NCBI RefSeq assembly: GCF_008727715.1
Contig: NZ_CP044218.1
Coordinates: 496,001 to 560,000 of the forward strand
Source of the DNA: Mesorhizobium terrae
GTDB lineage: Bacteria > Pseudomonadota > Alphaproteobacteria > Rhizobiales > Rhizobiaceae
Direction of reading: 5' to 3'
Length of the DNA: 64,000 bases
The notes below the pieces were generated by a model, which was not told where the DNA came from, ran no database searches, and saw nothing but the letters and a program-made list of their open reading frames with translations. Every line of letters starts with the position of its first letter. Position 1 is the stretch's first letter. The position numbers were made by a program, and so were the translations under genes. This document shows, in pieces, positions 1 through 64,000 of the stretch.

Positions 1-547
1 CCTGGCACATCCGCACCGCGAGGGATGCAATCGACCGATCAGATTGGCGGAAGGGCTTCGCTAGTCCCGGCGCCGGCTGCCCGATCAACCCTGCTCGCGG
101 CCCCTCGAGCAAAGGGCGCAAAGATACCACTGTGTGTGGACATATCTTTAAGCCAAGCTGCCGGTGATAGCCTGCAGTCGATGGGTTGACGCGAGACGCG
201 CTGAATATCGCTACGATCCGAACTACAACTACCGTTGCGCATGGCTGCAACGATGTACAAGCGGAATATGCTCATACTCCTTCGTGGTAACAAAAAATCT
301 TTACTGCTAATCTTAGTAATAATCGGAACAAATTTCCAAAATTACTGAAATATTTATCAATGTGTACTTAAAAATCACATTAATAAGAAATTACAATCTT
401 ACTTCTATAGCGGAAACGCCTTACGCGCTACCGTCGTGAAACGCTAAAATCCTAACGTTCGGATTTCATCACTTACGATCATCCTCAGAACTTTTTAGTT
501 CCGGATTTTTCGACGACCACTTCTTCTCAGGAGTTATCAACCCGCCT
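1..547. other. Gene-free, AT-rich stretch at the window start
   Basis: I see no supportable gene here. Bases from about 285 to 540 are clearly more AT-rich than the rest of the window and carry stops in all frames. An 84-codon frame at 39-293 on the minus strand has no recognisable motif and unusual composition, and I regard it as chance. The stretch lies downstream of the leftward SDR gene, so it may hold that transcript's end, but I found no convincing hairpin with a T-run. Confidence 0.5.
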
Positions 548-1336
548 TCAAGCCGGATGCTGGAGCATGCTGAGGCCGCCGTCGATGACGAGGCAGGCTG
601 CGTTCATGAACGGACATTCGTCGGAAATCATGAAAACGGCGGCTTTGGCGATTTCGCTTGGTGTGGCTATGCGATTGCCTGGATGCAGAGCGAGCGTCTT
701 TGCCTGCGCCGCCTCCGGATCGGGAAACGAGTTCCAGTAGTCCACCGCCTTCTGCGTCTCGACATAACCCGGTGCCAGCGCATTCACGCGCACACCTTGC
801 GCGGCATATTCCAGCGCCAGCGCCTTGGTCATGCCGAGCAGCGCATGCTTGGCGAGCGGGTAAGGAAAAGTGTGCGGGATGATGGTGAACGCATGTGTCG
901 AGGCGATGTTGAGAATGACGCCGCCGCCGGCCGCTATCATTCCTGGCAGGGCCGCCTTGCAGCAATTCCAGGCCCCTTTCAGATTGACATCGAAACAACG
1001 ATCCCATTCCGCGCCGCTGGTTTCAAGCGGTGCGTGAAAGACATTAATACCGGCATTGTTGATGACCGCGTTGACGGCTCCGATGGCCACGCAAGCATCG
1101 GCCATGGCGGCCTCGATTGCTTGCCCGTCGGTGATATCGACCGTCGCGAAGCCGAATGATCCGCTCGGCGCTTCGAGGGTTTTGGCGGTGCTGGCGAGCA
1201 GGTCGCCGTCGCGGTCGACGAGAAAAACGCGCGCGCCTTCCGCCAGACATTGCCTGGCGATGGCTTCGCCTATACCTTGCGCTGCTCCGGTGAGAAAAAT
1301 GCGCTTGCCTGCCAGCCGCTCACCCATCATGTCCAT
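548..1336 (-). CDS. SDR-family NAD(P)-dependent oxidoreductase, possible sugar 1-dehydrogenase
   Basis: A classical short-chain dehydrogenase/reductase of 262 residues, a normal length. It shows the nucleotide-binding TGAAQGIG motif near the N-terminus, the NNAG motif near residue 90, a Ser in NIAS and a YPLAK catalytic Tyr/Lys pair, and the C-terminal DGG typical of the family. It lies 185 bases downstream of the araH-like permease on the same strand. It may therefore share the transporter's transcript and oxidise the imported sugar at C1 (galactose or arabinose to the lactone). That substrate is inferred from context only. Three in-frame ATGs lie within the first four codons, so the exact start is uncertain by up to three residues. 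Confidence 0.8.
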   Translation of the reverse strand: MDMMGERLAGKRIFLTGAAQGIGEAIARQCLAEGARVFLVDRDGDLLASTAKTLEAPSGSFGFATVDITDGQAIEAAMADACVAIGAVNAVINNAGINVFHAPLETSGAEWDRCFDVNLKGAWNCCKAALPGMIAAGGGVILNIASTHAFTIIPHTFPYPLAKHALLGMTKALALEYAAQGVRVNALAPGYVETQKAVDYWNSFPDPEAAQAKTLALHPGNRIATPSEIAKAAVFMISDECPFMNAACLVIDGGLSMLQHPA

Positions 1337-1521
1337 CTCAGTTCTTGATCGTCATCGTGAGGCCGCCTGTAGAGCAGGCAGACCATCGGTAACAGTAAGG
1401 CCTGCCACTCGTAGAAAGCGCCTTTGTGTTGGCAAAGCTTATCCGACGGAAGCCCCTCCGCGCGGACTTGTGCCGACTTCGCCACCCTGTTGTGTCGCAG
1501 AAGCCTGTCTGCCATGGATGT

Positions 1522-2472
1522 TTAACGGCGGCCGAGGGCGGATGAACGCAGATTGTCGAGCAGTACCGCGATGAGCAGGATCACGCCGCGGACGATATAT
1601 TGGTAGAAGGCCGGAATGTTGAGCAGGTTCATGACGTTCTCGGCGATGCCCATTATGAGTACGCCAACGATCACGCCCGACATGGTGGCGCGGCCGCCGT
1701 CCAGTGAAACGCCCCCCAGCACGCACGCGGAGATCACCGAGAGTTCCAGTCCGACCGCAGCGTTGGGCTGCCCCGAGGTGATGCGGGAGGCCAGCAATAT
1801 GCCGGCCACCGCGCAGGTGAGGCCCTGAAGGGCGAAAATCCAGATGCGCGTCATGTCAACATTGACGCCCGCAAGCCTCGACGCCTCGGGGTTGCCGCCG
1901 ACGGCCAGCGTATTCTTGCCGAAAACGGTGCGATTGAGCCCGAAGCCGAAAGCGACAAACAGCAGGATCAACACCCAGATTGGCGTCGGCACACCCAGGA
2001 GTTTCGATAAGGCAAGCTGGTAGAAATTGGGATCGTTGATGCCCACCGCGCGCCCGTCCGATGCGATGAGCGCCAGGCCGCGCACAATCTGCATGGTGGC
2101 GAGCGTGGTGATCAGCGCGTTGATGCGAAACTTGGCGATGACCACGCCGTTGGCGGCGCCGACGACGGCGCCGCAGGCCAAGGCGGCCAGGAGCCCGAGC
2201 AGGATCGATCCCGTCGCATTGGAGGCCATGACCGCGACCATGCCGGCAAACGCCACGTTGGAACCGACCGACAGGTCGAAATCCCGCGCCGCCAGACAGA
2301 ACATCATGGTGCAGGCGACGATGCCGACCGTGACCACCGATTGCAGCAGGCCAAGCATGTTGCGCTCGGTCAGAAAGTTCGGGACGAGCAGCGAAACCAG
2401 CGCGAAGGCAAGCACGAAGATGACCACCAGACCCTGTTCGCCGAGGAGGACTTTCTTGAGCGATGTATGCAT
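1522..2472 (-). CDS. araH: AraH/RbsC-type sugar ABC transporter permease
   Basis: An integral membrane permease of about 316 residues from the ribose/arabinose branch of sugar ABC importers. The protein is mostly hydrophobic, with eight or more likely membrane segments, and carries the family's NPEASRLAGVNV-type cytoplasmic loop. I start it at the ATG at 2472, preceded by a GAGGAG ribosome site seven bases upstream. The frame stays open further upstream, but that part overlaps the ATPase gene and encodes an Arg-rich, non-membrane sequence. It follows the ATPase by 11 bases and should form the membrane channel with the AraG and AraF homologues next to it. The arabinose assignment rests on AraF. 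Confidence 0.85.
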   Translation of the reverse strand: MHTSLKKVLLGEQGLVVIFVLAFALVSLLVPNFLTERNMLGLLQSVVTVGIVACTMMFCLAARDFDLSVGSNVAFAGMVAVMASNATGSILLGLLAALACGAVVGAANGVVIAKFRINALITTLATMQIVRGLALIASDGRAVGINDPNFYQLALSKLLGVPTPIWVLILLFVAFGFGLNRTVFGKNTLAVGGNPEASRLAGVNVDMTRIWIFALQGLTCAVAGILLASRITSGQPNAAVGLELSVISACVLGGVSLDGGRATMSGVIVGVLIMGIAENVMNLLNIPAFYQYIVRGVILLIAVLLDNLRSSALGRR

Positions 2473-2483
2473 GAACAAGCTCC

Positions 2484-3995
2484 TCAGGATGCGATTGCCG
2501 CCGGAACGCTCTTGTCCGGCAAGGCGGCGGCCAGGATTTCGCGTTCGTTGAAACGGTCGCGTGTCAATTCCGCCCGGATGCGCCCTTCGCACATGACGTG
2601 GATGCGGTCGCAGATGCCCATGACCTCGGGCAGTTCGCTGGAGATGACGACGATCGCCATGCCGCTTTCGGCAAGCTGGTACAGGATTTCGTAGATCTCG
2701 GATTTCGCGCCGACATCGATGCCGCGGGTCGGCTCATCGACGATCAGGGTGCCGATGCCCTGCTCGGCTAGCCAGCGCGCCAGGATGACCTTCTGCTGGT
2801 TGCCGCCGGACAGGTTGACAACATCCTGCTTACGCGAAGGCGTGCGGATCTTGAGCTTGCGGATGAAGGTTTCCGCCGTGTCCGCTTCCTGTTTCCGGTC
2901 GAGCAGCCCGAGGCGTGCATTGTGCCGACGCGAGGAGATGTTGATGTTTTCCTCGATCGAGCGACCCTGGATGATGCCGTCATACTTCCGGTCTTCCGAA
3001 CACAGTACGACGCCGGAGCGTATGGCGTGATGCGGATCGGAAGCCGCGACAGCCTTGCCATCGACATGCACCGTGCCTGCCCAGCGTGGGTCGGCGCCGA
3101 ATACCAGCCGCATCAATTCGGATCGACCGGCGCCGATCAGGCCGAAGAAGCCCAGTATCTCACCGGCACGCGCCTCGAAGCCTGCCGGCAGGCGCAGCTT
3201 GTCGCCGGCGACGCCTTCGACTTTCAGGCGCACTTCGCCGGCCGGTCGGCCGCGCCAGCCCCAGACGTTGGAAATTTCGCGCCCGACCATTTCAGCCACG
3301 ACCTGATCGCGCGTAACACCCGCCAGATGCGGGTGATGGGCCGCAAGCTTGCCGTCGCGCAGCACCGTCAGGCTGTCGCAAAGGCGAAAGACCTCGTCCA
3401 TGCGATGGGAGATGTAGAGGATGACTTTGCCCTCGGCCCGAAGCCGGTCGATCAGCGAGAAGAGGATTTCGCTCTCGCGGGACGAAAGCGAGGATGTCGG
3501 CTCGTCCAGCGCGATGACACGCGCGTCGAGCATCATCGCCTTGGCGATCTCCACCATCTGCCGTTCGCCGATGGAGAGTGTCTTGATCTTGCGCCCGGGG
3601 TCGATATCGATGCCGGCCGCCTTCAGTTTGTCGCCGACATCGGCGAACATCCGCCTGGCCTGAATGACGCCGCCATTGCTGGGGAAGCGGCCCAGCCGCA
3701 GGTTTTCAGCGACGGTCAATTCGGGAACCAGTTGCAGTTCCTGATGGATGACGATGACGCCGGCATGAAAGGCGTCGCGCGTCGAATGATAATGCTGAGC
3801 GCGATCGTCGATCCTGATTTCTCCGGAATCGGCGTTCTGATCGCCGGAAAGAATGCGGATCAGCGTCGACTTTCCGGCCCCATTCTCTCCCATGAGGCCA
3901 TGCACGGCGCCCTTCTCGACACCGAAGGATACGCCGGACAGCGCCCGTACGCCGGGATAGGATTTGGAAATTTCGGAGAATTCGAGAAAGGACAT
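2484..3995 (-). CDS. araG: AraG-type sugar ABC transporter ATP-binding protein with two nucleotide-binding domains
   Basis: A duplicated ABC ATPase of about 503 residues, the normal length for AraG/RbsA/XylG. The first domain has a full Walker A (GENGAGKST) and Walker B (ALDEPT). The second has a changed P-loop (GLIGAGRSE) but intact LSGGNQQK signature and VDEPTRGID, as is usual in this family. I prefer the ATG at 3995, with an AGGGG ribosome site, over a TTG two codons upstream. It sits between the binding protein and the permease and energises their uptake. A strong stem-loop separates it from the araF-like gene. Confidence 0.87.
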   Translation of the reverse strand: MSFLEFSEISKSYPGVRALSGVSFGVEKGAVHGLMGENGAGKSTLIRILSGDQNADSGEIRIDDRAQHYHSTRDAFHAGVIVIHQELQLVPELTVAENLRLGRFPSNGGVIQARRMFADVGDKLKAAGIDIDPGRKIKTLSIGERQMVEIAKAMMLDARVIALDEPTSSLSSRESEILFSLIDRLRAEGKVILYISHRMDEVFRLCDSLTVLRDGKLAAHHPHLAGVTRDQVVAEMVGREISNVWGWRGRPAGEVRLKVEGVAGDKLRLPAGFEARAGEILGFFGLIGAGRSELMRLVFGADPRWAGTVHVDGKAVAASDPHHAIRSGVVLCSEDRKYDGIIQGRSIEENINISSRRHNARLGLLDRKQEADTAETFIRKLKIRTPSRKQDVVNLSGGNQQKVILARWLAEQGIGTLIVDEPTRGIDVGAKSEIYEILYQLAESGMAIVVISSELPEVMGICDRIHVMCEGRIRAELTRDRFNEREILAAALPDKSVPAAIAS

Positions 3996-4013
3996 CGGCA
4001 AGCCCCTGAGAGG

Positions 4014-4037
4014 GGCGGCGGGCGAAAACCCGCCGCC
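4014..4037 (-). promoter_or_regulatory. Intercistronic stem-loop between araF and araG
   Basis: A perfect 9-bp GC stem, GGCGGCGGG (4014-4022) against CCCGCCGCC (4029-4037), with a 6-base loop. It lies between the stop of the binding-protein gene and the start of the ATPase gene. No T-run follows on the transcribed strand, so full termination is unlikely. In many ABC operons such hairpins protect the upstream message, which keeps binding protein in excess over the membrane parts; that role here is inference. Confidence 0.7.
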
Positions 4038-4058
4038 ATTCCACCTGTTTACTCGAAC

Positions 4059-5051
4059 CTATTCGAGACCGAGGTCCTTGCGAACTTTCTGGTAGTCGTC
4101 GCGCTTGGCAAGGGAGCCTGATGTCAGGATCAGCTTTTCCGGCTCCTTGTTGTCGGCGATCCAGCCATACATGTTGAGCGACGTCTCGTAGCCATGGCGT
4201 TTGGGCGAGATGATGACGCTGCCGACGAAGCCGGTAGGCTGCGGCTTCTTGAATTCGTTGATCGCCGAATCCGCGCCACCGATGCCGACGCCGATCATGT
4301 TGGTGGCCGGAATGCCGACGCTCTCCGAGGCACGAACCGCACCGAGCGCAGCTTCGTCGTTGAGGCCGAAGGCAACCCATTTCTTGATATTCGGATGGGC
4401 GTTAAGCACGACGGTCGCGGCATTCAGCGCAGCTTCCGTGTCGGTCTTGGCCTGCGGTGCGTCGAAGATGTTCGAAGCCTTGAAGCCGTTCTTCTTGAGG
4501 ACCGAGATCGCGCCTTCGACACGGTCCACTGCGGTCGGCAGCTGGTCGTAGGAAACGCGGATCGCGCCGACCTCGTCGGCATTCCAGCCGCGCGCCTTCA
4601 TCTCGTCGACGATCGCCTGCCCTACGGCCTCGCCGATCTTGGTGGCGGAAATGCCCATATGCGGAACGTCTTCCAGCGGCTTGCCGTCGGCGCCGACCAG
4701 TCGATCGTCGACCGTCATCAGCTTGAGATTGTTCGCCGCAGCCTTGGCGACGATACCCGGGCCGAGCTTGACGTCGGGTGTGCAGACCACAAAACCCTGA
4801 ACGCCCTGGGCGCCCAGATTGTCGATCGCCGACATGAGTTTCTCGCCGTCTTCGGCCCCGATCTTCACAAGCGTGAAGCCTTTTTCCTTCGCAGCCTGGT
4901 CAGCGAACTTCCATTCGTCCTGGAACCAGGGCTCCTCCGGCTGCTTGACAACGAAACCGATCTTCACGTCCGCCGCATAGGCTGATGCGCTCATGACAAT
5001 GGCAGTCACGGCAAATGCGCTGGCGACGAGCGCCTTCTTCAGAAATCGCAT
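4059..5051 (-). CDS. araF: AraF-type periplasmic L-arabinose/galactose-binding protein
   Basis: A periplasmic sugar-binding protein of 330 residues that strongly resembles E. coli AraF: shared stretches include VKQPEEPWFQ, EWKFAD and VCTPD near the N-terminus. A signal peptide with a KK start, hydrophobic core and AYA cleavage motif ends near residue 25. The ATG at 5051 has a GGGAGG site upstream and opens the signal peptide directly. A longer frame upstream would put charged residues before it. First gene of a leftward araFGH run. AraF-like proteins often bind D-galactose and D-fucose as well as L-arabinose, which would suit the divergent galactonate dehydratase. Confidence 0.87.
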   Translation of the reverse strand: MRFLKKALVASAFAVTAIVMSASAYAADVKIGFVVKQPEEPWFQDEWKFADQAAKEKGFTLVKIGAEDGEKLMSAIDNLGAQGVQGFVVCTPDVKLGPGIVAKAAANNLKLMTVDDRLVGADGKPLEDVPHMGISATKIGEAVGQAIVDEMKARGWNADEVGAIRVSYDQLPTAVDRVEGAISVLKKNGFKASNIFDAPQAKTDTEAALNAATVVLNAHPNIKKWVAFGLNDEAALGAVRASESVGIPATNMIGVGIGGADSAINEFKKPQPTGFVGSVIISPKRHGYETSLNMYGWIADNKEPEKLILTSGSLAKRDDYQKVRKDLGLE

Positions 5052-5110
5052 GGTTTCCTCCCAGAACGCGACTTGGGCTGCATGCCCTGGTTGCACCAAT
5101 ATTTGATATC

Positions 5111-5139
5111 ATCATACCAGTCAATTGTCTTGGTATGAT
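5111..5139. promoter_or_regulatory. Candidate operator in the divergent araF / gntR promoter region
   Basis: A perfect 9-bp inverted repeat, ATCATACCA (5111-5119) and TGGTATGAT (5131-5139), separated by 11 bases. TGGT/ACCA half-sites are typical of FadR-type GntR regulators, and the regulator gene 100 bases to the right encodes one. The site lies between the divergent araF-like gene and the gntR gene, so it could control both. Binding is inferred. Confidence 0.55.
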
Positions 5140-5239
5140 AAATGAGATAACAGAATACGAATTAGGAAGATTGCGGTAACCGCTGTCCCCAGTAGTCTCG
5201 GCAAGGGAATCACGAGATTGCCCGTGGAGGGAGGAATAA

Positions 5240-5989
5240 ATGGCTGACACCTCGCAGGGACTGCGGGAGAAGGAGCGAAAGGTGCAGCGGCCTCGCGTGA
5301 TGTCAGACACCACGCAGGCGATCGCGTCCGACATATTTTCGGGCCGCTACCAGCCGGGCACCTTCCTGCCGACCGAAAACGATCTGGGTGCCGAGCATGG
5401 CGTCAGCAGAACGGTGATCCGCGAAGCTTTGAAGGTATTGGCAGCCAAGGGACTGGTCCTGAGTCGCCCCAGGGTGGGTACGATCGTCTGCGACGAAGAC
5501 AACTGGAACATCATCGATTCCCAGGTGCTCGCCTGGCATGCTCCGCATGCGCTGGACGACAAATTGTTCGACGCCATCCTCGAAACTCGGCGTGCGATAG
5601 AGCCGCTGGTGGCGGAACTTGCCGCCACACGAGCAACGTTGCGCGAAATCGCCGATCTGGAAACGGCCTGGGAGGGAATGGCCAACGCCGGCGAGGACAT
5701 CGTCAAGTTCTCGCGATCGGACATCACCTTTCACCAGACCCTCTACCGGGCAAGCCATAATCCGATCTTCCGGCAGATCGGCGGGATGATCGATACGGCG
5801 CTGAAGTTTTCATTGGAAGCAACCGCCGTGATCTCGCTCGATCGGCGCGCCGAGGCCGTGAAGGCCCACCAGGAAGTTGTGGAGGCGTTGCGGCTGCGCA
5901 ACGGCGACGCGGCGAGGAAGGCGGCCAACCATATTCTCGATCTCGCGGCCCGTGACCTGGTGAGCGCCAAGCAAATCAAGAACAGCTGA
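5240..5989 (+). CDS. FadR-subfamily GntR transcriptional regulator (DgoR-like)
   Basis: A 249-residue regulator with an N-terminal winged helix-turn-helix (residues about 25-95, including the GVSRTVIREALKVL recognition region) and a C-terminal all-helical FCD ligand domain. The FCD part shows the metal-ligand pattern of D, H and H residues (SDITFHQTLY, AVKAHQEVVEAL). The ATG at 5240 has a strong GGGAGG site. It is followed 15 bases later by the galactonate dehydratase gene, so it probably senses a sugar acid such as galactonate or its keto-deoxy product. The inverted repeat at 5111-5139 is the likely operator. Confidence 0.83.
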   Translation: MADTSQGLREKERKVQRPRVMSDTTQAIASDIFSGRYQPGTFLPTENDLGAEHGVSRTVIREALKVLAAKGLVLSRPRVGTIVCDEDNWNIIDSQVLAWHAPHALDDKLFDAILETRRAIEPLVAELAATRATLREIADLETAWEGMANAGEDIVKFSRSDITFHQTLYRASHNPIFRQIGGMIDTALKFSLEATAVISLDRRAEAVKAHQEVVEALRLRNGDAARKAANHILDLAARDLVSAKQIKNS

Positions 5990-6004
5990 GCCGGACCCGA
6001 CAAG

Positions 6005-7153
6005 ATGAAGATCACCGCCCTCACCACCTATATCGTGCCGCCGCGCTGGCTGTTCCTGAAGATCGAAACCGATGAAGGTATCTGCGGCTGGGGCGAACCC
6101 GTCGTGGAGGGACGCGCCCTGACGGTCGAGGCAGCGGTGAAGGAACTGGCGGACTATCTTGTCGGCAAGGATCCGCGGCTGATCGAGGACCATTGGTCCG
6201 TCATGCATCGCGGCGGCTTCTATCGCGGTGGGCCTATCCTGATGAGTGCCATCGCTGGCATCGATCAGGCGCTTTGGGATATCAAGGGCAAGGCGCTTGG
6301 CGTGCCCGTCCACGAGCTTCTTGGCGGCCGCTGCCGCGACCGCATCAAAGTCTACTCCTGGATAGGCGGCGATCGTCCGTCGGAGGTCGCCGAGGGCGCA
6401 AGGCAGGTCGTGGCGCGCGGTTTCACCGCGCTGAAGATGAACGGCACCGAGGAACTGCAGATCGTCGACAGCCACGACCGCATCGATGCCGCCGTCGAGC
6501 GCGTGGCGACCGTGCGCGAGGCCGTCGGGCCGCATATCGGCATTGCCGTCGACTTCCACGGCCGCGTACATCGCCCCATGGCAAAGGCTCTCGTCAAGGA
6601 GCTGGAACCGTATCGGCTCATGTTCATCGAAGAACCCGTGCTGAGCGAAAACCGCGAGGCGCTGAAGGAAATCGCCGCCATGTCGTCCGCCCCCATCGCT
6701 TTGGGCGAGCGTCTCTACAGCCGCTGGGATTTCAAGCACGTGTTCGAGGAAGGCGCCGTCGATATCATCCAGCCAGACCTTTCGCATGCCGGCGGTATCA
6801 CCGAATGCCGCAAGATCGCCGCAATGGCCGAAGCCTACGACATTGCGGTGGCTCCCCATTGTCCGCTCGGGCCGATCGCGCTGGCCGCCTGCCTGCAACT
6901 CGACGCAGTGAGCTACAACTGCTTCATCCAGGAGCAGAGCCTCGGCATCCACTACAATACGGGCAACGACCTGCTCGACTATGCGAAGAACAAGGACGTC
7001 TTCCGCTATGAAGACGGCTTCGTGGCCATTCCCGACGGCCCGGGGCTGGGGGTCGAAATCGACGAGGATTATGTCAAGGAGCAGGCGCGGAAGGGTCATC
7101 GCTGGCGCAATCCCATCTGGCGCCATGCGGACGGATCCTTCGCCGAGTGGTGA
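6005..7153 (+). CDS. dgoD: D-galactonate dehydratase (enolase superfamily)
   Basis: Converts D-galactonate to 2-keto-3-deoxy-D-galactonate, using Mg2+ and an enolate intermediate. The protein has 382 residues, the same as E. coli DgoD, and aligns with it almost without gaps. All key positions are present at E. coli numbering: metal ligands D183, E209 and E235, general acid H185 (in DFHGR) and base H285 (in APHCPLGP). The WRNP..WRH tail is also shared. It is probably transcribed with the upstream gntR gene. The kinase and aldolase that finish the De Ley-Doudoroff route are not in the window. Confidence 0.93.
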
Positions 7154-7178
7154 ACGGGCGAAGTTCGTCTGCGCGGCT

Positions 7179-8792
7179 CTAGCGCTGGGCCGCGTGGATC
7201 AGGCCGGCGGCCTTGTGGGCAATCGCCATGGCCGGCGCATTGGTGTTGCCGCTGACGATCGTCGGCATCACCGAACAGTCGATCACATGCAACCCCTCCA
7301 GTCCGCGGACCGACATGGATTTCGGGTCGACCACCGCCGACGGGTCGCCGTCCGGCCCCATCCGGCAGGTGCCTACCGGATGATAATTTGTCTTGACCAT
7401 TCGTTTGGCGTGAACGCGCAAAGCCTCATCGTCAGCGGCCGTGCCGCCCGGTACGATCTCTTCTTCGAGCAGACCGGTTAGCGGCTGCTGGCGCGCGAAG
7501 GAACGCGCCGTCTTCAGCCCCTTGATGATCGTTTCCACGTCATGCGGATCGCGTAGAAAGCCACCGTCGATGAGCGGCATGTCGTCAGGCCGGTTTGAGC
7601 GCAGCGTGACCTTGCCACGCGAACGCGGGCGCAGCAGGCAACAGGTCATCGTCAGGCCGTCGCAGGCTTCGACGCCGGAGATATCGCGGTCCACATAGAC
7701 GGTTGGAACACAGTAGATCTTGAGCGTGGCATCGGCCTTAGCATCGTCGGGATTGACGAAAGCACAGGCCTCAACGCCGATCGACGTGACGGGCCCGGAT
7801 CTGAAAAGCAGATATTGCAGTCCGTTGCGAAGCATCCGCCAACCGCGATCTTCGCCGAAATAACCATACCGTCCATTGCTCTTGAAGATCACGGGCACCT
7901 CGCAGTGATCCTGCAAATTCCGTCCGACACCGGGTAGGTCGCAGACCGGAGCAATCTCCAGCGATCGCAGATGATCGGCATCGCCGATCCCCGACAGCAT
8001 CAAGAGCTTGGGAGTGATGTAGGTGCCGGAAGCGAGGATGACGCCGGAGCCGGCATAGAGACGCTCGACCCGGCCGTTGCGGCGGAACTCGACACCCTTG
8101 GCCCGGCCCGCCTCGACCAGAACCCGGTCGACCGTGGTTTGCGTGCGCAGTTCCAGCCTGGGATCGTCCAGCACCCGCGACAGGAAAGCATCGGAGGCGC
8201 TGCAACGACGGCGATCCGGCCCGATCGTCGATTGCATGTAACCGACACCGCGCTGGCGGCCGCCATTGAAATCCGGGGTGAAGACTTCGCCAGCATTCTG
8301 GACGGCGGCCACGAAAGCGTCGGTCATCGCGCAGCGGTGAAAAGGTGCGGACACGTTAAGCGGACCGGCATTGCCATGGGCGGGCGCGCCCAGGTGATCG
8401 TTGTTTTCGAGTACCTTGAAGTGCTCGAGCATGTCGGCCCACGACCAGTCGTGACCGGTGCCCAGCATGTCGGCCCAATTGTCGTAGTCGGCCGCTTGTC
8501 CGCGCATGTAGACCATGGCGTTCACTGACGAACCGCCGCCGAGACCCCTGGCCTGCGGCACGATCGTGCTTCTGCCGTCCAGTTGTGGCTGCGGCACCAT
8601 GTGATGCATGTCGAGATAGGTATCGCGCCCCAGATATTTCATGTAGCCGGCGGGCATATGCATGAGCGGGCTCATGCGGCGTGCTCCTGCCTCCAGGAGC
8701 AGGACCCGGGCGCCGAATTCCTCGACCAGGCGCCAGGCCGCCACGCAGCCCGAACTACCGCCGCCAACGATGATATAGTCGTAATCCTTCAT
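7179..8792 (-). CDS. GMC-family FAD-dependent oxidoreductase (choline-dehydrogenase-like)
   Basis: A glucose-methanol-choline oxidoreductase of about 537 residues. Visible are the N-terminal FAD-binding GGGSSG motif, the GGGSSVNAMVYMRG region, and near the C-terminus NYHPVGTCRMG with the active-site His, followed by the second GMC signature. There is no signal peptide. The ATG at 8792 is my choice; a TTG four codons upstream overlaps the stop of the ATPase gene as TTGA, so coupling is possible. It is transcribed with a sugar-ABC ATPase and faces a sugar-acid gene set, so a sugar or polyol substrate is more likely than choline. The substrate is unknown. Confidence 0.8.
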   Translation of the reverse strand: MKDYDYIIVGGGSSGCVAAWRLVEEFGARVLLLEAGARRMSPLMHMPAGYMKYLGRDTYLDMHHMVPQPQLDGRSTIVPQARGLGGGSSVNAMVYMRGQAADYDNWADMLGTGHDWSWADMLEHFKVLENNDHLGAPAHGNAGPLNVSAPFHRCAMTDAFVAAVQNAGEVFTPDFNGGRQRGVGYMQSTIGPDRRRCSASDAFLSRVLDDPRLELRTQTTVDRVLVEAGRAKGVEFRRNGRVERLYAGSGVILASGTYITPKLLMLSGIGDADHLRSLEIAPVCDLPGVGRNLQDHCEVPVIFKSNGRYGYFGEDRGWRMLRNGLQYLLFRSGPVTSIGVEACAFVNPDDAKADATLKIYCVPTVYVDRDISGVEACDGLTMTCCLLRPRSRGKVTLRSNRPDDMPLIDGGFLRDPHDVETIIKGLKTARSFARQQPLTGLLEEEIVPGGTAADDEALRVHAKRMVKTNYHPVGTCRMGPDGDPSAVVDPKSMSVRGLEGLHVIDCSVMPTIVSGNTNAPAMAIAHKAAGLIHAAQR

Positions 8793-8800
8793 GGGTTGAT

Positions 8801-9862
8801 TCAAGCCGGCCGCAGGCGCTTGTCGTTTGCCGTATCAAAGAAAAAGATGCGGCTGCGATCGAGTTTGAGAAAGACCGTCTCGCCGATCGTTACCTTCCGA
8901 TTGGCGTCGGCTACCGCGCAGAAGAGGTCGTCGCCAGCCTTGATCGAAACCAGGGTGCTTTGACCGACGAACTCGGTGGCAAAGACCGTGGCGACGATGT
9001 CTGCGCCGTCCGGCCCCGGCACGAGCGCGACATCGTCGGGGCGGATACCCAGCGTGACGCTTCCGCCAAGCGATGCCGGTAGCGAGGCTATTTCAAATCC
9101 GGCGCCGCGGAAGGCTCCAATAGACATCGTCCCACGTAGCAGGTTCATCGGTGGCGAACCGATGAAAGCGGCGACGAACAGCTCGGAAGGGTCCTTGTAG
9201 ATGTTTTCGGGCGTGTCGAGCTGGACGATGCGGCCACCATGCATGACGGCAACGCGGGTTGCCAGCGTCATGGCCTCGATCTGATCGTGCGTGACATAGA
9301 TCGTGGTCGTCCTCATCTCATGATGCAGGTGCTTGAGTTCCGCGCGCATCGAAACCCGCAGCTTGGCATCGAGGTTGGAAAGCGGCTCATCGAGCATGAA
9401 CAGGCGCGGAGTGCGCACGATTGCCCGGGCCAGTGCAACCCGCTGACGTTGCCCGCCCGATAGGGCACGCGGCTTGCGCTCGAGTAGATCTTCGAGATGA
9501 ACCTTGCGGGCAGCGGATTTGACGCGCTCCCGCCGCTCGTCGACCTGGACTTTGCGTAGCCGCAGCGGATAGCCGATATTGTCGGCCACGCTCATGTGCG
9601 GGTAGAGCCCATAGTTCTGGAAAACCATGGCGATGTCGCGCTCGCGTGCGAGTTTGCCCACGACCGACTGGCCACCGATGCGTATGTCGCCCGAGGTGAC
9701 GTCCTCGAGACCGGCGATCATGCGCATCGTCGTGGTCTTGCCGCAGCCCGACGGGCCGAGCAACACTAGGAACTCCTCGTCCTTCACATGAATATCCAGG
9801 TTGCGGATGACCTGCACCGCACCCCAGCTTTTTCCCACACTGGACAGTTCGACGTCGACCAA
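8801..9862 (-). CDS. MalK/UgpC-type ABC transporter ATP-binding protein
   Basis: A single-domain sugar-importer ATPase of 353 residues: Walker A GPSGCGKTT, Q-loop near FQNYGLYPHM, signature LSGGQRQR, Walker B LFMDEPLSN-like (here LDEPLSNLDAKL), switch His in THDQIEAM, and a C-terminal TOBE/OB-fold regulatory domain after residue 240. It starts at the divergent promoter shared with the binding-protein gene on the other strand. It most likely energises the two permeases at 11456-13155, which have no ATPase gene of their own nearby. Its stop lies only a few bases from the GMC gene start. Confidence 0.88.
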   Translation of the reverse strand: MVDVELSSVGKSWGAVQVIRNLDIHVKDEEFLVLLGPSGCGKTTTMRMIAGLEDVTSGDIRIGGQSVVGKLARERDIAMVFQNYGLYPHMSVADNIGYPLRLRKVQVDERRERVKSAARKVHLEDLLERKPRALSGGQRQRVALARAIVRTPRLFMLDEPLSNLDAKLRVSMRAELKHLHHEMRTTTIYVTHDQIEAMTLATRVAVMHGGRIVQLDTPENIYKDPSELFVAAFIGSPPMNLLRGTMSIGAFRGAGFEIASLPASLGGSVTLGIRPDDVALVPGPDGADIVATVFATEFVGQSTLVSIKAGDDLFCAVADANRKVTIGETVFLKLDRSRIFFFDTANDKRLRPA

Positions 9863-9973
9863 ATGTCCTCTCCTTCATTCCGTCTTGACCATCAATAACT
9901 CCGATAATATGAGTATTCAAGATGCGAGTTGATCTTGTTGTCCGGCATGGCGCCGGCTCCGTGGGAGGATGTG
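9863..9973. promoter_or_regulatory. Divergent promoter region of the second sugar-transport module
   Basis: This 111-base gap separates the leftward ATPase/GMC pair from the rightward binding-protein operon. It is locally AT-rich around 9893-9920. An imperfect inverted repeat with arms ACTC (9898-9901) and GAGT (9911-9914), each flanked by AT bases, could be an operator for the FadR-type regulator at the end of the module. The evidence for that is weak. Confidence 0.3.
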
Positions 9974-11371
9974 ATGGACAAGGTGAAAATGCCGACGGGA
10001 GGACTGCACCTTGCAGTGGACCGTCGTTCGTTCCTGCGTGCGACTTCGATATTGGCTGCGGGCGGTGTGATCGCCCTCCACTCAGGGCTACCGGTCTATG
10101 CGCAGGAGAACAGCACCGAACTGCTCAAGCTCTATGCCGGCGCGAAAGTCGACTGGCAAAGATACAAGGGGCAAACGATCGTGCTGGGCGGGCTGGAACA
10201 CGTCTGGATGCACGCGATCGTGCCGCTGATCTCGCTTTTCACGCAGCTGACCGGGATCGAGGTCAAGGTCGAGAAGCAATCCGAGACGGAGTTCGCCGCC
10301 TCCATGCCGGTAAAGCTGGGCGGCGGCAGCGCCACGCCGGACATCTTCATGATCTGGGCGCTTGGCCAAGCGATTTCTGCCAAATGGCTGCAGCCGCTCG
10401 ATGCATACCGCAACGACGCATCGTTGTTCGATGCCGCCTGGTACGACGACGCTGATATTTTTTCCTCTGCGCGCAGTTTCGAAAAATGGAGTGACGGCGC
10501 CTCCTACGGCCTGGCCATCACCGCGGAAGCGCAGACCCTGTTCATGAACAAGTCGATGCTGGACGCGAAGGGTTTCTCCGCTCCGGCCTCGATGGACGAA
10601 CTGTTCAAACTCGCCAAAACGCTGAAGAGCGAGGAAGTTGCCGGCATCGCCATGCGGGCAAAGCCGACGGGCGACGCCGCCCCTTGGACGCTGGCGGGTT
10701 TCGTTTTCTCTTATGGCGGCGCCTATGTGACGAAGGACGGCAAGTCCGGCCTCACGATGCCGGAATCGATCGCCGGGCTCGACATGTATGGCCGGCTGCT
10801 TCGCGAGGCAGGTCCCGTCGGCATCGCCGGTTATCACTGGATGGAATGCCTGAACGACTTCATGCAGGGCGCGGTCGCCATCGGCTGCGATTCTTCAAAC
10901 TTCGCCACCGACATCGAAGACAAGTCCAAGAGCACCGTCGCCGGAAACACCCTTTTCGGTGTCTTACCGGCTCCTGCGAACAAGTCGGCCAAGCCCAACA
11001 TGTGGCATTGGATGACTGGCATCAATGCCAAGTCGGCAAACAAGGAGGCTGCCTGGCTGTTCTTGATGTGGGCGACTTCCAAGCCGACATCGGCACTCAC
11101 CGCCGCCGCCGGACTTGCAACACCACGCAGCTCGGCCTGGCAGACATCGGCATTTCGCGATCGCTTCGGCGCTCAAGCCGCCGATGCCGCGCTGAAGAAC
11201 CTGCAGGTCGCCGATGGCGATCTGTTCAAAGCCGCCTGGTTCCATCCCAAGGCGCCCGAAATCCTCGATGCGGTCGGAATTGCCGTCAACGAGGTCGTCA
11301 CCGGCAGCAAGGATGCGACCCAAGCCTTCGGCGATGCCGACGGCAAGGTTCGGCAGGTCCTGAGTATGTGA
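9974..11371 (+). CDS. ABC transporter solute-binding protein (family 1 sugar type), Tat-exported
   Basis: An extracellular solute-binding protein of 465 residues, about the size of UgpB/MalE relatives. The N-terminus carries a twin-arginine motif (DRRSFLRA) followed by a hydrophobic stretch and a YAQE cleavage site, so export through the Tat pathway is likely. I start it at the ATG at 9974, which has GGAGG five bases upstream; the open frame begins 15 codons earlier. It is followed by two MalFG-type permeases. The substrate is probably a sugar or sugar acid related to the dehydratases downstream. Confidence 0.85.
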   Translation: MDKVKMPTGGLHLAVDRRSFLRATSILAAGGVIALHSGLPVYAQENSTELLKLYAGAKVDWQRYKGQTIVLGGLEHVWMHAIVPLISLFTQLTGIEVKVEKQSETEFAASMPVKLGGGSATPDIFMIWALGQAISAKWLQPLDAYRNDASLFDAAWYDDADIFSSARSFEKWSDGASYGLAITAEAQTLFMNKSMLDAKGFSAPASMDELFKLAKTLKSEEVAGIAMRAKPTGDAAPWTLAGFVFSYGGAYVTKDGKSGLTMPESIAGLDMYGRLLREAGPVGIAGYHWMECLNDFMQGAVAIGCDSSNFATDIEDKSKSTVAGNTLFGVLPAPANKSAKPNMWHWMTGINAKSANKEAAWLFLMWATSKPTSALTAAAGLATPRSSAWQTSAFRDRFGAQAADAALKNLQVADGDLFKAAWFHPKAPEILDAVGIAVNEVVTGSKDATQAFGDADGKVRQVLSM

Positions 11372-11405
11372 GGCCAGGAACTTGCACAGGAAATCGTTCG
11401 ATAAG

Positions 11406-11431
11406 AGTTGCGCCACTACGACGGCGCAACT
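11406..11431 (+). promoter_or_regulatory. Intercistronic stem-loop after the solute-binding-protein gene
   Basis: A perfect 9-bp inverted repeat, AGTTGCGCC (11406-11414) and GGCGCAACT (11423-11431), with an 8-base loop. It lies between the binding-protein stop and the first permease start. A short A-run follows rather than a T-run, so it is more likely an mRNA-stability or differential-expression element than a terminator. Confidence 0.65.
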
Positions 11432-11455
11432 TCCAAAAAAGGGCGTGATCTAGAA

Positions 11456-12334
11456 ATGGACGCGCGCACACGCTTCATCATTCTCATGCTGGCGCCAACG
11501 ACAGTGCTGTTGTTCGGCCTAACCATCTTTCCCTTCATCGCGTCCGTGGCGATGAGCCTCAGCAACTATTCGCTGGTGACACCGGATTCGCTCGCGTTTG
11601 CCGGATTGCAGAACTACTTCAACCTATTGCGGTCGGAAGAGTTCTGGACGGCGTTGCGCGCGACGGCATTGTTCACCGTGCTTGCAGTCGCAATCCAGCT
11701 CATGCTCGGCGTGGCCATAGCCACGTTTTTGCACCACGAGACACGCGCCGTTCCGCTGCTGCGGGCGATCTATCTTCTTCCCATGGCGATCACGCCCGTC
11801 GCCGCCGTCTTCACCTTCCGCATGATGCTCAACCCGTCACTCGGCGTGTTCAACTATCTGCTGAAGCTCGTTGGCCTGCCGCCGCAGGATTGGCTTGGCA
11901 CGGCAGCGATGGCCATGACGTCACTGCTCGTCGTCGACACCTGGCAGTGGGCGCCTTTCATCCTGTTGATCGCGGCGGGCGGGCTTGCGGCGATGGATGA
12001 GGAGCCGTTGCAGGCCGCCAGGATGGATGGCGCGACCGAGACCCAAGTGTTCTTCCATCACACCTTGCCGGCGCTTCTGCCCTATCTCGGTGTGGCCATC
12101 GTCTTTCGCGCTATCGACGCCTTCAAGACCTTCGACATCATCTTCGTGCTGACGGGCGGCGGTCCGGGCATCGCGACCAGAACGCTCAATCTCCTGGCTT
12201 ACAAACAGGGCATCGAGTTCCTTTCGATGGGTTATGCCGCCGCCATCGCGATCGTCATGCTGGTCATCACCATCGTCGCCGCGCAGATGTTCCTGCGTCG
12301 GATGCGCATGTTCGTGCCGAGGGCGGCTCTATGA
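11456..12334 (+). CDS. Sugar ABC transporter permease, MalF/UgpA type
   Basis: A membrane permease of 292 residues with about six hydrophobic segments. The conserved cytoplasmic EAA loop, which docks the ATPase, is near residues 185-205 (EPLQAARMDGATETQVF). I start it at the ATG at 11456; the frame is open 16 codons further upstream, but that part runs into the stem-loop and lacks a ribosome site. Its stop overlaps the next permease start by four bases (ATGA), so the two are translationally coupled and form the membrane heterodimer. Confidence 0.87.
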   Translation: MDARTRFIILMLAPTTVLLFGLTIFPFIASVAMSLSNYSLVTPDSLAFAGLQNYFNLLRSEEFWTALRATALFTVLAVAIQLMLGVAIATFLHHETRAVPLLRAIYLLPMAITPVAAVFTFRMMLNPSLGVFNYLLKLVGLPPQDWLGTAAMAMTSLLVVDTWQWAPFILLIAAGGLAAMDEEPLQAARMDGATETQVFFHHTLPALLPYLGVAIVFRAIDAFKTFDIIFVLTGGGPGIATRTLNLLAYKQGIEFLSMGYAAAIAIVMLVITIVAAQMFLRRMRMFVPRAAL

Positions 12335-13155
12335 AAGCGCTGCGCATCCTGACGCCTTTCGCCCGCCGCCTGTCACTGTGGGCTTTTGCTCTCTGGTGCC
12401 TATTTCCGATCTACTGGCTGGCGATGATGTCGTTGAAGACGGAAGTCGATGCCATGGCGCGCCGGCCCAAATTCCTGTTCGCTCCGATCCTCGACAACTA
12501 CCTCAAGGTTCTCTCCGATCCGACGATCTGGACCTATTTCGCCAACAGTGCCGTTGTAGCGCTCGCCTCGACGGCGCTTGCCTTGCTGATCGGCCTTCCC
12601 GCCGCCTATGTGCTGGCACGCTACCGTTTTCGCGGCAATGCCGACTACGGTTTCTGGATTTTGACCACCCGCATGACACCGCCGGTCGCCGTGCTGATCC
12701 CGTTCTTCGTGATGTATGTGAAGGCCGGCCTGATCGGCACGCATGCCGGCCTGATCATCGCTCATGTCGCGATCAACCTTTCCATTGTCGTCTGGCTCAT
12801 GAAAGGTTTCTTCGAGGACCTGCCAGGCGAACTGGAAGAGGCCGCGGCTATTGACGGCGCGACCTATTTCCAGGCCTTCGCCCACATCTGCCTTCCCGTC
12901 GTCCTGCCGGGAATCGCGGCCGTGGCGATCCTGGCATTCCTGTTTTCCTGGAACGAGTTCCTGTTTGCGCTGGTTCTCGGCGGCAATGATGTGCGGACCG
13001 TGCCGCTCGGGCTCTATGCCTTTGTCGGATACCAGCAGGTGCGCTGGGGCGAACTGTCGGCAGCCTCGATCGTATTGCTGGTCCCGGTGCTGCTGTTTGT
13101 CCTGGTTTTCCAGAAACAATTGATCCGCGGCCTGACCATGGGAGCCGTCAAATGA
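12331..13155 (+). CDS. Sugar ABC transporter permease, MalG/UgpE type
   Basis: The second membrane subunit, 274 residues and six likely membrane segments. Its EAA loop (ELEEAAAIDGATYFQAF) is near residues 165-185. The start ATG overlaps the preceding stop. It pairs with the MalF-type subunit and presumably with the ATPase encoded at 8801-9862. The IlvD/Edd dehydratase follows 36 bases later on the same strand, which ties uptake directly to sugar-acid dehydration. Confidence 0.87.
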   Translation: MKALRILTPFARRLSLWAFALWCLFPIYWLAMMSLKTEVDAMARRPKFLFAPILDNYLKVLSDPTIWTYFANSAVVALASTALALLIGLPAAYVLARYRFRGNADYGFWILTTRMTPPVAVLIPFFVMYVKAGLIGTHAGLIIAHVAINLSIVVWLMKGFFEDLPGELEEAAAIDGATYFQAFAHICLPVVLPGIAAVAILAFLFSWNEFLFALVLGGNDVRTVPLGLYAFVGYQQVRWGELSAASIVLLVPVLLFVLVFQKQLIRGLTMGAVK

Positions 13156-13191
13156 CCGCAAGCCCGATGCACGGAAACTGGAGTTGGTAAG

Positions 13192-14904
13192 GTGACGAAA
13201 CGGCGCTCGCAGCACTGGTTCGGTGGACACGGCAAAGACGCCTTCATCCACCGCAGCTGGATGAAGAACAATGGCCTGCCGGACGATGCCTTCGATGGCC
13301 GGCCGGTGATCGGCATCTGCAACACCTTCTCCGAATTCACCCCCTGCAACGCGCATTTCCGGGGGCTTGTCGAACATATCAAGGCTGGCGTGCTCGAGGC
13401 CGGCGGGCTGCCGCTGGAGTTTCCCGTCTTCTCCTGCGGAGAATCCAATCTGCGCCCTACCGCCATGCTCTTCCGCAATCTCGCTTCCATGGACGTCGAG
13501 GAATCGATCCGCGGCAACCCGATGGACGGCGTGGTGCTAATGGCCGGCTGCGACAAGACCACGCCGGCTCTCGTCATGGGCGCCGCGTCCTGCGACCTGC
13601 CCTCCATCGTCGTCTCGGGCGGTCCGATGTTGAATGGACGCTTTCAGGGCCGGGAGATTGGCTCTGGGACGGACGTGTGGAAGTTTTCCGAGGACGTCCG
13701 CGCCGGGGTCATGACCGAACGAGAATTCGCCCAGGCCGAAAGTGCGATGTCGCGCTCACCCGGTCACTGCATGACGATGGGCACGGCCTCGACAATGGCC
13801 TCGATGGTGGAGGCGCTCGGCATCGCCCTGCCCGGCAACGCGGCCTACCCCGCAGTGGATGCCCACCGCGCACGGCTGGCGCGGATGAGCGGCCGTCGCA
13901 TCGTCGAAATGGTCAGGGAGGACCTTCGGTTGTCGGCGATCCTGAAAAAGGAAGCCTTCGCCAACGCGATCCGCGTCAACGGAGCAATCGGCGGGTCGAC
14001 CAATGCCGTTGTGCATCTTCTGGCGATTGCGGGACGCATCGGTGTGGAACTGACGCTCGACGACTGGGACGAGCTTGGGCGCAACATACCCACCATTGTC
14101 GATCTGATGCCTTCAGGACGCTTTCTGATGGAGGATTTCTGCTACGCCGGCGGCATTCCCGCCGTCATGAAGGAGATCGCCAACCTCCTCGACCTCGACG
14201 CCTTGACGGTGACTGGCAGAACCCTGCGCGAAGAACTCGCCGGGGCGATGAACTACAATCCACAAGTCATCCGGCCGAGGCAACAAGCGCTGACACCGCA
14301 TGGCGGGATTGCCGTCCTGCGCGGCAATCTGGCTCCGGGTGGAGCAATCATCAAACCTTCCGCCGCTTCGCCCGAACTGATGCGCCACCGGGGTCGGGCG
14401 GTCGTGTTCGAGGACATCGATCACTACAAAGCCGCCGTCGATGATCCGACGCTCGACATAGACGAAAGCTGCATCATGGTGCTGAAGAACTGCGGCCCGA
14501 AGGGTTATCCCGGCATGGCCGAGGTCGGCAACATGGCGCTGCCGCAGAAGCTTCTCAAGAAAGGCGTGCGCGATATGGTGCGGATATCGGATGCGCGTAT
14601 GTCCGGCACCGCCTTTGGCACGGTTGTGCTGCATACGGCGCCGGAAGCCGCCATTGGCGGACCGTTTGCACTCGTGCGCGGCGGCGACATCATCGAGCTC
14701 GACGTGGATGCGCGCAAGCTCCATCTCGACGTTACCGATGAAGAACTGGAGCGGCGGCGGCTCGAATGGGAAGCGCCGGTCCCCACCATGCAGGGTGGCT
14801 ATCAAGGCCTCTATGTCGAGCACGTATTGCAAGCGGATCGCGGTGCCGATCTCGACTTCCTCGTTGGTTGCCGCGGCCACGCCATTCCCCGCGAAAGCCA
14901 TTGA
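13192..14904 (+). CDS. IlvD/Edd-family sugar-acid dehydratase, L-arabinonate dehydratase type
   Basis: An iron-sulfur dehydratase of 570 residues that converts an aldonate to its 2-keto-3-deoxy form. It closely resembles the Rhizobium leguminosarum L-arabinonate dehydratase. That enzyme's cluster ligands C59, C127 and C200 fall here at C52, C120 and C193 (contexts TPCN, GCDKTT, GHCMTMG), and the catalytic Ser is in DARMSGTAFG. The start is a GTG at 13192 with GGAG eight bases upstream. L-arabinonate, D-xylonate or D-fuconate are possible substrates, and sequence alone does not decide between them. Confidence 0.87.
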   Translation: MTKRRSQHWFGGHGKDAFIHRSWMKNNGLPDDAFDGRPVIGICNTFSEFTPCNAHFRGLVEHIKAGVLEAGGLPLEFPVFSCGESNLRPTAMLFRNLASMDVEESIRGNPMDGVVLMAGCDKTTPALVMGAASCDLPSIVVSGGPMLNGRFQGREIGSGTDVWKFSEDVRAGVMTEREFAQAESAMSRSPGHCMTMGTASTMASMVEALGIALPGNAAYPAVDAHRARLARMSGRRIVEMVREDLRLSAILKKEAFANAIRVNGAIGGSTNAVVHLLAIAGRIGVELTLDDWDELGRNIPTIVDLMPSGRFLMEDFCYAGGIPAVMKEIANLLDLDALTVTGRTLREELAGAMNYNPQVIRPRQQALTPHGGIAVLRGNLAPGGAIIKPSAASPELMRHRGRAVVFEDIDHYKAAVDDPTLDIDESCIMVLKNCGPKGYPGMAEVGNMALPQKLLKKGVRDMVRISDARMSGTAFGTVVLHTAPEAAIGGPFALVRGGDIIELDVDARKLHLDVTDEELERRRLEWEAPVPTMQGGYQGLYVEHVLQADRGADLDFLVGCRGHAIPRESH

Positions 14905-14912
14905 GGCATCAT

Positions 14913-15821
14913 ATGAACAAGTTCGAAACGGTCGACTTCCACGGCATCCATGCCATTGTCTATGCGCTGTTCGATGGCGAGGAACGACTGGATCGCGCCG
15001 CCATTCGAAGGCAGGTGGAACTTTGCCTTGCAGCCGGGGTACACGGCATGGCGGCGCTCGGCCTCGCCACCGAGGTCTCGAAGCTGACGGGGGCTGAACG
15101 TCGCACGCTGATGGACTGGGTGGCGGAAGACACCGGTGCCAGGGTACCGCTGGCTTTCACCATCTTCGGTGCCTCCGTCGCCGAGCAGATCGGCCAGATC
15201 CGTCATGCCGAAAGCGTCGGCGCGGATTGGGTAATCCTCCAACCGCCGCCGGTCGGCACTTATGGAGCGGCCGAGTATATCCGCTTCTTCGGGCGCGTTG
15301 CCGGGGCAACCGATCTGCCGGTGGCCATTCAGAATGCTCCGGCCTTCTTCGGACGTGGGCTGACAGCGGATGAAATACGCGATCTCGCTAGGCAGCACCC
15401 CAACATCAGTCTGATCAAGGGTGAAGGACCTGTTGTCGACATAGCCGGCCTGATTACCCGCACCGACAATCGTGTACCGATATTCAACGGTCGCGGCGGA
15501 CTGGAATTGATCGACAATTTCCGCATTGGCTGTCGGGGCATGATCCTTGCCCCCGACTGTATCGACCATGCGGTGCGCGCCTATAATGCCTTCCACGCCG
15601 GCGATGAAGACGGTGCGGAAGCCGAGTACCGGGCCATGTTGCCGGCGGCCGTTTTCGTCATGCAAGGCATCGAGAACCTGATCTGCTACGGCAAGCGCCT
15701 ATTCGGCGCCCGCTCGGGCATTCCAATCCACGATCGTGGCCCCGCGCTACGCCCCGACAAGATCGGGCTTGAGATGGTGGAGCGTTTCGCGGCACAACTC
15801 GGCCCGCTGGCGGTTGAATAG
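14913..15821 (+). CDS. Dihydrodipicolinate synthase (DapA)-family lyase or dehydratase
   Basis: A 303-residue TIM-barrel enzyme of the DHDPS/N-acetylneuraminate lyase family. The Schiff-base lysine is K169 (SLIKGEGP). The motif that normally holds the catalytic Tyr (YNxP) reads QNAP here, so that Tyr is replaced by Gln140. In this genomic place the enzyme should act on the 2-keto-3-deoxy acid made upstream, either splitting it to pyruvate plus an aldehyde or dehydrating it towards alpha-ketoglutarate semialdehyde. I start it at the ATG at 14913, with a GAGG site; the frame is open 49 codons upstream, inside the dehydratase gene. Confidence 0.82.
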   Translation: MNKFETVDFHGIHAIVYALFDGEERLDRAAIRRQVELCLAAGVHGMAALGLATEVSKLTGAERRTLMDWVAEDTGARVPLAFTIFGASVAEQIGQIRHAESVGADWVILQPPPVGTYGAAEYIRFFGRVAGATDLPVAIQNAPAFFGRGLTADEIRDLARQHPNISLIKGEGPVVDIAGLITRTDNRVPIFNGRGGLELIDNFRIGCRGMILAPDCIDHAVRAYNAFHAGDEDGAEAEYRAMLPAAVFVMQGIENLICYGKRLFGARSGIPIHDRGPALRPDKIGLEMVERFAAQLGPLAVE

Positions 15822-15849
15822 GCGGGCCGCTACGGGAGGACGGCTGCAG

Positions 15850-16584
15850 ATGACGAGATCGAACAGGCTGATATCGGCGAACGAGACGATAGGATCCGTG
15901 CCGGCTGCCGAACGCGGTCTACCCGCGCAGATCGCCGCCCGCATGGGGCGCAGCATATTGCGCGGCGAACTGCGACCCGGTGACAAGCTGCCGAAGGAAA
16001 CCGACCTGCTCGACCAGCTTCAAGTCAGCCGCACGACGCTGCGCGAAGCGCTCACCATCCTGACCAGTAAGGGTTTCATTGAGGCGAAGCAGCGGATCGG
16101 CACGAGCGTGCGCGCGCCAAGTGCCTGGAACACACTCGATCCCATGGTCATGTCATGGCACGACGACGAGGACGAACAGGCCCTCGCCCAGGAATTGTTC
16201 GAGATCAGATCGGCGATCGAACCTCTCGCGGCCAGGCTGGCGGCCGCGCGCGCCACCGAGGCAGACCTTGCCCAGCTTCGTGCCGCGCTCGCGACGATGG
16301 CCGAAGACAATTCCAATCCGCGGCTTGCCATGGAAGCCGACATCGCCTTCCACCTCGGCATCATCCAGGCCGCGCATAATCGCTTCCTCGCACCCGTCGG
16401 TTCCGTCATCCGCGCGGCCCTTACCATCAGCGTTCCAAAGACCTTCGCCAAATTCGGCGGCATGAGCCACGCGCTTGGCATGCACGAGGCAATCGTGAAG
16501 GCCATTGAACAACGCGCCCCCACCAAAGCCGCCAAGGCGGCTGAAAAGCTCATTGCCGACACCTATGAGCGGAACTTCGGTTGA
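15850..16584 (+). CDS. FadR-subfamily GntR transcriptional regulator
   Basis: A 244-residue regulator with an N-terminal winged helix-turn-helix (residues about 25-95, QVSRTTLREALTIL) and an FCD domain with conserved metal-site residues (MEADIAFHLGII, and HEAIVKAI). The ATG at 15850 has a GGGAGGA site; earlier in-frame codons lie inside the preceding gene. It closes the second sugar module and presumably controls it in response to a keto-deoxy acid or its precursor. It resembles the regulator at 5240 in architecture but is clearly a different protein. Confidence 0.82.
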   Translation: MTRSNRLISANETIGSVPAAERGLPAQIAARMGRSILRGELRPGDKLPKETDLLDQLQVSRTTLREALTILTSKGFIEAKQRIGTSVRAPSAWNTLDPMVMSWHDDEDEQALAQELFEIRSAIEPLAARLAAARATEADLAQLRAALATMAEDNSNPRLAMEADIAFHLGIIQAAHNRFLAPVGSVIRAALTISVPKTFAKFGGMSHALGMHEAIVKAIEQRAPTKAAKAAEKLIADTYERNFG

Positions 16585-16864
16585 GCGGGAAAGAACCGTG
16601 CTCTGCAGGTGGACGAAACACGTTAGTTTCTTGACGGGTTGCAGGTTCAAGGCAACAAGAGCCGATATCGGATATTCGCACCCATACTCCATGGCCGGCG
16701 AAACACGCGCCTCAGGACGAGGACATGCGGCTCATCCCGGTCGTTGTAGTGCATGGTGTCGGCGATGCTTCCACTTGCGGCGATTGATTTCCGTTGTGGC
16801 AAAATCTCCGCGGTATGGTTGTCGGCACGCACGAGGACCGCGAACAGCTTGTTGGTCTCTTAGC

Positions 16865-17060
16865 CCACCCAGCCCCCGATGCCGCCGCAGGATAGGTCCA
16901 CATACAGCGGGCGTTACTATGGAGCAGGTCGAACACGAAGAAGAATGCCCTCCGCTCCACGCCACCGACCACCATCAGGGCCTCGCCGAAGTCGGCCTGC
17001 ACGCGAGCATCCGGATGCGACAATGGAACGAACATCCTGACGGCAACGCTTCGGCCAAGC
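16865..17060 (-). pseudogene. Decayed IS21-type transposase (istA) remnant
   Basis: Within the roughly 520-base gap 16585-17102, one minus-strand frame encodes a segment resembling the DDE region of IS21-family IstA proteins: FVPLSHP, QADFGEAL, VVGGVERR and a WTYPAAA stretch. Similarity ends abruptly on both sides and the continuation is out of frame, so it is a fragment rather than a gene. No inverted-repeat ends or istB helper gene were seen. I recognise nothing else in the rest of the gap. The family call is from memory of motifs and is moderately sure. Confidence 0.5.
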
Positions 17061-17102
17061 CCTGCATGCCGCTCGCGCACCTGTCTCGCCGCGATAATGG
17101 AC

Positions 17103-17861
<759 letters not shown>

Positions 17862-17887
17862 TTAATGCGTAATCCGATGAGGTGTGT

Positions 17888-19066
17888 TCAGGCGTCGGCG
17901 TCGATGACGGCCAGCGCCGCGTCGATGCCCTTGCCGACGGCAAGCTTCTGGCCGGCAGCATTCATCGCGCCACCCAGCGCCGTCAGCGCGGCAATCGCAT
18001 AGATCGGCTGCGCCGTCGGGCCCATGTGGCCGATGCGCGTCAGCCTGCCCAGCGTTTCGCCGCGCCCCGACGAAAACACCACGCCGTAGCGGGCGCGCGC
18101 GGCCTGGCGCAGCGCCTTCTCGTCGACGCCTTCGGGCGTACGCACGGCGGTTGTGGTCGGCGACGCGATCTTTTCGTTGGCGGCCCAGATCGACAGCCCC
18201 ATGGCGGCGACGCCGGCACGCATGGCCTTTGCCGTCAGCGCGTGACGCGCCCACACCGCTTCTGGTCCTTCGCTGAGATAGAGGTCGAGCGCCACGTCGA
18301 GCCCGTTGATCTCCGAGACCGATGGCGTGAACGGGAACGGGCTTTCGCGCGACCAGGCGTTTTCCCAGTCGACGATGCTCAGCATCGATGCGCGCGGTGC
18401 TGCCTCATTGGCCTTCATCTTGGCCCAGGCGCGCTCACTCACCCCCATTATGGTCAAGCCGGGAGGGGCTCCCAGGCATTTGTTGGGGCCGGTGACATAG
18501 ATGTCGGCGTTGCAATCCTCCGGATGCGTTTTCATGCCGCCGAAGGACGAGACGGCATCGACGATCAGATAGCCGCCATGAGCCGACACCAGCGCGCCGA
18601 TGGCATCGATCGGATTGATGGTGCCCGACGGCGTATCGTGATGGCAGATCGAAACGATGGTGATTTCGGGATGCTTCTTCAGCATTTCGGCGACCGCCTG
18701 CGGGTCGATCGCCTCGTTGTAGGGCACTTCGATTTCGAGCAGGTTGGGCGAATAGCGTTTTGCCCAGTAGCCGAAGCCCTTGCCGTAAACGCCCGAGGCG
18801 AGGTTCAGCACGACGTCGTCGGGCGTGATCAGCGATGCCGCAGCAGCTTCCAGGCCGAGAACCGGCTCGCCGTGTAGGATGACCGGCTTGTTCGGCAGAC
18901 GCATCGCTTTCTGCGCCTTATCGACGACCTTCTCGTAGAAGAGCTGGAACGCCGGATCGTAGTCGTAGAGCACCGTGCGGCCGAGGCCGCGCAGCACTTG
19001 TGCATAGGCGTCCACCGGCCCCGCGGTCAGGGTGATGACCGGATCGGCATGATCGGAATAGCGCAT
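17888..19066 (-). CDS. ppaT: Pyridoxamine-pyruvate aminotransferase
   Basis: Transfers the amino group of pyridoxamine to pyruvate, giving pyridoxal and L-alanine. It is a fold-type I (class V) aminotransferase that uses pyridoxal as substrate rather than bound cofactor. The 392-residue protein matches the M. loti enzyme, as recalled. The Schiff-base lysine is K196 (TGPNKCLGAPPG) and the ring-nitrogen aspartate is D170 (VDAVSS). It lies between the lactonase and pyridoxal dehydrogenase genes, 26 and 38 bases from them, so pyridoxamine and pyridoxal feed straight into the pathway. Confidence 0.95.
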   Translation of the reverse strand: MRYSDHADPVITLTAGPVDAYAQVLRGLGRTVLYDYDPAFQLFYEKVVDKAQKAMRLPNKPVILHGEPVLGLEAAAASLITPDDVVLNLASGVYGKGFGYWAKRYSPNLLEIEVPYNEAIDPQAVAEMLKKHPEITIVSICHHDTPSGTINPIDAIGALVSAHGGYLIVDAVSSFGGMKTHPEDCNADIYVTGPNKCLGAPPGLTIMGVSERAWAKMKANEAAPRASMLSIVDWENAWSRESPFPFTPSVSEINGLDVALDLYLSEGPEAVWARHALTAKAMRAGVAAMGLSIWAANEKIASPTTTAVRTPEGVDEKALRQAARARYGVVFSSGRGETLGRLTRIGHMGPTAQPIYAIAALTALGGAMNAAGQKLAVGKGIDAALAVIDADA

Positions 19067-19092
19067 GGTCTTGGTCTCCAGAATGGCGGCGG

Positions 19093-23548
<4,456 letters not shown>

Positions 23549-23578
23549 GAAAGCCCAGCACTGAAAAAGGGGAAGCGT

Positions 23579-23607
23579 CCGAAGGGGCGACCCGACCGCC
23601 CCTTCGG
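23579..23607 (-). promoter_or_regulatory. Strong intercistronic stem-loop after the BMP binding-protein gene
   Basis: A perfect 11-bp inverted repeat, CCGAAGGGGCG (23579-23589) and CGCCCCTTCGG (23597-23607), with a 7-base loop. On the transcribed minus strand a TTTTT run occurs about ten bases beyond it, so partial termination is possible. It lies directly after the binding-protein stop, and would favour expression of that gene over the ATPase, permeases and B6 enzymes behind it. Confidence 0.72.
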
Positions 23608-23626
23608 CAACTGACTTTTGATCGCC

Positions 23627-24655
23627 TTACTTGGCGACGCTTGTCATCAACGCCCTGACGGCGGCCGCGTCATAGACCGGCTCGACCTTGATCTTGCCGG
23701 AGATGACGTCCTCGCGCACCGCCTGGATCTCGGACCAGACCTTGTCCGGGATGGCGGCCGTCTTCAGCAGTTTCACGGAATCGTCCTTGAGGCCGATGCC
23801 GTAATGCTTGGTGCCGAAAGTGTCGGCCTTGAGATCGGCGATCATCGCGGCGTAGACCGGCTCGATGTTCCACACCACCGACGACAGCAGGAAGCCCTTG
23901 TCGATCGGCGACTTGTCACCGATGACGTCGATGAAATAGACCTTGCCGCCATCCGCGGCCTTGGTCGTCTCGACCGCCTGCAGCATGCCGAAACTCGAAC
24001 CGTTGCCCTGGCCGAAAATGATATCGGCGCCCGAGGCGATGACGCTTTCGGCGACGCGCTTGCCGCCTGCCGCATCGCTGTAGGCGGCTGGCCCGATCAC
24101 CGCATAGGTGATCTTGACGTCCTTGCTCTCCGCCTTCACGCCCTGCGCGAAAGCCGCCGACTGCGAGTTCCATGACGGAGGTTCGCCGGAGACCACGATG
24201 CCGACCGACTTCGAGCGCGACATCTTGGCGGCGAGACGACCGGCGAGATAGGCACCTTCGTGACCGCTCAGCGTGTAGTCGGCGACGAGGCCTTTCTCCA
24301 ACCCGTTCGGCGTGTCCACGATCGCCACCGGAACCTTCGTTTCCTTGGCGATTTCAGGCGCCGAGGTGTTGTAGCCGCTGGCGTGCGCGATCAGCAGGCT
24401 GGCGCCGTCGGAAGCGAGTTCCCGCAGCGTCGGACGAACGTCGCCATAGCCGAGGCCCTGGGCGACGACCACTTCGATGCCGGCTGCCTTGCCGGCCGCC
24501 TTGGCAGCGTCGATGCCTTGCTGGTTCCAGCCATAGTCCGTGCCTTCTTCAGGCGTCAGGATGGCGATCGACTTGACTTCTCCGGCGAACGCGCCGCCGA
24601 GCAAGACGCCGCTCAGTATAATTGCACTTACACTGCTTTTAAGGAGCTTTATCAT
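23627..24655 (-). CDS. BMP-family ABC transporter substrate-binding protein
   Basis: A periplasmic binding protein of 342 residues in the basic membrane protein (PnrA/Med) family. A signal peptide (KLLKSSVSAIIL, then GGAFAGE) ends near residue 25. A ligand-site segment DYGWNQQG sits near residue 37, and HASGYN near 105. I start it at the ATG at 24655, with an AGAGGGT site; codons upstream in the same frame encode Asn-rich, non-signal sequence from the AT-rich promoter region. It opens the operon that ends with the pyridoxal dehydrogenase gene. B6-vitamer binding is suggested by position only. Confidence 0.87.
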   Translation of the reverse strand: MIKLLKSSVSAIILSGVLLGGAFAGEVKSIAILTPEEGTDYGWNQQGIDAAKAAGKAAGIEVVVAQGLGYGDVRPTLRELASDGASLLIAHASGYNTSAPEIAKETKVPVAIVDTPNGLEKGLVADYTLSGHEGAYLAGRLAAKMSRSKSVGIVVSGEPPSWNSQSAAFAQGVKAESKDVKITYAVIGPAAYSDAAGGKRVAESVIASGADIIFGQGNGSSFGMLQAVETTKAADGGKVYFIDVIGDKSPIDKGFLLSSVVWNIEPVYAAMIADLKADTFGTKHYGIGLKDDSVKLLKTAAIPDKVWSEIQAVREDVISGKIKVEPVYDAAAVRALMTSVAK

Positions 24656-24752
24656 GTTACCCTCTTTTGTTGATTTTCGATCATTATTCTTATTGTTATT
24701 GCGCGTTTGCGAGATAGACTGCCTGATCAAATAAGTATGGAGCTCAGGCAAA

Positions 24753-25178
24753 GTGAAAATCGGTTATGTCCTCCCGGTGGTTTTGGCGTTTACATCGCTC
24801 GCCAATGCGGTTGAGTTGCACCAGGTGATCGTCCGCATCGGCACCGATGGGCTCGACATGGTGCCGTTAACGATTTCGAACTCCGGCAAGGACGGCCTGT
24901 CCTGCAATGCCGACTTCGCCCACTGGTATTCGGGCGGGGTCGCGACGGTCGAACCGGGCAAGAGCGCCCACGTCGAACTCTGGTTCGATCCTAAGACCGG
25001 CACCTTCACCATCCTCAATGACAAGCGCGAAAACCTGCCGGTCGAGCGCCTCTGGTGTGGGCTGTCGGGCCGCGCATACGCGACCCGCGTGCAAATCGCG
25101 CTTGACCGCACTGATGTAGCCAAGGGCATGCGCGCCGTGTCCTGCGGCATGGAGCAGGGCAGCCTGGCGTGCCGGTAG
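24753..25178 (+). CDS. Small exported protein of unknown function
   Basis: A 141-residue protein that I do not recognise. It starts at a GTG at 24753, divergent from the BMP operon. A signal peptide is clear (KIGYVLPVVLAFTSLANA, residues 2-19). The mature part has no further membrane segment and contains four cysteines (near residues 52, 102, 131 and 140), which could form two disulfides in the periplasm. It sits alone between the two leftward B6 transcripts. Composition and codon use look coding. Confidence 0.65.
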   Translation: MKIGYVLPVVLAFTSLANAVELHQVIVRIGTDGLDMVPLTISNSGKDGLSCNADFAHWYSGGVATVEPGKSAHVELWFDPKTGTFTILNDKRENLPVERLWCGLSGRAYATRVQIALDRTDVAKGMRAVSCGMEQGSLACR

Positions 25179-25212
25179 GCGCTCATCGATCCACGCCCCT
25201 TGAGCACCGCGC

Positions 25213-26223
25213 CTATTCCTTGGCCAGGAATTTGTCGGTGAAGACATCGTCCGCCGACAGCGCTGTCTTGAGCACGCCCTGATCGGTGAGCGTCTTCAGG
25301 GTTTCCTCCCATTGCGCCTTCGCCATCCAGCCGAGACCGTGTTCCTTGGTTTCGGGGCTGGTGAACGTCGAGGCGATGTCGGCGTTGATCTGTGCCAGCA
25401 GCACGGCCTTCTTGTCCGCGTAGCCGGGTGCCGCCTTGGCCGTGATCTCGGCGGCCTCTTCCGGATGGGCAACGACATAGTCGAAGGCTTCCCGGTAGGC
25501 CTTGACGAAGCGGCGCACGACATCGGGCTTGTCCTTGATCATCTTCTCCGAGGTGAACAGGCCGGAGCCGTAAGCCTTCCAGCCATGGTCGGCGCCCATC
25601 ATGATGCTGAGCGAACCCGGACCGCCTGCCTTGGCTTCCAGTTCGGGAACCTCCGCATCGACATAGCCGACCACAGTCTGGACCCGCCCCAGGAGCAGGT
25701 AGCTTTCATAGGGCGGCGACACGCTGTTCAGCGTCATGTCCTTCTCGGTCAGACCGTTGGCGGCCAGAAAGCCCTTGAAGAAGATGTAGGTCGACCCGGC
25801 TGGATGAATGCCGATGGTGAGGCCCTTGAGATCGGCCGGCTTGGTGAGCTTCACCGTCTTGGCGAGCGAGATGATCGCCAGCGGCGAATGCTGGTTGACG
25901 GCTGCCACCGCCACGACCGGGACATTCTGCGACCGGGCGACGGTGAGCGTGGGAAGATCGCCGAAGCCGAAATCCGCGTTCTCATTGCCGACCAGCCGCA
26001 TGGCGTCTGGCGAACCAGAACCCTTGCGGATATCGGCCAGGTCGATGTCGTTCTTGGCGAAGAAGCCTTTTTCCTTGCCCACGAAGAACATGGCGTGGTT
26101 GCCGCGCACCACCCAGTCGAGCTGGACATTGACCTTGTCCGCCGCCTGCGCCGCGCCGGAGAAGCCAAGCGCACCGGCAAACGCCACAAGCGTGGCTGCT
26201 TTGATAAAAGAGCGTCTTAGCAT
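25213..26223 (-). CDS. NMT1/TauA-type ABC transporter substrate-binding protein
   Basis: A periplasmic binding protein of 336 residues, family NMT1/ThiY-SsuA. The signal peptide (LRRSFIKAATLVAFAGA, then AAQAAD) ends near residue 28. The mature start VQLDWVVRGNHAMFFVGKEKG is the family's typical ligand-binding opening. Relatives bind thiamine precursors and other pyrimidines, taurine or aliphatic sulfonates. It is the last gene of a ten-gene leftward run of B6-degradation genes, so a pyridine compound such as pyridoxine or 4-pyridoxic acid is a reasonable inferred ligand. Confidence 0.85.
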   Translation of the reverse strand: MLRRSFIKAATLVAFAGALGFSGAAQAADKVNVQLDWVVRGNHAMFFVGKEKGFFAKNDIDLADIRKGSGSPDAMRLVGNENADFGFGDLPTLTVARSQNVPVVAVAAVNQHSPLAIISLAKTVKLTKPADLKGLTIGIHPAGSTYIFFKGFLAANGLTEKDMTLNSVSPPYESYLLLGRVQTVVGYVDAEVPELEAKAGGPGSLSIMMGADHGWKAYGSGLFTSEKMIKDKPDVVRRFVKAYREAFDYVVAHPEEAAEITAKAAPGYADKKAVLLAQINADIASTFTSPETKEHGLGWMAKAQWEETLKTLTDQGVLKTALSADDVFTDKFLAKE

Positions 26224-26259
26224 TGTTCGATCCTTCCCTGACTTTGACTGCCCAGAAAC

Positions 26260-27075
26260 CTAGGCGTGGCTGAATTTGGGTGCCCATGGCACCACGATGC
26301 GTTCGAGAATCTCGGCCGCGTAATAGAAGGCGATGCCGAGCACGGAGACGAGCAGCAGCGCCGCGAAGACCAATGGGGTGTCGAGCTGGGTCGAGGCGAA
26401 CTGGATGACGTAGCCCAGCCCATCCGAGGCGCCGGCGAATTCACCGACGATGGCGCCGATGACGCTCAGCGTGGCCGCGATCTTGGTTCCCGCCATCAGG
26501 TTCGGCAGCGAGTGTGGAACCCGGATCTTGAACAGGATCTGCGTGCGGCTAGCGCCAACCGAATTCATCAACGACAGCAGCGAGCGGTCCACCGACTGCA
26601 AGCCCGCCAGCATCGACAACGTCACCGGGAAGAAGGCGATGACCAGGATCAGGCCGATCTTGGGTGCGAGCCCATAGCCGAACCACAGAATGAAGATCGG
26701 TGCCAGCGCCACCTTGGGCACGTTCTGGAACAGCACCACCAGGGGATAGAGCGCCCGGCCGAGCCAGTCGAAACGCACGATGACGAGCGCAATGGCAACG
26801 CCGACGACGACCGAGACAACAAAGCCGAGCAGGATCTCGGCCGCCGTCACCAGCGTGGCCTGCATCAGCGTTCCCCATTGCGCGACCAGCGATTGTGCGA
26901 TCTGCGATGGGGCCGGAATGATGAAGGTCGATATGGCAAAGATCCGCACCGCGGCTTCCCAGGCCACGATCGTGACTAACAGCAGAATGACCGACGGCAG
27001 CCAGCTGCTTGTCGCGGCGGCGAAACTGGAGGTCAGCCGAGGCTCGGAAACACTGCTGATGGGTTGCTCGCTCAC
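26260..27075 (-). CDS. TauC/SsuC-type ABC transporter permease
   Basis: A permease of 271 residues with about six membrane segments and the EAA-type loop (LMNSVGASRTQILFKIRVPHSLP). The start is a GTG at 27075 that overlaps the ATPase stop (GTGA), implying translational coupling. A longer frame upstream lies inside the ATPase gene and is noise. It is followed 36 bases later by the binding-protein gene and completes an NMT1-type importer in the B6 operon. Confidence 0.86.
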   Translation of the reverse strand: MSEQPISSVSEPRLTSSFAAATSSWLPSVILLLVTIVAWEAAVRIFAISTFIIPAPSQIAQSLVAQWGTLMQATLVTAAEILLGFVVSVVVGVAIALVIVRFDWLGRALYPLVVLFQNVPKVALAPIFILWFGYGLAPKIGLILVIAFFPVTLSMLAGLQSVDRSLLSLMNSVGASRTQILFKIRVPHSLPNLMAGTKIAATLSVIGAIVGEFAGASDGLGYVIQFASTQLDTPLVFAALLLVSVLGIAFYYAAEILERIVVPWAPKFSHA

Positions 27076-27902
27076 GACGCGTCTCCCGGTTGATGGCTGG
27101 CGCGCAGCATCGTGCGAAGCTGGACCACCAACCTGACGAATTCCGGGTCTTCCGTTACCGCCAGGTCGCGCGGATAGGGCAGGCCGATATCGATGCTGCC
27201 GGTGATCCGACCGGGCTTGATGCCCAGGGCGTGCACATGGCGCGAGAGGTGAATGGCCTCGTCGATCGAATGGGTCACGAGCACGATCGTCTTGCCGGTG
27301 CGCTGCCAGATCTCCAGCAGCGACTGGCCCATCGAGTCGCGGGTGATGGCGTCGAGCGCGCCGAAGGGCTCGTCCATCAAAAGCACGGCTGGGTCGAGCG
27401 CCAGGGCCCGAGCGATGGCCACCCGCTGCCGCATGCCACCCGACAATTCGTTCGGACGCTTGTGGGCGGAATCGCCAAGCCCCACCAGTTCCAGCATCTC
27501 CTGGCCGCGTGCCCGAAGCTCGGCGCGCGAAAGCGATTTGTCGGCGATGCCGAGCAGCATGGACGCATTGTCGACGGCGTTCTTCCACGGCAACAGGTTG
27601 GCGTCCTGGAAGACAACGCCGATCATGCGCTTGCGCGCCGCCTCGACCGGCGAAAGCCCGGCGATCGAAACGCTACCGCTTGTCGGCTCCACCAGCCCGG
27701 CCAGCACCTTGAGCAAGGTGCTCTTGCCGCAACCGGAAGGGCCGATCAGCGAGACGAACGATCCCTTCGGCACCGAAAGATCGATGTTCTGGAGCACCAG
27801 CTGCCGGGCGTAGACCACGGACACGCCCTTGACGGCGATAAGGTCGTCATGGCGGAAGTGAGCCGGCCTGTCGCCGGCGGCCCGGATCGTGTCAATGCGC
27901 AT
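27072..27902 (-). CDS. TauB/SsuB-type ABC transporter ATP-binding protein
   Basis: A 276-residue ABC ATPase: Walker A GPSGCGKST, Q-loop FQDANLLPW, signature LSGGMRQR, Walker B VLLMDEPFGALD and switch His in THSIDEA. It belongs to the nitrate/sulfonate/taurine branch. It follows the FHMPC dehydrogenase gene by 73 bases and overlaps the permease gene, so it is expressed with the ring-degrading enzymes upstream. It drives uptake through the permease and binding protein encoded next. Confidence 0.87.
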   Translation of the reverse strand: MRIDTIRAAGDRPAHFRHDDLIAVKGVSVVYARQLVLQNIDLSVPKGSFVSLIGPSGCGKSTLLKVLAGLVEPTSGSVSIAGLSPVEAARKRMIGVVFQDANLLPWKNAVDNASMLLGIADKSLSRAELRARGQEMLELVGLGDSAHKRPNELSGGMRQRVAIARALALDPAVLLMDEPFGALDAITRDSMGQSLLEIWQRTGKTIVLVTHSIDEAIHLSRHVHALGIKPGRITGSIDIGLPYPRDLAVTEDPEFVRLVVQLRTMLRASHQPGDAS

Positions 27903-27975
27903 GGCTTGTACCTCCTCGCGCCGCCGCGTGATCCCCGATCCTGCCTGTTCCCTGCTGCGTGTTGTGAGCCATCGG

Positions 27976-28905
27976 CTACTCCCGGCCTTCCAGGATGCGC
28001 CGCACCGCGACGAGCTTGCGCGCCCGGTCGGCTTGCAGGGCCTTTGTCTGCTCTGGCGTGTAGGAGAACATGCCTTCGCCCGACTTGATGCCGAGCTTCG
28101 AAGCGCCGGTTTTCTCCAGCACCATCGGCGCCACGTCGTCGCGATTGGAAAGGTCGGCGTTCAGGAAGGACGAGACGGATTTGTAGATATCCAGCCCCGC
28201 CATATCGAGCAGCGCCATCGGACCGACGACGGCGATCTTGTAGCCGATGCCCCAGGAGACGCAGGTGTCGAGATCTTCCGGTTCGATGACGCCGCGTTCG
28301 ACGAGGTCGACCGCCTCGCGCAACAGCGCGTAGAGTACGCGGTTCTCGACGAAGCCCGGAACGTCTTTCTTCACCACCACCGGCAGCAGGCCGATCGAGC
28401 GGATCAGGTCGCGGATCGTCGCCACGGTCTGCGGCGCCGTCTTCTCGCCGGCGATGACCTCGATCATCGGGATGATGTGCGGCGGGTTCGACCAATGCAT
28501 CCCCACCATGCGCTCTGGATGCGAGATATGCGCCTGTAGTTGGGTGATCGGAATGCCCGAGGTGTCCGATGCAACGATCGTGTCCGATGCGATCAGGCCG
28601 TCGATGGCGCGATAGACATCGGCCTTGACCACAATGTTTTCGGGAACGTTTTCGATGATAAGGTCGGCGCCTGAGACTGCCTCGCCGAGATCGTCGGTGA
28701 ACCGAACCGTTCCAACGCCTGCCGGCGGCGGCGCGATGCCCAGGGCGTCGAGAACGCCCTCCGCAGTGCCCAGCATGGCGCGTGCGCGCTCGATCGCTGC
28801 CGGGGCCACATCATAGGCGGTCACCTGAAGGTCGCCTCTGGCGAGCCGGGCGGCCATGCCTGGTCCCATAGTACCCAGACCGATGATGGCGATACGCTGG
28901 ATCAT
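27976..28905 (-). CDS. FHMPC dehydrogenase (5-formyl-3-hydroxy-2-methylpyridine-4-carboxylate dehydrogenase)
   Basis: Oxidises 5-formyl-3-hydroxy-2-methylpyridine-4-carboxylate (FHMPC) to 3-hydroxy-2-methylpyridine-4,5-dicarboxylate (HMPDC) with NAD+. The protein of 309 residues has the 3-hydroxyacyl-CoA dehydrogenase fold and matches the M. loti enzyme, as recalled. It has a Rossmann motif GLGTMG (residues 9-14) and a catalytic His-Glu pair at H137 (HWSNPPH) and E149. The start ATG at 28905 overlaps the stop of the preceding GMC gene by one base (TGATG). The frame continues upstream through the whole GMC gene but is non-coding there. Confidence 0.93.
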   Translation of the reverse strand: MIQRIAIIGLGTMGPGMAARLARGDLQVTAYDVAPAAIERARAMLGTAEGVLDALGIAPPPAGVGTVRFTDDLGEAVSGADLIIENVPENIVVKADVYRAIDGLIASDTIVASDTSGIPITQLQAHISHPERMVGMHWSNPPHIIPMIEVIAGEKTAPQTVATIRDLIRSIGLLPVVVKKDVPGFVENRVLYALLREAVDLVERGVIEPEDLDTCVSWGIGYKIAVVGPMALLDMAGLDIYKSVSSFLNADLSNRDDVAPMVLEKTGASKLGIKSGEGMFSYTPEQTKALQADRARKLVAVRRILEGRE

Positions 28906-30566
28906 CACGCTGCCCTGCTTTCCGTTGTTGCTTTTGATGCCGCGATGAGGTCCGCGGCTTTCTCGGCAATCATGATGACCGCCGCATTGATGTTTCCGCA
29001 GACCAGGTCGGGCATGACGGAGGCGTCCACCACGCGAAGGCCGCTGACGCCGCGAAGACGCAGTTCGGGGTCGACCACCGAGGCTGCGTCGGCGCCCATC
29101 CGGCAAGTGCCGGCCGGATGATGCACGGTGATGGAGGTCTTGCGGATGTGCTCGTCGATCTCGTCGTCGCTCTGGCACTTGGGACCGGGGAAGAACTCCG
29201 CCTCGATGAAGGGCTGCATGGAGGGCTGGGCCGCAAGGTCCCTTGCCACCCGGAAGCCGGCGCGCAGCGATTGCCAGTCCTTCGGCGAGGCGAGGAAGTT
29301 CTGGTGGATCAGCGGCGCGGCGGAAGGGTCGGCCGAGGCCAGCTTCACCGTCCCCCGGCTCTCTGGCTGCGTCGCCACGATCCGCGTCGCGAAACCATCG
29401 GCGAACGGCGCTTTGAACGGCTTGAAATACGGCCAAGCGGCGAGCGGAGCCGCCGTGAACAGCAGTTGGACGTCCGGCAGCGGCCGCTCGGGACCGCTTT
29501 TCAGGAATGCAACGACCCCGCCGGGCACATCTGCCGAAAAGCCTTGGCCGGTGAGATAGGTCTTGGCGAAATCCAGCCCGATCCGGTCCGCGCGCATGTT
29601 GCGCAGGAACGGACCCGGTGTCTTGCGCCGGTACATCAGAATGACCGAGACGTGATCCTGCAGGTTCTTGCCGACTGCCGGCAGATTGACCCGTGTCTGG
29701 ATACCATGCGCCGCCAGCTCGTCCGGTGCCCCGATGCCAGACAGCATCAACAGTTGCGGCGTGTTGATCACGCCGCCCGAGAGCAGGACTTCCCTGCGGG
29801 CGACGACCGTCCGTTCGCGGCCCTGATGATTGATCGTCACCCCGGCGGCACGCGTGCCTTCGAGGACGATCTTCGTCGCCATCGCTCCGGTCAGCACGGT
29901 CAGATTCGGCCGCTTCATGGCCGGCCTCAGATAGGCGGAAGCAGTCGAGCTGCGTCGACCTTTCGAGATGGTCATCTGGAGGCGGCCGAAACCTTCCTGC
30001 CGCTCGCCATTGTAGTCGTCGGTCTGGGCATAGCCTGCCTGCACACTGGCTTGCGCAAAGGCGTCGATCAGCGTGTCCTTGTAGCGGCAGAACTGGGTGT
30101 TGAGCGGGCCTGAGCCACCACGAAAGCGGTCCTCGCCACCTTCCCAACGTTCCTGCTTCCGGAAATATGGCAGGACTTTATCGTATGACCAGTCGCTGAG
30201 CCCGCTAGAAGCCCATCGGTCGTAGTCGCCTCTATTGCCACGCACATAGGCCATGGCGTTGGTCGACGACGACCCGCCAATGACCTTGCCGCGCGCGCAC
30301 TCAACCCTGCGTCCGCCGACATTGTCCTCCGGTTCGCAGAAATACATCCAGTCATGGCGGCGCTCGGTCAAGATCTTGCCCCATCCAAGCGGGATGTGGA
30401 TCATCGGGTCGCGATCCCAGCCGCCGGCCTCGAGCAGCAACACCGAACATCGCGGGTCGGTGCTCAACCGGTCGGCGAGCACGCAACCGGCCGATCCGGC
30501 CCCAACGATAACGTAATCGTAGCTTTCCGCGTGCGGCATGGTTTCATTGCCTTCGCCCGACGCCAT
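28905..30566 (-). CDS. 4-pyridoxic acid dehydrogenase (GMC family, FAD)
   Basis: Oxidises the 5-hydroxymethyl group of 4-pyridoxic acid to give FHMPC, the substrate of the next enzyme. In M. loti the corresponding enzyme is a membrane-associated flavoprotein. The 553-residue frame shows GAGSAG (FAD binding) near the N-terminus, [11 protein letters not shown], and near the C-terminus [10 protein letters not shown] with the active-site His. No clear membrane helix is visible, so membrane association is presumably peripheral. A second ATG at 30539 (nine codons in) is an equally likely start, giving 544 residues. The assignment among GMC homologues rests on gene order and recalled sequence. Confidence 0.88.
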
Positions 30567-30649
30567 GGCGTCAGAGAATTATTGAGGTTGGGCTGGAAGC
30601 CTTGGCAGAGACCAAGCTTTTCCAGGTAGTGCTCAAAAGCCCGTGGACG

Positions 30650-31372
30650 CTAGCCCAGGCCCGCTTGCCTGAGGCGCTCCGACCAGTGATCCCATCCTCG
30701 ATCGATCTGGGCGCCGACCAGGTTTCCCGCTGCCTTGATCTCGCCCGGCGACAGATACTTGATCGTGCCGATCCGCAGGCCGGCGGTCTGTGCCGCGGCC
30801 TCTTGCTCGAGATAGAAAGCCCGGAACACCACCTGCCGGACAGAAGTGCCGACATTGACGACGCCGTGCCGCGCCATCAGGACCACGGGCCGGTCGCTGA
30901 GGCTTTCGGCGATATCCCGGCAGACGCTCGGGCTGCCCCCGAAAAGATCCGTGGCGTCACCTTGCTTGTCGCGAATTTCGTAGACCGGAACTCTCTCGCC
31001 GAGAAATGCACCCATATGGGTCACCGGACGCAGCGGCTGATCCGTGAAGCAATAGGGCAAGACGGCCGGGGAATGGCTGTGGAGCACGCACTGAACGTCC
31101 GGCCGCGCCTTGTAGATCTCGCTGTGGATATAGCGCTCCAGATAGGACGGCCGATTGTCCGAGGTCTCGCCGTCGAGATTGAAACGCTGGATGTCGGCTG
31201 TCGTTATCAGGCTCGGAGCAAGTTTCTGAGCTAGGAAGAAACTTTCAGGATCCTCTGGGTCACGGGCACTGATGTGCCCGAACGTGTCCAGAATGCCTTC
31301 GTTCAACAGGATCTTCGTCGCTGTAACCAGTTCCTCGAAAACCTTCCGGCGAGCGGGACTGCTGTCTTTCAT
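30650..31372 (-). CDS. HMPDC decarboxylase (class II aldolase fold)
   Basis: Decarboxylates 3-hydroxy-2-methylpyridine-4,5-dicarboxylate to 2-methyl-3-hydroxypyridine-5-carboxylate (MHPC). It has 240 residues and the class II aldolase/adducin fold, with metal-binding histidines in LHSHSP and ARHGVV. It matches the M. loti enzyme, as recalled, which needs Mn2+. I place the start at the ATG at 31372, with GGGAGA eight bases upstream, rather than a TTG two codons earlier. Members of this fold are usually aldolases or epimerases; the decarboxylase call depends on its neighbours and remembered similarity. Confidence 0.92.
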
Positions 31373-31444
31373 ATCCAAATTCTCCCATTAAGCGGCGGTC
31401 TCGATCTTTCTTCTTGTTTTTGACCGCCGAGACCGCGCCGTTCA

Positions 31445-31900
31445 TTAATTTTGGTAGATGCCGACGATCCGGTTTTGCTCGATGATGTTTCCGGCATATT
31501 TCTGGAGGAATTCCTCCCGGCTGGGCATCCCTTCGACCTTCGTGTCCAGGGCATAGACCCAGAAGTAGTAATGGTGCGGGCCATGGCCAGCGGGCGGCTG
31601 CGGCCCGTAGTAGAACGCGTTGCCGGCGCCGTTGGGTGCCACACGGAACTTTTCCTGCACGTTCGAAAGATCGGTGGTCGACGGATCGATGCCGTAGACG
31701 ACCCAATGCGTGAAACCGTTGGGCAAGGGGGCGTCCGGATCGTGGCAGATGACCGCAAGTTCTTTCGCGCCCGCCGGGACGCCGCTGACGGTCAGCCTCG
31801 GCAACACGTTGCCCTTGTCGCCGGCATGCTCGTCGCGCAATTTCCCGAGTGGCTGGAAATCCGCCGAGGTAATCTTGAGGTCCTTGATGTTCAGGGGCAT
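31445..31900 (-). CDS. YbhB/PEBP-family (phosphatidylethanolamine-binding-like) protein
   Basis: A 151-residue protein of the bacterial PEBP/YbhB/YbcL family, normal in length. Conserved ligand-pocket parts are visible: CHDPDAP, GFTHWVVYGID, GPQPPAGHGPHHYYF and VYALD. There is no signal peptide, so it is probably cytoplasmic. The ATG has an AAAGGA site. It lies between the HMPDC decarboxylase and AA_synth genes inside the B6-degradation operon. It has no assigned step in the known pathway. PEBP proteins bind small anionic ligands; a role in handling a pathway acid is only a guess. Confidence 0.85.
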   Translation of the reverse strand: MPLNIKDLKITSADFQPLGKLRDEHAGDKGNVLPRLTVSGVPAGAKELAVICHDPDAPLPNGFTHWVVYGIDPSTTDLSNVQEKFRVAPNGAGNAFYYGPQPPAGHGPHHYYFWVYALDTKVEGMPSREEFLQKYAGNIIEQNRIVGIYQN

Positions 31901-31931
31901 AAAAATTGTCCTTTAAGCAATATCGATCGAG

Positions 31932-32522
31932 CTAGACGGCGGTCTCGAGGTCGGCGACGGTTTTGCCCCCGACACGCTGATGCACGCGCGGACCCGATGC
32001 GACGGCGACGCAGATCAGAAGCTCATCGGGGCGCGGACCATCCGGCACCGAAAAGGTGACGGCGTCGTAGTGGGAGCGGATGTAGAGCTCATCCTTGTGG
32101 GCGAGCGGAATATCGATGGCCGTGCCGGCGGAACCGACCTTGCTGACCGACGATATCCAGGCTTCGCCGCCGCCGACCTGCTCGCGCAGGGGATTTCCGA
32201 ACACTGTGGTGATGCACGCCACGACGTGTTCCTGCTCACCCGCCGTGCCTGCGATACCGCCCTTGCCATAGCTCTCGACCTTGCGGCCGCCGAGCAACGC
32301 GGCCGCTCGTTCGCCGAGCGCATGGCCGATGACGGGGCTCGGGTCCGTCAGATCGGACAACTGAGCAACAAATTTGCCGGCAAAAGGATTGCGGATGACA
32401 ACCCCCACCACGGCCTTGACGAGAACATCGCCCGGCTCTCCGCCGTCATGCCGGATCTCGTGGACGGTGGAATACCAGCCCCGCACCTCGTAGTGTTTTT
32501 CAACTTCTACCGAATAGTTCAT
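31932..32522 (-). CDS. AA_synth-family (amino acid synthesis, formerly DUF1185) protein
   Basis: About 196 residues, of the AA_synth family, whose true reaction is not known to me. The body has conserved-looking stretches (RNPFAGKF, YGKGGIAGTAGEQEH, AIDIPLAHKDE, DEL.ICVA). I start it at the ATG at 32522: it has AGGAG six bases upstream, whereas the earlier ATG at 32528 touches that site. It lies directly downstream of the MHPC oxygenase gene and upstream of the PEBP gene. The published pathway chemistry does not need it, so an accessory, repair or side-product role is possible. Function unassigned. Confidence 0.75.
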   Translation of the reverse strand: MNYSVEVEKHYEVRGWYSTVHEIRHDGGEPGDVLVKAVVGVVIRNPFAGKFVAQLSDLTDPSPVIGHALGERAAALLGGRKVESYGKGGIAGTAGEQEHVVACITTVFGNPLREQVGGGEAWISSVSKVGSAGTAIDIPLAHKDELYIRSHYDAVTFSVPDGPRPDELLICVAVASGPRVHQRVGGKTVADLETAV

Positions 32523-32588
32523 TTCCATCTCCTGGGGAGAGCGCAGTTTCCGCCGCGCCAAGTCATTTGTTGATCAGCCTGTCAGGTC

Positions 32589-33728
32589 CTACTGCGGCCA
32601 CGAATAGACGCGGCGCAGCGGGTCGTAGCGGGCTGCTTCCAGGGCTGCCGGCGTGAACATGTTCCCCTTCGAGAGCGAGCGGTTCGCCGCATAGTCGCCT
32701 GAAAGGGCCTGGCAGCGATCGGTGGTCGGGCGAATGCGTTTCTCCCAATCGAGGAGCGCGTCTTCGACGGAGGAGCCTGTCTCCAGGTCTTGCGACAAGC
32801 TGAAGGCATTGACCATCGCGCAACCGGCGCCCTGGGCAAGAGCCGGGCACATTGCATGCGCGGCGTCTCCCACAAGAGCGACCTTGCCTCTTGTCCAGCT
32901 GTCCAGCTTGGTGGTCTCGTATTTGTCGTAGCGGGCGGTTTTCAGCTTCGCCGCCTCGATCAGGCACGGCTCCAGGAAGGGGAACATCTCAACCCAGACT
33001 TCGAGGTCGATCGGGACCGCTGATCCGCGCGGATCGGCGGCCGGAGCCATGAGGCCCAGATAGAGCTCGTTCTCATTGCAGGGCGAGTAGAGGATACGTT
33101 GGACGCGCGGCCAGAAATTCCACATGTCGATGGTGTTGTCCCATTCGCCATGACCGAGTTCCTTCTTCTTGCGAGGAACAATCAGTCGGATCAGACCGTC
33201 TTTCGAAACCCATCGATCCTGCTTGAAGCCGATGGAGTCCCGGACCTTGGAGCCAACGCCGTCGGCGCCGACGATCAGGTCTGCTTCGAGAACTTCGCCG
33301 GTCTGAAGGGTCAGGCGGCCTTGCGGATCGGCGGCGACCGCTTCGGAGTTGGCTCGTATGTCGACACCCACGGCGCGGGCGCGCTTGACCAACGCATCAT
33401 GCAAATGGCTCCGGGTCATGATGCGCCAGGGAAGACCGTTGAACGTCTCCTTGGAAACCGACTTGTTGTGCATCCAGGTTTCGTAGGTCGGCGGTGTGTG
33501 CGAGCCCTGGAGAACATCATCCAGGGCGCCCAGTCCCTCGAGTACGCGAAGGCCATTGTGCCAGAGATAGATGCCCGCGCCGAAGGCCCTGAGTTCCGAG
33601 CTCTTTTCGTGCAGCCTGACATCCCAGCCGTTCTGCCTCAGAGCGATGGCAGCCGTCAGGCCGGCAAAGCCGCCGCCGGCGACCTCGGCACGACGAGCCT
33701 TTCCCGGAGTTTTGTTTACATTGGCCAT
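32589..33728 (-). CDS. 2-Methyl-3-hydroxypyridine-5-carboxylic acid oxygenase (MHPCO)
   Basis: An FAD monooxygenase that hydroxylates and cleaves the pyridine ring of MHPC with NAD(P)H and O2, giving E-2-(acetamidomethylene)succinate (AAMS). The 379-residue protein matches the M. loti enzyme, as recalled. It has the FAD motif GGGFAG near residue 18, a DG motif region (ADLIVGADGVGS), and the GDAAHAMCPALAQGAG segment. It belongs to the aromatic hydroxylase (PHBH-like) family, but its reaction also opens the ring. It follows the AAMS hydrolase gene by 44 bases and has an AGGA ribosome site. Confidence 0.95.
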   Translation of the reverse strand: MANVNKTPGKARRAEVAGGGFAGLTAAIALRQNGWDVRLHEKSSELRAFGAGIYLWHNGLRVLEGLGALDDVLQGSHTPPTYETWMHNKSVSKETFNGLPWRIMTRSHLHDALVKRARAVGVDIRANSEAVAADPQGRLTLQTGEVLEADLIVGADGVGSKVRDSIGFKQDRWVSKDGLIRLIVPRKKKELGHGEWDNTIDMWNFWPRVQRILYSPCNENELYLGLMAPAADPRGSAVPIDLEVWVEMFPFLEPCLIEAAKLKTARYDKYETTKLDSWTRGKVALVGDAAHAMCPALAQGAGCAMVNAFSLSQDLETGSSVEDALLDWEKRIRPTTDRCQALSGDYAANRSLSKGNMFTPAALEAARYDPLRRVYSWPQ

Positions 33729-33772
33729 TTTCTATCCTGATCCTGCGTACAAGAAGACGGCTTATTCGGCCG

Positions 33773-34603
33773 TCAGGCATCGATGAAATTGGTGATGGCT
33801 TTCAGGGTGATCTCGGGAGACACCTCATTGACGTAGTGGTCGGCGCCCGGGACGACGACGACCGGCAGATCGGGCCGCAGCCGACTTGTCTTCGCCAGCG
33901 CGGCCGCCGACACCAGCTTGCTGAGTTCGCCACGAACGATAAGGACAGGCTTTTTCACTTCCCGATAGGCCGGAGTCAGGTCTGCCCGCAGGCCCTTGGC
34001 GGTCTGAGCCATGGCCGGGGGCGACGCCAATGGGCGCAATCCGCCATCGACCGCATGATAGCCGCTTTTGGCCCTAATCTTGATCGCCTCGACGGGGACG
34101 TTCGGGTAGCGACCGGCAAGATAAGCTTCGACGGCAGCGACATCTTTGAAAAGCTGGTTTCCGGCGTTCACCCGGGCTTCCAACGCATCCAGTGCCTCGG
34201 TCTCGATATAGGGCGTGAAATCGATTGCGATGACCGACCGCACCAGATCGGGATATCTCGCTGCGGCCGTGACGGAATTTCTCGCGCCGAGCGAATGACC
34301 GACGAGGATGGCAGGACCCCGGTCGAGCGTGCGGATCAGGCTGGCGATATCGTCCGCGTAGTCATTGGCCTCGTAGCCGCTTTCCGGCTTGTCGCTGAGG
34401 CCGTGCCCCCTCTGGTCAACCGCCATGGTCGTGAAGCGATCCGAGAGCCGCGCCATCAGGGGCGTGAAAACGGCGGAGTTGGACGTGATGCCATGGAAGA
34501 ACAGCAGCGACGGGCCGCTGCCTGTCTCGCGTACATTCAAAACGATGCGACCCGTATCGATACGTCGCAAGCCTGGCTGGTCGGAAGGTGTGTCTGCCGC
34601 CAT
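33773..34603 (-). CDS. E-2-(acetamidomethylene)succinate hydrolase (alpha/beta hydrolase)
   Basis: The last pathway enzyme: it hydrolyses AAMS to succinic semialdehyde, acetate, ammonia and CO2. The 276-residue alpha/beta-hydrolase matches the M. loti enzyme, as recalled. The catalytic residues are S104 (VGHSLGA), D128 (AIDFTP) and H256 (GADHYV), each two residues below the numbering I remember for M. loti. The acid after strand six is an uncommon placement that supports the match. It is the first gene of the leftward ten-gene operon and starts opposite a GntR regulator gene. Confidence 0.94.
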   Translation of the reverse strand: MAADTPSDQPGLRRIDTGRIVLNVRETGSGPSLLFFHGITSNSAVFTPLMARLSDRFTTMAVDQRGHGLSDKPESGYEANDYADDIASLIRTLDRGPAILVGHSLGARNSVTAAARYPDLVRSVIAIDFTPYIETEALDALEARVNAGNQLFKDVAAVEAYLAGRYPNVPVEAIKIRAKSGYHAVDGGLRPLASPPAMAQTAKGLRADLTPAYREVKKPVLIVRGELSKLVSAAALAKTSRLRPDLPVVVVPGADHYVNEVSPEITLKAITNFIDA

Positions 34604-34668
34604 GTTTATAACCCTTTTTGTTGCGGCCCGTCTCAGGCAAGAGGATCATATTAGCAAAGACCCGTCAA

Positions 34669-34711
34669 CAAGATTGTCTGACATTCTTGCAATCTTGAGA
34701 ATTGACAATCT
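34669..34711. promoter_or_regulatory. Candidate GntR/FCD operator cluster in the B6 divergent promoter
   Basis: Two overlapping perfect inverted repeats lie between the divergent AAMS hydrolase and gntR genes. One is CAAGATTG (34669-34676) with CAATCTTG (34690-34697). The other is AGATTGTC (34671-34678) with GACAATCT (34704-34711). Within them, TTGTCTGACAT (34674-34684) closely fits the TNGTNNNACNA pattern typical of FCD-type GntR regulators. The adjacent regulator is the likely binder. Confidence 0.55.
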
Positions 34712-34790
34712 GACCGCTCCTGCTGTCCAATATTGATGGCGTCGCATATGATGCGCCGGACTGTGACCTGGAGCCGATGAGTCGTAACCA

Positions 34791-35462
34791 ATGCCGCCAG
34801 ATCTGAATTTGCGGATTTCGCCACGAACGGTTCAGCAGGAGACCGTCGACAAGTTGCGGCTCGCCATCCTGTCCGGTCTGTTCCAGCCGGGAAGCCGCCT
34901 TGTCGAAAGCCAGCTGTGCGCGCAGCTCGGCATCAGCCGCCCCTCGCTAAGAGAGGCATTGCGGAGTCTCGAGGCCGAACGCCTGATTGAGATCGTACCC
35001 AATCGCGGGCCGTCGGTGCCAGCGCTTTCGTGGGAAGAGGCAACCGCCATCTACGAGGTTCGAGAGCTTTTGGAAGTCGAGGCGGCGGGACGATGCGCGT
35101 CACGAATTCCAGCGGAACAGCTGCGTGAACTCGAGAAGTCCCTTTCCGCATTCGAGGAGGCGGCAGCCAGCCATGACAGCCTGGCGCAGGTTGCGACCGC
35201 CGCGGACTTCTATTCGATCATACTGGCGAACTGCGGCAATCCCATCCTAGAGGAAGTCCATCGTGGCCTGGTGGCCAGGATCAGCTTCTTCCGGGGACGG
35301 TCGATGTCCCTTGAGGGCAGAGCACAAAGCAGCCTGGCGGAGATGAGGGAGATATATGAATCCATCGCCGCCGGCGATGAGAAGGCCGCTCGCAAAGCTT
35401 CGAAGAAACACCTTCTGAAGGCAAAGGCGGCGGCAAAGATATCCATGGATAGTGCGGGCTGA
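34791..35462 (+). CDS. GntR-family (FCD domain) transcriptional regulator of B6 degradation
   Basis: A 223-residue regulator. The N-terminal winged helix-turn-helix spans residues about 10-75 (QLGISRPSLREALRSLEAE), and a compact helical FCD-type ligand domain follows. It is divergent from the AAMS hydrolase operon and 158 bases upstream of the pyridoxine 4-oxidase gene on its own strand. That position makes it the probable regulator of the degradation genes, responding to a vitamer or intermediate. The ATG at 34791 lacks a clear ribosome site. The effector and sign of control are not visible in the sequence. Confidence 0.8.
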   Translation: MPPDLNLRISPRTVQQETVDKLRLAILSGLFQPGSRLVESQLCAQLGISRPSLREALRSLEAERLIEIVPNRGPSVPALSWEEATAIYEVRELLEVEAAGRCASRIPAEQLRELEKSLSAFEEAAASHDSLAQVATAADFYSIILANCGNPILEEVHRGLVARISFFRGRSMSLEGRAQSSLAEMREIYESIAAGDEKAARKASKKHLLKAKAAAKISMDSAG

Positions 35463-35620
35463 GTTTTACCGGAAGGTGGCACTGCCGTCTGAAGTCTCGA
35501 AATCCTTCCTGACGTCGCGGATTGCGTATCCGCTCAACAGAGATCGGCGCGCCGGGGGCTTGCCGTGGCGATGCCGGACATGCCGGCTATCGGAGCCAGC
35601 ACGCGCAATAGGGAGTGGCA

Positions 35621-37180
35621 ATGACCAACGCGGCTGTTGAGCGCAAACTGTATGCCGATGTCGTCATCGTCGGTGGCGGCTCGGCCGGCGCGTTGTTGGC
35701 CGCGCGCTTGAGTGAGGAGCCTGCCCGTCGTGTCCTGCTGATCGAAGCCGGCGAAGAAGCGAAGGACCCGGATATCTGGAACCCTGCCGCTTGGCCGGCG
35801 CTTCAGGGCCGCAGCTATGATTGGGATTATCGCACGGAGCCGCAAGCCGGGACTGCGGGCCGGGTACATCATTGGGCGCGCGGGCGGTTGGTCGGCGGCT
35901 CGAGCTGCCTGCACGCGATGGGCTATATGCGTGGCCATCCTTCGGATTTTCAGACATGGGTCGACGCGACTGGCGATCGCCGGTGGAGTTGGGACGGACT
36001 GCTGTCCGCCTTCCAAGCCGTCGAAGATCACCCTCGCGGAGGCAACGGCCTTTACGGCAAGGGCGGGCCGATGCCCGTACATTTGCCGACGAACGAGATA
36101 AGCTCGGTCGCGCGCGCGTTCATCGAAGCCGGCGCTTCACTCGGCCTGCCGCGCCTTGAAGGCCACAACAGCGGACAGATGATTGGCGTCACGCCGAACT
36201 CGCTGAACATTCACGACGGGAAGCGGGTAACCGTGGCCGATGCCTGGCTCACGCCGGCTGTTCGAAGCCGCGAAAACCTGACCATCCTGACGGGATCGCT
36301 GGTGCGGCGGCTTACCCTGGACGGCAATCAGGTGCGTAGCCTCGAAGTCGTGGGGCGGCAGGGTAGCCCTTTCGAAGTCTCTGCGGATCAGGTGGTGCTG
36401 TGCGCCGGGGCGCTGGAAAGTCCGGCCTTGCTGATGCGCTCGGGCATCGGCCCGCACGACATACTCCAGGCCGCCGGCGTTGATTGCTTGATCGACATGC
36501 CGGAAATCGGTCGCAACCTTCAGGACCATCTTTTGGGCGCCGGAAATCTCTATGCCGCCCGCAAGCCTGTCCCGCCATCGCGACTGCAACATTCCGAATC
36601 GATGGCCTATATGCGCGCCGGCAATTTCACCGCCGGCGGGCAGCCCGAAATCGTCGTCGGTTGCGGCGTTGCGCCGATCGTATCCGAACGCTTCCAGGCG
36701 CCTGCCGCCGGCACAGCCTACTCACTGCTGTTCGGCATCACCCATCCGACCAGCCGCGGCAGCCTGCGCATCAGTGGGCCGGAACTCGGCGACCGGTTGA
36801 TCATCGACCCAGCGTATCTGCAAACTGACCGGGATCGGGCATTGTTTCGCCAGGCTCTAGAAGCGGCAAGAGAGATCGGCCATCGGGACGAACTCGCCGA
36901 ATGGCGCGAGCACGAACTTCTGCCGACGTCCCTGAACGACGAAGCCGAGATCGACAATTTTATAGCGCGGGCGGTGATCACCCATCATCATCCCTGCGGC
37001 ACCTTGAGGATGGGCAAGGATACCGATGCCGTCGTCGACGCGGACCTGCTGCTCAAAGCGCTCGACAATCTTTTTGTCGTCGATGCTTCAGTGATGCCCG
37101 GTCTCACTGCGGGGCCGATCCACGCCGCCGTTCTGGCAATCGCCGAGACCTTCGCCCGGACGATGAACGCAGGAGGGTGA
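35621..37180 (+). CDS. Pyridoxine 4-oxidase (GMC family, FAD)
   Basis: Oxidises pyridoxine to pyridoxal with O2, producing H2O2: the entry step of the pathway. The protein of 519 residues matches the M. loti enzyme over its full length, as recalled. It shows the FAD motif GGGSAG near residue 20, WARGRLVGGSSCLHAMGYMRG, and the C-terminal THHHPCGTLRMG with active-site histidine. I start it at the ATG at 35621, with GGGAG five bases upstream, rather than a GTG two codons earlier that abuts the ribosome site. It probably shares a transcript with the gntR gene. Confidence 0.93.
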   Translation: MTNAAVERKLYADVVIVGGGSAGALLAARLSEEPARRVLLIEAGEEAKDPDIWNPAAWPALQGRSYDWDYRTEPQAGTAGRVHHWARGRLVGGSSCLHAMGYMRGHPSDFQTWVDATGDRRWSWDGLLSAFQAVEDHPRGGNGLYGKGGPMPVHLPTNEISSVARAFIEAGASLGLPRLEGHNSGQMIGVTPNSLNIHDGKRVTVADAWLTPAVRSRENLTILTGSLVRRLTLDGNQVRSLEVVGRQGSPFEVSADQVVLCAGALESPALLMRSGIGPHDILQAAGVDCLIDMPEIGRNLQDHLLGAGNLYAARKPVPPSRLQHSESMAYMRAGNFTAGGQPEIVVGCGVAPIVSERFQAPAAGTAYSLLFGITHPTSRGSLRISGPELGDRLIIDPAYLQTDRDRALFRQALEAAREIGHRDELAEWREHELLPTSLNDEAEIDNFIARAVITHHHPCGTLRMGKDTDAVVDADLLLKALDNLFVVDASVMPGLTAGPIHAAVLAIAETFARTMNAGG

Positions 37181-37196
37181 TACGAGGGTGTCTCTC

Positions 37197-37215
37197 GACT
37201 GTCAGGCTGACAGTC
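37197..37215. promoter_or_regulatory. Perfect 19-base palindrome after the pyridoxine oxidase gene
   Basis: Arms GACTGTCAG (37197-37205) and CTGACAGTC (37207-37215) surround one central base, 17 bases after the oxidase stop. It could fold as an 8-bp stem with a triloop and help end transcription between two convergent genes, but no T-run follows on either side. A protein-binding site is the other option. The rest of the gap up to 37454 holds nothing I can support. Confidence 0.4.
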
Positions 37216-37454
37216 TCTGCTGCATGGAAAGACGCTGAAGTCACAGACATCCAGTTTTCGGGCGATCTTTCGGCAACGCTACTCGATCGTCGCTTCGTCA
37301 GAGTGCTCAGTGTGCTCGTACAACAATTGTTCAGCCTGCACGCAGAGGAGATTACCTGCCAAGCAGAGGCCCAATTTTTCTATGCTTGCCCAGAGGTCGG
37401 CGCTGCGAACCAGCCAAATCAGCGATACGCTCCGACGACTGTCTTGAAACGAAC

Positions 37455-38948
37455 CTACGACCGGCGCCACTTTGCCGGACCCGTATCATGGATGGATCGA
37501 CCGCTGGCATCGACAGCGACGATGACCGGCATATCCTTTACTTCGAATTCGTGGATCGCCTCCATCCCCAGGTCTTCGAATGCCACGACCCTTGCGGAAC
37601 GAATGGATTTCGAGATCAGGTAGGCCGCACCGCCGACAGCGATCAACGAGGCGGCGCCATTCTTCTGGATCGCCTCTATGGCACCGGGTCCACGCTCTCC
37701 CTTGCCGATCGTAGCGAAAGCCCCGCCCGCACCGAGGACCGTACCCATGAACGGGTCCATCCGGTTTGCGGTCGTCGGCCCGGCCGGGCCTATGATCTCG
37801 TCTCCTGCGGCGTCCACCGGTCCGACGTAGTAGATCACCCGCCCTGCAAGTGGAACCGGAAGCGGGTCTCCAGAACTGAGAAGTCTGGTAATCCGGTGGT
37901 GGGCGGCATCACGGGCAGTCAGCAGCTTTCCTGAAAACAGCAGGGTTTGGCCTGCGCGCCACGACTGCACGTCTTCGCGGGAGAGTGTGTCCAGGTCGAC
38001 CTGTCGAGAAACAATCCCGGTTTGGTCGAGGACGACCTGCGGCCAGTCATCCGCGCATGGTGCTTCAAGCTCCGCGGGTCCAGATCCGTCCAGAACAAAA
38101 TGAACATGTCTGTGCGCCGCGCAGTTGGGAATCAGCGCGATGGGGAGGGAAGCAGCATGAGTGGGCTGCGTAAGGATTTTGACGTCCAGTACCGTGGTAT
38201 TTCCACCAAGACCCTGAGCCCCGATACCGAGAGCGTTCACGCGGTTATATATTTCAAGGCGCATCTCATCGAGCCGATCCGCAGCTCCCCTTGCCACGAG
38301 CTCATGCATGTCAAGTGGGCTGAGCAGCGCCTTTTTCGCCATGAGCATGGCGCGTTCGACGTTGCCGCCTATGCCAATTCCGAGCACGCCTGGCGGACAC
38401 CAGCCAGCTCCCATGTGCGAAACTTGATCCACTATCCAGGAAATAACGTCATCACGCGGCAGCAGCACGGCGAACTTTGTCTTGTTCTCAGAGCCGGCCC
38501 CCTTCGCCACGGCAAAAACCTCAACCGTGTCGCCGGGAACCAGCTCCACGTGAACAATTGCAGGCGTGTTGTCGTGCGTGTTGCTTCTGCCGAAGAGCGG
38601 ATCATCGACTATGGAAGAACGCAACGGATTTGCATCGTCGCAATAGGCAGCCCGTACACCGTCGTTGATGATGTCTTCGAGCGCGCGGGTTGTATCGATG
38701 CGGACATTCATGCCGACGCGCAAGAAGACGCTGGCAACACCCGTATCCTGGCAAATGGGCCTCCGGCCTAGGAGTGCCATTCGAGAATTGACCAGGATTT
38801 GGCCCATCGCACTCTTGGCGAGTGGACTTTCTTCACGCTCCCATGCCGCGGCGAGATGACGGACGAAATCCCTTGGATGGGCAAACGAGATCAGTTGGAA
38901 GGCATCCCTGATACTCTGGCGGAGGTCGTTTTCGCGAATGACGATCAT
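37455..38948 (-). CDS. Class I (4Fe-4S) fumarate hydratase, probable mesaconase
   Basis: A FumA/FumB-type hydratase of about 497 residues. The cluster-binding cysteines known from E. coli FumA are present at C66 (RRPICQDTG), C184 (AGWCPPGVLG) and C276 (IPNCAAHRH). Class I fumarases can also hydrate mesaconate to (S)-citramalate. Here the gene ends an operon that contains methylaspartate ammonia-lyase, whose product is mesaconate, so a mesaconase role is the natural reading. I use the ATG at 38948, which overlaps the lyase stop (ATGA); a TTG five codons earlier is less likely. Confidence 0.85.
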   Translation of the reverse strand: MIVIRENDLRQSIRDAFQLISFAHPRDFVRHLAAAWEREESPLAKSAMGQILVNSRMALLGRRPICQDTGVASVFLRVGMNVRIDTTRALEDIINDGVRAAYCDDANPLRSSIVDDPLFGRSNTHDNTPAIVHVELVPGDTVEVFAVAKGAGSENKTKFAVLLPRDDVISWIVDQVSHMGAGWCPPGVLGIGIGGNVERAMLMAKKALLSPLDMHELVARGAADRLDEMRLEIYNRVNALGIGAQGLGGNTTVLDVKILTQPTHAASLPIALIPNCAAHRHVHFVLDGSGPAELEAPCADDWPQVVLDQTGIVSRQVDLDTLSREDVQSWRAGQTLLFSGKLLTARDAAHHRITRLLSSGDPLPVPLAGRVIYYVGPVDAAGDEIIGPAGPTTANRMDPFMGTVLGAGGAFATIGKGERGPGAIEAIQKNGAASLIAVGGAAYLISKSIRSARVVAFEDLGMEAIHEFEVKDMPVIVAVDASGRSIHDTGPAKWRRS

Positions 38949-39853
38949 CTGCCTGTTCCGCAAAGCGCGCGACTTTGTGTAGACCCTGCCAATTCCAGAA
39001 TTCGAAAGGCGCGAGCAGCGACGGGCCAGTCGATCATGGTGCCGTTGTAGGCTACGGCGCCATGGCCGTTCCGATTCCCAGTTTCGAAATGGCGTATTAT
39101 GTTTCTTGCGTGCTCAACTTCCTCCTCACTTGGAGCAAAAACTTCGTTGAGGACCGCGGCCTGGGCCGGATGTATGCAAAACGCACCTGTCATTCCCCAC
39201 GACCGTGCCGCCATCGCACCAGCGCGGAACACTTGAAGATCGCCAAACTGCGTGATGCTGGCCCCGAGCCCAAGCGGCTGGCAACCAGCTTCAGCCGCAG
39301 CAACAATCAGCATATGCTTGTAGGTCGCCAGGGTGCTGGACTCGACTGAACAGCCAAGTGCCAGCGCCAAATCCTCATCACCGAATGCAATGGCCGCCAC
39401 GCGGGCTGCTGCGGCGATCTCCCGCAAGCGGAACAGGCCGCCGGGTGTTTCAACCAAGGGTACGAGAACGGTAGCACCGCTGGCACGGCCGCACCCCTTT
39501 TCCGCTTTGCCGAGCAAATCGGAAAAACGGTTGAGGCTGTCAGCATCTTCCGCCTTGGGAACGACGATACCGTTTGCACCGGCCTGGATCGCCGCCATCA
39601 CATCTGCTTCACACCGATCCGGGAGGTTGTTTATTCGAACGAGCAGGTCGCAATCATGCCATTCGTTCCGGGCGAGCGCGGCAGCGAACCCATCGCGCGC
39701 TGTGCTTTTTTGAGCTTCGGGAACGCTGTCTTCGAGATCGACAACGACAGCATCGGCACCTCTCTTTGCCGCGCCGGCAAGCAGGCGAGCCTGGTTGCCC
39801 GGCACGAACAACAGCGACCGCCATGCGCGGCGCACTTGCACATTCCCTGTCAT
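38945..39853 (-). CDS. CitE/HpcH-family CoA-ester lyase, possible citramalyl-CoA lyase
   Basis: A 302-residue TIM-barrel lyase of the CitE/HpcH/Mcl family. It has the N-terminal RSLLFVPGN motif, the VVVDLEDSVP metal-site segment, VPLVETPGG and FGDEDLALALG. Relatives split citryl-CoA, malyl-CoA, beta-methylmalyl-CoA or citramalyl-CoA. With the neighbouring fumarase-like hydratase and CoA-transferase, (S)-citramalyl-CoA to acetyl-CoA plus pyruvate fits best. Four-base overlaps on both sides (with the fumarase and CoA-transferase genes) show tight co-translation. Confidence 0.83.
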   Translation of the reverse strand: MTGNVQVRRAWRSLLFVPGNQARLLAGAAKRGADAVVVDLEDSVPEAQKSTARDGFAAALARNEWHDCDLLVRINNLPDRCEADVMAAIQAGANGIVVPKAEDADSLNRFSDLLGKAEKGCGRASGATVLVPLVETPGGLFRLREIAAAARVAAIAFGDEDLALALGCSVESSTLATYKHMLIVAAAEAGCQPLGLGASITQFGDLQVFRAGAMAARSWGMTGAFCIHPAQAAVLNEVFAPSEEEVEHARNIIRHFETGNRNGHGAVAYNGTMIDWPVAARAFRILELAGSTQSRALCGTGR

Positions 39854-40989
39854 GCGCTCAACGCCGTCGCGAACTCGCGTCGCACCGCCGCCGTATGTTC
39901 GCCGAGTGGCGGGACCGGACGGGCATGGAACGCGATGGCGTCCTCGATGGCAGCCGGCGCTATGACGCGGATTTCGCCAGTCTCCGTAGCCACCTCGACA
40001 AACCGCAGGTGGGGATGGGCAGACGCCTCGTGAAGATCGTTCAATCGGCCATAGGCAATGCCTGTGTCTTCAAGGCGCTGAACGGCCACATCAACATCGA
40101 GCAGCGAGAAGCGCTCCGCAATCAGTTGGTCGAGTTCAGGGCGATTGGCTACCCTGCTGCTGTTATCTCTGAACCGGGGATCGCGCGCGAGGTCCGGCAG
40201 TTCCAGGAATTGCTCACACAGCAGTCGCCATTCCCGCTCGTTCTGAATGGAGAAGATGACTTGGGAGCCGTCGCTGCAGGCGAATGCTCCGTAAGGTGCG
40301 ATGCTTGGATGAGCGACACCGCTCCGCGAGCTCACCTGGCCGCCATAGAGGTACTGCAATATTGGAACATTCATCCAGTCGGCAATGCTATCGAACAGCG
40401 ACACCTGGATCGAACGCCCCCTGCCGGTACGGTTCCGGGCAACCAGCGCCTGGAGGATTGCCGCATGGGCTGTCATTCCGGCAGATATATCACAAACCGA
40501 TACCCCCACGCGGGCCGGCCCCGCGACGGTTCCGGTTATGGCGCATAGGCCGCTCTCTGCCTGTACGATAAGGTCGTAGGCCTTGAGGCCGGCGCGTGGC
40601 CCTTCGGTGCCAAATCCGGTAATATCGCAGGTAATCAAGCGGGGGTTCTCGGCGCGGAGCGAAGCGGAACGAAGACCAAGTTTATCGAGCGCACCGGGCT
40701 TGAGGTTCTGGATGAAGACATCCGCCGACAGGATCATCGTCTTCAGCAGCGCCGCGTCGGCCGGGGACTTCAGGTCAAGACAGACCGATTCCTTGCCCCT
40801 GTTGAGCCAGATGAAGTATGCGCTTTGCCCTTCGACCAATCGATCGTAGTGGCGAGCAAAGTCGCCGCCATCCGGCCGCTCGATCTTTATGACCCGTGCG
40901 CCGGCATCCGCGAGGCGACATGTCGCATAAGGTGCCGCGACCGCCTGTTCGATCGCTACGACAGTCAAGCCTTTGAGATCATCCTGCAT
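39850..40989 (-). CDS. Class III (CaiB/BaiF) CoA-transferase
   Basis: A 379-residue family III CoA-transferase. Seen are the N-terminal LKGLTVVAIEQAVAAPYAT segment, RPDGGDFAR, the conserved NRGKESVCLDLKSP and the active-site Asp region TCDITGFGTEGP. Such enzymes move CoA between carboxylic acids, typically from succinyl-CoA. In this operon it should activate citramalate or mesaconate to its CoA ester for the CitE-like lyase. Citramalate is preferred because no mesaconyl-CoA hydratase gene is present. Overlaps: ATGA with the lyase gene, one base (TGATG) with the ammonia-lyase gene. Confidence 0.85.
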   Translation of the reverse strand: MQDDLKGLTVVAIEQAVAAPYATCRLADAGARVIKIERPDGGDFARHYDRLVEGQSAYFIWLNRGKESVCLDLKSPADAALLKTMILSADVFIQNLKPGALDKLGLRSASLRAENPRLITCDITGFGTEGPRAGLKAYDLIVQAESGLCAITGTVAGPARVGVSVCDISAGMTAHAAILQALVARNRTGRGRSIQVSLFDSIADWMNVPILQYLYGGQVSSRSGVAHPSIAPYGAFACSDGSQVIFSIQNEREWRLLCEQFLELPDLARDPRFRDNSSRVANRPELDQLIAERFSLLDVDVAVQRLEDTGIAYGRLNDLHEASAHPHLRFVEVATETGEIRVIAPAAIEDAIAFHARPVPPLGEHTAAVRREFATALSA

Positions 40990-42251
40990 CAGTGATCCTG
41001 CCCTCTAACGTTAGCTGCCTCTTTCCGTGTCAGTTCAGCGAGAAGGCGCGATTGTTCGTTGCCGACGATCGAGATCGCCTCGTCGACACCCATGCCTGGC
41101 TTGGCAAGGATCATGTCGGCGCCGGTCGCTACTGCGATGTGGACTGCTATGCGGGCCGAAAGATCGGTTTCGACGCAGCTTCCTCCCAGATAGGCGCCGA
41201 TGCCGTGGCGCTTGCAAAGCAGCACGGCCTCTGCGCTGTCGGCGATACTGCCCACATCCGGCATCTTGATCTGGATGAGGTGAGCGGCACCGGCCGAAGT
41301 GAAGGCTCTGACGTCATCGAGCGTATTGCACCATTCGTCGGCGACGATCTTCGCTCGACATCCTTTTCGAGCAAGCGCTTCCATAATCATGATGAAGCCG
41401 TCGATCTGACCTTGGCGGCTGCCGAAGTCGGCAGGGCTTTCAATTTGGAGATCGAAGGGCGCCGCGCGCTCCGCGGCTTGCGCCATGAAATCCGCGATCC
41501 GATCGACATCGAGCCCGAGCCCGAGCCCCACCCATCCGTAGACGTCGAAATGGAGTACCGGCTTGTACGCAGGTTGGCCGAGCCGCTCGACGCGTCGCGC
41601 GACCCAGTCCACATATTCAAGGAACACTTCTCCCCGCTCGCCAAACTTGGAGCGGGAATTGATAAGGCCATGCGGCAGAATATCGACTGATTTCAGGATC
41701 ATCTTGTCGACGTTGTTGCGCCGATCGTCGCCGCTTTGTGCGTAAATCGGGACCCGCCTCGCGACGACTGGACAGGAGAATTCCGCCGCCACGACTTCGG
41801 CCATCGTCACCTTGCGCGCCGCTGCAGCAGCAGCCAACAGCGCCTGGCTTGCGCCATATTCGATCGAAAGTGGCAGGCGCTTTCCGCCGGGAAGAGCGGC
41901 CAAAACGACCCGGCAGGCAGCCCGAAAGTCCGTGACGTCCAAACCGTTCAGCCGCGGAAGTAGAACCTCTTCACACAATCGTTGGGCGGTGACGGGATCG
42001 AACAACGGGTCGCGCCCGCCTGCTCCGGCGTACTGAACGCTCATCATGTCGCCCCAAGCCGTCGTGCCCTGGCCGAGTACAAGCCCTATGCCAAGCGAGG
42101 TGCCAGGCTTGCGGACAGTGTCGAACCCCGGGGTGATCGGCGCGCCAAGGTAGACGAAGCCGTCTGTGTCACGACCCGCGCGGATGGCGGCCTGGTCATC
42201 GTAGAAGAATGCGCCCATGCCTGGCGCGAAGATAACGTCCTTGACTATCAT
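40989..42251 (-). CDS. 3-Methylaspartate ammonia-lyase
   Basis: Eliminates ammonia from L-threo-3-methylaspartate to give mesaconate. It is an enolase-superfamily enzyme of 420 residues, a normal length. It shares the diagnostic N-terminal pattern of MAL proteins (GFVYLGAPITPGF, VQYAGAGGRDPLF), the catalytic Lys in HLIQIKMPDVGS and the tail KPGMGVDEA. MAL normally follows glutamate mutase in glutamate fermentation; no mutase gene is in the window, so the substrate may come from outside or from the amidase next door. The stop overlaps the CoA-transferase start by one base. Confidence 0.9.
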   Translation of the reverse strand: MIVKDVIFAPGMGAFFYDDQAAIRAGRDTDGFVYLGAPITPGFDTVRKPGTSLGIGLVLGQGTTAWGDMMSVQYAGAGGRDPLFDPVTAQRLCEEVLLPRLNGLDVTDFRAACRVVLAALPGGKRLPLSIEYGASQALLAAAAAARKVTMAEVVAAEFSCPVVARRVPIYAQSGDDRRNNVDKMILKSVDILPHGLINSRSKFGERGEVFLEYVDWVARRVERLGQPAYKPVLHFDVYGWVGLGLGLDVDRIADFMAQAAERAAPFDLQIESPADFGSRQGQIDGFIMIMEALARKGCRAKIVADEWCNTLDDVRAFTSAGAAHLIQIKMPDVGSIADSAEAVLLCKRHGIGAYLGGSCVETDLSARIAVHIAVATGADMILAKPGMGVDEAISIVGNEQSRLLAELTRKEAANVRGQDH

Positions 42252-43699
42252 GCGTGTTGCCTATTTTCGATCTGATCCTGTCGTGTGCTCGTCCGTGGCG
42301 GATCCGAGAAGAGGTCGGGTACATCGAGGTGCCAGTCCGTGAGGGTCTGGAACAGCATGCCGATTTCGATGAGACGAGCCTCCGAGAACGGACGGCCGAC
42401 GATCTGCATTCCAACGGGCATTCCATTGCGGTCGCGCCCACACGGCACTGTCAAAGCAGGCACGCCGAGATAATTGAGCCAGCGGGTCCATCGGGTCATA
42501 CGGCCGACGAGATCAGGCATTGCGCCCAGCAATTCCTCGTCGGTTTCCTCGACAGTCGGAACGGCAACCCCGACAGTCGGCACAATCAAGGCATCGACCT
42601 TCGCAAGCGTCTCCTCGACAAATCGCTGGAGCCACAATTCCCGCTGCGACAGAGCGTCAATGTAGGTCGCGGCGGACACGAAGTAGCCAGGTTCGATCCT
42701 CCGGCGAATATGGGGCGTATAGTCAGCGCCGCGCTCCGAGAGGCGCCCGCGATGGACGGCGGCGGACTCGGCCTTCTGGATAACGTCTGCGAGCTTGTGC
42801 AAATGACTGACATCGGTAAGTTCGACATCGTCGATCGCAACGCCAGCTCGTTCGAGATCGAGCGTGGCGCCCGTGAGCGCGATCAGCACGTCGCTATCTA
42901 CATCGCTGACATCCTTCGGAAAACCAAGCCGAAGTTTGCCCGGGTCGGCCGCGCGGCCATCAAAAACACCATTGCCCGCGAATGCGCCCGAAAGCGCAGT
43001 GGGATCGCGGAGATCGCGACCTGAAGCGGCCGCCATCAGTATTCCGCAGTCCTCGGCGCTGCGGGCTAGTGTCCCGACGCAATCAAGTGATGGTGAAAGC
43101 AACATCGCACCGGCACGGCTGAGCTGTGCCTGTGTAGGCTTTAGCCCCGTAATGCCATTGACCGATGCCGGGATGCGCACCGAACCACCGGTGTCAGATC
43201 CGAGTGACGCCGGCACGATACCGGCACCCACTGCGGCTCCAGATCCTGCCGATGAGCCTCCGCTGATCCGCTCGGGATCGCGCGCGTTGCGGCAGTGTCG
43301 AAAGGGAGTGTTGTGTCCGGTGGGACCAAGTGCGAACTCGGCCATCGAGAGAAACCCGACCGTAACCGTTCCCGCCGCTTCAAGGCGATCAACTACGGTC
43401 GCCGCGGTTTTGGCCGGGACCTCTTGTGGTATGCGAGATCCATAAGAGGAACGATGCCCCGGATAGTCGAACATGTCTTTGTGAGCGAGAGGCACCCCGC
43501 AAAGAGGCTTTGTCGCTTTCTCCTCGCTGGCATTGTCGATCTGCCTGGCGAGCAGGGCCGCGGACTCAGGGTAAGTCGCACGGAAAGCATTCAAACGAGG
43601 CTGCCATTTATCAGCGGCGCCGAGTGCACGGCCGACGGCTTCTTCCGAAGAAATCCTGCGTGTCTTGATGGCGTATGAAAGTTCCGCGAGCGTCTTCAT
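42248..43699 (-). CDS. Amidase signature family hydrolase (GatA/AtzE-like)
   Basis: An amidase of 483 residues with a full Ser-cisSer-Lys triad: K74 (AHKDMF), S149 (ISGGSSAGSGAAV) and S173 (GSDTGGSVRIPAS). It overlaps the methylaspartate ammonia-lyase gene by four bases and is itself overlapped by a small AtzG-like gene. Both overlaps argue for one functional unit. It may hydrolyse an amide that yields 3-methylaspartate or a precursor, but its substrate cannot be read from sequence. A tRNA-amidotransferase role is unlikely because no gatB gene is nearby and the context is catabolic. Confidence 0.85.
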   Translation of the reverse strand: MKTLAELSYAIKTRRISSEEAVGRALGAADKWQPRLNAFRATYPESAALLARQIDNASEEKATKPLCGVPLAHKDMFDYPGHRSSYGSRIPQEVPAKTAATVVDRLEAAGTVTVGFLSMAEFALGPTGHNTPFRHCRNARDPERISGGSSAGSGAAVGAGIVPASLGSDTGGSVRIPASVNGITGLKPTQAQLSRAGAMLLSPSLDCVGTLARSAEDCGILMAAASGRDLRDPTALSGAFAGNGVFDGRAADPGKLRLGFPKDVSDVDSDVLIALTGATLDLERAGVAIDDVELTDVSHLHKLADVIQKAESAAVHRGRLSERGADYTPHIRRRIEPGYFVSAATYIDALSQRELWLQRFVEETLAKVDALIVPTVGVAVPTVEETDEELLGAMPDLVGRMTRWTRWLNYLGVPALTVPCGRDRNGMPVGMQIVGRPFSEARLIEIGMLFQTLTDWHLDVPDLFSDPPRTSTRQDQIENRQHA

Positions 43700-43902
43700 T
43701 GACCGACCTTGGAAGCGTAAAACGTCATTGCGCGCAGAAAGGACGAAGGTTCGGCATGAGGGGGAAGCGGCGTTCTCGATACTGCTGCCGAGAGCTCCGA
43801 TGCCTCCCTGCTCATAGCCTCGATCCGGTTCGGTGACAGACGTGACAGGATTTCCCCGTCGACGGCGACACCCGCAATGTTGTTGTCGTGCTGCTCTGAC
43901 AT
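43696..43902 (-). CDS. AtzG-like (DUF4089/GatC-like) small amidase partner
   Basis: A 68-residue protein with a VAVDG segment near the N-terminus and a PLPPHAEPSSFLRA segment near residue 50. This pattern resembles AtzG, a GatC-like subunit that pairs with the amidase AtzE. The stop overlaps the amidase start as ATGA. It is separated from the livM gene by 80 bases. The similarity is short and from memory, but a 68-codon gene coupled to an amidase is exactly the AtzE-AtzG arrangement. It probably stabilises the amidase. Confidence 0.65.
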   Translation of the reverse strand: MSEQHDNNIAGVAVDGEILSRLSPNRIEAMSREASELSAAVSRTPLPPHAEPSSFLRAMTFYASKVGQ

Positions 43903-43982
43903 TTGGCTTTCGCTCGCCTGCTGCTGTTCCAGGACCGGGGTTGTCTAAATGCGGTATCGGATTGTTGATCTGGTTTTGGCGT

Positions 43983-45293
43983 TTAGCCCTTCGCGGGCAC
44001 CAGCCCCGCTGGCCGGAATCGCATCACCAGGAGAAGTACCAGGCCCACGATCGGCAATCGCGTCTGCACCGCCGCGTCGAGCAGATGCTGCTTCAGCGGT
44101 CCATCATCCAGCAACGCGGTTGCGGTTCTGAATAGTGCGGGACCAAGACTTTCCGCCTCGTCCCAAACGAGCATGACAATCAGTGCTCCCAGCACGGAAC
44201 CCCAGTTGTTCCCAGAACCGCCCAGGATCACCATGGCCCAGATCAGGAAGGTGTAACGAAGGGGATCGTTGTAGCTCGTGGGGGAAAGCAACCCGTGCAG
44301 CGTCACATACAGCGCACCCGCAACGCCGATCACCGCCGAGCCCAGTATGAAAACCTGCAAGTGTCGGCGCTTAACGTCTTTGCCCATCGCCTCAGCCGCG
44401 ACCTCATTGTCCCGGATCGCCCGCATCATGCGACCCCAGGGCGACTTCAGTGAAAGCTCGGCGAACGTAAGTACGATGATGAGCACAGCCGTGAAAAGTC
44501 CCGCGAAACACAGTCCGACAAAGACCGTGGAACCGGCGCGGACATCCATGCCCACCGATTGAGCGAGTGAGGCGAACCACGGCTGTTGTTGCAAAGCGAC
44601 TTCTTCGGGCACTGGCCATCGGCCAATATTGGTGACGTTCTTCACGCCGCGATCTAGCCAGTCCTCATTCATCATGATCGCGATGACGATCTGGCTGATG
44701 CCGAGCGTCACGATGGCGAGATAATCGGAGCGTAGCCCCAATGCGATTTTTCCGACTGCGAAAGCGGCGGCTGCCGCAAGCACTCCTGCAAAGAGCCAGG
44801 ACATAGGGATCGGAAGACCCATACCGCCGATATTGCCGGTAGATGCAGGCGTGATCGCTTCGACCGAAATTACCGCCGGATCGAAGATGGTGCGAAACGC
44901 GACCAAGCCGACAAGCAACACTGCAATCATCGCACCAATGCGCTTAGGGCCTCGGGCCATCCGGCTGCGGATTTGGGTGGCGATGAAGATGCCGACAGCC
45001 CCGAGAACCAGCGCAAGCAGAATGGCAGGCGTGCCTGCTGACCAGGCGGCGGCATCAAACGGCTTCGAGACCAGTATGACCGCAAGTCCGCCCAAAGCAA
45101 AAAAGCCTGCTACGCCGACGTTGAAGAGGCCAGCATATCCCCACTGCATGTTCACGCCGAGCGCCATGATTGCAACGATCAGACTATCGTTGAGGATGGT
45201 TATGGCCAAAGACCAGCTCTGGAAAATACCCGCAAGCAAGTAGAGCGCGGCGACAGCCAGGAAAAAGAGGGTCGAACGAAACGTCGAACTCAT
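43983..45293 (-). CDS. livM: LivM-type branched-chain amino acid ABC permease
   Basis: A membrane permease of 436 residues, somewhat longer than many LivM proteins, with ten or so hydrophobic segments and the family's MQWGYAGLFNVGVAGFFALGG region. A hydrophilic insert around residues 195-260 faces one side of the membrane. It overlaps livH by four bases (ATGA). It belongs to a complete LivJGFHM set in the methylaspartate operon, so the transported compound is probably an amino acid or dicarboxylate related to methylaspartate rather than leucine. Confidence 0.87.
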   Translation of the reverse strand: MSSTFRSTLFFLAVAALYLLAGIFQSWSLAITILNDSLIVAIMALGVNMQWGYAGLFNVGVAGFFALGGLAVILVSKPFDAAAWSAGTPAILLALVLGAVGIFIATQIRSRMARGPKRIGAMIAVLLVGLVAFRTIFDPAVISVEAITPASTGNIGGMGLPIPMSWLFAGVLAAAAAFAVGKIALGLRSDYLAIVTLGISQIVIAIMMNEDWLDRGVKNVTNIGRWPVPEEVALQQQPWFASLAQSVGMDVRAGSTVFVGLCFAGLFTAVLIIVLTFAELSLKSPWGRMMRAIRDNEVAAEAMGKDVKRRHLQVFILGSAVIGVAGALYVTLHGLLSPTSYNDPLRYTFLIWAMVILGGSGNNWGSVLGALIVMLVWDEAESLGPALFRTATALLDDGPLKQHLLDAAVQTRLPIVGLVLLLVMRFRPAGLVPAKG

Positions 45294-46300
45294 AGCGATT
45301 TCCCCCTAAATAGCCCCGTCGGTCGAAGCAGAAGCACAATCACCAAGATCGCGAAGGAGACCGCGAACTTGTATTCGGTGGCCAGAAGCTGGACGAGCCC
45401 GTGCGGGGCCAGGTCCGCCGGCAGCATGTAGCCGAGTACCTTGCGCCATGCGTAGGTGAGCGTGACTTCGGAGAACGCGACGACGAAACCGCCGGCGATC
45501 GCACCAACCGGATTGCCGAGCCCTCCGACGACCGCAGAGGCAAATATCGGCAGTAGAAGCTGGAAGTAGGTAAAGGGCGCAAACGACTTGTCGAGTCCGT
45601 AGAGCACGCCGGCAACGGTGGCGAGTGCCGCGACGATCAGCCAGGTAACCATCACCACGCGTTCGGGATTGATGCCTGACAGGAGGGCGAGGTCTTCATT
45701 GTCGGAGAACGCACGCATCGACTTGCCGGTACGAGTGCGGTTCAAGAACCAAAACAGGAGCGCGACCACGACGACAGCCGTGACAAAGGTAATCACGCTG
45801 GTCGTGCGCAGCGCCAATCCCTCCTTGAGGCCGGTCATCTCGCGGAACTGGATCGTGTCGATGATAAATCGCTGCCCATCGGCGAAATTGCGGTCCTGCA
45901 CGCCAATAATGAAGCGGGTCACCCCGTTCATAATGAACATGACCCCCATGGACACGATGACCAGCACCACCGGAGCGGTCTTCTTCTCACGGTAGAAACG
46001 ATAGACAGCGCGGTCGGTGAACAGGAGAAGCGTCGCCGTGATGAGAATTCCAAAGGGAAGTGCCAGCAGTGCCGTCGGCAGTGGGCCTAAGCCAATTCCC
46101 TTCGACTGAAGCCACCACGTTATCAGGACTGTAATCGCAGTCCCGAAAGCCATGGTGTCGCCATGCGCGAAATTCGAGAAGCGCAGTATTCCGTAGATCA
46201 GCGTCACACCGAGCGCACCCAGAGCCAGTTGCGATCCGTAGGACGTCGCCGGGATGACTACGAAATTTAACAACGCAACCAGAGAGTTGAGGAAATTCAT
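45290..46300 (-). CDS. livH: LivH-type branched-chain amino acid ABC permease
   Basis: A permease of 336 residues with about eight hydrophobic segments, and the typical GALGVTLIYGILRFSNFAHGD region near residue 30, shared by LivH proteins. The gap to the livF gene is five bases and the stop overlaps livM. It forms the transport channel with LivM. Length is slightly above the common 290-310, due to longer loops around residues 90-170. Confidence 0.87.
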   Translation of the reverse strand: MNFLNSLVALLNFVVIPATSYGSQLALGALGVTLIYGILRFSNFAHGDTMAFGTAITVLITWWLQSKGIGLGPLPTALLALPFGILITATLLLFTDRAVYRFYREKKTAPVVLVIVSMGVMFIMNGVTRFIIGVQDRNFADGQRFIIDTIQFREMTGLKEGLALRTTSVITFVTAVVVVALLFWFLNRTRTGKSMRAFSDNEDLALLSGINPERVVMVTWLIVAALATVAGVLYGLDKSFAPFTYFQLLLPIFASAVVGGLGNPVGAIAGGFVVAFSEVTLTYAWRKVLGYMLPADLAPHGLVQLLATEYKFAVSFAILVIVLLLRPTGLFRGKSL

Positions 46301-46305
46301 GTCGC

Positions 46306-47217
46306 TCAGCCCCCCAGGAAGGTCTTGCGGACATCCGGATCGGCGAGCAGCGCTTCTCCGGTGTCGGTGTAGCGATTGGCTCCCTGGACGAGCACATAAC
46401 CCTTGTCGGCGATGTTGAGCGCTTGGCGCGCGTTTTGCTCTACCATCAGAATAGAAATGCCCGTACGGGACACTTCGATGATGCGATCGAAGAGTTCGTC
46501 CATAACGATAGGCGATACGCCCGCCGTCGGCTCATCGAGCATCAACACCTTGGGTTGTGTCATCAACGCGCGGCCAACCGCAACCTGCTGGCGCTGTCCC
46601 CCTGAGAGTTCTCCAGCCGGCTGGTGACGCTTGTTCTTGAGTGCCGGGAACAGCTCGTAGATCTGGTCCATCGTCGACTGGATTGCATCGCGACGCAGGA
46701 AGGCACCCATTTCAAGGTTCTCTTCGACCGTCATCGACGTAAAAATGTTTGACGTCTGCGGAACAAAAGCCATGCCCTTGGCAACCCGATCCTGTGGCGA
46801 CAGGCCGGAGATGTCCTCGCCATTGAGCTTCACCTGGCCGGCGCGAAGCTTGAGCATGCCGAAGAGAGCTTTCATGGCGGTCGACTTGCCGGCACCGTTC
46901 GGTCCCACGATCACCGCCACCTGGCCCTTATTCACCGAAATGCTGCAGCCTTGGAGAATGTCGACTGTGCCGTAACCGCCTGTCATCGCAGAGCCAACGA
47001 GGAATGGCGCACTGGCACCACCTCCACTCTCGGCCGCACCCGTCGGTTGACCGAGACCGGGGGTAGAGTGTTGATCAGCGCGCAACTGCGAAGATCCGCT
47101 ATCAGATGTCATGGCCTTCGTTCGGTCAGAAATTGACATCAGACGCCAAAACATTCCGGAAACGAGCGAGCGCTGCTTTACCTCGCCGGGCTTCGAAAGG
47201 ACGGTCGCGTCAAGCAT
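46306..47217 (-). CDS. livF: LivF-type ABC ATP-binding protein with an N-terminal extension
   Basis: An ABC ATPase: Walker A GPNGAGKST, Q-loop FVPQTSNIF, signature LSGGQRQQ, Walker B VLMLDEPTAGVSP. LivF is usually about 235 residues; this frame has 303. The extra 70 or so residues at the N-terminus are Ser/Gly-rich and not conserved-looking. Starts at 47217 (overlapping the livG end by eight bases, with a weak AAGG site) or 47112 are possible. The ATPase core begins near SAMTGGYGTVDILQG. It works with LivG to drive uptake. Confidence 0.83.
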   Translation of the reverse strand: MLDATVLSKPGEVKQRSLVSGMFWRLMSISDRTKAMTSDSGSSQLRADQHSTPGLGQPTGAAESGGGASAPFLVGSAMTGGYGTVDILQGCSISVNKGQVAVIVGPNGAGKSTAMKALFGMLKLRAGQVKLNGEDISGLSPQDRVAKGMAFVPQTSNIFTSMTVEENLEMGAFLRRDAIQSTMDQIYELFPALKNKRHQPAGELSGGQRQQVAVGRALMTQPKVLMLDEPTAGVSPIVMDELFDRIIEVSRTGISILMVEQNARQALNIADKGYVLVQGANRYTDTGEALLADPDVRKTFLGG

Positions 47218-47992
47218 GGGCTTTGACCTTGTTCTTCAGGCCCCGGCCGAGATAAGCCTCAATGACTGCGTCATTCTCCATGATGTGCGCGGCAGATCCT
47301 TTGGCGAGCACCTTACCTTCGGCCATGACGATGACGGGGTCGCAGAGCCGGGCGATAAAATCCATGTCGTGCTCGATGATGCAGAATGTGTAACCGCGCT
47401 CCTTGTTGAGCCGCACGATCGCATCGGCGATGGTGTTCAGAAGACTGCGATTGACGCCTGCGCCGACCTCGTCGAGAAAGACGACCTTGGCGTCGACCAT
47501 CATGGTGCGTCCGAGTTCGAGCAGCTTTTTCTGCCCGCCCGAGATGTTCGCGGCCTTTTGATGCGCCAGGTGCGAGATAGTCAGGAAGTCGAGCACCGCA
47601 TCGGCCTTCTCCGCAAGCGCGCGTTCCTCTTTGGCGATCTCGCGTCGGCGGAACCAGGTGTTCCACAGTGTCTCGCCCTTCTGGTTGCTCGGGACCATCA
47701 TCAGGTTTTCGCGCACTGTCATCGCGCCGAACTCATGCGCGATCTGAAAGGTCCGCAGCAAACCGCTGTGGAAGAGCTCGTGAGGCGACAACCCGGTGAT
47801 GTCCTCACCGTCCATGAAGACGCGGCCGGAGGACGGAGGCAGCCTTCCAGCGATAACGTTGAAAAGCGTGGTCTTGCCCGCGCCATTCGGCCCGATCAGA
47901 CCGGTGATCGAGCCTTTGGCGATCTCCAGCGAGGCCCCACGCACGGCTTGGAACCCGCCAAAGTTTTTGTGCAAGTCTTCGACGATAATCAT
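47210..47992 (-). CDS. livG: LivG-type ABC ATP-binding protein
   Basis: An ABC ATPase of 260 residues, the normal length for LivG: Walker A GPNGAGKTT, signature ISGGQKKL, Walker B VVFLDEVGAGVN, where the usual DEPxAG is DEVGAG. I start it at the ATG at 47992 (MIIVEDLHKNFGG). The frame is open 31 codons upstream, but that includes the stem-loop region and reads as unrelated sequence. It lies between the livJ and livF genes. Confidence 0.86.
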   Translation of the reverse strand: MIIVEDLHKNFGGFQAVRGASLEIAKGSITGLIGPNGAGKTTLFNVIAGRLPPSSGRVFMDGEDITGLSPHELFHSGLLRTFQIAHEFGAMTVRENLMMVPSNQKGETLWNTWFRRREIAKEERALAEKADAVLDFLTISHLAHQKAANISGGQKKLLELGRTMMVDAKVVFLDEVGAGVNRSLLNTIADAIVRLNKERGYTFCIIEHDMDFIARLCDPVIVMAEGKVLAKGSAAHIMENDAVIEAYLGRGLKNKVKAHA

Positions 47993-48059
47993 GCGGACTA
48001 CTTTCCTTCCGGTCCCTCGCTTCTCGCCGGCAAGGCGGCAAGCGGGGCCAATTGGCAGG

Positions 48060-48084
48060 TGAACGGCCGACATGCGGCCGTTCA
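48060..48084 (-). promoter_or_regulatory. Intercistronic stem-loop between livJ and livG
   Basis: A perfect 10-bp inverted repeat, TGAACGGCCG (48060-48069) and CGGCCGTTCA (48075-48084), with a 5-base loop. It begins 20 bases after the livJ stop on the transcribed strand. No T-run follows, so it more probably shields the livJ message than ends transcription. Confidence 0.68.
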
Positions 48085-48104
48085 AACGACACCAGGTTAA
48101 GCAC

Positions 48105-49298
48105 CTATTGCGCGTAGTAGTCCGTGACTTGCTTGCCGTCTTTGATCGAATAGACGCGGTAGCTTCCCGCGGATTCGCCAGGCTCGACGAGCTTGACGCC
48201 CGTCGCGCCTTCGTAGTCGATTGGCTTTCCCTCGGACAGAAGCTTCAGCCCTTTTGCGATTTCACCGGGGTAGATTTTCTCGCCGGGGCCGTTCGCGACC
48301 GACATCACCTTGTCCTTGAAGTCGGCAGACTTCGGCGATTTTGCCGCCTGCATGGCAAGAAGAATGAGTGCCATCGCATCATAAGTCTCGCCGGTATATG
48401 ACGAGGTACCGTCGAAACCCGCAGCCTTGGTCATCTCCAGGAACTTTGCATGACCAGGGCTGTCGATACCCGGCACATCCCCAAAGGAGCCGTTCATCGG
48501 CTTGCCGATCGCCTTCAGAAGGCTATCGCCATACATGCCATCGGGCAGATAGAATTTGTCGAAGGCTCCCGCGTCGAGAGCGCCCTGGATCACACCCTTG
48601 CCGCCCTTGTCGACATAGCCTGCGACTACCAGCATGTCGCCTCCGGCGGATGCAAGCGTGCCAACCTCGGCCGAATAGTCGGCCTTGCTGTCCTCGTGAG
48701 GCACGGTGATCGTTACCTTGCCACCTGCTTTTTCATAAGCAGCCTTGAAGCTGTCGGCGAGACCCTTGCCGTAGTCGTTGTTGGTGTAGGTCAGTGCAAC
48801 CGACTTGACGCCGCGCTTGAGAATTACGCTGGCCATGACTTCGCCCTGCCGCGCATCGGACGGCGCGGTGCGGAAGAACAAGCCGTCGTCCGGAGCGGTG
48901 GTCAGGGCGGGGGAAGTGGCATCGGGCGAGATCATGACGATGCCGTTGGGACGAGCAACCGATTGCAGAACGGCTCCCGTCACCCCCGAGCAGTCCGGGC
49001 CAACGATCGCGGCCACGCGCTCCGACGTTATCAGCCGCTGAGCGGCCGCGATTGCCGCGGCGCTATCGATGCAGGTTGAATCGCCAGTGACGATTTTGAC
49101 AGGTGTCCCGGCGAGAAACGTCTTCGAGTTATTCGCCTCCACAACCGCCATCTGTGCCGATTTCTCCATCGAAGGCACGATCGATTCCAGCGGGCCCGTG
49201 AAGCCCAGTTCGACACCAATTTTAACCTCCTCGGCGCTCGCAATCGTAGCTGTTGCGAGCGTGCCGACGGCAACAAGACTGATAAGTGCTTCTTTCAT
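48105..49298 (-). CDS. livJ: LivJ-type ABC transporter substrate-binding protein
   Basis: A periplasmic binding protein of 397 residues from the Leu/Ile/Val-binding (Peripla_BP_6) family. The signal peptide (LISLVAVGTLATATIASA) ends near residue 22, followed by the typical opening EEVKIGVELGFTGPLES. The ligand-binding core includes VGPDCSGVTGA and LTYTNNDYGKG. It opens the eleven-gene leftward methylaspartate operon and is divergent from a LysR gene. Family members bind many amino acids, amides and short acids; the gene set suggests methylaspartate, its amide, or mesaconate. Confidence 0.87.
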   Translation of the reverse strand: MKEALISLVAVGTLATATIASAEEVKIGVELGFTGPLESIVPSMEKSAQMAVVEANNSKTFLAGTPVKIVTGDSTCIDSAAAIAAAQRLITSERVAAIVGPDCSGVTGAVLQSVARPNGIVMISPDATSPALTTAPDDGLFFRTAPSDARQGEVMASVILKRGVKSVALTYTNNDYGKGLADSFKAAYEKAGGKVTITVPHEDSKADYSAEVGTLASAGGDMLVVAGYVDKGGKGVIQGALDAGAFDKFYLPDGMYGDSLLKAIGKPMNGSFGDVPGIDSPGHAKFLEMTKAAGFDGTSSYTGETYDAMALILLAMQAAKSPKSADFKDKVMSVANGPGEKIYPGEIAKGLKLLSEGKPIDYEGATGVKLVEPGESAGSYRVYSIKDGKQVTDYYAQ

Positions 49299-49566
49299 TT
49301 AGTCCTCCCACGGTTATTGATTTTGTTCCGCTGGCCTTGCAACCAGCGTCGCTATCGCCCGAACTGAGCGCGCGTTAAGGCTCGACCCCACCAAAACACC
49401 CGCATGCGCCTTGGCTCGGGTAAATTCACGTTCTTGTCGTCGTGTTTCGCGATACCTAATATTGATGCATCTACAGACGCAAATAGCGTTTCGCGTAGGC
49501 GCCCATCTTGAATCGATATGGCAAATGTGGTTGCTCGGCGCACTGAGTGCTGCTGCGAGGTTAGGG

Positions 49567-50502
49567 ATGGACATTCGCCAGTTGCGGTATTTTGTCGGGG
49601 TGGCGGAGGCGGCGAGTTTCTCGCGAGCAGCGCTAAGGATGAATGTGGCCCAGAGCGCGCTCAGCCTTCACATTCGGCGCATCGAGGAGGATCTCGGTGT
49701 CGACCTTTTCATTCGAGAACCGAAGGGGGTCAGGCTGACGTCGGCTGGCGTGAAGCTGCTCGATCACGCCAATATCATCCTGCGCCAGCTCGCTTTGGCG
49801 CAGGACGAGCTAAAAGCGGACAGGGGAATGCCAGCCGGAACGGTCGCCATCGGCGTTCCCTCGGGCGCAAGCCGCATTCTCGTCAATCCGCTCCTCGAGG
49901 CGGTTCACAGCAACCTGCCCCGCGTCACGATTCGTATCGTGGAGGCAATGACGGGCTACCTGCGTGATTGGCTGAGCATGGGCCGGCTGCACATGGCGGT
50001 CACCTACGCCAGGTCCGATGCCGAGGGTGCCGAACCGATCCTGGCCCAGGAGGATCTGCATCTTGTTACGCCGACAAACTTCGAGCATCCGGCCGCCACG
50101 ATCACGCTGGACGAGATCGCGAAACTGCCGCTACTGCTTCCCACTGGCAGTCATAGTCCGGCAAGCATCATAGGCGAAGTGGCGCACAGTCTCGGTGTGA
50201 CGATCAAGATCGAACTCGAAATCGATTCGCTCTGGAGCATCCTCGACCAGGTCGCAAACGGTCACGGGTTTTCCATTCTTGCACCTTCGGCGTTTCTGCC
50301 GGAATGGTCTGCCGGACGCGTACGCGGACTGCCAATTGTCCAGCCGATCATTTCCCGCACGGCAAGACTAACTGTCGCGCACAAATTTGCCGACGACGCG
50401 GCGACGCAAGCCGTCGCCCGCCAGATTGCCCAGACGTGTAGTCAACTTGTGCAGTCCGGAGATTGGCCAAGGCGTCTGCCGAACAATGACCGTCGTGGTT
50501 AA
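49567..50502 (+). CDS. LysR-family transcriptional regulator
   Basis: A 311-residue LysR regulator. The N-terminal winged helix-turn-helix (MDIRQLRYFVGVAEAASFSRAA, residues 1-60) is followed by a substrate-sensing domain with the usual GVPSGASR opening near residue 95. I start it at the ATG at 49567, with a GAGG site; upstream codons in the frame lie in the divergent promoter. It faces the livJ gene across 268 bases, the standard arrangement for a LysR protein controlling a divergent catabolic operon. The co-inducer may be mesaconate or methylaspartate; this is inferred. I saw no clear T-N11-A operator. Confidence 0.84.
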   Translation: MDIRQLRYFVGVAEAASFSRAALRMNVAQSALSLHIRRIEEDLGVDLFIREPKGVRLTSAGVKLLDHANIILRQLALAQDELKADRGMPAGTVAIGVPSGASRILVNPLLEAVHSNLPRVTIRIVEAMTGYLRDWLSMGRLHMAVTYARSDAEGAEPILAQEDLHLVTPTNFEHPAATITLDEIAKLPLLLPTGSHSPASIIGEVAHSLGVTIKIELEIDSLWSILDQVANGHGFSILAPSAFLPEWSAGRVRGLPIVQPIISRTARLTVAHKFADDAATQAVARQIAQTCSQLVQSGDWPRRLPNNDRRG

Positions 50503-50676
50503 TTTACCTCCTAACAAATCCAGATTGTTTCAATCTAGGAACAATATTTGTAGCGGCGACAAGCCTATGTGGGCCTCATCTCCCAGACCCGTTGAGTGTT
50601 GATATCCTGCGTGGCATTCGCAAGAGCGCTTCGATTAAGTAGCCAAACTGAAAGAAGCCCGCCCTCGATCGGCTCG

Positions 50677-53600
50677 CTAGAAACTGACATTCAAATCGGC
50701 TCTGACGCCATGGTCGCGAGCGTTGGCGGCGAGCTGGCCCTGGTATGAGATGCCGAGGGTGGCTGTCGGTGTCAGCGCGACGTCGAGACCTGCCTCCAGT
50801 GCGGTGCTGTCACGGGCGATCGGCACGCCGGCGATGGTGAAGGCGCTTGAGCCGGCGAAGGCCTGCGTGATCGTCGGCGTGACATCGCCGAAACCATGGC
50901 GCCAGCCGAACATGCCGCGTGCTGTCGTCTTGACGGCGCCGAGGTCGAAGTCGGTCGAGGCGCGAATGCCGAAGGTGGTGAAGGTGACGGCGTTGGAGCC
51001 GCCACGGACGGCGAGTGCCGCGGCACCGCCCTTCTCGGTGAAGCCGCTGGTATGGACATTGACATAGGCAAGGTTGGCGAAGGGCTCGAAGGCGACGTTG
51101 CCTGCCTTCATGCCATAGCCGAGTTCGCCGAAGATCTGCGTGGTGCCGGCGCGATGGCTGGAGGAGAGGCTGTCGGTGAAACCGGGCAAGGATACCTGGC
51201 GGCCGCTGTCGATATTGCTCCACGTATAAGCAAGGCCGGAGCGCAAGGAGAGCGCACCCCATTGCGTGCCGCCGTAGGCGCCGAGATGGTAGTTGTCGCT
51301 GGAGGCAGATGACCGTCTGTCATCGACTTTGAACGAAGAATGGCTGTAGCCGGCGAGGAAACCCAGCCGCCAATCGTCGGTGACGAGACCGTCGATGCCG
51401 GTGACGAAGCCGCCGGTCGAGCGCGACAGTTTGGCGGCATTGCCGTCGCTGTCGCTCGAACCCCATGAACCGAAGGCCGAACTCCAGGCGCCGTAGCGTT
51501 CACCGGAACTAGCAGACGCCGTCGCCGAACCCGCTGGCGCGATCGAAGCCGTTGCCTCCAGCGCGGCATTGCCCTCTGCCGCCTCGCCATAACCCATCAA
51601 AGGCAGCGGTGCGGCACCAACCGTCTCGAACGCCGAACGGAGCCGATCGTTGATCGCATCGCGTATCAGGCGGCTGTCTTCGATCAGCCCAGTCACCGTC
51701 GAGGCATGCACCTCACCCGACAGGCCATCGAAGGCGGAACGGGCTTCATTGGCCGACAGCGGAAGCAGTTTGTTGTAGAGCGCCAAGGACGGCCCGCTCT
51801 GCTCCAGGCTGTCCAGCGCGCCTGCCGCCTGCTTGCGATTGAAGGTGTCGGCCACAGTGCCGAACACCAACTTACCACCTGGATCGCCCCCAGGATTACC
51901 ACCTGGATCACCGCCAGGGCTGCCGCCCGGGTCGCCACCTGGATTGCCGCCGGGGTCGCCACCTGGATCACCGCCAGGGCTCCCACCTGGGTTGCCACCG
52001 GGATTTGAACCCTTGAGGGCGATCTTCAGATCGGCCGTATTCGGCTTTTCCACGACGGTGGCATCGAGGAAGGCTGAATGCGACAAAACCGTCGGATCGA
52101 ACTTGCCGGTGACACCACCGGCAGCGGTCAGGATCGTATAGGTCTGGCCGTTCTTGTAGCTGGTCTCGGGATCGAGCGCGGTGACTTCGACCTTGGCGCC
52201 GTCGACAGAGGCCAGTCCGCTCGTCACGATGCGGTCGCTGGCGCCGTTGCCGGCGATCTCGACCAGATAGGTCGACCCGGGCGCAAGCGAAAGGTCGCCG
52301 GCGACGGTGAGTGTGCCGATCGAATTGCCGGGCGAAATTGTCGCCCCGGAATCGAGATAGGTCGAGCTGACGGAACCGGTACCCGCGAGCGTCGCGCCGG
52401 CGTTGACCGTGACACGGCTGGACGAGGCGATGGAGCCGTTGACCGATAGTGTGCCGGCGCTGACGACGGTGCTTGCCGTGTAGGCGGCAACGTCGCTGAA
52501 GATGAGCTTCCCTGCGCCAGTTTTGTGAATGCCGAACGCACCGCCGTCTTCGACGATCATGCCCGCATGTTCGGCCGATCCCGACGCGACCAGGAATTTC
52601 GCGACGCCGGTCAGATTGACGGTGTTGCGCAGTTCGATCCCAGAGGCGAAGTCGAGCGTCGTGGCGTCCGCCATGGTTACTGTGCCGGTGCCCAGCGCAT
52701 TTGCGTTCTCGATGCGGATGACGCCCCCTCGGAAATCGGTGCCGCCGCTATAGGTGCTGGCGCCCGACAGGGTCAGCGTGCCGACGCCCTGTTTGATCAA
52801 CTCGACCCGGCCCGCGCTGTCTTCGATATGACCTGTGAAATCTCCACGGCTGCGTACCACCACTTGCGACGTCGTTTCCGCCGCGCTGTTGGTGATTGTT
52901 CCGGCCCCATCAAGGACCAGCGCCGTGACGCCATCGTTCCCATTCAGGTCGTAACGCCCGGAGTCATAGAGATACAACCGACCACGCGACGTCGACGTTC
53001 CAAAACCGCTGTTGCGTCCAAGCCGGAGCGTCGAGTTGTATATCGCCGTGAGGGAGTTTTCGCCGACGAACGCAGCGGCGTCGATTTCGATGGTACCTCC
53101 GCCGCTGAATCTCAACGAGCTGTCGTGACCGGCGCCGACGCGGCCCATGAACCCGCCACTATCGGCAATGAGATGCAATGTCTCGTTCGGCATCACCGAG
53201 ACGATGGAAGTGCCCGCATTGTCGGCCTGCGTCAGGCTCTGAAGATGAAGTTCGCCGCCCTTGAGGAACAGGATACCTCCTCCATCGGCGAAAGAGAGGC
53301 TGCCGGAGCCCAGCGCCTGAGGCGTTGCCAGCTGAAGCTGCCCCCACCCGCGGACGCGCGTCTCCCCGGTATAGGTATTGATGCCCGATAGAAGCAGTTG
53401 CCCGAAGCCGATTTTCTCGATTCCGTTCGAACCTGTGATGGGGCCGGACTGGACAGCAATTGTGCTGTTGGAAGCATCGAGCACGACATTGCCCGCATTG
53501 GTATCGATGGGGGCCGATCGGACCTCTCCCGACGAATAGGTGATGGTTTCGGCATACGCCTGCAGGCACATGCCCATACTCGCTGCCGCCAGCGCCGTTG

Positions 53601-53697
53601 AAGCCAGAAGATATCCGGCGATCTTGTTTGGTCCGATCAATGCAATCCCCGCGCTGTGCTTTCCACGAGGCGCAACACGGCTCATCCGCTCGCGCAC
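50677..53697 (-). CDS. Type V autotransporter with PATR repeats and a Pro-Gly-Gly linker
   Basis: An outer-membrane autotransporter of 1006 residues. It has a long signal peptide ending near residue 49 (LQAYA/ET) and a beta-helical passenger rich in G-T-L-x-L-x-G-x-x-T-Y-S/T-G motifs (PATR repeats, for example near TLTLSGASTYSGGT). A PGGX linker spans residues 565-608. A C-terminal beta-barrel of about 270 residues follows, ending in Phe (RADLNVSF), as outer-membrane proteins do. The passenger has no obvious enzymatic domain, so adhesion or surface exposure is likely. A MarR-like gene lies upstream on the same strand. An ATG four codons downstream of the chosen start is also possible. Confidence 0.9.
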   Translation of the reverse strand: MRERMSRVAPRGKHSAGIALIGPNKIAGYLLASTALAAASMGMCLQAYAETITYSSGEVRSAPIDTNAGNVVLDASNSTIAVQSGPITGSNGIEKIGFGQLLLSGINTYTGETRVRGWGQLQLATPQALGSGSLSFADGGGILFLKGGELHLQSLTQADNAGTSIVSVMPNETLHLIADSGGFMGRVGAGHDSSLRFSGGGTIEIDAAAFVGENSLTAIYNSTLRLGRNSGFGTSTSRGRLYLYDSGRYDLNGNDGVTALVLDGAGTITNSAAETTSQVVVRSRGDFTGHIEDSAGRVELIKQGVGTLTLSGASTYSGGTDFRGGVIRIENANALGTGTVTMADATTLDFASGIELRNTVNLTGVAKFLVASGSAEHAGMIVEDGGAFGIHKTGAGKLIFSDVAAYTASTVVSAGTLSVNGSIASSSRVTVNAGATLAGTGSVSSTYLDSGATISPGNSIGTLTVAGDLSLAPGSTYLVEIAGNGASDRIVTSGLASVDGAKVEVTALDPETSYKNGQTYTILTAAGGVTGKFDPTVLSHSAFLDATVVEKPNTADLKIALKGSNPGGNPGGSPGGDPGGDPGGNPGGDPGGSPGGDPGGNPGGDPGGKLVFGTVADTFNRKQAAGALDSLEQSGPSLALYNKLLPLSANEARSAFDGLSGEVHASTVTGLIEDSRLIRDAINDRLRSAFETVGAAPLPLMGYGEAAEGNAALEATASIAPAGSATASASSGERYGAWSSAFGSWGSSDSDGNAAKLSRSTGGFVTGIDGLVTDDWRLGFLAGYSHSSFKVDDRRSSASSDNYHLGAYGGTQWGALSLRSGLAYTWSNIDSGRQVSLPGFTDSLSSSHRAGTTQIFGELGYGMKAGNVAFEPFANLAYVNVHTSGFTEKGGAAALAVRGGSNAVTFTTFGIRASTDFDLGAVKTTARGMFGWRHGFGDVTPTITQAFAGSSAFTIAGVPIARDSTALEAGLDVALTPTATLGISYQGQLAANARDHGVRADLNVSF
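51874..52005 (-). repeat. Eleven-unit 12-base tandem repeat encoding PGGX
   Basis: The autotransporter gene contains eleven tandem 12-base units, each encoding x-Pro-Gly-Gly with x being Asn, Ser or Asp. The order from the passenger side is N, N, S, D, D, N, D, S, D, N, D. It separates the passenger from the barrel and should act as a flexible linker. Synonymous differences between units show it is not a very recent expansion, but copy number could still vary between strains. Confidence 0.85.
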
Positions 53698-53853
53698 AAG
53701 CGCGAGCAGGGGTCGGGTTGAACCTTGCGGCGGTGAGCCTCTTGAAGAGGTCCGAATTCCCTAGCGAAAACAGGGCGCGGGGTGCAGCCGCGATTAGTTG
53801 CAATTTTTCGGTTATCTCGCCTGCACGGTGGCTGGCCGGCTAAACTGCCGGTG

Positions 53854-54390
53854 TCAGACCTTGGCGGGTGGAGCAAAGACGAAGCCGTGCTGGCGCGCTA
53901 TGTCCGCGCGGGCCTGCAGGAATGTGCGGCCGATTTCTGCCAGCCGCTCGGTCGGCACCAGCAGCAAGCGGCGGCGGTCGTTCTCGTCGGGCAGCCGGCA
54001 CAAGGTGCCGGAGGCTTCCATGTCGTCGATATGGCGACTCACCGTTGCCTCCGTGGTGAACAGCTGGAAATGCGTCGCCAGTTCCTTCAGCGTGATGGGG
54101 TCGCCTTGCAGCCAGCGAATGGCCACCATGGAGAAGATCATGTCGGCCTCGAACACGCTGCGCCAGGGATGTTTCAGCATGCCTTCCTTGATCATGCGCC
54201 GGCGAAACTCGCTGCGCCACGCCAGCCAAGCGACATCGACGGCAAGCGCTGCGCGCTGTTCTTCGGTCAGCACGCGCGAGGGTTCTTCGGTCAGAGCCGC
54301 GTCCAGCAGTTGAGCAGCCCCTTCCGACGAAGATTTGGACGCCGTAGCGATCGATGCCATTTGGGACTGGTCTTTGTTGCGGGTGTTCAT
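53854..54390 (-). CDS. MarR-like winged-helix transcriptional regulator
   Basis: A 178-residue protein. The C-terminal half is a winged helix-turn-helix of MarR character: a helical region with LKELATHFQLFTTEATVSRHIDDMEASGTLCR, then the wing DENDRRRLLLV. The N-terminal 60 residues are Ala/Ser-rich and poorly conserved-looking. It lies 156 bases upstream of the autotransporter gene on the same strand and diverges from an AraC-type gene across 136 bases. It may control the autotransporter, itself or the AraC gene. The ligand is unknown. Confidence 0.75.
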   Translation of the reverse strand: MNTRNKDQSQMASIATASKSSSEGAAQLLDAALTEEPSRVLTEEQRAALAVDVAWLAWRSEFRRRMIKEGMLKHPWRSVFEADMIFSMVAIRWLQGDPITLKELATHFQLFTTEATVSRHIDDMEASGTLCRLPDENDRRRLLLVPTERLAEIGRTFLQARADIARQHGFVFAPPAKV

Positions 54391-54526
54391 GAAGACTTAC
54401 TAACGCTGCAAGGACCCGGTTTCTTTGCCCACAGGGACACGCAATCTTGCGCAGAGTGACATCGGGATGTTTCTTGCCTGAGCGACGTTCCGCGCAAAAC
54501 CTTCCGGTCAACCGAAGAATGCTCGC

Positions 54527-55558
54527 ATGGTGAAACCTGACGATACCGGGCCGGTTCGGTTGCGCACCGACGACTTGCCGGAGCGGGATCGTTTCGCCAC
54601 ATGGCGCGAGGTCTATGGTCGCGTCATCCATCAGGTGGAGATCGAGCCACTGGGTGGATCGGTGTTCCAGGCAGATCTGACGCTGCGGTCGATGCACGGG
54701 GTCGCAGTCGCAAGCGGTGTCTCGTCAGCGGCGCGGTATCAATCGACACCACCCTTGATCGCCCAAAGCACCGACAGCATCGGCCTGCCCATTGTGCTTT
54801 CCGGGTCGGGGCTCATCGATCAATTCGGGAAGGAGACGCAAGTCGGCCCGGGCGAAACGGTCGTGAGCTCGACCGTCGATCCGGGATCATGGTCCTTGCC
54901 GCAGGGCGGCGCGTTTACGGTGCTGCGCGTCGCCAGGGAGTTGCTGGCGCCCCTGGTGCCCAATTTGGGCTCGGCTCTAGGACGGCGGCTTCCTGCCGAT
55001 ACCGCTGCACTGAGGCTCCTTGTCGACTATGTGAAGATGTTCCGCACATCCGAGCTGATTGACGATCCGGTGCTGCGCCACATCGTGACCACACATATTG
55101 TGGACCTGGCGGCCCTGGCGATTGGCGCCGGCCAAGATGCGTCCGAAATTGCCGAGCAGCGCGGTGCAAGAGCCGCAAGATTGCTGACCGTCAAGGCCGA
55201 TATCGTGGAAAATACCGGACGGTTCGACATGTCGATTGCCGCGCTTGCCGTCCGACACAAGCTCAGCCCACGCCATCTGCACAGGCTCTTTGAGCATGAA
55301 GCCGTCAGCTTGTCGGAGTTCGTGACCGACCAACGGCTTTCGCTGACACATCGGATGCTCAGCGACCCACGGTTGGCGCATCTACGCATCAGCGACATCG
55401 CCTTCGATGCTGGCTTCGAAGATCTATCCGCCTTCAACAGGCTGTTCAGGAAGCGATTTGACGGCACGCCCTCCGAAGTCAGGAATAGACGTCGGGCAGC
55501 GGCAACCTCTTCCGGAACGCCCCCCTTCGAAGTCAATCCTGAACGAATTGCCACGTGA
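54527..55558 (+). CDS. AraC-family transcriptional regulator (AraC-binding-like N-terminal domain)
   Basis: A 343-residue regulator. The C-terminal 100 residues contain the double helix-turn-helix of AraC proteins (ALAVRHKLSPRHLHRLFEHEAVS and ISDIAFDAGFEDLSAFNRLFRKRFDGTPSE). The N-terminal part (FATWREVYG... near residue 24) resembles the AraC_binding_2 type found with OxyR-independent and urease or catabolic regulators. It is divergent from the MarR-like gene. Its 3' end overlaps the end of the opposite-strand exported protein gene by 26 bases. The target is unknown. Confidence 0.8.
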   Translation: MVKPDDTGPVRLRTDDLPERDRFATWREVYGRVIHQVEIEPLGGSVFQADLTLRSMHGVAVASGVSSAARYQSTPPLIAQSTDSIGLPIVLSGSGLIDQFGKETQVGPGETVVSSTVDPGSWSLPQGGAFTVLRVARELLAPLVPNLGSALGRRLPADTAALRLLVDYVKMFRTSELIDDPVLRHIVTTHIVDLAALAIGAGQDASEIAEQRGARAARLLTVKADIVENTGRFDMSIAALAVRHKLSPRHLHRLFEHEAVSLSEFVTDQRLSLTHRMLSDPRLAHLRISDIAFDAGFEDLSAFNRLFRKRFDGTPSEVRNRRRAAATSSGTPPFEVNPERIAT

Positions 55559-56486
55559 CAGCTGCGGAGACAGGCGCAGTCGTCGAACCCGAATTGTGAG
55601 AAACGCTTCCGGCATTTGCGATGCGGCCTGCGCCCTGCCACGATTTTTTGCCGGGTTCGATTTTCTGGTCGCGGAGTTCGAGTTCCTTTTGCCCCTCTCG
55701 GAACGGAACCGAGGTCTCATTCGTGAAGGCTTGCCCGCTCAATCGTACGGCAACAGGTATGGCTCCGGCGGGGATTCTCAAGCTCGCAAGACCGGACTGA
55801 CGATCGACGGTCACAATCGCCCTGCAAACCTGTTCCATGATGGCAGCGTCTGCTGGCAACGACAATTTTCCAGCGCGATGGAAGCGATACGGTGCGGCAG
55901 GCGAAGGCGGTGCAATGTTAACGCCAGCCCCTTCATCGGAAACTGAAATCGTTCCGGCTGCGCAGTCCTCGCCCTGCTTTGCGGTCCAGTTTGCAAATCG
56001 GGTTTCATCGAGTTTCAGGGCACCGAGCGAAGCTGGATCACCCTTCAGTTGAAGGCCGATAGCGAGCATGGCCTTTGCCTGGCAAGCCTCGTCTTCTCCA
56101 CAGGCCTCCATGGCTTCGGCAATCGTCTGAATGCCTTTCGGCGCGCGGATATGGTTGTTGGACGTGCCCCCGACTTCCACCACCGGGGCCGTGTTGATCG
56201 CCGATAGTTCCATGGCGAAGGTCACGTTCAGTTTGCGCTCCACATCCAGCCGAGACCATTCGACCTTGTTCGGAAGAACATGGCGGCCCGAGCCCTTCAA
56301 CATGAGCGAGATCGTAAGACGACCTGTTCGTGAGAATTCGCGAGCTGATTGTGCATTCGCGTGCGTCATTGGGAAATCTACTCCCAGCAACATCAGGCTC
56401 ACCACAGCAAGAACCGAAGCCCGAAATCTGCTCGCCCGCAGAAAGCCGAAACGCACGTCTGGTCGAATCCAGGAAATAATATTCAT
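55533..56486 (-). CDS. Unrecognised exported protein
   Basis: About 317 residues. The N-terminus after the ATG at 56486 has a long signal peptide (basic region RPDVRFGFLRASRFR, core SVLAVVSLMLLG, cleavage after ANA near residue 46). The mature part has no membrane segments and holds four cysteines: a close pair at CGEDEAC, and singles in EDCAAG and EQVCRA. No known domain comes to mind. The frame is open 50 codons upstream of the chosen start, but those codons come before the signal peptide. The gene converges on the AraC gene with overlapping 3' ends. Confidence 0.65.
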   Translation of the reverse strand: MNIISWIRPDVRFGFLRASRFRASVLAVVSLMLLGVDFPMTHANAQSAREFSRTGRLTISLMLKGSGRHVLPNKVEWSRLDVERKLNVTFAMELSAINTAPVVEVGGTSNNHIRAPKGIQTIAEAMEACGEDEACQAKAMLAIGLQLKGDPASLGALKLDETRFANWTAKQGEDCAAGTISVSDEGAGVNIAPPSPAAPYRFHRAGKLSLPADAAIMEQVCRAIVTVDRQSGLASLRIPAGAIPVAVRLSGQAFTNETSVPFREGQKELELRDQKIEPGKKSWQGAGRIANAGSVSHNSGSTTAPVSAAVTWQFVQD

Positions 56487-57231
56487 GGGAGCGTCCTCGA
56501 ATTGATGTTTCGAAGATCTCTTTTGAACATCATCGCATCGATGAGCGAGCCAAATCGATTGCAATTTTGTGGCTGTTTTTGGTTCTGTAGTTGACCCGCT
56601 GTTTTTCCTTCGATATCTCGACTCTGCCCCCAACATCGGAGAGCTGAGTTTCGCTTCTACGGCTAGAGTTTCCGTCTGGTCGATATTCGGAGTTGAAACC
56701 TCATACCCAGGACAGCCAAAGCGGTCTTGCGGTTTTCTCGGATGGCCGAGTGGGCTCTCGTATAAACGCTAGACTGCTCACTCCAAGCTCGGAGTTAGTC
56801 CCAAGCGAGCACATGTCATTTCAACCCACTCAGCGGAGTGGTCGTCGAGAAAGGCAGTGGAATGGCGGCGAAGATCGCCGTCGAAGTCACACTTTTCACC
56901 GCCCTCCTCCTACTCCCACCCGATTGCTTTGAATTACACCAACGCATTGAACTTACTAACAAAAATTGCTCTCAAATGCTACTGACCTGACAGCCAACAG
57001 ACAACCGCACTTTTGATTTTACCAAATAGTTTTTTGCAACGCAGCGAATGACTTTATCGGCTACTATCGCTCGTCGAGATGCACGTCCAAACCTGACAGG
57101 GAGGTCGGCAATGCTTTCAAAACTATCGTCGGCGTCCCATCGTCAGCATCCAACCTACGCAGCGGACCAACCGGTGATCGTACTTGGCGGCAGGCCGTTG
57201 GCGAGGCCGAGCGGCAAATTCCAGGAGAACT
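56487..57231. other. Gene-free stretch between the exported protein and tssH
   Basis: About 745 bases without a supportable gene. Small frames at 56569-56932 and 57048-57251 on the plus strand have no motif or ribosome site, and the last one runs into the tssH end. Bases around 56930-57050 are AT-rich compared with the surroundings, which may mark a promoter for the exported protein or an old junction before the type VI secretion genes. Confidence 0.45.
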
Positions 57232-60072
57232 CTATTCGAAAGAGTAGGTAAATCCCTTCGCCGAGGCACCGACGATGACTTTTGTCATCTTCTCGCCCTC
57301 GAGCGAGCGATTGAGCACGCCGCGGCTCAACTCCGGCAACAGCGTGTTGGTGAGGATGGCGTCGATCATGCGCCCGCCGGATTCGATCTCGGTGCAACGC
57401 GCCTTGATAAGATCCATGACGCCGTCGCCGATCACCAGCTCGGCATCGTTGGTTGCCTTGAGACGGCGCGCGATCTTGCCGAATTGATGCCTGGTGATCG
57501 CCTCGATCATCGCATCCGAGAGCGGATAGTAGGGAATGGTCACCACACGGCCGAGGAAGGCGGCGGGAAACACTTTCAGCAGTGGTGGGCGCAAGGCGAT
57601 GTCCAGGTCGTCGATGCCGGTGCGCACGGCGCCGTTCCTCGTCCGATCCATGATGACCTCCGAGCCGACATTCGAGGTGAGCAGGATCAGCGTGTTCTTG
57701 AAATCGATCCGACGGCCTTCGCTGTCGTCCATCATGCCTTTGTCGAAGACCTGGAAAAAGATCTCATGTACGTCTGGATGCGCCTTCTCGACCTCGTCGA
57801 GCAGGATCACCGAATAGGGTTTGCGCCGTACGGCCTCCGTCAGAATGCCGCCCTTGCCGTAACCGACATAGCCGGGCGGTGCGCCTTTCAGCGTCGAGAC
57901 GGTATGCGCCTCCTGGAATTCGGACATGTTGATCGAGATCAGGTTCTGCTCGCCGCCGTAAAGCGTCTCGGCCAACGCCAGCGCGGTCTCGGTCTTACCG
58001 ACACCCGAAGGCCCGCAAAGCAGGAACACGCCGACCGGCTTCTCCGGCGCGCCCAAGCCGGCGCGACTGGTCTGCACGCGTTTGGCGATCATCTCCATCG
58101 CGTGGTCCTGACCGACGACGCGCTCTGACAGCGTGGCGGCGAGTTTCAGCGCCTTCTCGGTCTGGCTGGAGAGCATCCTTCCGGTCGGGATGCCTGTCCA
58201 GTCCTGCACCACGGCCGCGACCGCGTTGCGGTCGACCGAGGGCAGGATCAGCGGCGTCTCGCCCTGCGCCTCGGCAAGTTCGGCCATCAATTCGCGCAAC
58301 CGCGACAAGTCCGCCGCGGAATCTTGCGCCAGCGCGACATCTCCGGTAGCGGCTGCCTCCGCCTTGGCCGCTTTAACCTTCGCGACCTTGGTCTTGGGGA
58401 CCTTAGTTTCTGCCGTTTTGGCTTCAGGCGCCTTGGTTTCGGGCGTCTTCGTCTCGGACGCTTCGTTACCTGCCGCTACGCCTGTCCCTTCACCGGCAAC
58501 GGCTTCCTCGCCCTCCACCGCGTCGAGCGGCATGCCCTCGCCACGCAGTTTGGCGCGCAGGTCGAGAATCTCGGTCACAAGCGCCTTTTCCCGATCCCAG
58601 CGTGCTTGCGCTGCCGCAAGCGTGGTCTCGGTTTCCGCCAACCCGGCTTCCACGCGGACCTGCCGGTCGGCTACGTCGATGCCGATCGCCGCCTCGCGGC
58701 CGATGATGCCTTGCTCGACTTCCAACGCCTGGCGGCGGCGCAATATGTCCTCGACCTCCGCCGGCGTGGCATGTTGCGAAACCGCGACGCGGGCGCAGGC
58801 GGTGTCGAGGAGGCTGACTGCCTTGTCCGGCAGTTGCCTGGCCGGGATGTAGCGGTGCGAAAGGGAAACCGCGGCCTCGATCGCTTCGTCCAGTATCTGC
58901 ACCTTGTGGTGCTGTTCCAGCACGCCGGCGACACCGCGCAGCATCAGCACGGCTACCGCCTCCGACGGCTCGTCGATCTTGACCACCTGGAAACGGCGGG
59001 TCAGCGCCGGATCCTTCTCGATGTGCTGCTTGTATTCGGCCCAGGTGGTGGCGGCGATGGTGCGCAGTTCGCCACGCGCCAACGCCGGCTTGAGCAGATT
59101 GGCGGCATCGCCAGTGCCCGCCGCACCGCCTGCGCCGATCAGCGTATGCGCCTCGTCGATGAACAGGATGATCGGCACCTCCGAAGCCTGGACCTCGTCG
59201 ATGACCGCCTTCAGTCGCTTCTCGAACTCGCCCTTGACGCTGGCCCCCGCCTGCATCAACCCGACATCGAGCATGCGCACACTGACGTTCTGGAGCGTCG
59301 GCGGCACGTCACCCTGAGCGATGCGCAATGCAAAGCCCTCGACCGCCGCCGTCTTGCCGACACCGGCCTCGCCGGTCAGGATCGGATTGTTCTGCCGGCG
59401 CCGCATTAGGATGTCGACGATCTGGCGGATCTCCGGATCGCGACCGACGACCGGATCGATCTTGCCATCGCGGGCGCGCTGGGTGAGGTCGGTGGCGTAT
59501 CTGGCCAGCGCCGAATCCCCGCCAGGGCCGCGTTTTATCGGTGTCTCGGCGGCAGCCGCGGCGGAGGGCGAGCCTTGCTCGAGCGACCCTTCGGTGACAT
59601 TGGCGAAGCGGGAAATGACCCCGTCCGCATCGATCTTGTCGAATTCGGCGCTGATCTTCGCAACAAGGCCTTCCAGCACCGGCGTCTTCAGGCAGGCGAG
59701 AAGAATATGAGCGCTGCGCACTTCCTCGACACCGAACTCCAAGGTGGCCAGGTTCCAGCCTTCCTGGATGGCGTGGAAGATGTGGTCCGAGAATTCCTCA
59801 ACTGAAGTGGCGCCGTAGGGCAGCTTGTCGATGGCGCGGGTCATGTCCGCCGTCAGCCGGCTGGCATCGATGCCGGCGTCGGCGAGGATCATCTGCACGT
59901 CCGAGCGTTCGGACAGAACCAACTGCTGAATGAAATGGACGAGCTCAACATAGGGGTTGCCGCGCAGCTTGGCGGTGTCGGCAGCGGCCTTGAAGGCGCG
60001 CACGCCCGTGGGATTGAGCTTTGCAACGAGTTCCTTACGCTTGAAGCTCTGCGACAACCGGCGCTGTTCCAT
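57232..60072 (-). CDS. tssH: TssH/ClpV AAA+ ATPase of the type VI secretion system
   Basis: A ClpB-like disaggregase of about 946 residues that pulls contracted TssB-TssC sheath apart for recycling. It has an N-terminal Clp_N domain, a first AAA+ domain with GEAGVGKTA and [11 protein letters not shown], a coiled middle domain, and a second AAA+ domain with GPSGVGKTE and [14 protein letters not shown] Lys/Thr/Ala-rich insert lies in the middle-domain region near residues 535-580. I start it at the ATG at 60072 ([19 protein letters not shown]); fourteen more codons are open upstream. It is divergent from the tssA-tssB-tssC genes. Confidence 0.9.
58346..58461 (-). repeat. Low-complexity Lys/Thr/Pro/Ala repeat within tssH
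   Basis: The tssH reading frame encodes a run of short units of the type ETKxPE/ETKxPK, then [13 protein letters not shown], in this interval. It is inserted in the middle-domain region between the two AAA+ modules. Most ClpV proteins I know lack it. It is in frame and does not disturb either ATPase motif set. Confidence 0.65.
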
Positions 60073-60395
60073 GCGAACCTGCCCCCGAAATCTGCTGACC
60101 GTACCCTGCCACATAAGCGGCTGCCTGACAAAGCCGCATGACGGGAAGGGCCTCCGGACCCCGCTCGAACGACAGCTCGCGGTTACACAAGCCTTGCAAA
60201 CTCATGCAACAAACCCGGAATGCGGTCCGAACTATGCGAGCCATTTCACATACCCGGTCCGCCAATCGCGCAATGGATTTCGCCAAAAGATAACTGAGGC
60301 GTTTAGCTGCTGTTGGTTTTTGAGCATGTGCTCAATTGTCGCGGCATTGGGCCAGTGATAACGTAACGTCACATAGCCGGTTGCTGGGGGTAAGT

Positions 60396-61568
60396 GTGAT
60401 TGATCTCGCACTCTGGCAGAATCCTCTGGACGGTGCGAATCCGTCGGGAGAGGATTTGCGCAATGACCCGGCTTTTCACGAGTTGGAGCGGCTGACGGAG
60501 GCCCAGCTCAAGGTTATCCACGACGGCGGCAACAAGACTTCGCAATCCACCATTCCTGTCGACTGGCCCGCGGTTTTGGAAAAGGCGGAGGAATTGCGGC
60601 TGCGGGGCCGGGACCTGCGGTTGTTGGTCATCGTCACCCGCGCGCTTGCCAATGAAGACGGGCTGGCCGGCCTCACCCAGGGGCTGACGCTGATTGCGCA
60701 GACCTTCGAGCAATACTGGGACACCATGCACCCGTCACTGCGGACGGGCGCGCCGCGTGAAGCCGCCTTGCGCCGCATCAATGCGCTGCTCGATCTGCAG
60801 AACGGCCAGGAAGGCTTGCTGGCGAACCTCAGGCAGACCGTCTTCTTCTCACCGCGCCCCATCGGGCCGATCAGCGGACGTGACTTGGAACAGGCAGCGC
60901 TCGATGAGCGTGTCATGCTCCAGGAAGCGGCCTCCGGCCTCGGCACTGCAGAGAAGGCTGCGCTGACGAGCGCCCACAGCCAGTTGCTAAACCGGGTGCG
61001 TGCAGGATGCACCGCGCAGGTCGATCAGGCGGCGGACGCGATGACGACGCTGTTGACGGATGCGCGCACCTCGATTTCAGCGCTGGAGACGTTGGATACC
61101 GCGCTCAATGCCCGCATCGACGGCAATGGCGCCGCCGTGCCGGAATTGAAGAAATTCCTGCAGCGCTTGCTGACGACGCTGGAACGGAATTCCAGTGCCG
61201 GCGCCGCTGCCAACGATGCGGCAAAGCCTGCCCCGCAGGCGGCGGAACCGGCAGCGACGCCCGTCCGGAACGGTCATGGAGGCGAGACGATGGCAAGTAT
61301 GGCGAGCCATTCGGAAGCGAGCGACGGCCTGCCTGACCGGATCAACTCGCGCGACGAGGTCGTCAAATGCCTCGATCTGGTGGTCGCCTTCTACGACCGC
61401 ACCGAACCCTCAAGTCCGATCCCGCATCTGGCACGCCGCGTGCGCCGGATGGTGCACATGGATTTCGTGGAACTGATGGAAGATCTCGCCCCGTCAGGGC
61501 TGAAGGAATTCCGGCTGCTTGCCGGGGTCCCCGATCCCAAGAAGCCGGTCCAGAAGGATGAAAGGTAA
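60396..61568 (+). CDS. tssA: TssA (ImpA N-terminal family) type VI secretion baseplate/cap protein
   Basis: A protein of about 390 residues with an ImpA_N domain at the start (PLDGANPSGEDLRNDPAF... to about residue 170). A more variable middle and a C-terminal region with PIPHLARRVRRMVHMDFVELMEDL near the end follow. TssA organises baseplate and tail assembly in the type VI system. I choose the GTG at 60396, preceded by GGGGGT, because it begins directly before the conserved region; an ATG-led frame extends 20 codons upstream. TssB follows after five bases. Confidence 0.85.
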   Translation: MIDLALWQNPLDGANPSGEDLRNDPAFHELERLTEAQLKVIHDGGNKTSQSTIPVDWPAVLEKAEELRLRGRDLRLLVIVTRALANEDGLAGLTQGLTLIAQTFEQYWDTMHPSLRTGAPREAALRRINALLDLQNGQEGLLANLRQTVFFSPRPIGPISGRDLEQAALDERVMLQEAASGLGTAEKAALTSAHSQLLNRVRAGCTAQVDQAADAMTTLLTDARTSISALETLDTALNARIDGNGAAVPELKKFLQRLLTTLERNSSAGAAANDAAKPAPQAAEPAATPVRNGHGGETMASMASHSEASDGLPDRINSRDEVVKCLDLVVAFYDRTEPSSPIPHLARRVRRMVHMDFVELMEDLAPSGLKEFRLLAGVPDPKKPVQKDER

Positions 61569-61573
61569 CAAGC

Positions 61574-62110
61574 ATGCCAGCAGAGAGCAAAGCGAAGGTC
61601 ATCGAAAGAAACCGCGCCCCGCGCGTGCAGATCGCCTATGACGTCGAGACCTATGGCAGCCCGACGACGATCGAACTGCCGTTTGTCATGGCCGTGATGG
61701 CCGACCTTTCGGGCGATTCACAGACCAAGGAAGCCTCGAAGTCGGTCCTTGACCGTAACTTCGTTGAAACCGACGCCAACCGCTTCCCCAAATTCATGGA
61801 GGCGATGGGGCCACGCGTAAAGGCTCGGGTGAAAAACACGTTGCCGCAAGCCGAGGGCCAGGAGCGGGACGAAGAACTCGCGGTCGATCTCACCTTCTCG
61901 AAAATGGGCGATTTCGCGCCGGACAAAGTTGCCGAGCAGGTCCCGCAGCTGGCCGAAATCCTGAAGATGCGCCGCCAGCTCGAGGAGCTGCTGGGCTTCA
62001 TGGACGGCCGCGTCGATGCCGAAAAGCGCATCGCGCAGCTTCTGAACAACGAGCCGCTGCTGAGCAAGATCGCCGGCCAGGCGATGGATGACGGCAAGGG
62101 CGAGGAGTAA
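61574..62110 (+). CDS. tssB: TssB (VipA) contractile sheath small subunit
   Basis: A 178-residue sheath subunit. The conserved segments RAPRVQIAYDVET, LPFVMAVMADLSG and FVETDANRFPKFMEAM are typical of TssB/VipA/ImpB. It partners with TssC, whose gene starts three bases after the TssB stop. Together they form the contractile sheath around the Hcp tube. Length is normal for the family. Confidence 0.93.
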   Translation: MPAESKAKVIERNRAPRVQIAYDVETYGSPTTIELPFVMAVMADLSGDSQTKEASKSVLDRNFVETDANRFPKFMEAMGPRVKARVKNTLPQAEGQERDEELAVDLTFSKMGDFAPDKVAEQVPQLAEILKMRRQLEELLGFMDGRVDAEKRIAQLLNNEPLLSKIAGQAMDDGKGEE

Positions 62111-62113
62111 GTC

Positions 62114-63619
62114 ATGGCTGAACAGCAAAAGACCGCGCCCGCCCCCGCCGAGGCTCAAGCCATCGATCTCGGTGAATTCAGCGGACTCCTTGAAAAGGAT
62201 TTCAAGGTCAAGAAGGACGACAGCGAAAAGCTGCAGCAACTGGTGCGCAACCTGGCGCTTGCAGCACAATCTCGCTCCGAGACCACGACAATCTCGTCCA
62301 ACGCGATCAAGTCGATCAAGTCGCTGATCGCCGGCATCGACAAGATGCTGACGACGCAGGTTAACGAGATCCTGCACGCCCCCGAAGTCCGCGAGATGGA
62401 AGGCACCTGGCGCGGCCTGTGGTATCTGATCAACAACACCGAGACGGATACCAAGCTCAAGATCCGGGTGATGAACATCTCCAAGGAGCAGCTGGCCGAC
62501 ACCCTCGAAGACTATGAAGGCCAGATGTGGGACCAGAGCCCGATCTTCAAGAAGGTGTACACGGACGAGTATTCTATGCTGGGCGGCGAGCCGGTCGGCT
62601 GCATCGTCGGCGCCTATGAATTCTCGAACCATCCGCGCGACGTCGGCCTGCTGCGCAACATTTCGGGCGTCTGCGCTTCGGCGCACACACCATTCATCGC
62701 GGCCGCGTCGCCGCGGCTGTTCCGCATGGATAGCTGGCAGGAACTGCCGAACCCACAAGACCTGCAGATGATCGTGAACAACCCGGCTTATGCCTCGTGG
62801 CAGTCGCTGCGCGAAAGCGAGGACGCCCGCTACATCGGGCTTACCATGCCGCGTGTTCTCGCACGCCTGCCATACGGGTCGGAAACCGTTCCGGTGAAGG
62901 GCTTCACCTTCGAGGAAGAGGTGGGAGGCGACCACAACAAATATGTCTGGATGAACGCCGCTTTCCCGATGGGCGTGAACATCAACCGCAGCCACAAGCT
63001 CTATGGCTGGGGAACCCAGATCCGCGGCGTCGAGAACGGTGGCACGGTGCTTAATCTACCGGTCCATGCCTTCCCGACCGACGACGGGTCGATCGCAATG
63101 AAGTGCCCCACCGAGGTCGCCATCGACGATCGGCGCGAGGCGGAGCTGGCCAAGCTCGGCCTGATGCCGATCCTGCATCGCAAGAACACCGACCTGGCGG
63201 CCTTCATCGGCGCGCATTCGCTGCAGGATGACGAGACGCGCGCCGGGCGGCTGGTCGATCCCGACGCGCAGGCCAATGAACGGCTCTCGGCGAACCTGCC
63301 CTACCTGTTCCCTGTGTCGCGCTTCGCGCATTACCTGAAGGCGATCGCGCGCGACAAGATCGGTTCGTTCAAGGAACGCACTGACATGGAGATCTGGTTG
63401 ACCGAATGGATCAACCGGTACGTGCTGGCCAATCCGGCCTTTGCCGACGACAAGGCGCGCGCCAAGCGCCCGCTTGCCGCGGCCGAAGTCCAGGTCGACA
63501 GCGTCGAAGGCCGGCCCGGTTACTACAATGCCCGTTTCTATCTGCGTCCGCATTACCAGCTGGAAGGCATCAACGCCTCGCTTCGGCTGGTGTCGGAATT
63601 GCCGTCAGTCAAGGGCTGA
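62114..63619 (+). CDS. tssC: TssC (VipB) contractile sheath large subunit
   Basis: A 501-residue sheath protein, the usual size of TssC/VipB/ImpC. Recognisable segments include EVREMEGTWRGLWYL near residue 95, EFSNHPRDVGLL, and the conserved C-terminal region with FLRPHYQLEGINASLRLVSELPS. It binds TssB and forms the sheath that TssH recycles. The gene follows tssB by three bases, and an hcp gene begins 51 bases after its stop. Confidence 0.94.
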   Translation: MAEQQKTAPAPAEAQAIDLGEFSGLLEKDFKVKKDDSEKLQQLVRNLALAAQSRSETTTISSNAIKSIKSLIAGIDKMLTTQVNEILHAPEVREMEGTWRGLWYLINNTETDTKLKIRVMNISKEQLADTLEDYEGQMWDQSPIFKKVYTDEYSMLGGEPVGCIVGAYEFSNHPRDVGLLRNISGVCASAHTPFIAAASPRLFRMDSWQELPNPQDLQMIVNNPAYASWQSLRESEDARYIGLTMPRVLARLPYGSETVPVKGFTFEEEVGGDHNKYVWMNAAFPMGVNINRSHKLYGWGTQIRGVENGGTVLNLPVHAFPTDDGSIAMKCPTEVAIDDRREAELAKLGLMPILHRKNTDLAAFIGAHSLQDDETRAGRLVDPDAQANERLSANLPYLFPVSRFAHYLKAIARDKIGSFKERTDMEIWLTEWINRYVLANPAFADDKARAKRPLAAAEVQVDSVEGRPGYYNARFYLRPHYQLEGINASLRLVSELPSVKG

Positions 63620-63670
63620 AATGAAAAGCAAAGTCATCTTGTTTCGTTTGAAAGCGGTGGAGAAGGACAA

Positions 63671-64000
63671 TGCCAGACAGAACCGATGCGCCTTCGATGA
63701 AGATCGACGGCTTCTTGAAAGTTCCGGATATCAAAGGCCCGAGCAAGCGCGACGGCCATGAAGACGAAATCGAGGTGCATGGCGTCGATTACAAGATGAT
63801 CGCGCCCTACGACCCCAATTCGCTGTCGCGGCGCGGTCGTGTGTCGATGGGAATGATCAAATTTTCCAAGCACTACGACAAGTCGTCGCCCTACCTGAAG
63901 AAAGCGTTGTTCGAAAACAAGGCGCTTGACGAAGTGGTGTTTTCGGCACGTCGCACCATTGACGGCGAGACCAGCGACTATCTGGTCGTGACGCTCACCG
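63671..64000 (+). CDS. hcp: Hcp (TssD) tube protein, cut by the window end
   Basis: The first 110 codons of an Hcp-family protein. Hcp hexamers stack into the inner tube of the type VI apparatus and are secreted with effectors. After a short start the sequence reads FLKVPDIKGPSKRDGHEDEIEV, the standard Hcp opening with the (D/E)GH motif, and later MIKFSKHYDKSSPYL. The ATG at 63671 is favoured by its spacing from AAGGA; a second ATG nine codons on would also give an Hcp-like start. The 3' end is outside the window. Confidence 0.9.

Follow-up and report, generated by a model that had tools for sequence, protein, structure and literature searches.

A candidate glutamate-mutase-independent operon for the breakdown of a 3-methylaspartate derivative in Mesorhizobium terrae

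The DNA analysed here, hereafter the window, is a stretch of 64,000 nucleotides from Mesorhizobium terrae, a soil-dwelling relative of legume symbionts. At 37455..49298 of the window, 11/11 minus-strand ORFs are present and intact, in the order SBP-livG-livF-livH-livM-small-amidase-MAL-CoAT-CitE-Fum. Neighbouring ORFs overlap by 4 bases or 1 base at six of the ten junctions (Fum/CitE, CitE/CoAT, CoAT/MAL, MAL/amidase, amidase/small ORF and livM/livH), the Fum/CitE overlap being counted only with the Fum start at ATG 38948 and not at TTG 38963. The other four junctions comprise gaps of 5, 19 and 80 bases and one 8-base overlap that is contingent on the choice of the livF start; livF carries an N-terminal extension and its true start is probably farther in, and that of livG probably lies inside the listed TTG start. 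The sequence-only reading of this DNA had described eleven leftward genes joined mostly by ATGA or one-base overlaps, as found here. Profile matches agree with the families that it had named (importer, amidase with a small partner, MAL, CoA-transferase, CitE-like lyase and class I fumarase), the small ORF being without a family. The genes are listed below; percentages give protein identity to L111, a locus in the same-genus genome G458.

49567..50502, plus strand: divergent LysR-type regulator (PF00126, PF03466; 81.3%)
48105..49298, minus strand: periplasmic substrate-binding protein, Peripla_BP_6 of Liv/HAAT type, operon gene 1 (PF13458; 52.8%)
47210..48085, minus strand: LivG-type ABC ATPase (PF00005; 69.7%)
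46306..47217, minus strand: LivF-type ABC ATPase (PF00005; 69.2%)
45290..46300, minus strand: LivH-type permease (BPD_transp_2, PF02653; 64.5%)
43983..45293, minus strand: LivM-type permease (BPD_transp_2, PF02653; 51.6%)
43696..43902, minus strand: small ORF of 68 aa, putative amidase partner (no Pfam match; kept in L111)
42248..43699, minus strand: amidase-signature hydrolase that would free 3-methylaspartate from an amide (PF01425; clade of MAL-linked amidases)
40989..42251, minus strand: 3-methylaspartate ammonia-lyase, MAL (TIGR01502; residue checks)
39850..40989, minus strand: class III CoA-transferase, CoAT, proposed (S)-citramalate CoA-transferase (PF02515; aspartate aligned with 10uh)
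38945..39853, minus strand: CitE-like HpcH/HpaI lyase, proposed (S)-citramalyl-CoA lyase (PF03328; alignments to CitE-family structures)
37455..38948, minus strand: class I fumarase, proposed mesaconase (single chain matching PF05681 and PF05683; three aligned cysteines)

The operon is probably chromosomal, as the contig bearing the window measures 5.73 Mb. A megablast search against plasmids matched four records, in each case through a single short stretch (≤3% of the query) within an ABC-transporter gene; thus no near copy of the operon was found among the plasmids searched.

Locus L111 contains all eleven genes and the LysR gene in identical order and orientation. Protein identity ranges from about 52 to 81% over the twelve genes, and codon position 3 is the most frequently differing position in 12/12 of them. 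The shared order and the codon pattern indicate that the operon is not a chance assembly, and a search for the same gene set in other genomes, proposed with the sequence-only reading, has thereby yielded a complete second set with its regulator. The divergent LysR gene belongs to the operon although it lies beyond 37455..49298; its start at 49567 was set by comparison with L111, which has the same start, the ORF being listed from 49411.

MAL scored 574.8 bits against TIGR01502 (cut-off 286.15). Of 14 active-site positions of the solved MAL enzymes, 11 are identical to the solved clostridial enzyme 1kcz, the differences being F170Y, T332M and T360S. The protein retains all three Mg ligands and the acid-base pair His194 and Lys331. 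It also retains Leu384 and Tyr356 of the methyl pocket, and Gln73, which together with Leu384 limits the size of the amine and the substituent.

The class I fumarase has three aligned cysteines, and no second class I copy was found in the genome, a class II FumC being encoded elsewhere; we propose that it acts as a mesaconase. The transferase has an aspartate at the aligned position of 10uh, and fell below the succinyl-CoA:mesaconate CoA-transferase cut-off (206.9 versus 700 bits). The lyase fell below the curated citramalyl-CoA lyase cut-offs (RipC, 143.1 versus 375 bits; citE, 175.3 versus 443.4 bits), and the CitE-family structures aligned with it include malyl-CoA lyases. As both proteins lie below the curated cut-offs of characterised citramalate enzymes, the assignment of the two steps rests on gene context. 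Neither a three-subunit citramalate lyase nor a mesaconyl-CoA hydratase is present among the eleven genes, CitE being represented by the single CitE-like gene.

The importer is complete for the Liv/HAAT type, with one PF13458 binding protein and two copies each of PF02653 and PF00005. In profile searches none of its proteins reached the equivalog cut-off of a named leucine or urea system, and alignments showed that a glutamate kept by three Liv binding proteins is replaced in the operon's binding protein. The transported form may therefore be other than free 3-methylaspartate: this replacement, together with the amidase and its partner, hints weakly at an amide or an N-blocked derivative. The favoured imported substrate is (2S,3S)-3-methylaspartate as an amide or in N-acylated form.

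The amidase scored below the cut-offs of GatA (247 versus 481.1 bits) and AtzE (279.2 versus 461 and 265.1 versus 425.75 bits), and a separate GatA above cut-off is encoded elsewhere in the genome. An acid near the substrate in GatA is replaced in the operon amidase, and equally in the more distant amidases compared. MAL-linked amidases group in one clade, whose members adjoin MAL in three MAL lineages; amidase-linked MALs do not form one clade. Within the order sample, 2 of 397 genomes carry the amidase, and in both it adjoins MAL. No additional amidase-MAL pair was found in 397 genomes of the family of locus L023, where MAL occurs solely in L023's own genome. An amidase match (43%) lies on an Azospirillum plasmid. 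The small ORF matched no Pfam family, even with the threshold relaxed to E 10; its sole database match is a 68-aa protein that is 97% identical, and identity to the L111 counterpart is 51.6% over 62 residues. Its assignment as GatC was considered and dropped; the GatC-like ORF before the genome's own gatA is dissimilar by eye.

Glutamate mutase, a vitamin-B12 enzyme, normally makes 3-methylaspartate from glutamate. Glutamate mutase E (TIGR01503) was not found in genomes G000, G458 and G331, while three positive controls gave matches, so that the absence of a mutase gene first noted for the operon now extends to whole genomes. MAL-CoAT-CitE, close to a class I fumarase, does stand after glutamate mutase in Ensifer adhaerens (L100), Rhizobium sullae (L101) and Gemmobacter fulvus (L129), where mesaconate must be the intermediate. 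These loci share the MAL-CoAT-CitE order and a nearby LysR gene with the operon, but are fed by GlmS/GlmE, and their core proteins are 30–58% identical to the operon's. Among 43 loci with a related MAL, 37 contain CoAT, 30 a same-strand CitE, 28 a class I fumarase and none a mutase. Close relatives of the operon MAL mostly adjoin an aldehyde dehydrogenase, and in many cases an aminotransferase is present too. Clusters in Mesorhizobium, S. meliloti LMB1 and Microvirga (L097, L098 and L099) have the same core without a mutase (MAL and CoAT 61–65% identical), whereas an SSADH-like aldehyde dehydrogenase, an AsnC regulator and a class III aminotransferase replace the amidase and Liv importer. Other loci are less complete: L023 has the amidase, MAL and CoAT, but neither CitE nor a fumarase close by; in L115 the fumarase is distant (31%) and CitE is encoded on the opposite strand; and L028 and L029 have MAL without any partner. 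The mutase-linked and dehydrogenase-linked clusters suggest one core with exchangeable entry steps, the operon's entry being the amidase and its small partner. Microcystin contains a D-methylaspartate residue, and a link was considered on account of two loci, L052 from a pond sphingomonad and L129 from the Gemmobacter of an Anabaena culture. It was dropped, as the scanned L052 neighbours gave no convincing link and L129 is a histidine-utilisation and glutamate-mutase cluster.

We infer, with a probability of roughly 0.6, that the locus is a self-contained, glutamate-mutase-independent catabolic operon for amide-bound or N-blocked (2S,3S)-3-methylaspartate. The Liv-type importer would take up this compound and the amidase with its small partner would set 3-methylaspartate free. 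MAL would remove ammonia to give mesaconate, which the class I fumarase would hydrate to (S)-citramalate. The class III CoA-transferase, with succinyl-CoA as the probable donor, would form (S)-citramalyl-CoA, and the CitE-like enzyme would cleave it, yielding acetyl-CoA and pyruvate. The LysR protein encoded divergently is a probable sensor of the substrate or an intermediate. The sub-cut-off transferase and lyase, the three MAL substitutions, the scattered amidase-linked MALs, the incomplete loci and the small ORF without a family count against this scheme. The sequence-only reading had the operon import and degrade a methylaspartate compound. Residue checks and gene neighbourhoods lend support to its mesaconate–citramalate–citramalyl-CoA chain, but not to the identity of the imported compound, the most conjectural part of the scheme.

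The same enzymes might act on unmethylated analogues: an asparagine-like compound or N-acyl-aspartate would be hydrolysed, MAL would serve as an aspartase, and the fumarase, transferase and lyase would successively yield malate, malyl-CoA, and glyoxylate plus acetyl-CoA. MAL is weakly active on aspartate, malyl-CoA lyases belong to the CitE-family structures, and class I fumarases use fumarate (excerpts of PMC4682846). We nevertheless consider this route unlikely, as the genome already has FumC, MAL exceeds its own family cut-off with Leu384 and Tyr356 in place, and the core follows glutamate mutase in three loci. A different 3-substituted or N-substituted aspartate as the MAL substrate would fit F170Y, T332M and the variable neighbours across related loci; with Gln73 and Leu384 retained and a CoAT-CitE-fumarase set that suits a C5 acid, it appears slightly less probable still. 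The transferase's sub-cut-off match to succinyl-CoA:mesaconate CoA-transferase would agree with activation of mesaconate first, in haloarchaeal style, the CitE-like enzyme then converting beta-methylmalyl-CoA to glyoxylate and propionyl-CoA. This order is improbable, since the eleven genes lack a mesaconyl-CoA hydratase yet include a free-acid hydratase.

Mesaconate utilisation in (Para)burkholderia xenovorans was reportedly described by Kronen et al. in 2015, and the transferase and lyase of that route are said to belong to the itaconate pathway. As far as the excerpts of PMC4682846 and PMC12290011 go, that route likewise hydrates mesaconate with a class I fumarase, activates (S)-citramalate with CoA and has a citramalyl-CoA lyase, but lacks the MAL, amidase and importer found in the operon. 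The methylaspartate pathway of glutamate fermentation (Clostridium; the enterobacterial fumD cluster) similarly places a class I fumarase as mesaconase after MAL (PMC4682846, in part); the operon differs in having no glutamate mutase, a CoA-transferase and single CitE-like lyase in place of citramalate lyase, and a dedicated importer and amidase. The haloarchaeal methylaspartate cycle shares MAL and a class III CoA-transferase, but there a mutase feeds MAL and mesaconate is hydrated after formation of its CoA ester (PMC8307300, in part; see also PMC5592240), whereas the operon has a free-acid fumarase and no mutase. In the literature searched, partly in excerpt, no published description of this operon was found, and the sole rhizobial mention was one table passage (PMC4417242).

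A broader and more tentative view, to which we give somewhat less than even odds, is that soil holds a real nutrient pool of amide-bound or N-acylated 3-methylaspartate, to which a hitherto undescribed amidase and its small partner give access, and that the core is a general C5 funnel with at least five exchangeable entry modules, namely glutamate mutase, amidase, racemase, M20 hydrolase, and aminotransferase plus aldehyde dehydrogenase. The last module is accompanied by an ectoine-hydrolase-like enzyme in one locus. The binding protein and amidase make the operon's substrate directly testable. A MAL gene is commonly taken as a sign of glutamate fermentation; in this operon and the 43 related loci it occurs without a mutase nearby, mostly beside a CoA-dependent citramalate-cleavage module. 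MAL in this setting suggests that rhizobia and other alphaproteobacteria have a route for branched C5 amino acids that has been overlooked.

The proposed methylaspartate operon of the window is confirmed: the eleven leftward genes described in the sequence-only reading are all present and intact. Its contig measures 5.73 Mb, in a genome of 6.02 Mb and two contigs.

49298 down to 37455, minus strand: operon, in the order binding protein, two Liv-type ATPases, two permeases, 68-aa ORF, amidase, 3-methylaspartate ammonia-lyase (MAL), class III CoA-transferase, CitE-like lyase and class I fumarase (both domains in a single chain)
start at 49567 (by comparison with a relative): LysR gene, divergent from the first operon gene
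50677-53697, immediately past the LysR gene: 1006-aa autotransporter with a passenger repeat motif
31932-34603, minus strand: AA_synth protein, FAD monooxygenase-type protein and alpha/beta hydrolase genes
34791-35462, plus strand: GntR gene accompanying these; together they resemble a distinct cluster for ring cleavage or hydrolysis

The operon likely (probability about 0.75) encodes a core pathway from 3-methylaspartate through mesaconate, (S)-citramalate and (S)-citramalyl-CoA to acetyl-CoA and pyruvate. The chemistry of this route is already known from two papers: one describes class I fumarases as mesaconases, the chain from mesaconate to citramalyl-CoA, and MAL-fumarase clusters accompanied by glutamate mutase (PMC4682846), and the other an itaconate-cluster CoA-transferase active on (S)-citramalate and inactive on mesaconate (PMC12290011). 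In the literature searched, we found no description of an operon of this kind, free of mutase, fed by an amidase and equipped with an importer.

The window MAL is identical to the solved clostridial enzyme at 11 of 14 checked positions of the active-site region, differing by F170Y, T332M and T360S; Tyr170 is common within its alphaproteobacterial group, and Ser360 also occurs in mutase-linked MALs, e.g. those of loci L037 and L039. Three cysteines of the fumarase align with those of 5l2r. No second class I fumarase was found in the genome, which elsewhere encodes a class II FumC scoring above its cut-off; the operon's fumarase therefore does not have to work in the citric acid cycle. The CoA-transferase and the lyase belong to their Pfam families, yet fall under curated cut-offs: 257/750 bits as succinate-glutarate, 239/522 as oxalate and 207/700 as mesaconate CoA-transferase for the former, and 143/375 (RipC) and 175/443 (citE) for the latter. 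Loci L120-L125 and L110 hold divergent paralogs of MAL with 38-43% identity, a single genome having as many as four matches; several adjoin an aminotransferase or aldehyde dehydrogenase. They retain the acid-base and metal residues and have lost Gln73 (replaced by Ile or Ala) and Gln172 (Ser/Gly/Ala); their substrate must be a different one.

A search of other genomes recovered the same gene set, complete with LysR and with order and orientation of all eleven genes unchanged, at locus L111 of a same-genus genome (G458). Protein identities are 81% for LysR, 79% for CoA-transferase, MAL and fumarase, 70% for amidase and livG, 69% for livF, 64.5% for livH, 63% for the lyase, 53% for the binding protein, and 52% for livM and the small ORF. 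The third codon position is the one that differs most often in 12 of 12 genes, though in the binding protein, livM and small ORF it holds just under half of the differences. MAL is present in five of the nine same-genus genomes listed: two are of the window type (its own genome and G458), and in the other three (G331, G402, G500) it goes with aldehyde dehydrogenase. At E<=1e-80, own genome included, MAL occurs in 7/397 genomes of the order and 4/385 of the class; it exceeds the family cut-off in 7/199 genomes of the family.

The claim that glutamate mutase is missing was supported: mutase E had no match in the window genome, G458 or G331, in a search that matched 3/3 positive controls (one Caloramator genome and two rhizobial plasmids). 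Related clusters carry the mutase. Ensifer adhaerens (L100) and Rhizobium sullae (L101) have GlmS-MutL-GlmE-MAL-CoA-transferase-CitE, then a LysR gene and fumarase; in Gemmobacter (L129) GlmS-GlmE-MAL-CoA-transferase-CitE comes after a set of histidine-utilisation genes, with fumarase past LysR on the opposite strand. In these loci 3-methylaspartate must be the MAL substrate. Identities to the window proteins are 46-51% (MAL), 50-52% (CoA-transferase) and 35-37% (CitE) in all three, and for fumarase 57-58% in L100 and L101 and 30% in L129. The Gemmobacter fulvus plasmid p2 stretch (L129:5617-20783), holding histidine utilisation, glutamate mutase, MAL, CoA-transferase, lyase, LysR and fumarase, is likely a complete route from histidine to methylaspartate and onward. 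A Neorhizobium galegae table (PMC4417242) places close together subgroup genes including MAL/glutamate mutase, fumarase, 4-aminobutyrate transaminase, aldehyde dehydrogenase, agmatinase and C27-monooxygenase; connecting these to galegine, a guanidine of the host, is speculative.

The MAL-linked amidases of four loci (window, L111, L115, L023) form one clade in the sampled tree, printed without support values, in which the G458 amidase and amidase P0004 (Mesorhizobium loti per NCBI) group together. The MALs of the four loci occupy three separate branches of the MAL tree (window with L111, L115, and L023), the exact place of L115 being weakly supported. MAL occurs in 1/397 genomes of L023's family. 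At E<=1e-105 the amidase occurs in 2/397 genomes of the order, with MAL adjoining in both. The 68-aa ORF is kept in L111. A separate small ORF in L023 resembles N-terminal extensions of amidases P0018, P0024 (L115) and P0035, pointing to joint action of amidase and partner; for the window ORF the resemblance is only loose. Three aligned Liv-type binding proteins carry Glu at a position that we take to contact the ligand's amino group, replaced by Lys in the window and Gln in L111 and L115. This replacement and the amidase weakly favour a ligand whose alpha-amino group is not free, hinting at, for example, an N-acyl or amide-linked methylaspartate; we put an amide-type substrate at slightly under even odds.

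In 43 loci with MAL at least 53% identical (the window left out, L116 coinciding with L014, and several truncated by contig ends), same-strand genes within 11 kb included CoA-transferase (37 loci), CitE and aldehyde dehydrogenase (30 each), class I fumarase (28), class III aminotransferase (14) and GlmE (none); the amidase lay within 2.5 kb in three. GlmE accompanied 43 of 52 MALs of 44 to 53% identity. Some loci fit poorly: L012, L015, L016 and L052 pair MAL with CoA-transferase but have neither CitE nor fumarase close by, and L028, L029 and L117 lack every partner. Six genomes, five of these without fumarase near MAL, were checked for a class I fumarase domain, and 6/6 had one somewhere.

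Single loci have other neighbours. At L022 a 481-aa racemase-like protein (14801-16246, other strand) adjoins MAL-CoA-transferase-CitE-fumarase; its C-terminal half matches cysteate/aspartate racemases, above the cysteate racemase cut-off, and it might let D-methylaspartate in. At L027 an M20 hydrolase lies upstream of MAL with a thiamine-diphosphate enzyme in between; the racemase and M20 readings come from one locus each. L114 (5336-10658) has an aminotransferase, an ectoine-hydrolase-like M24 protein (271/613 bits) and aldehyde dehydrogenase immediately ahead of MAL. L098 (1126-2370), one of the Mesorhizobium / S. meliloti LMB1 / Microvirga clusters, has an M24 protein of this kind, together with Ehu-type transporter genes, upstream of MAL. 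Both look like an ectoine route joined to MAL, with M24 proteins under DoeA cut-offs. The neighbours in L022, L027 and L114 can each be read, by inference, as a different way to a 3-methylaspartate-type amino acid.
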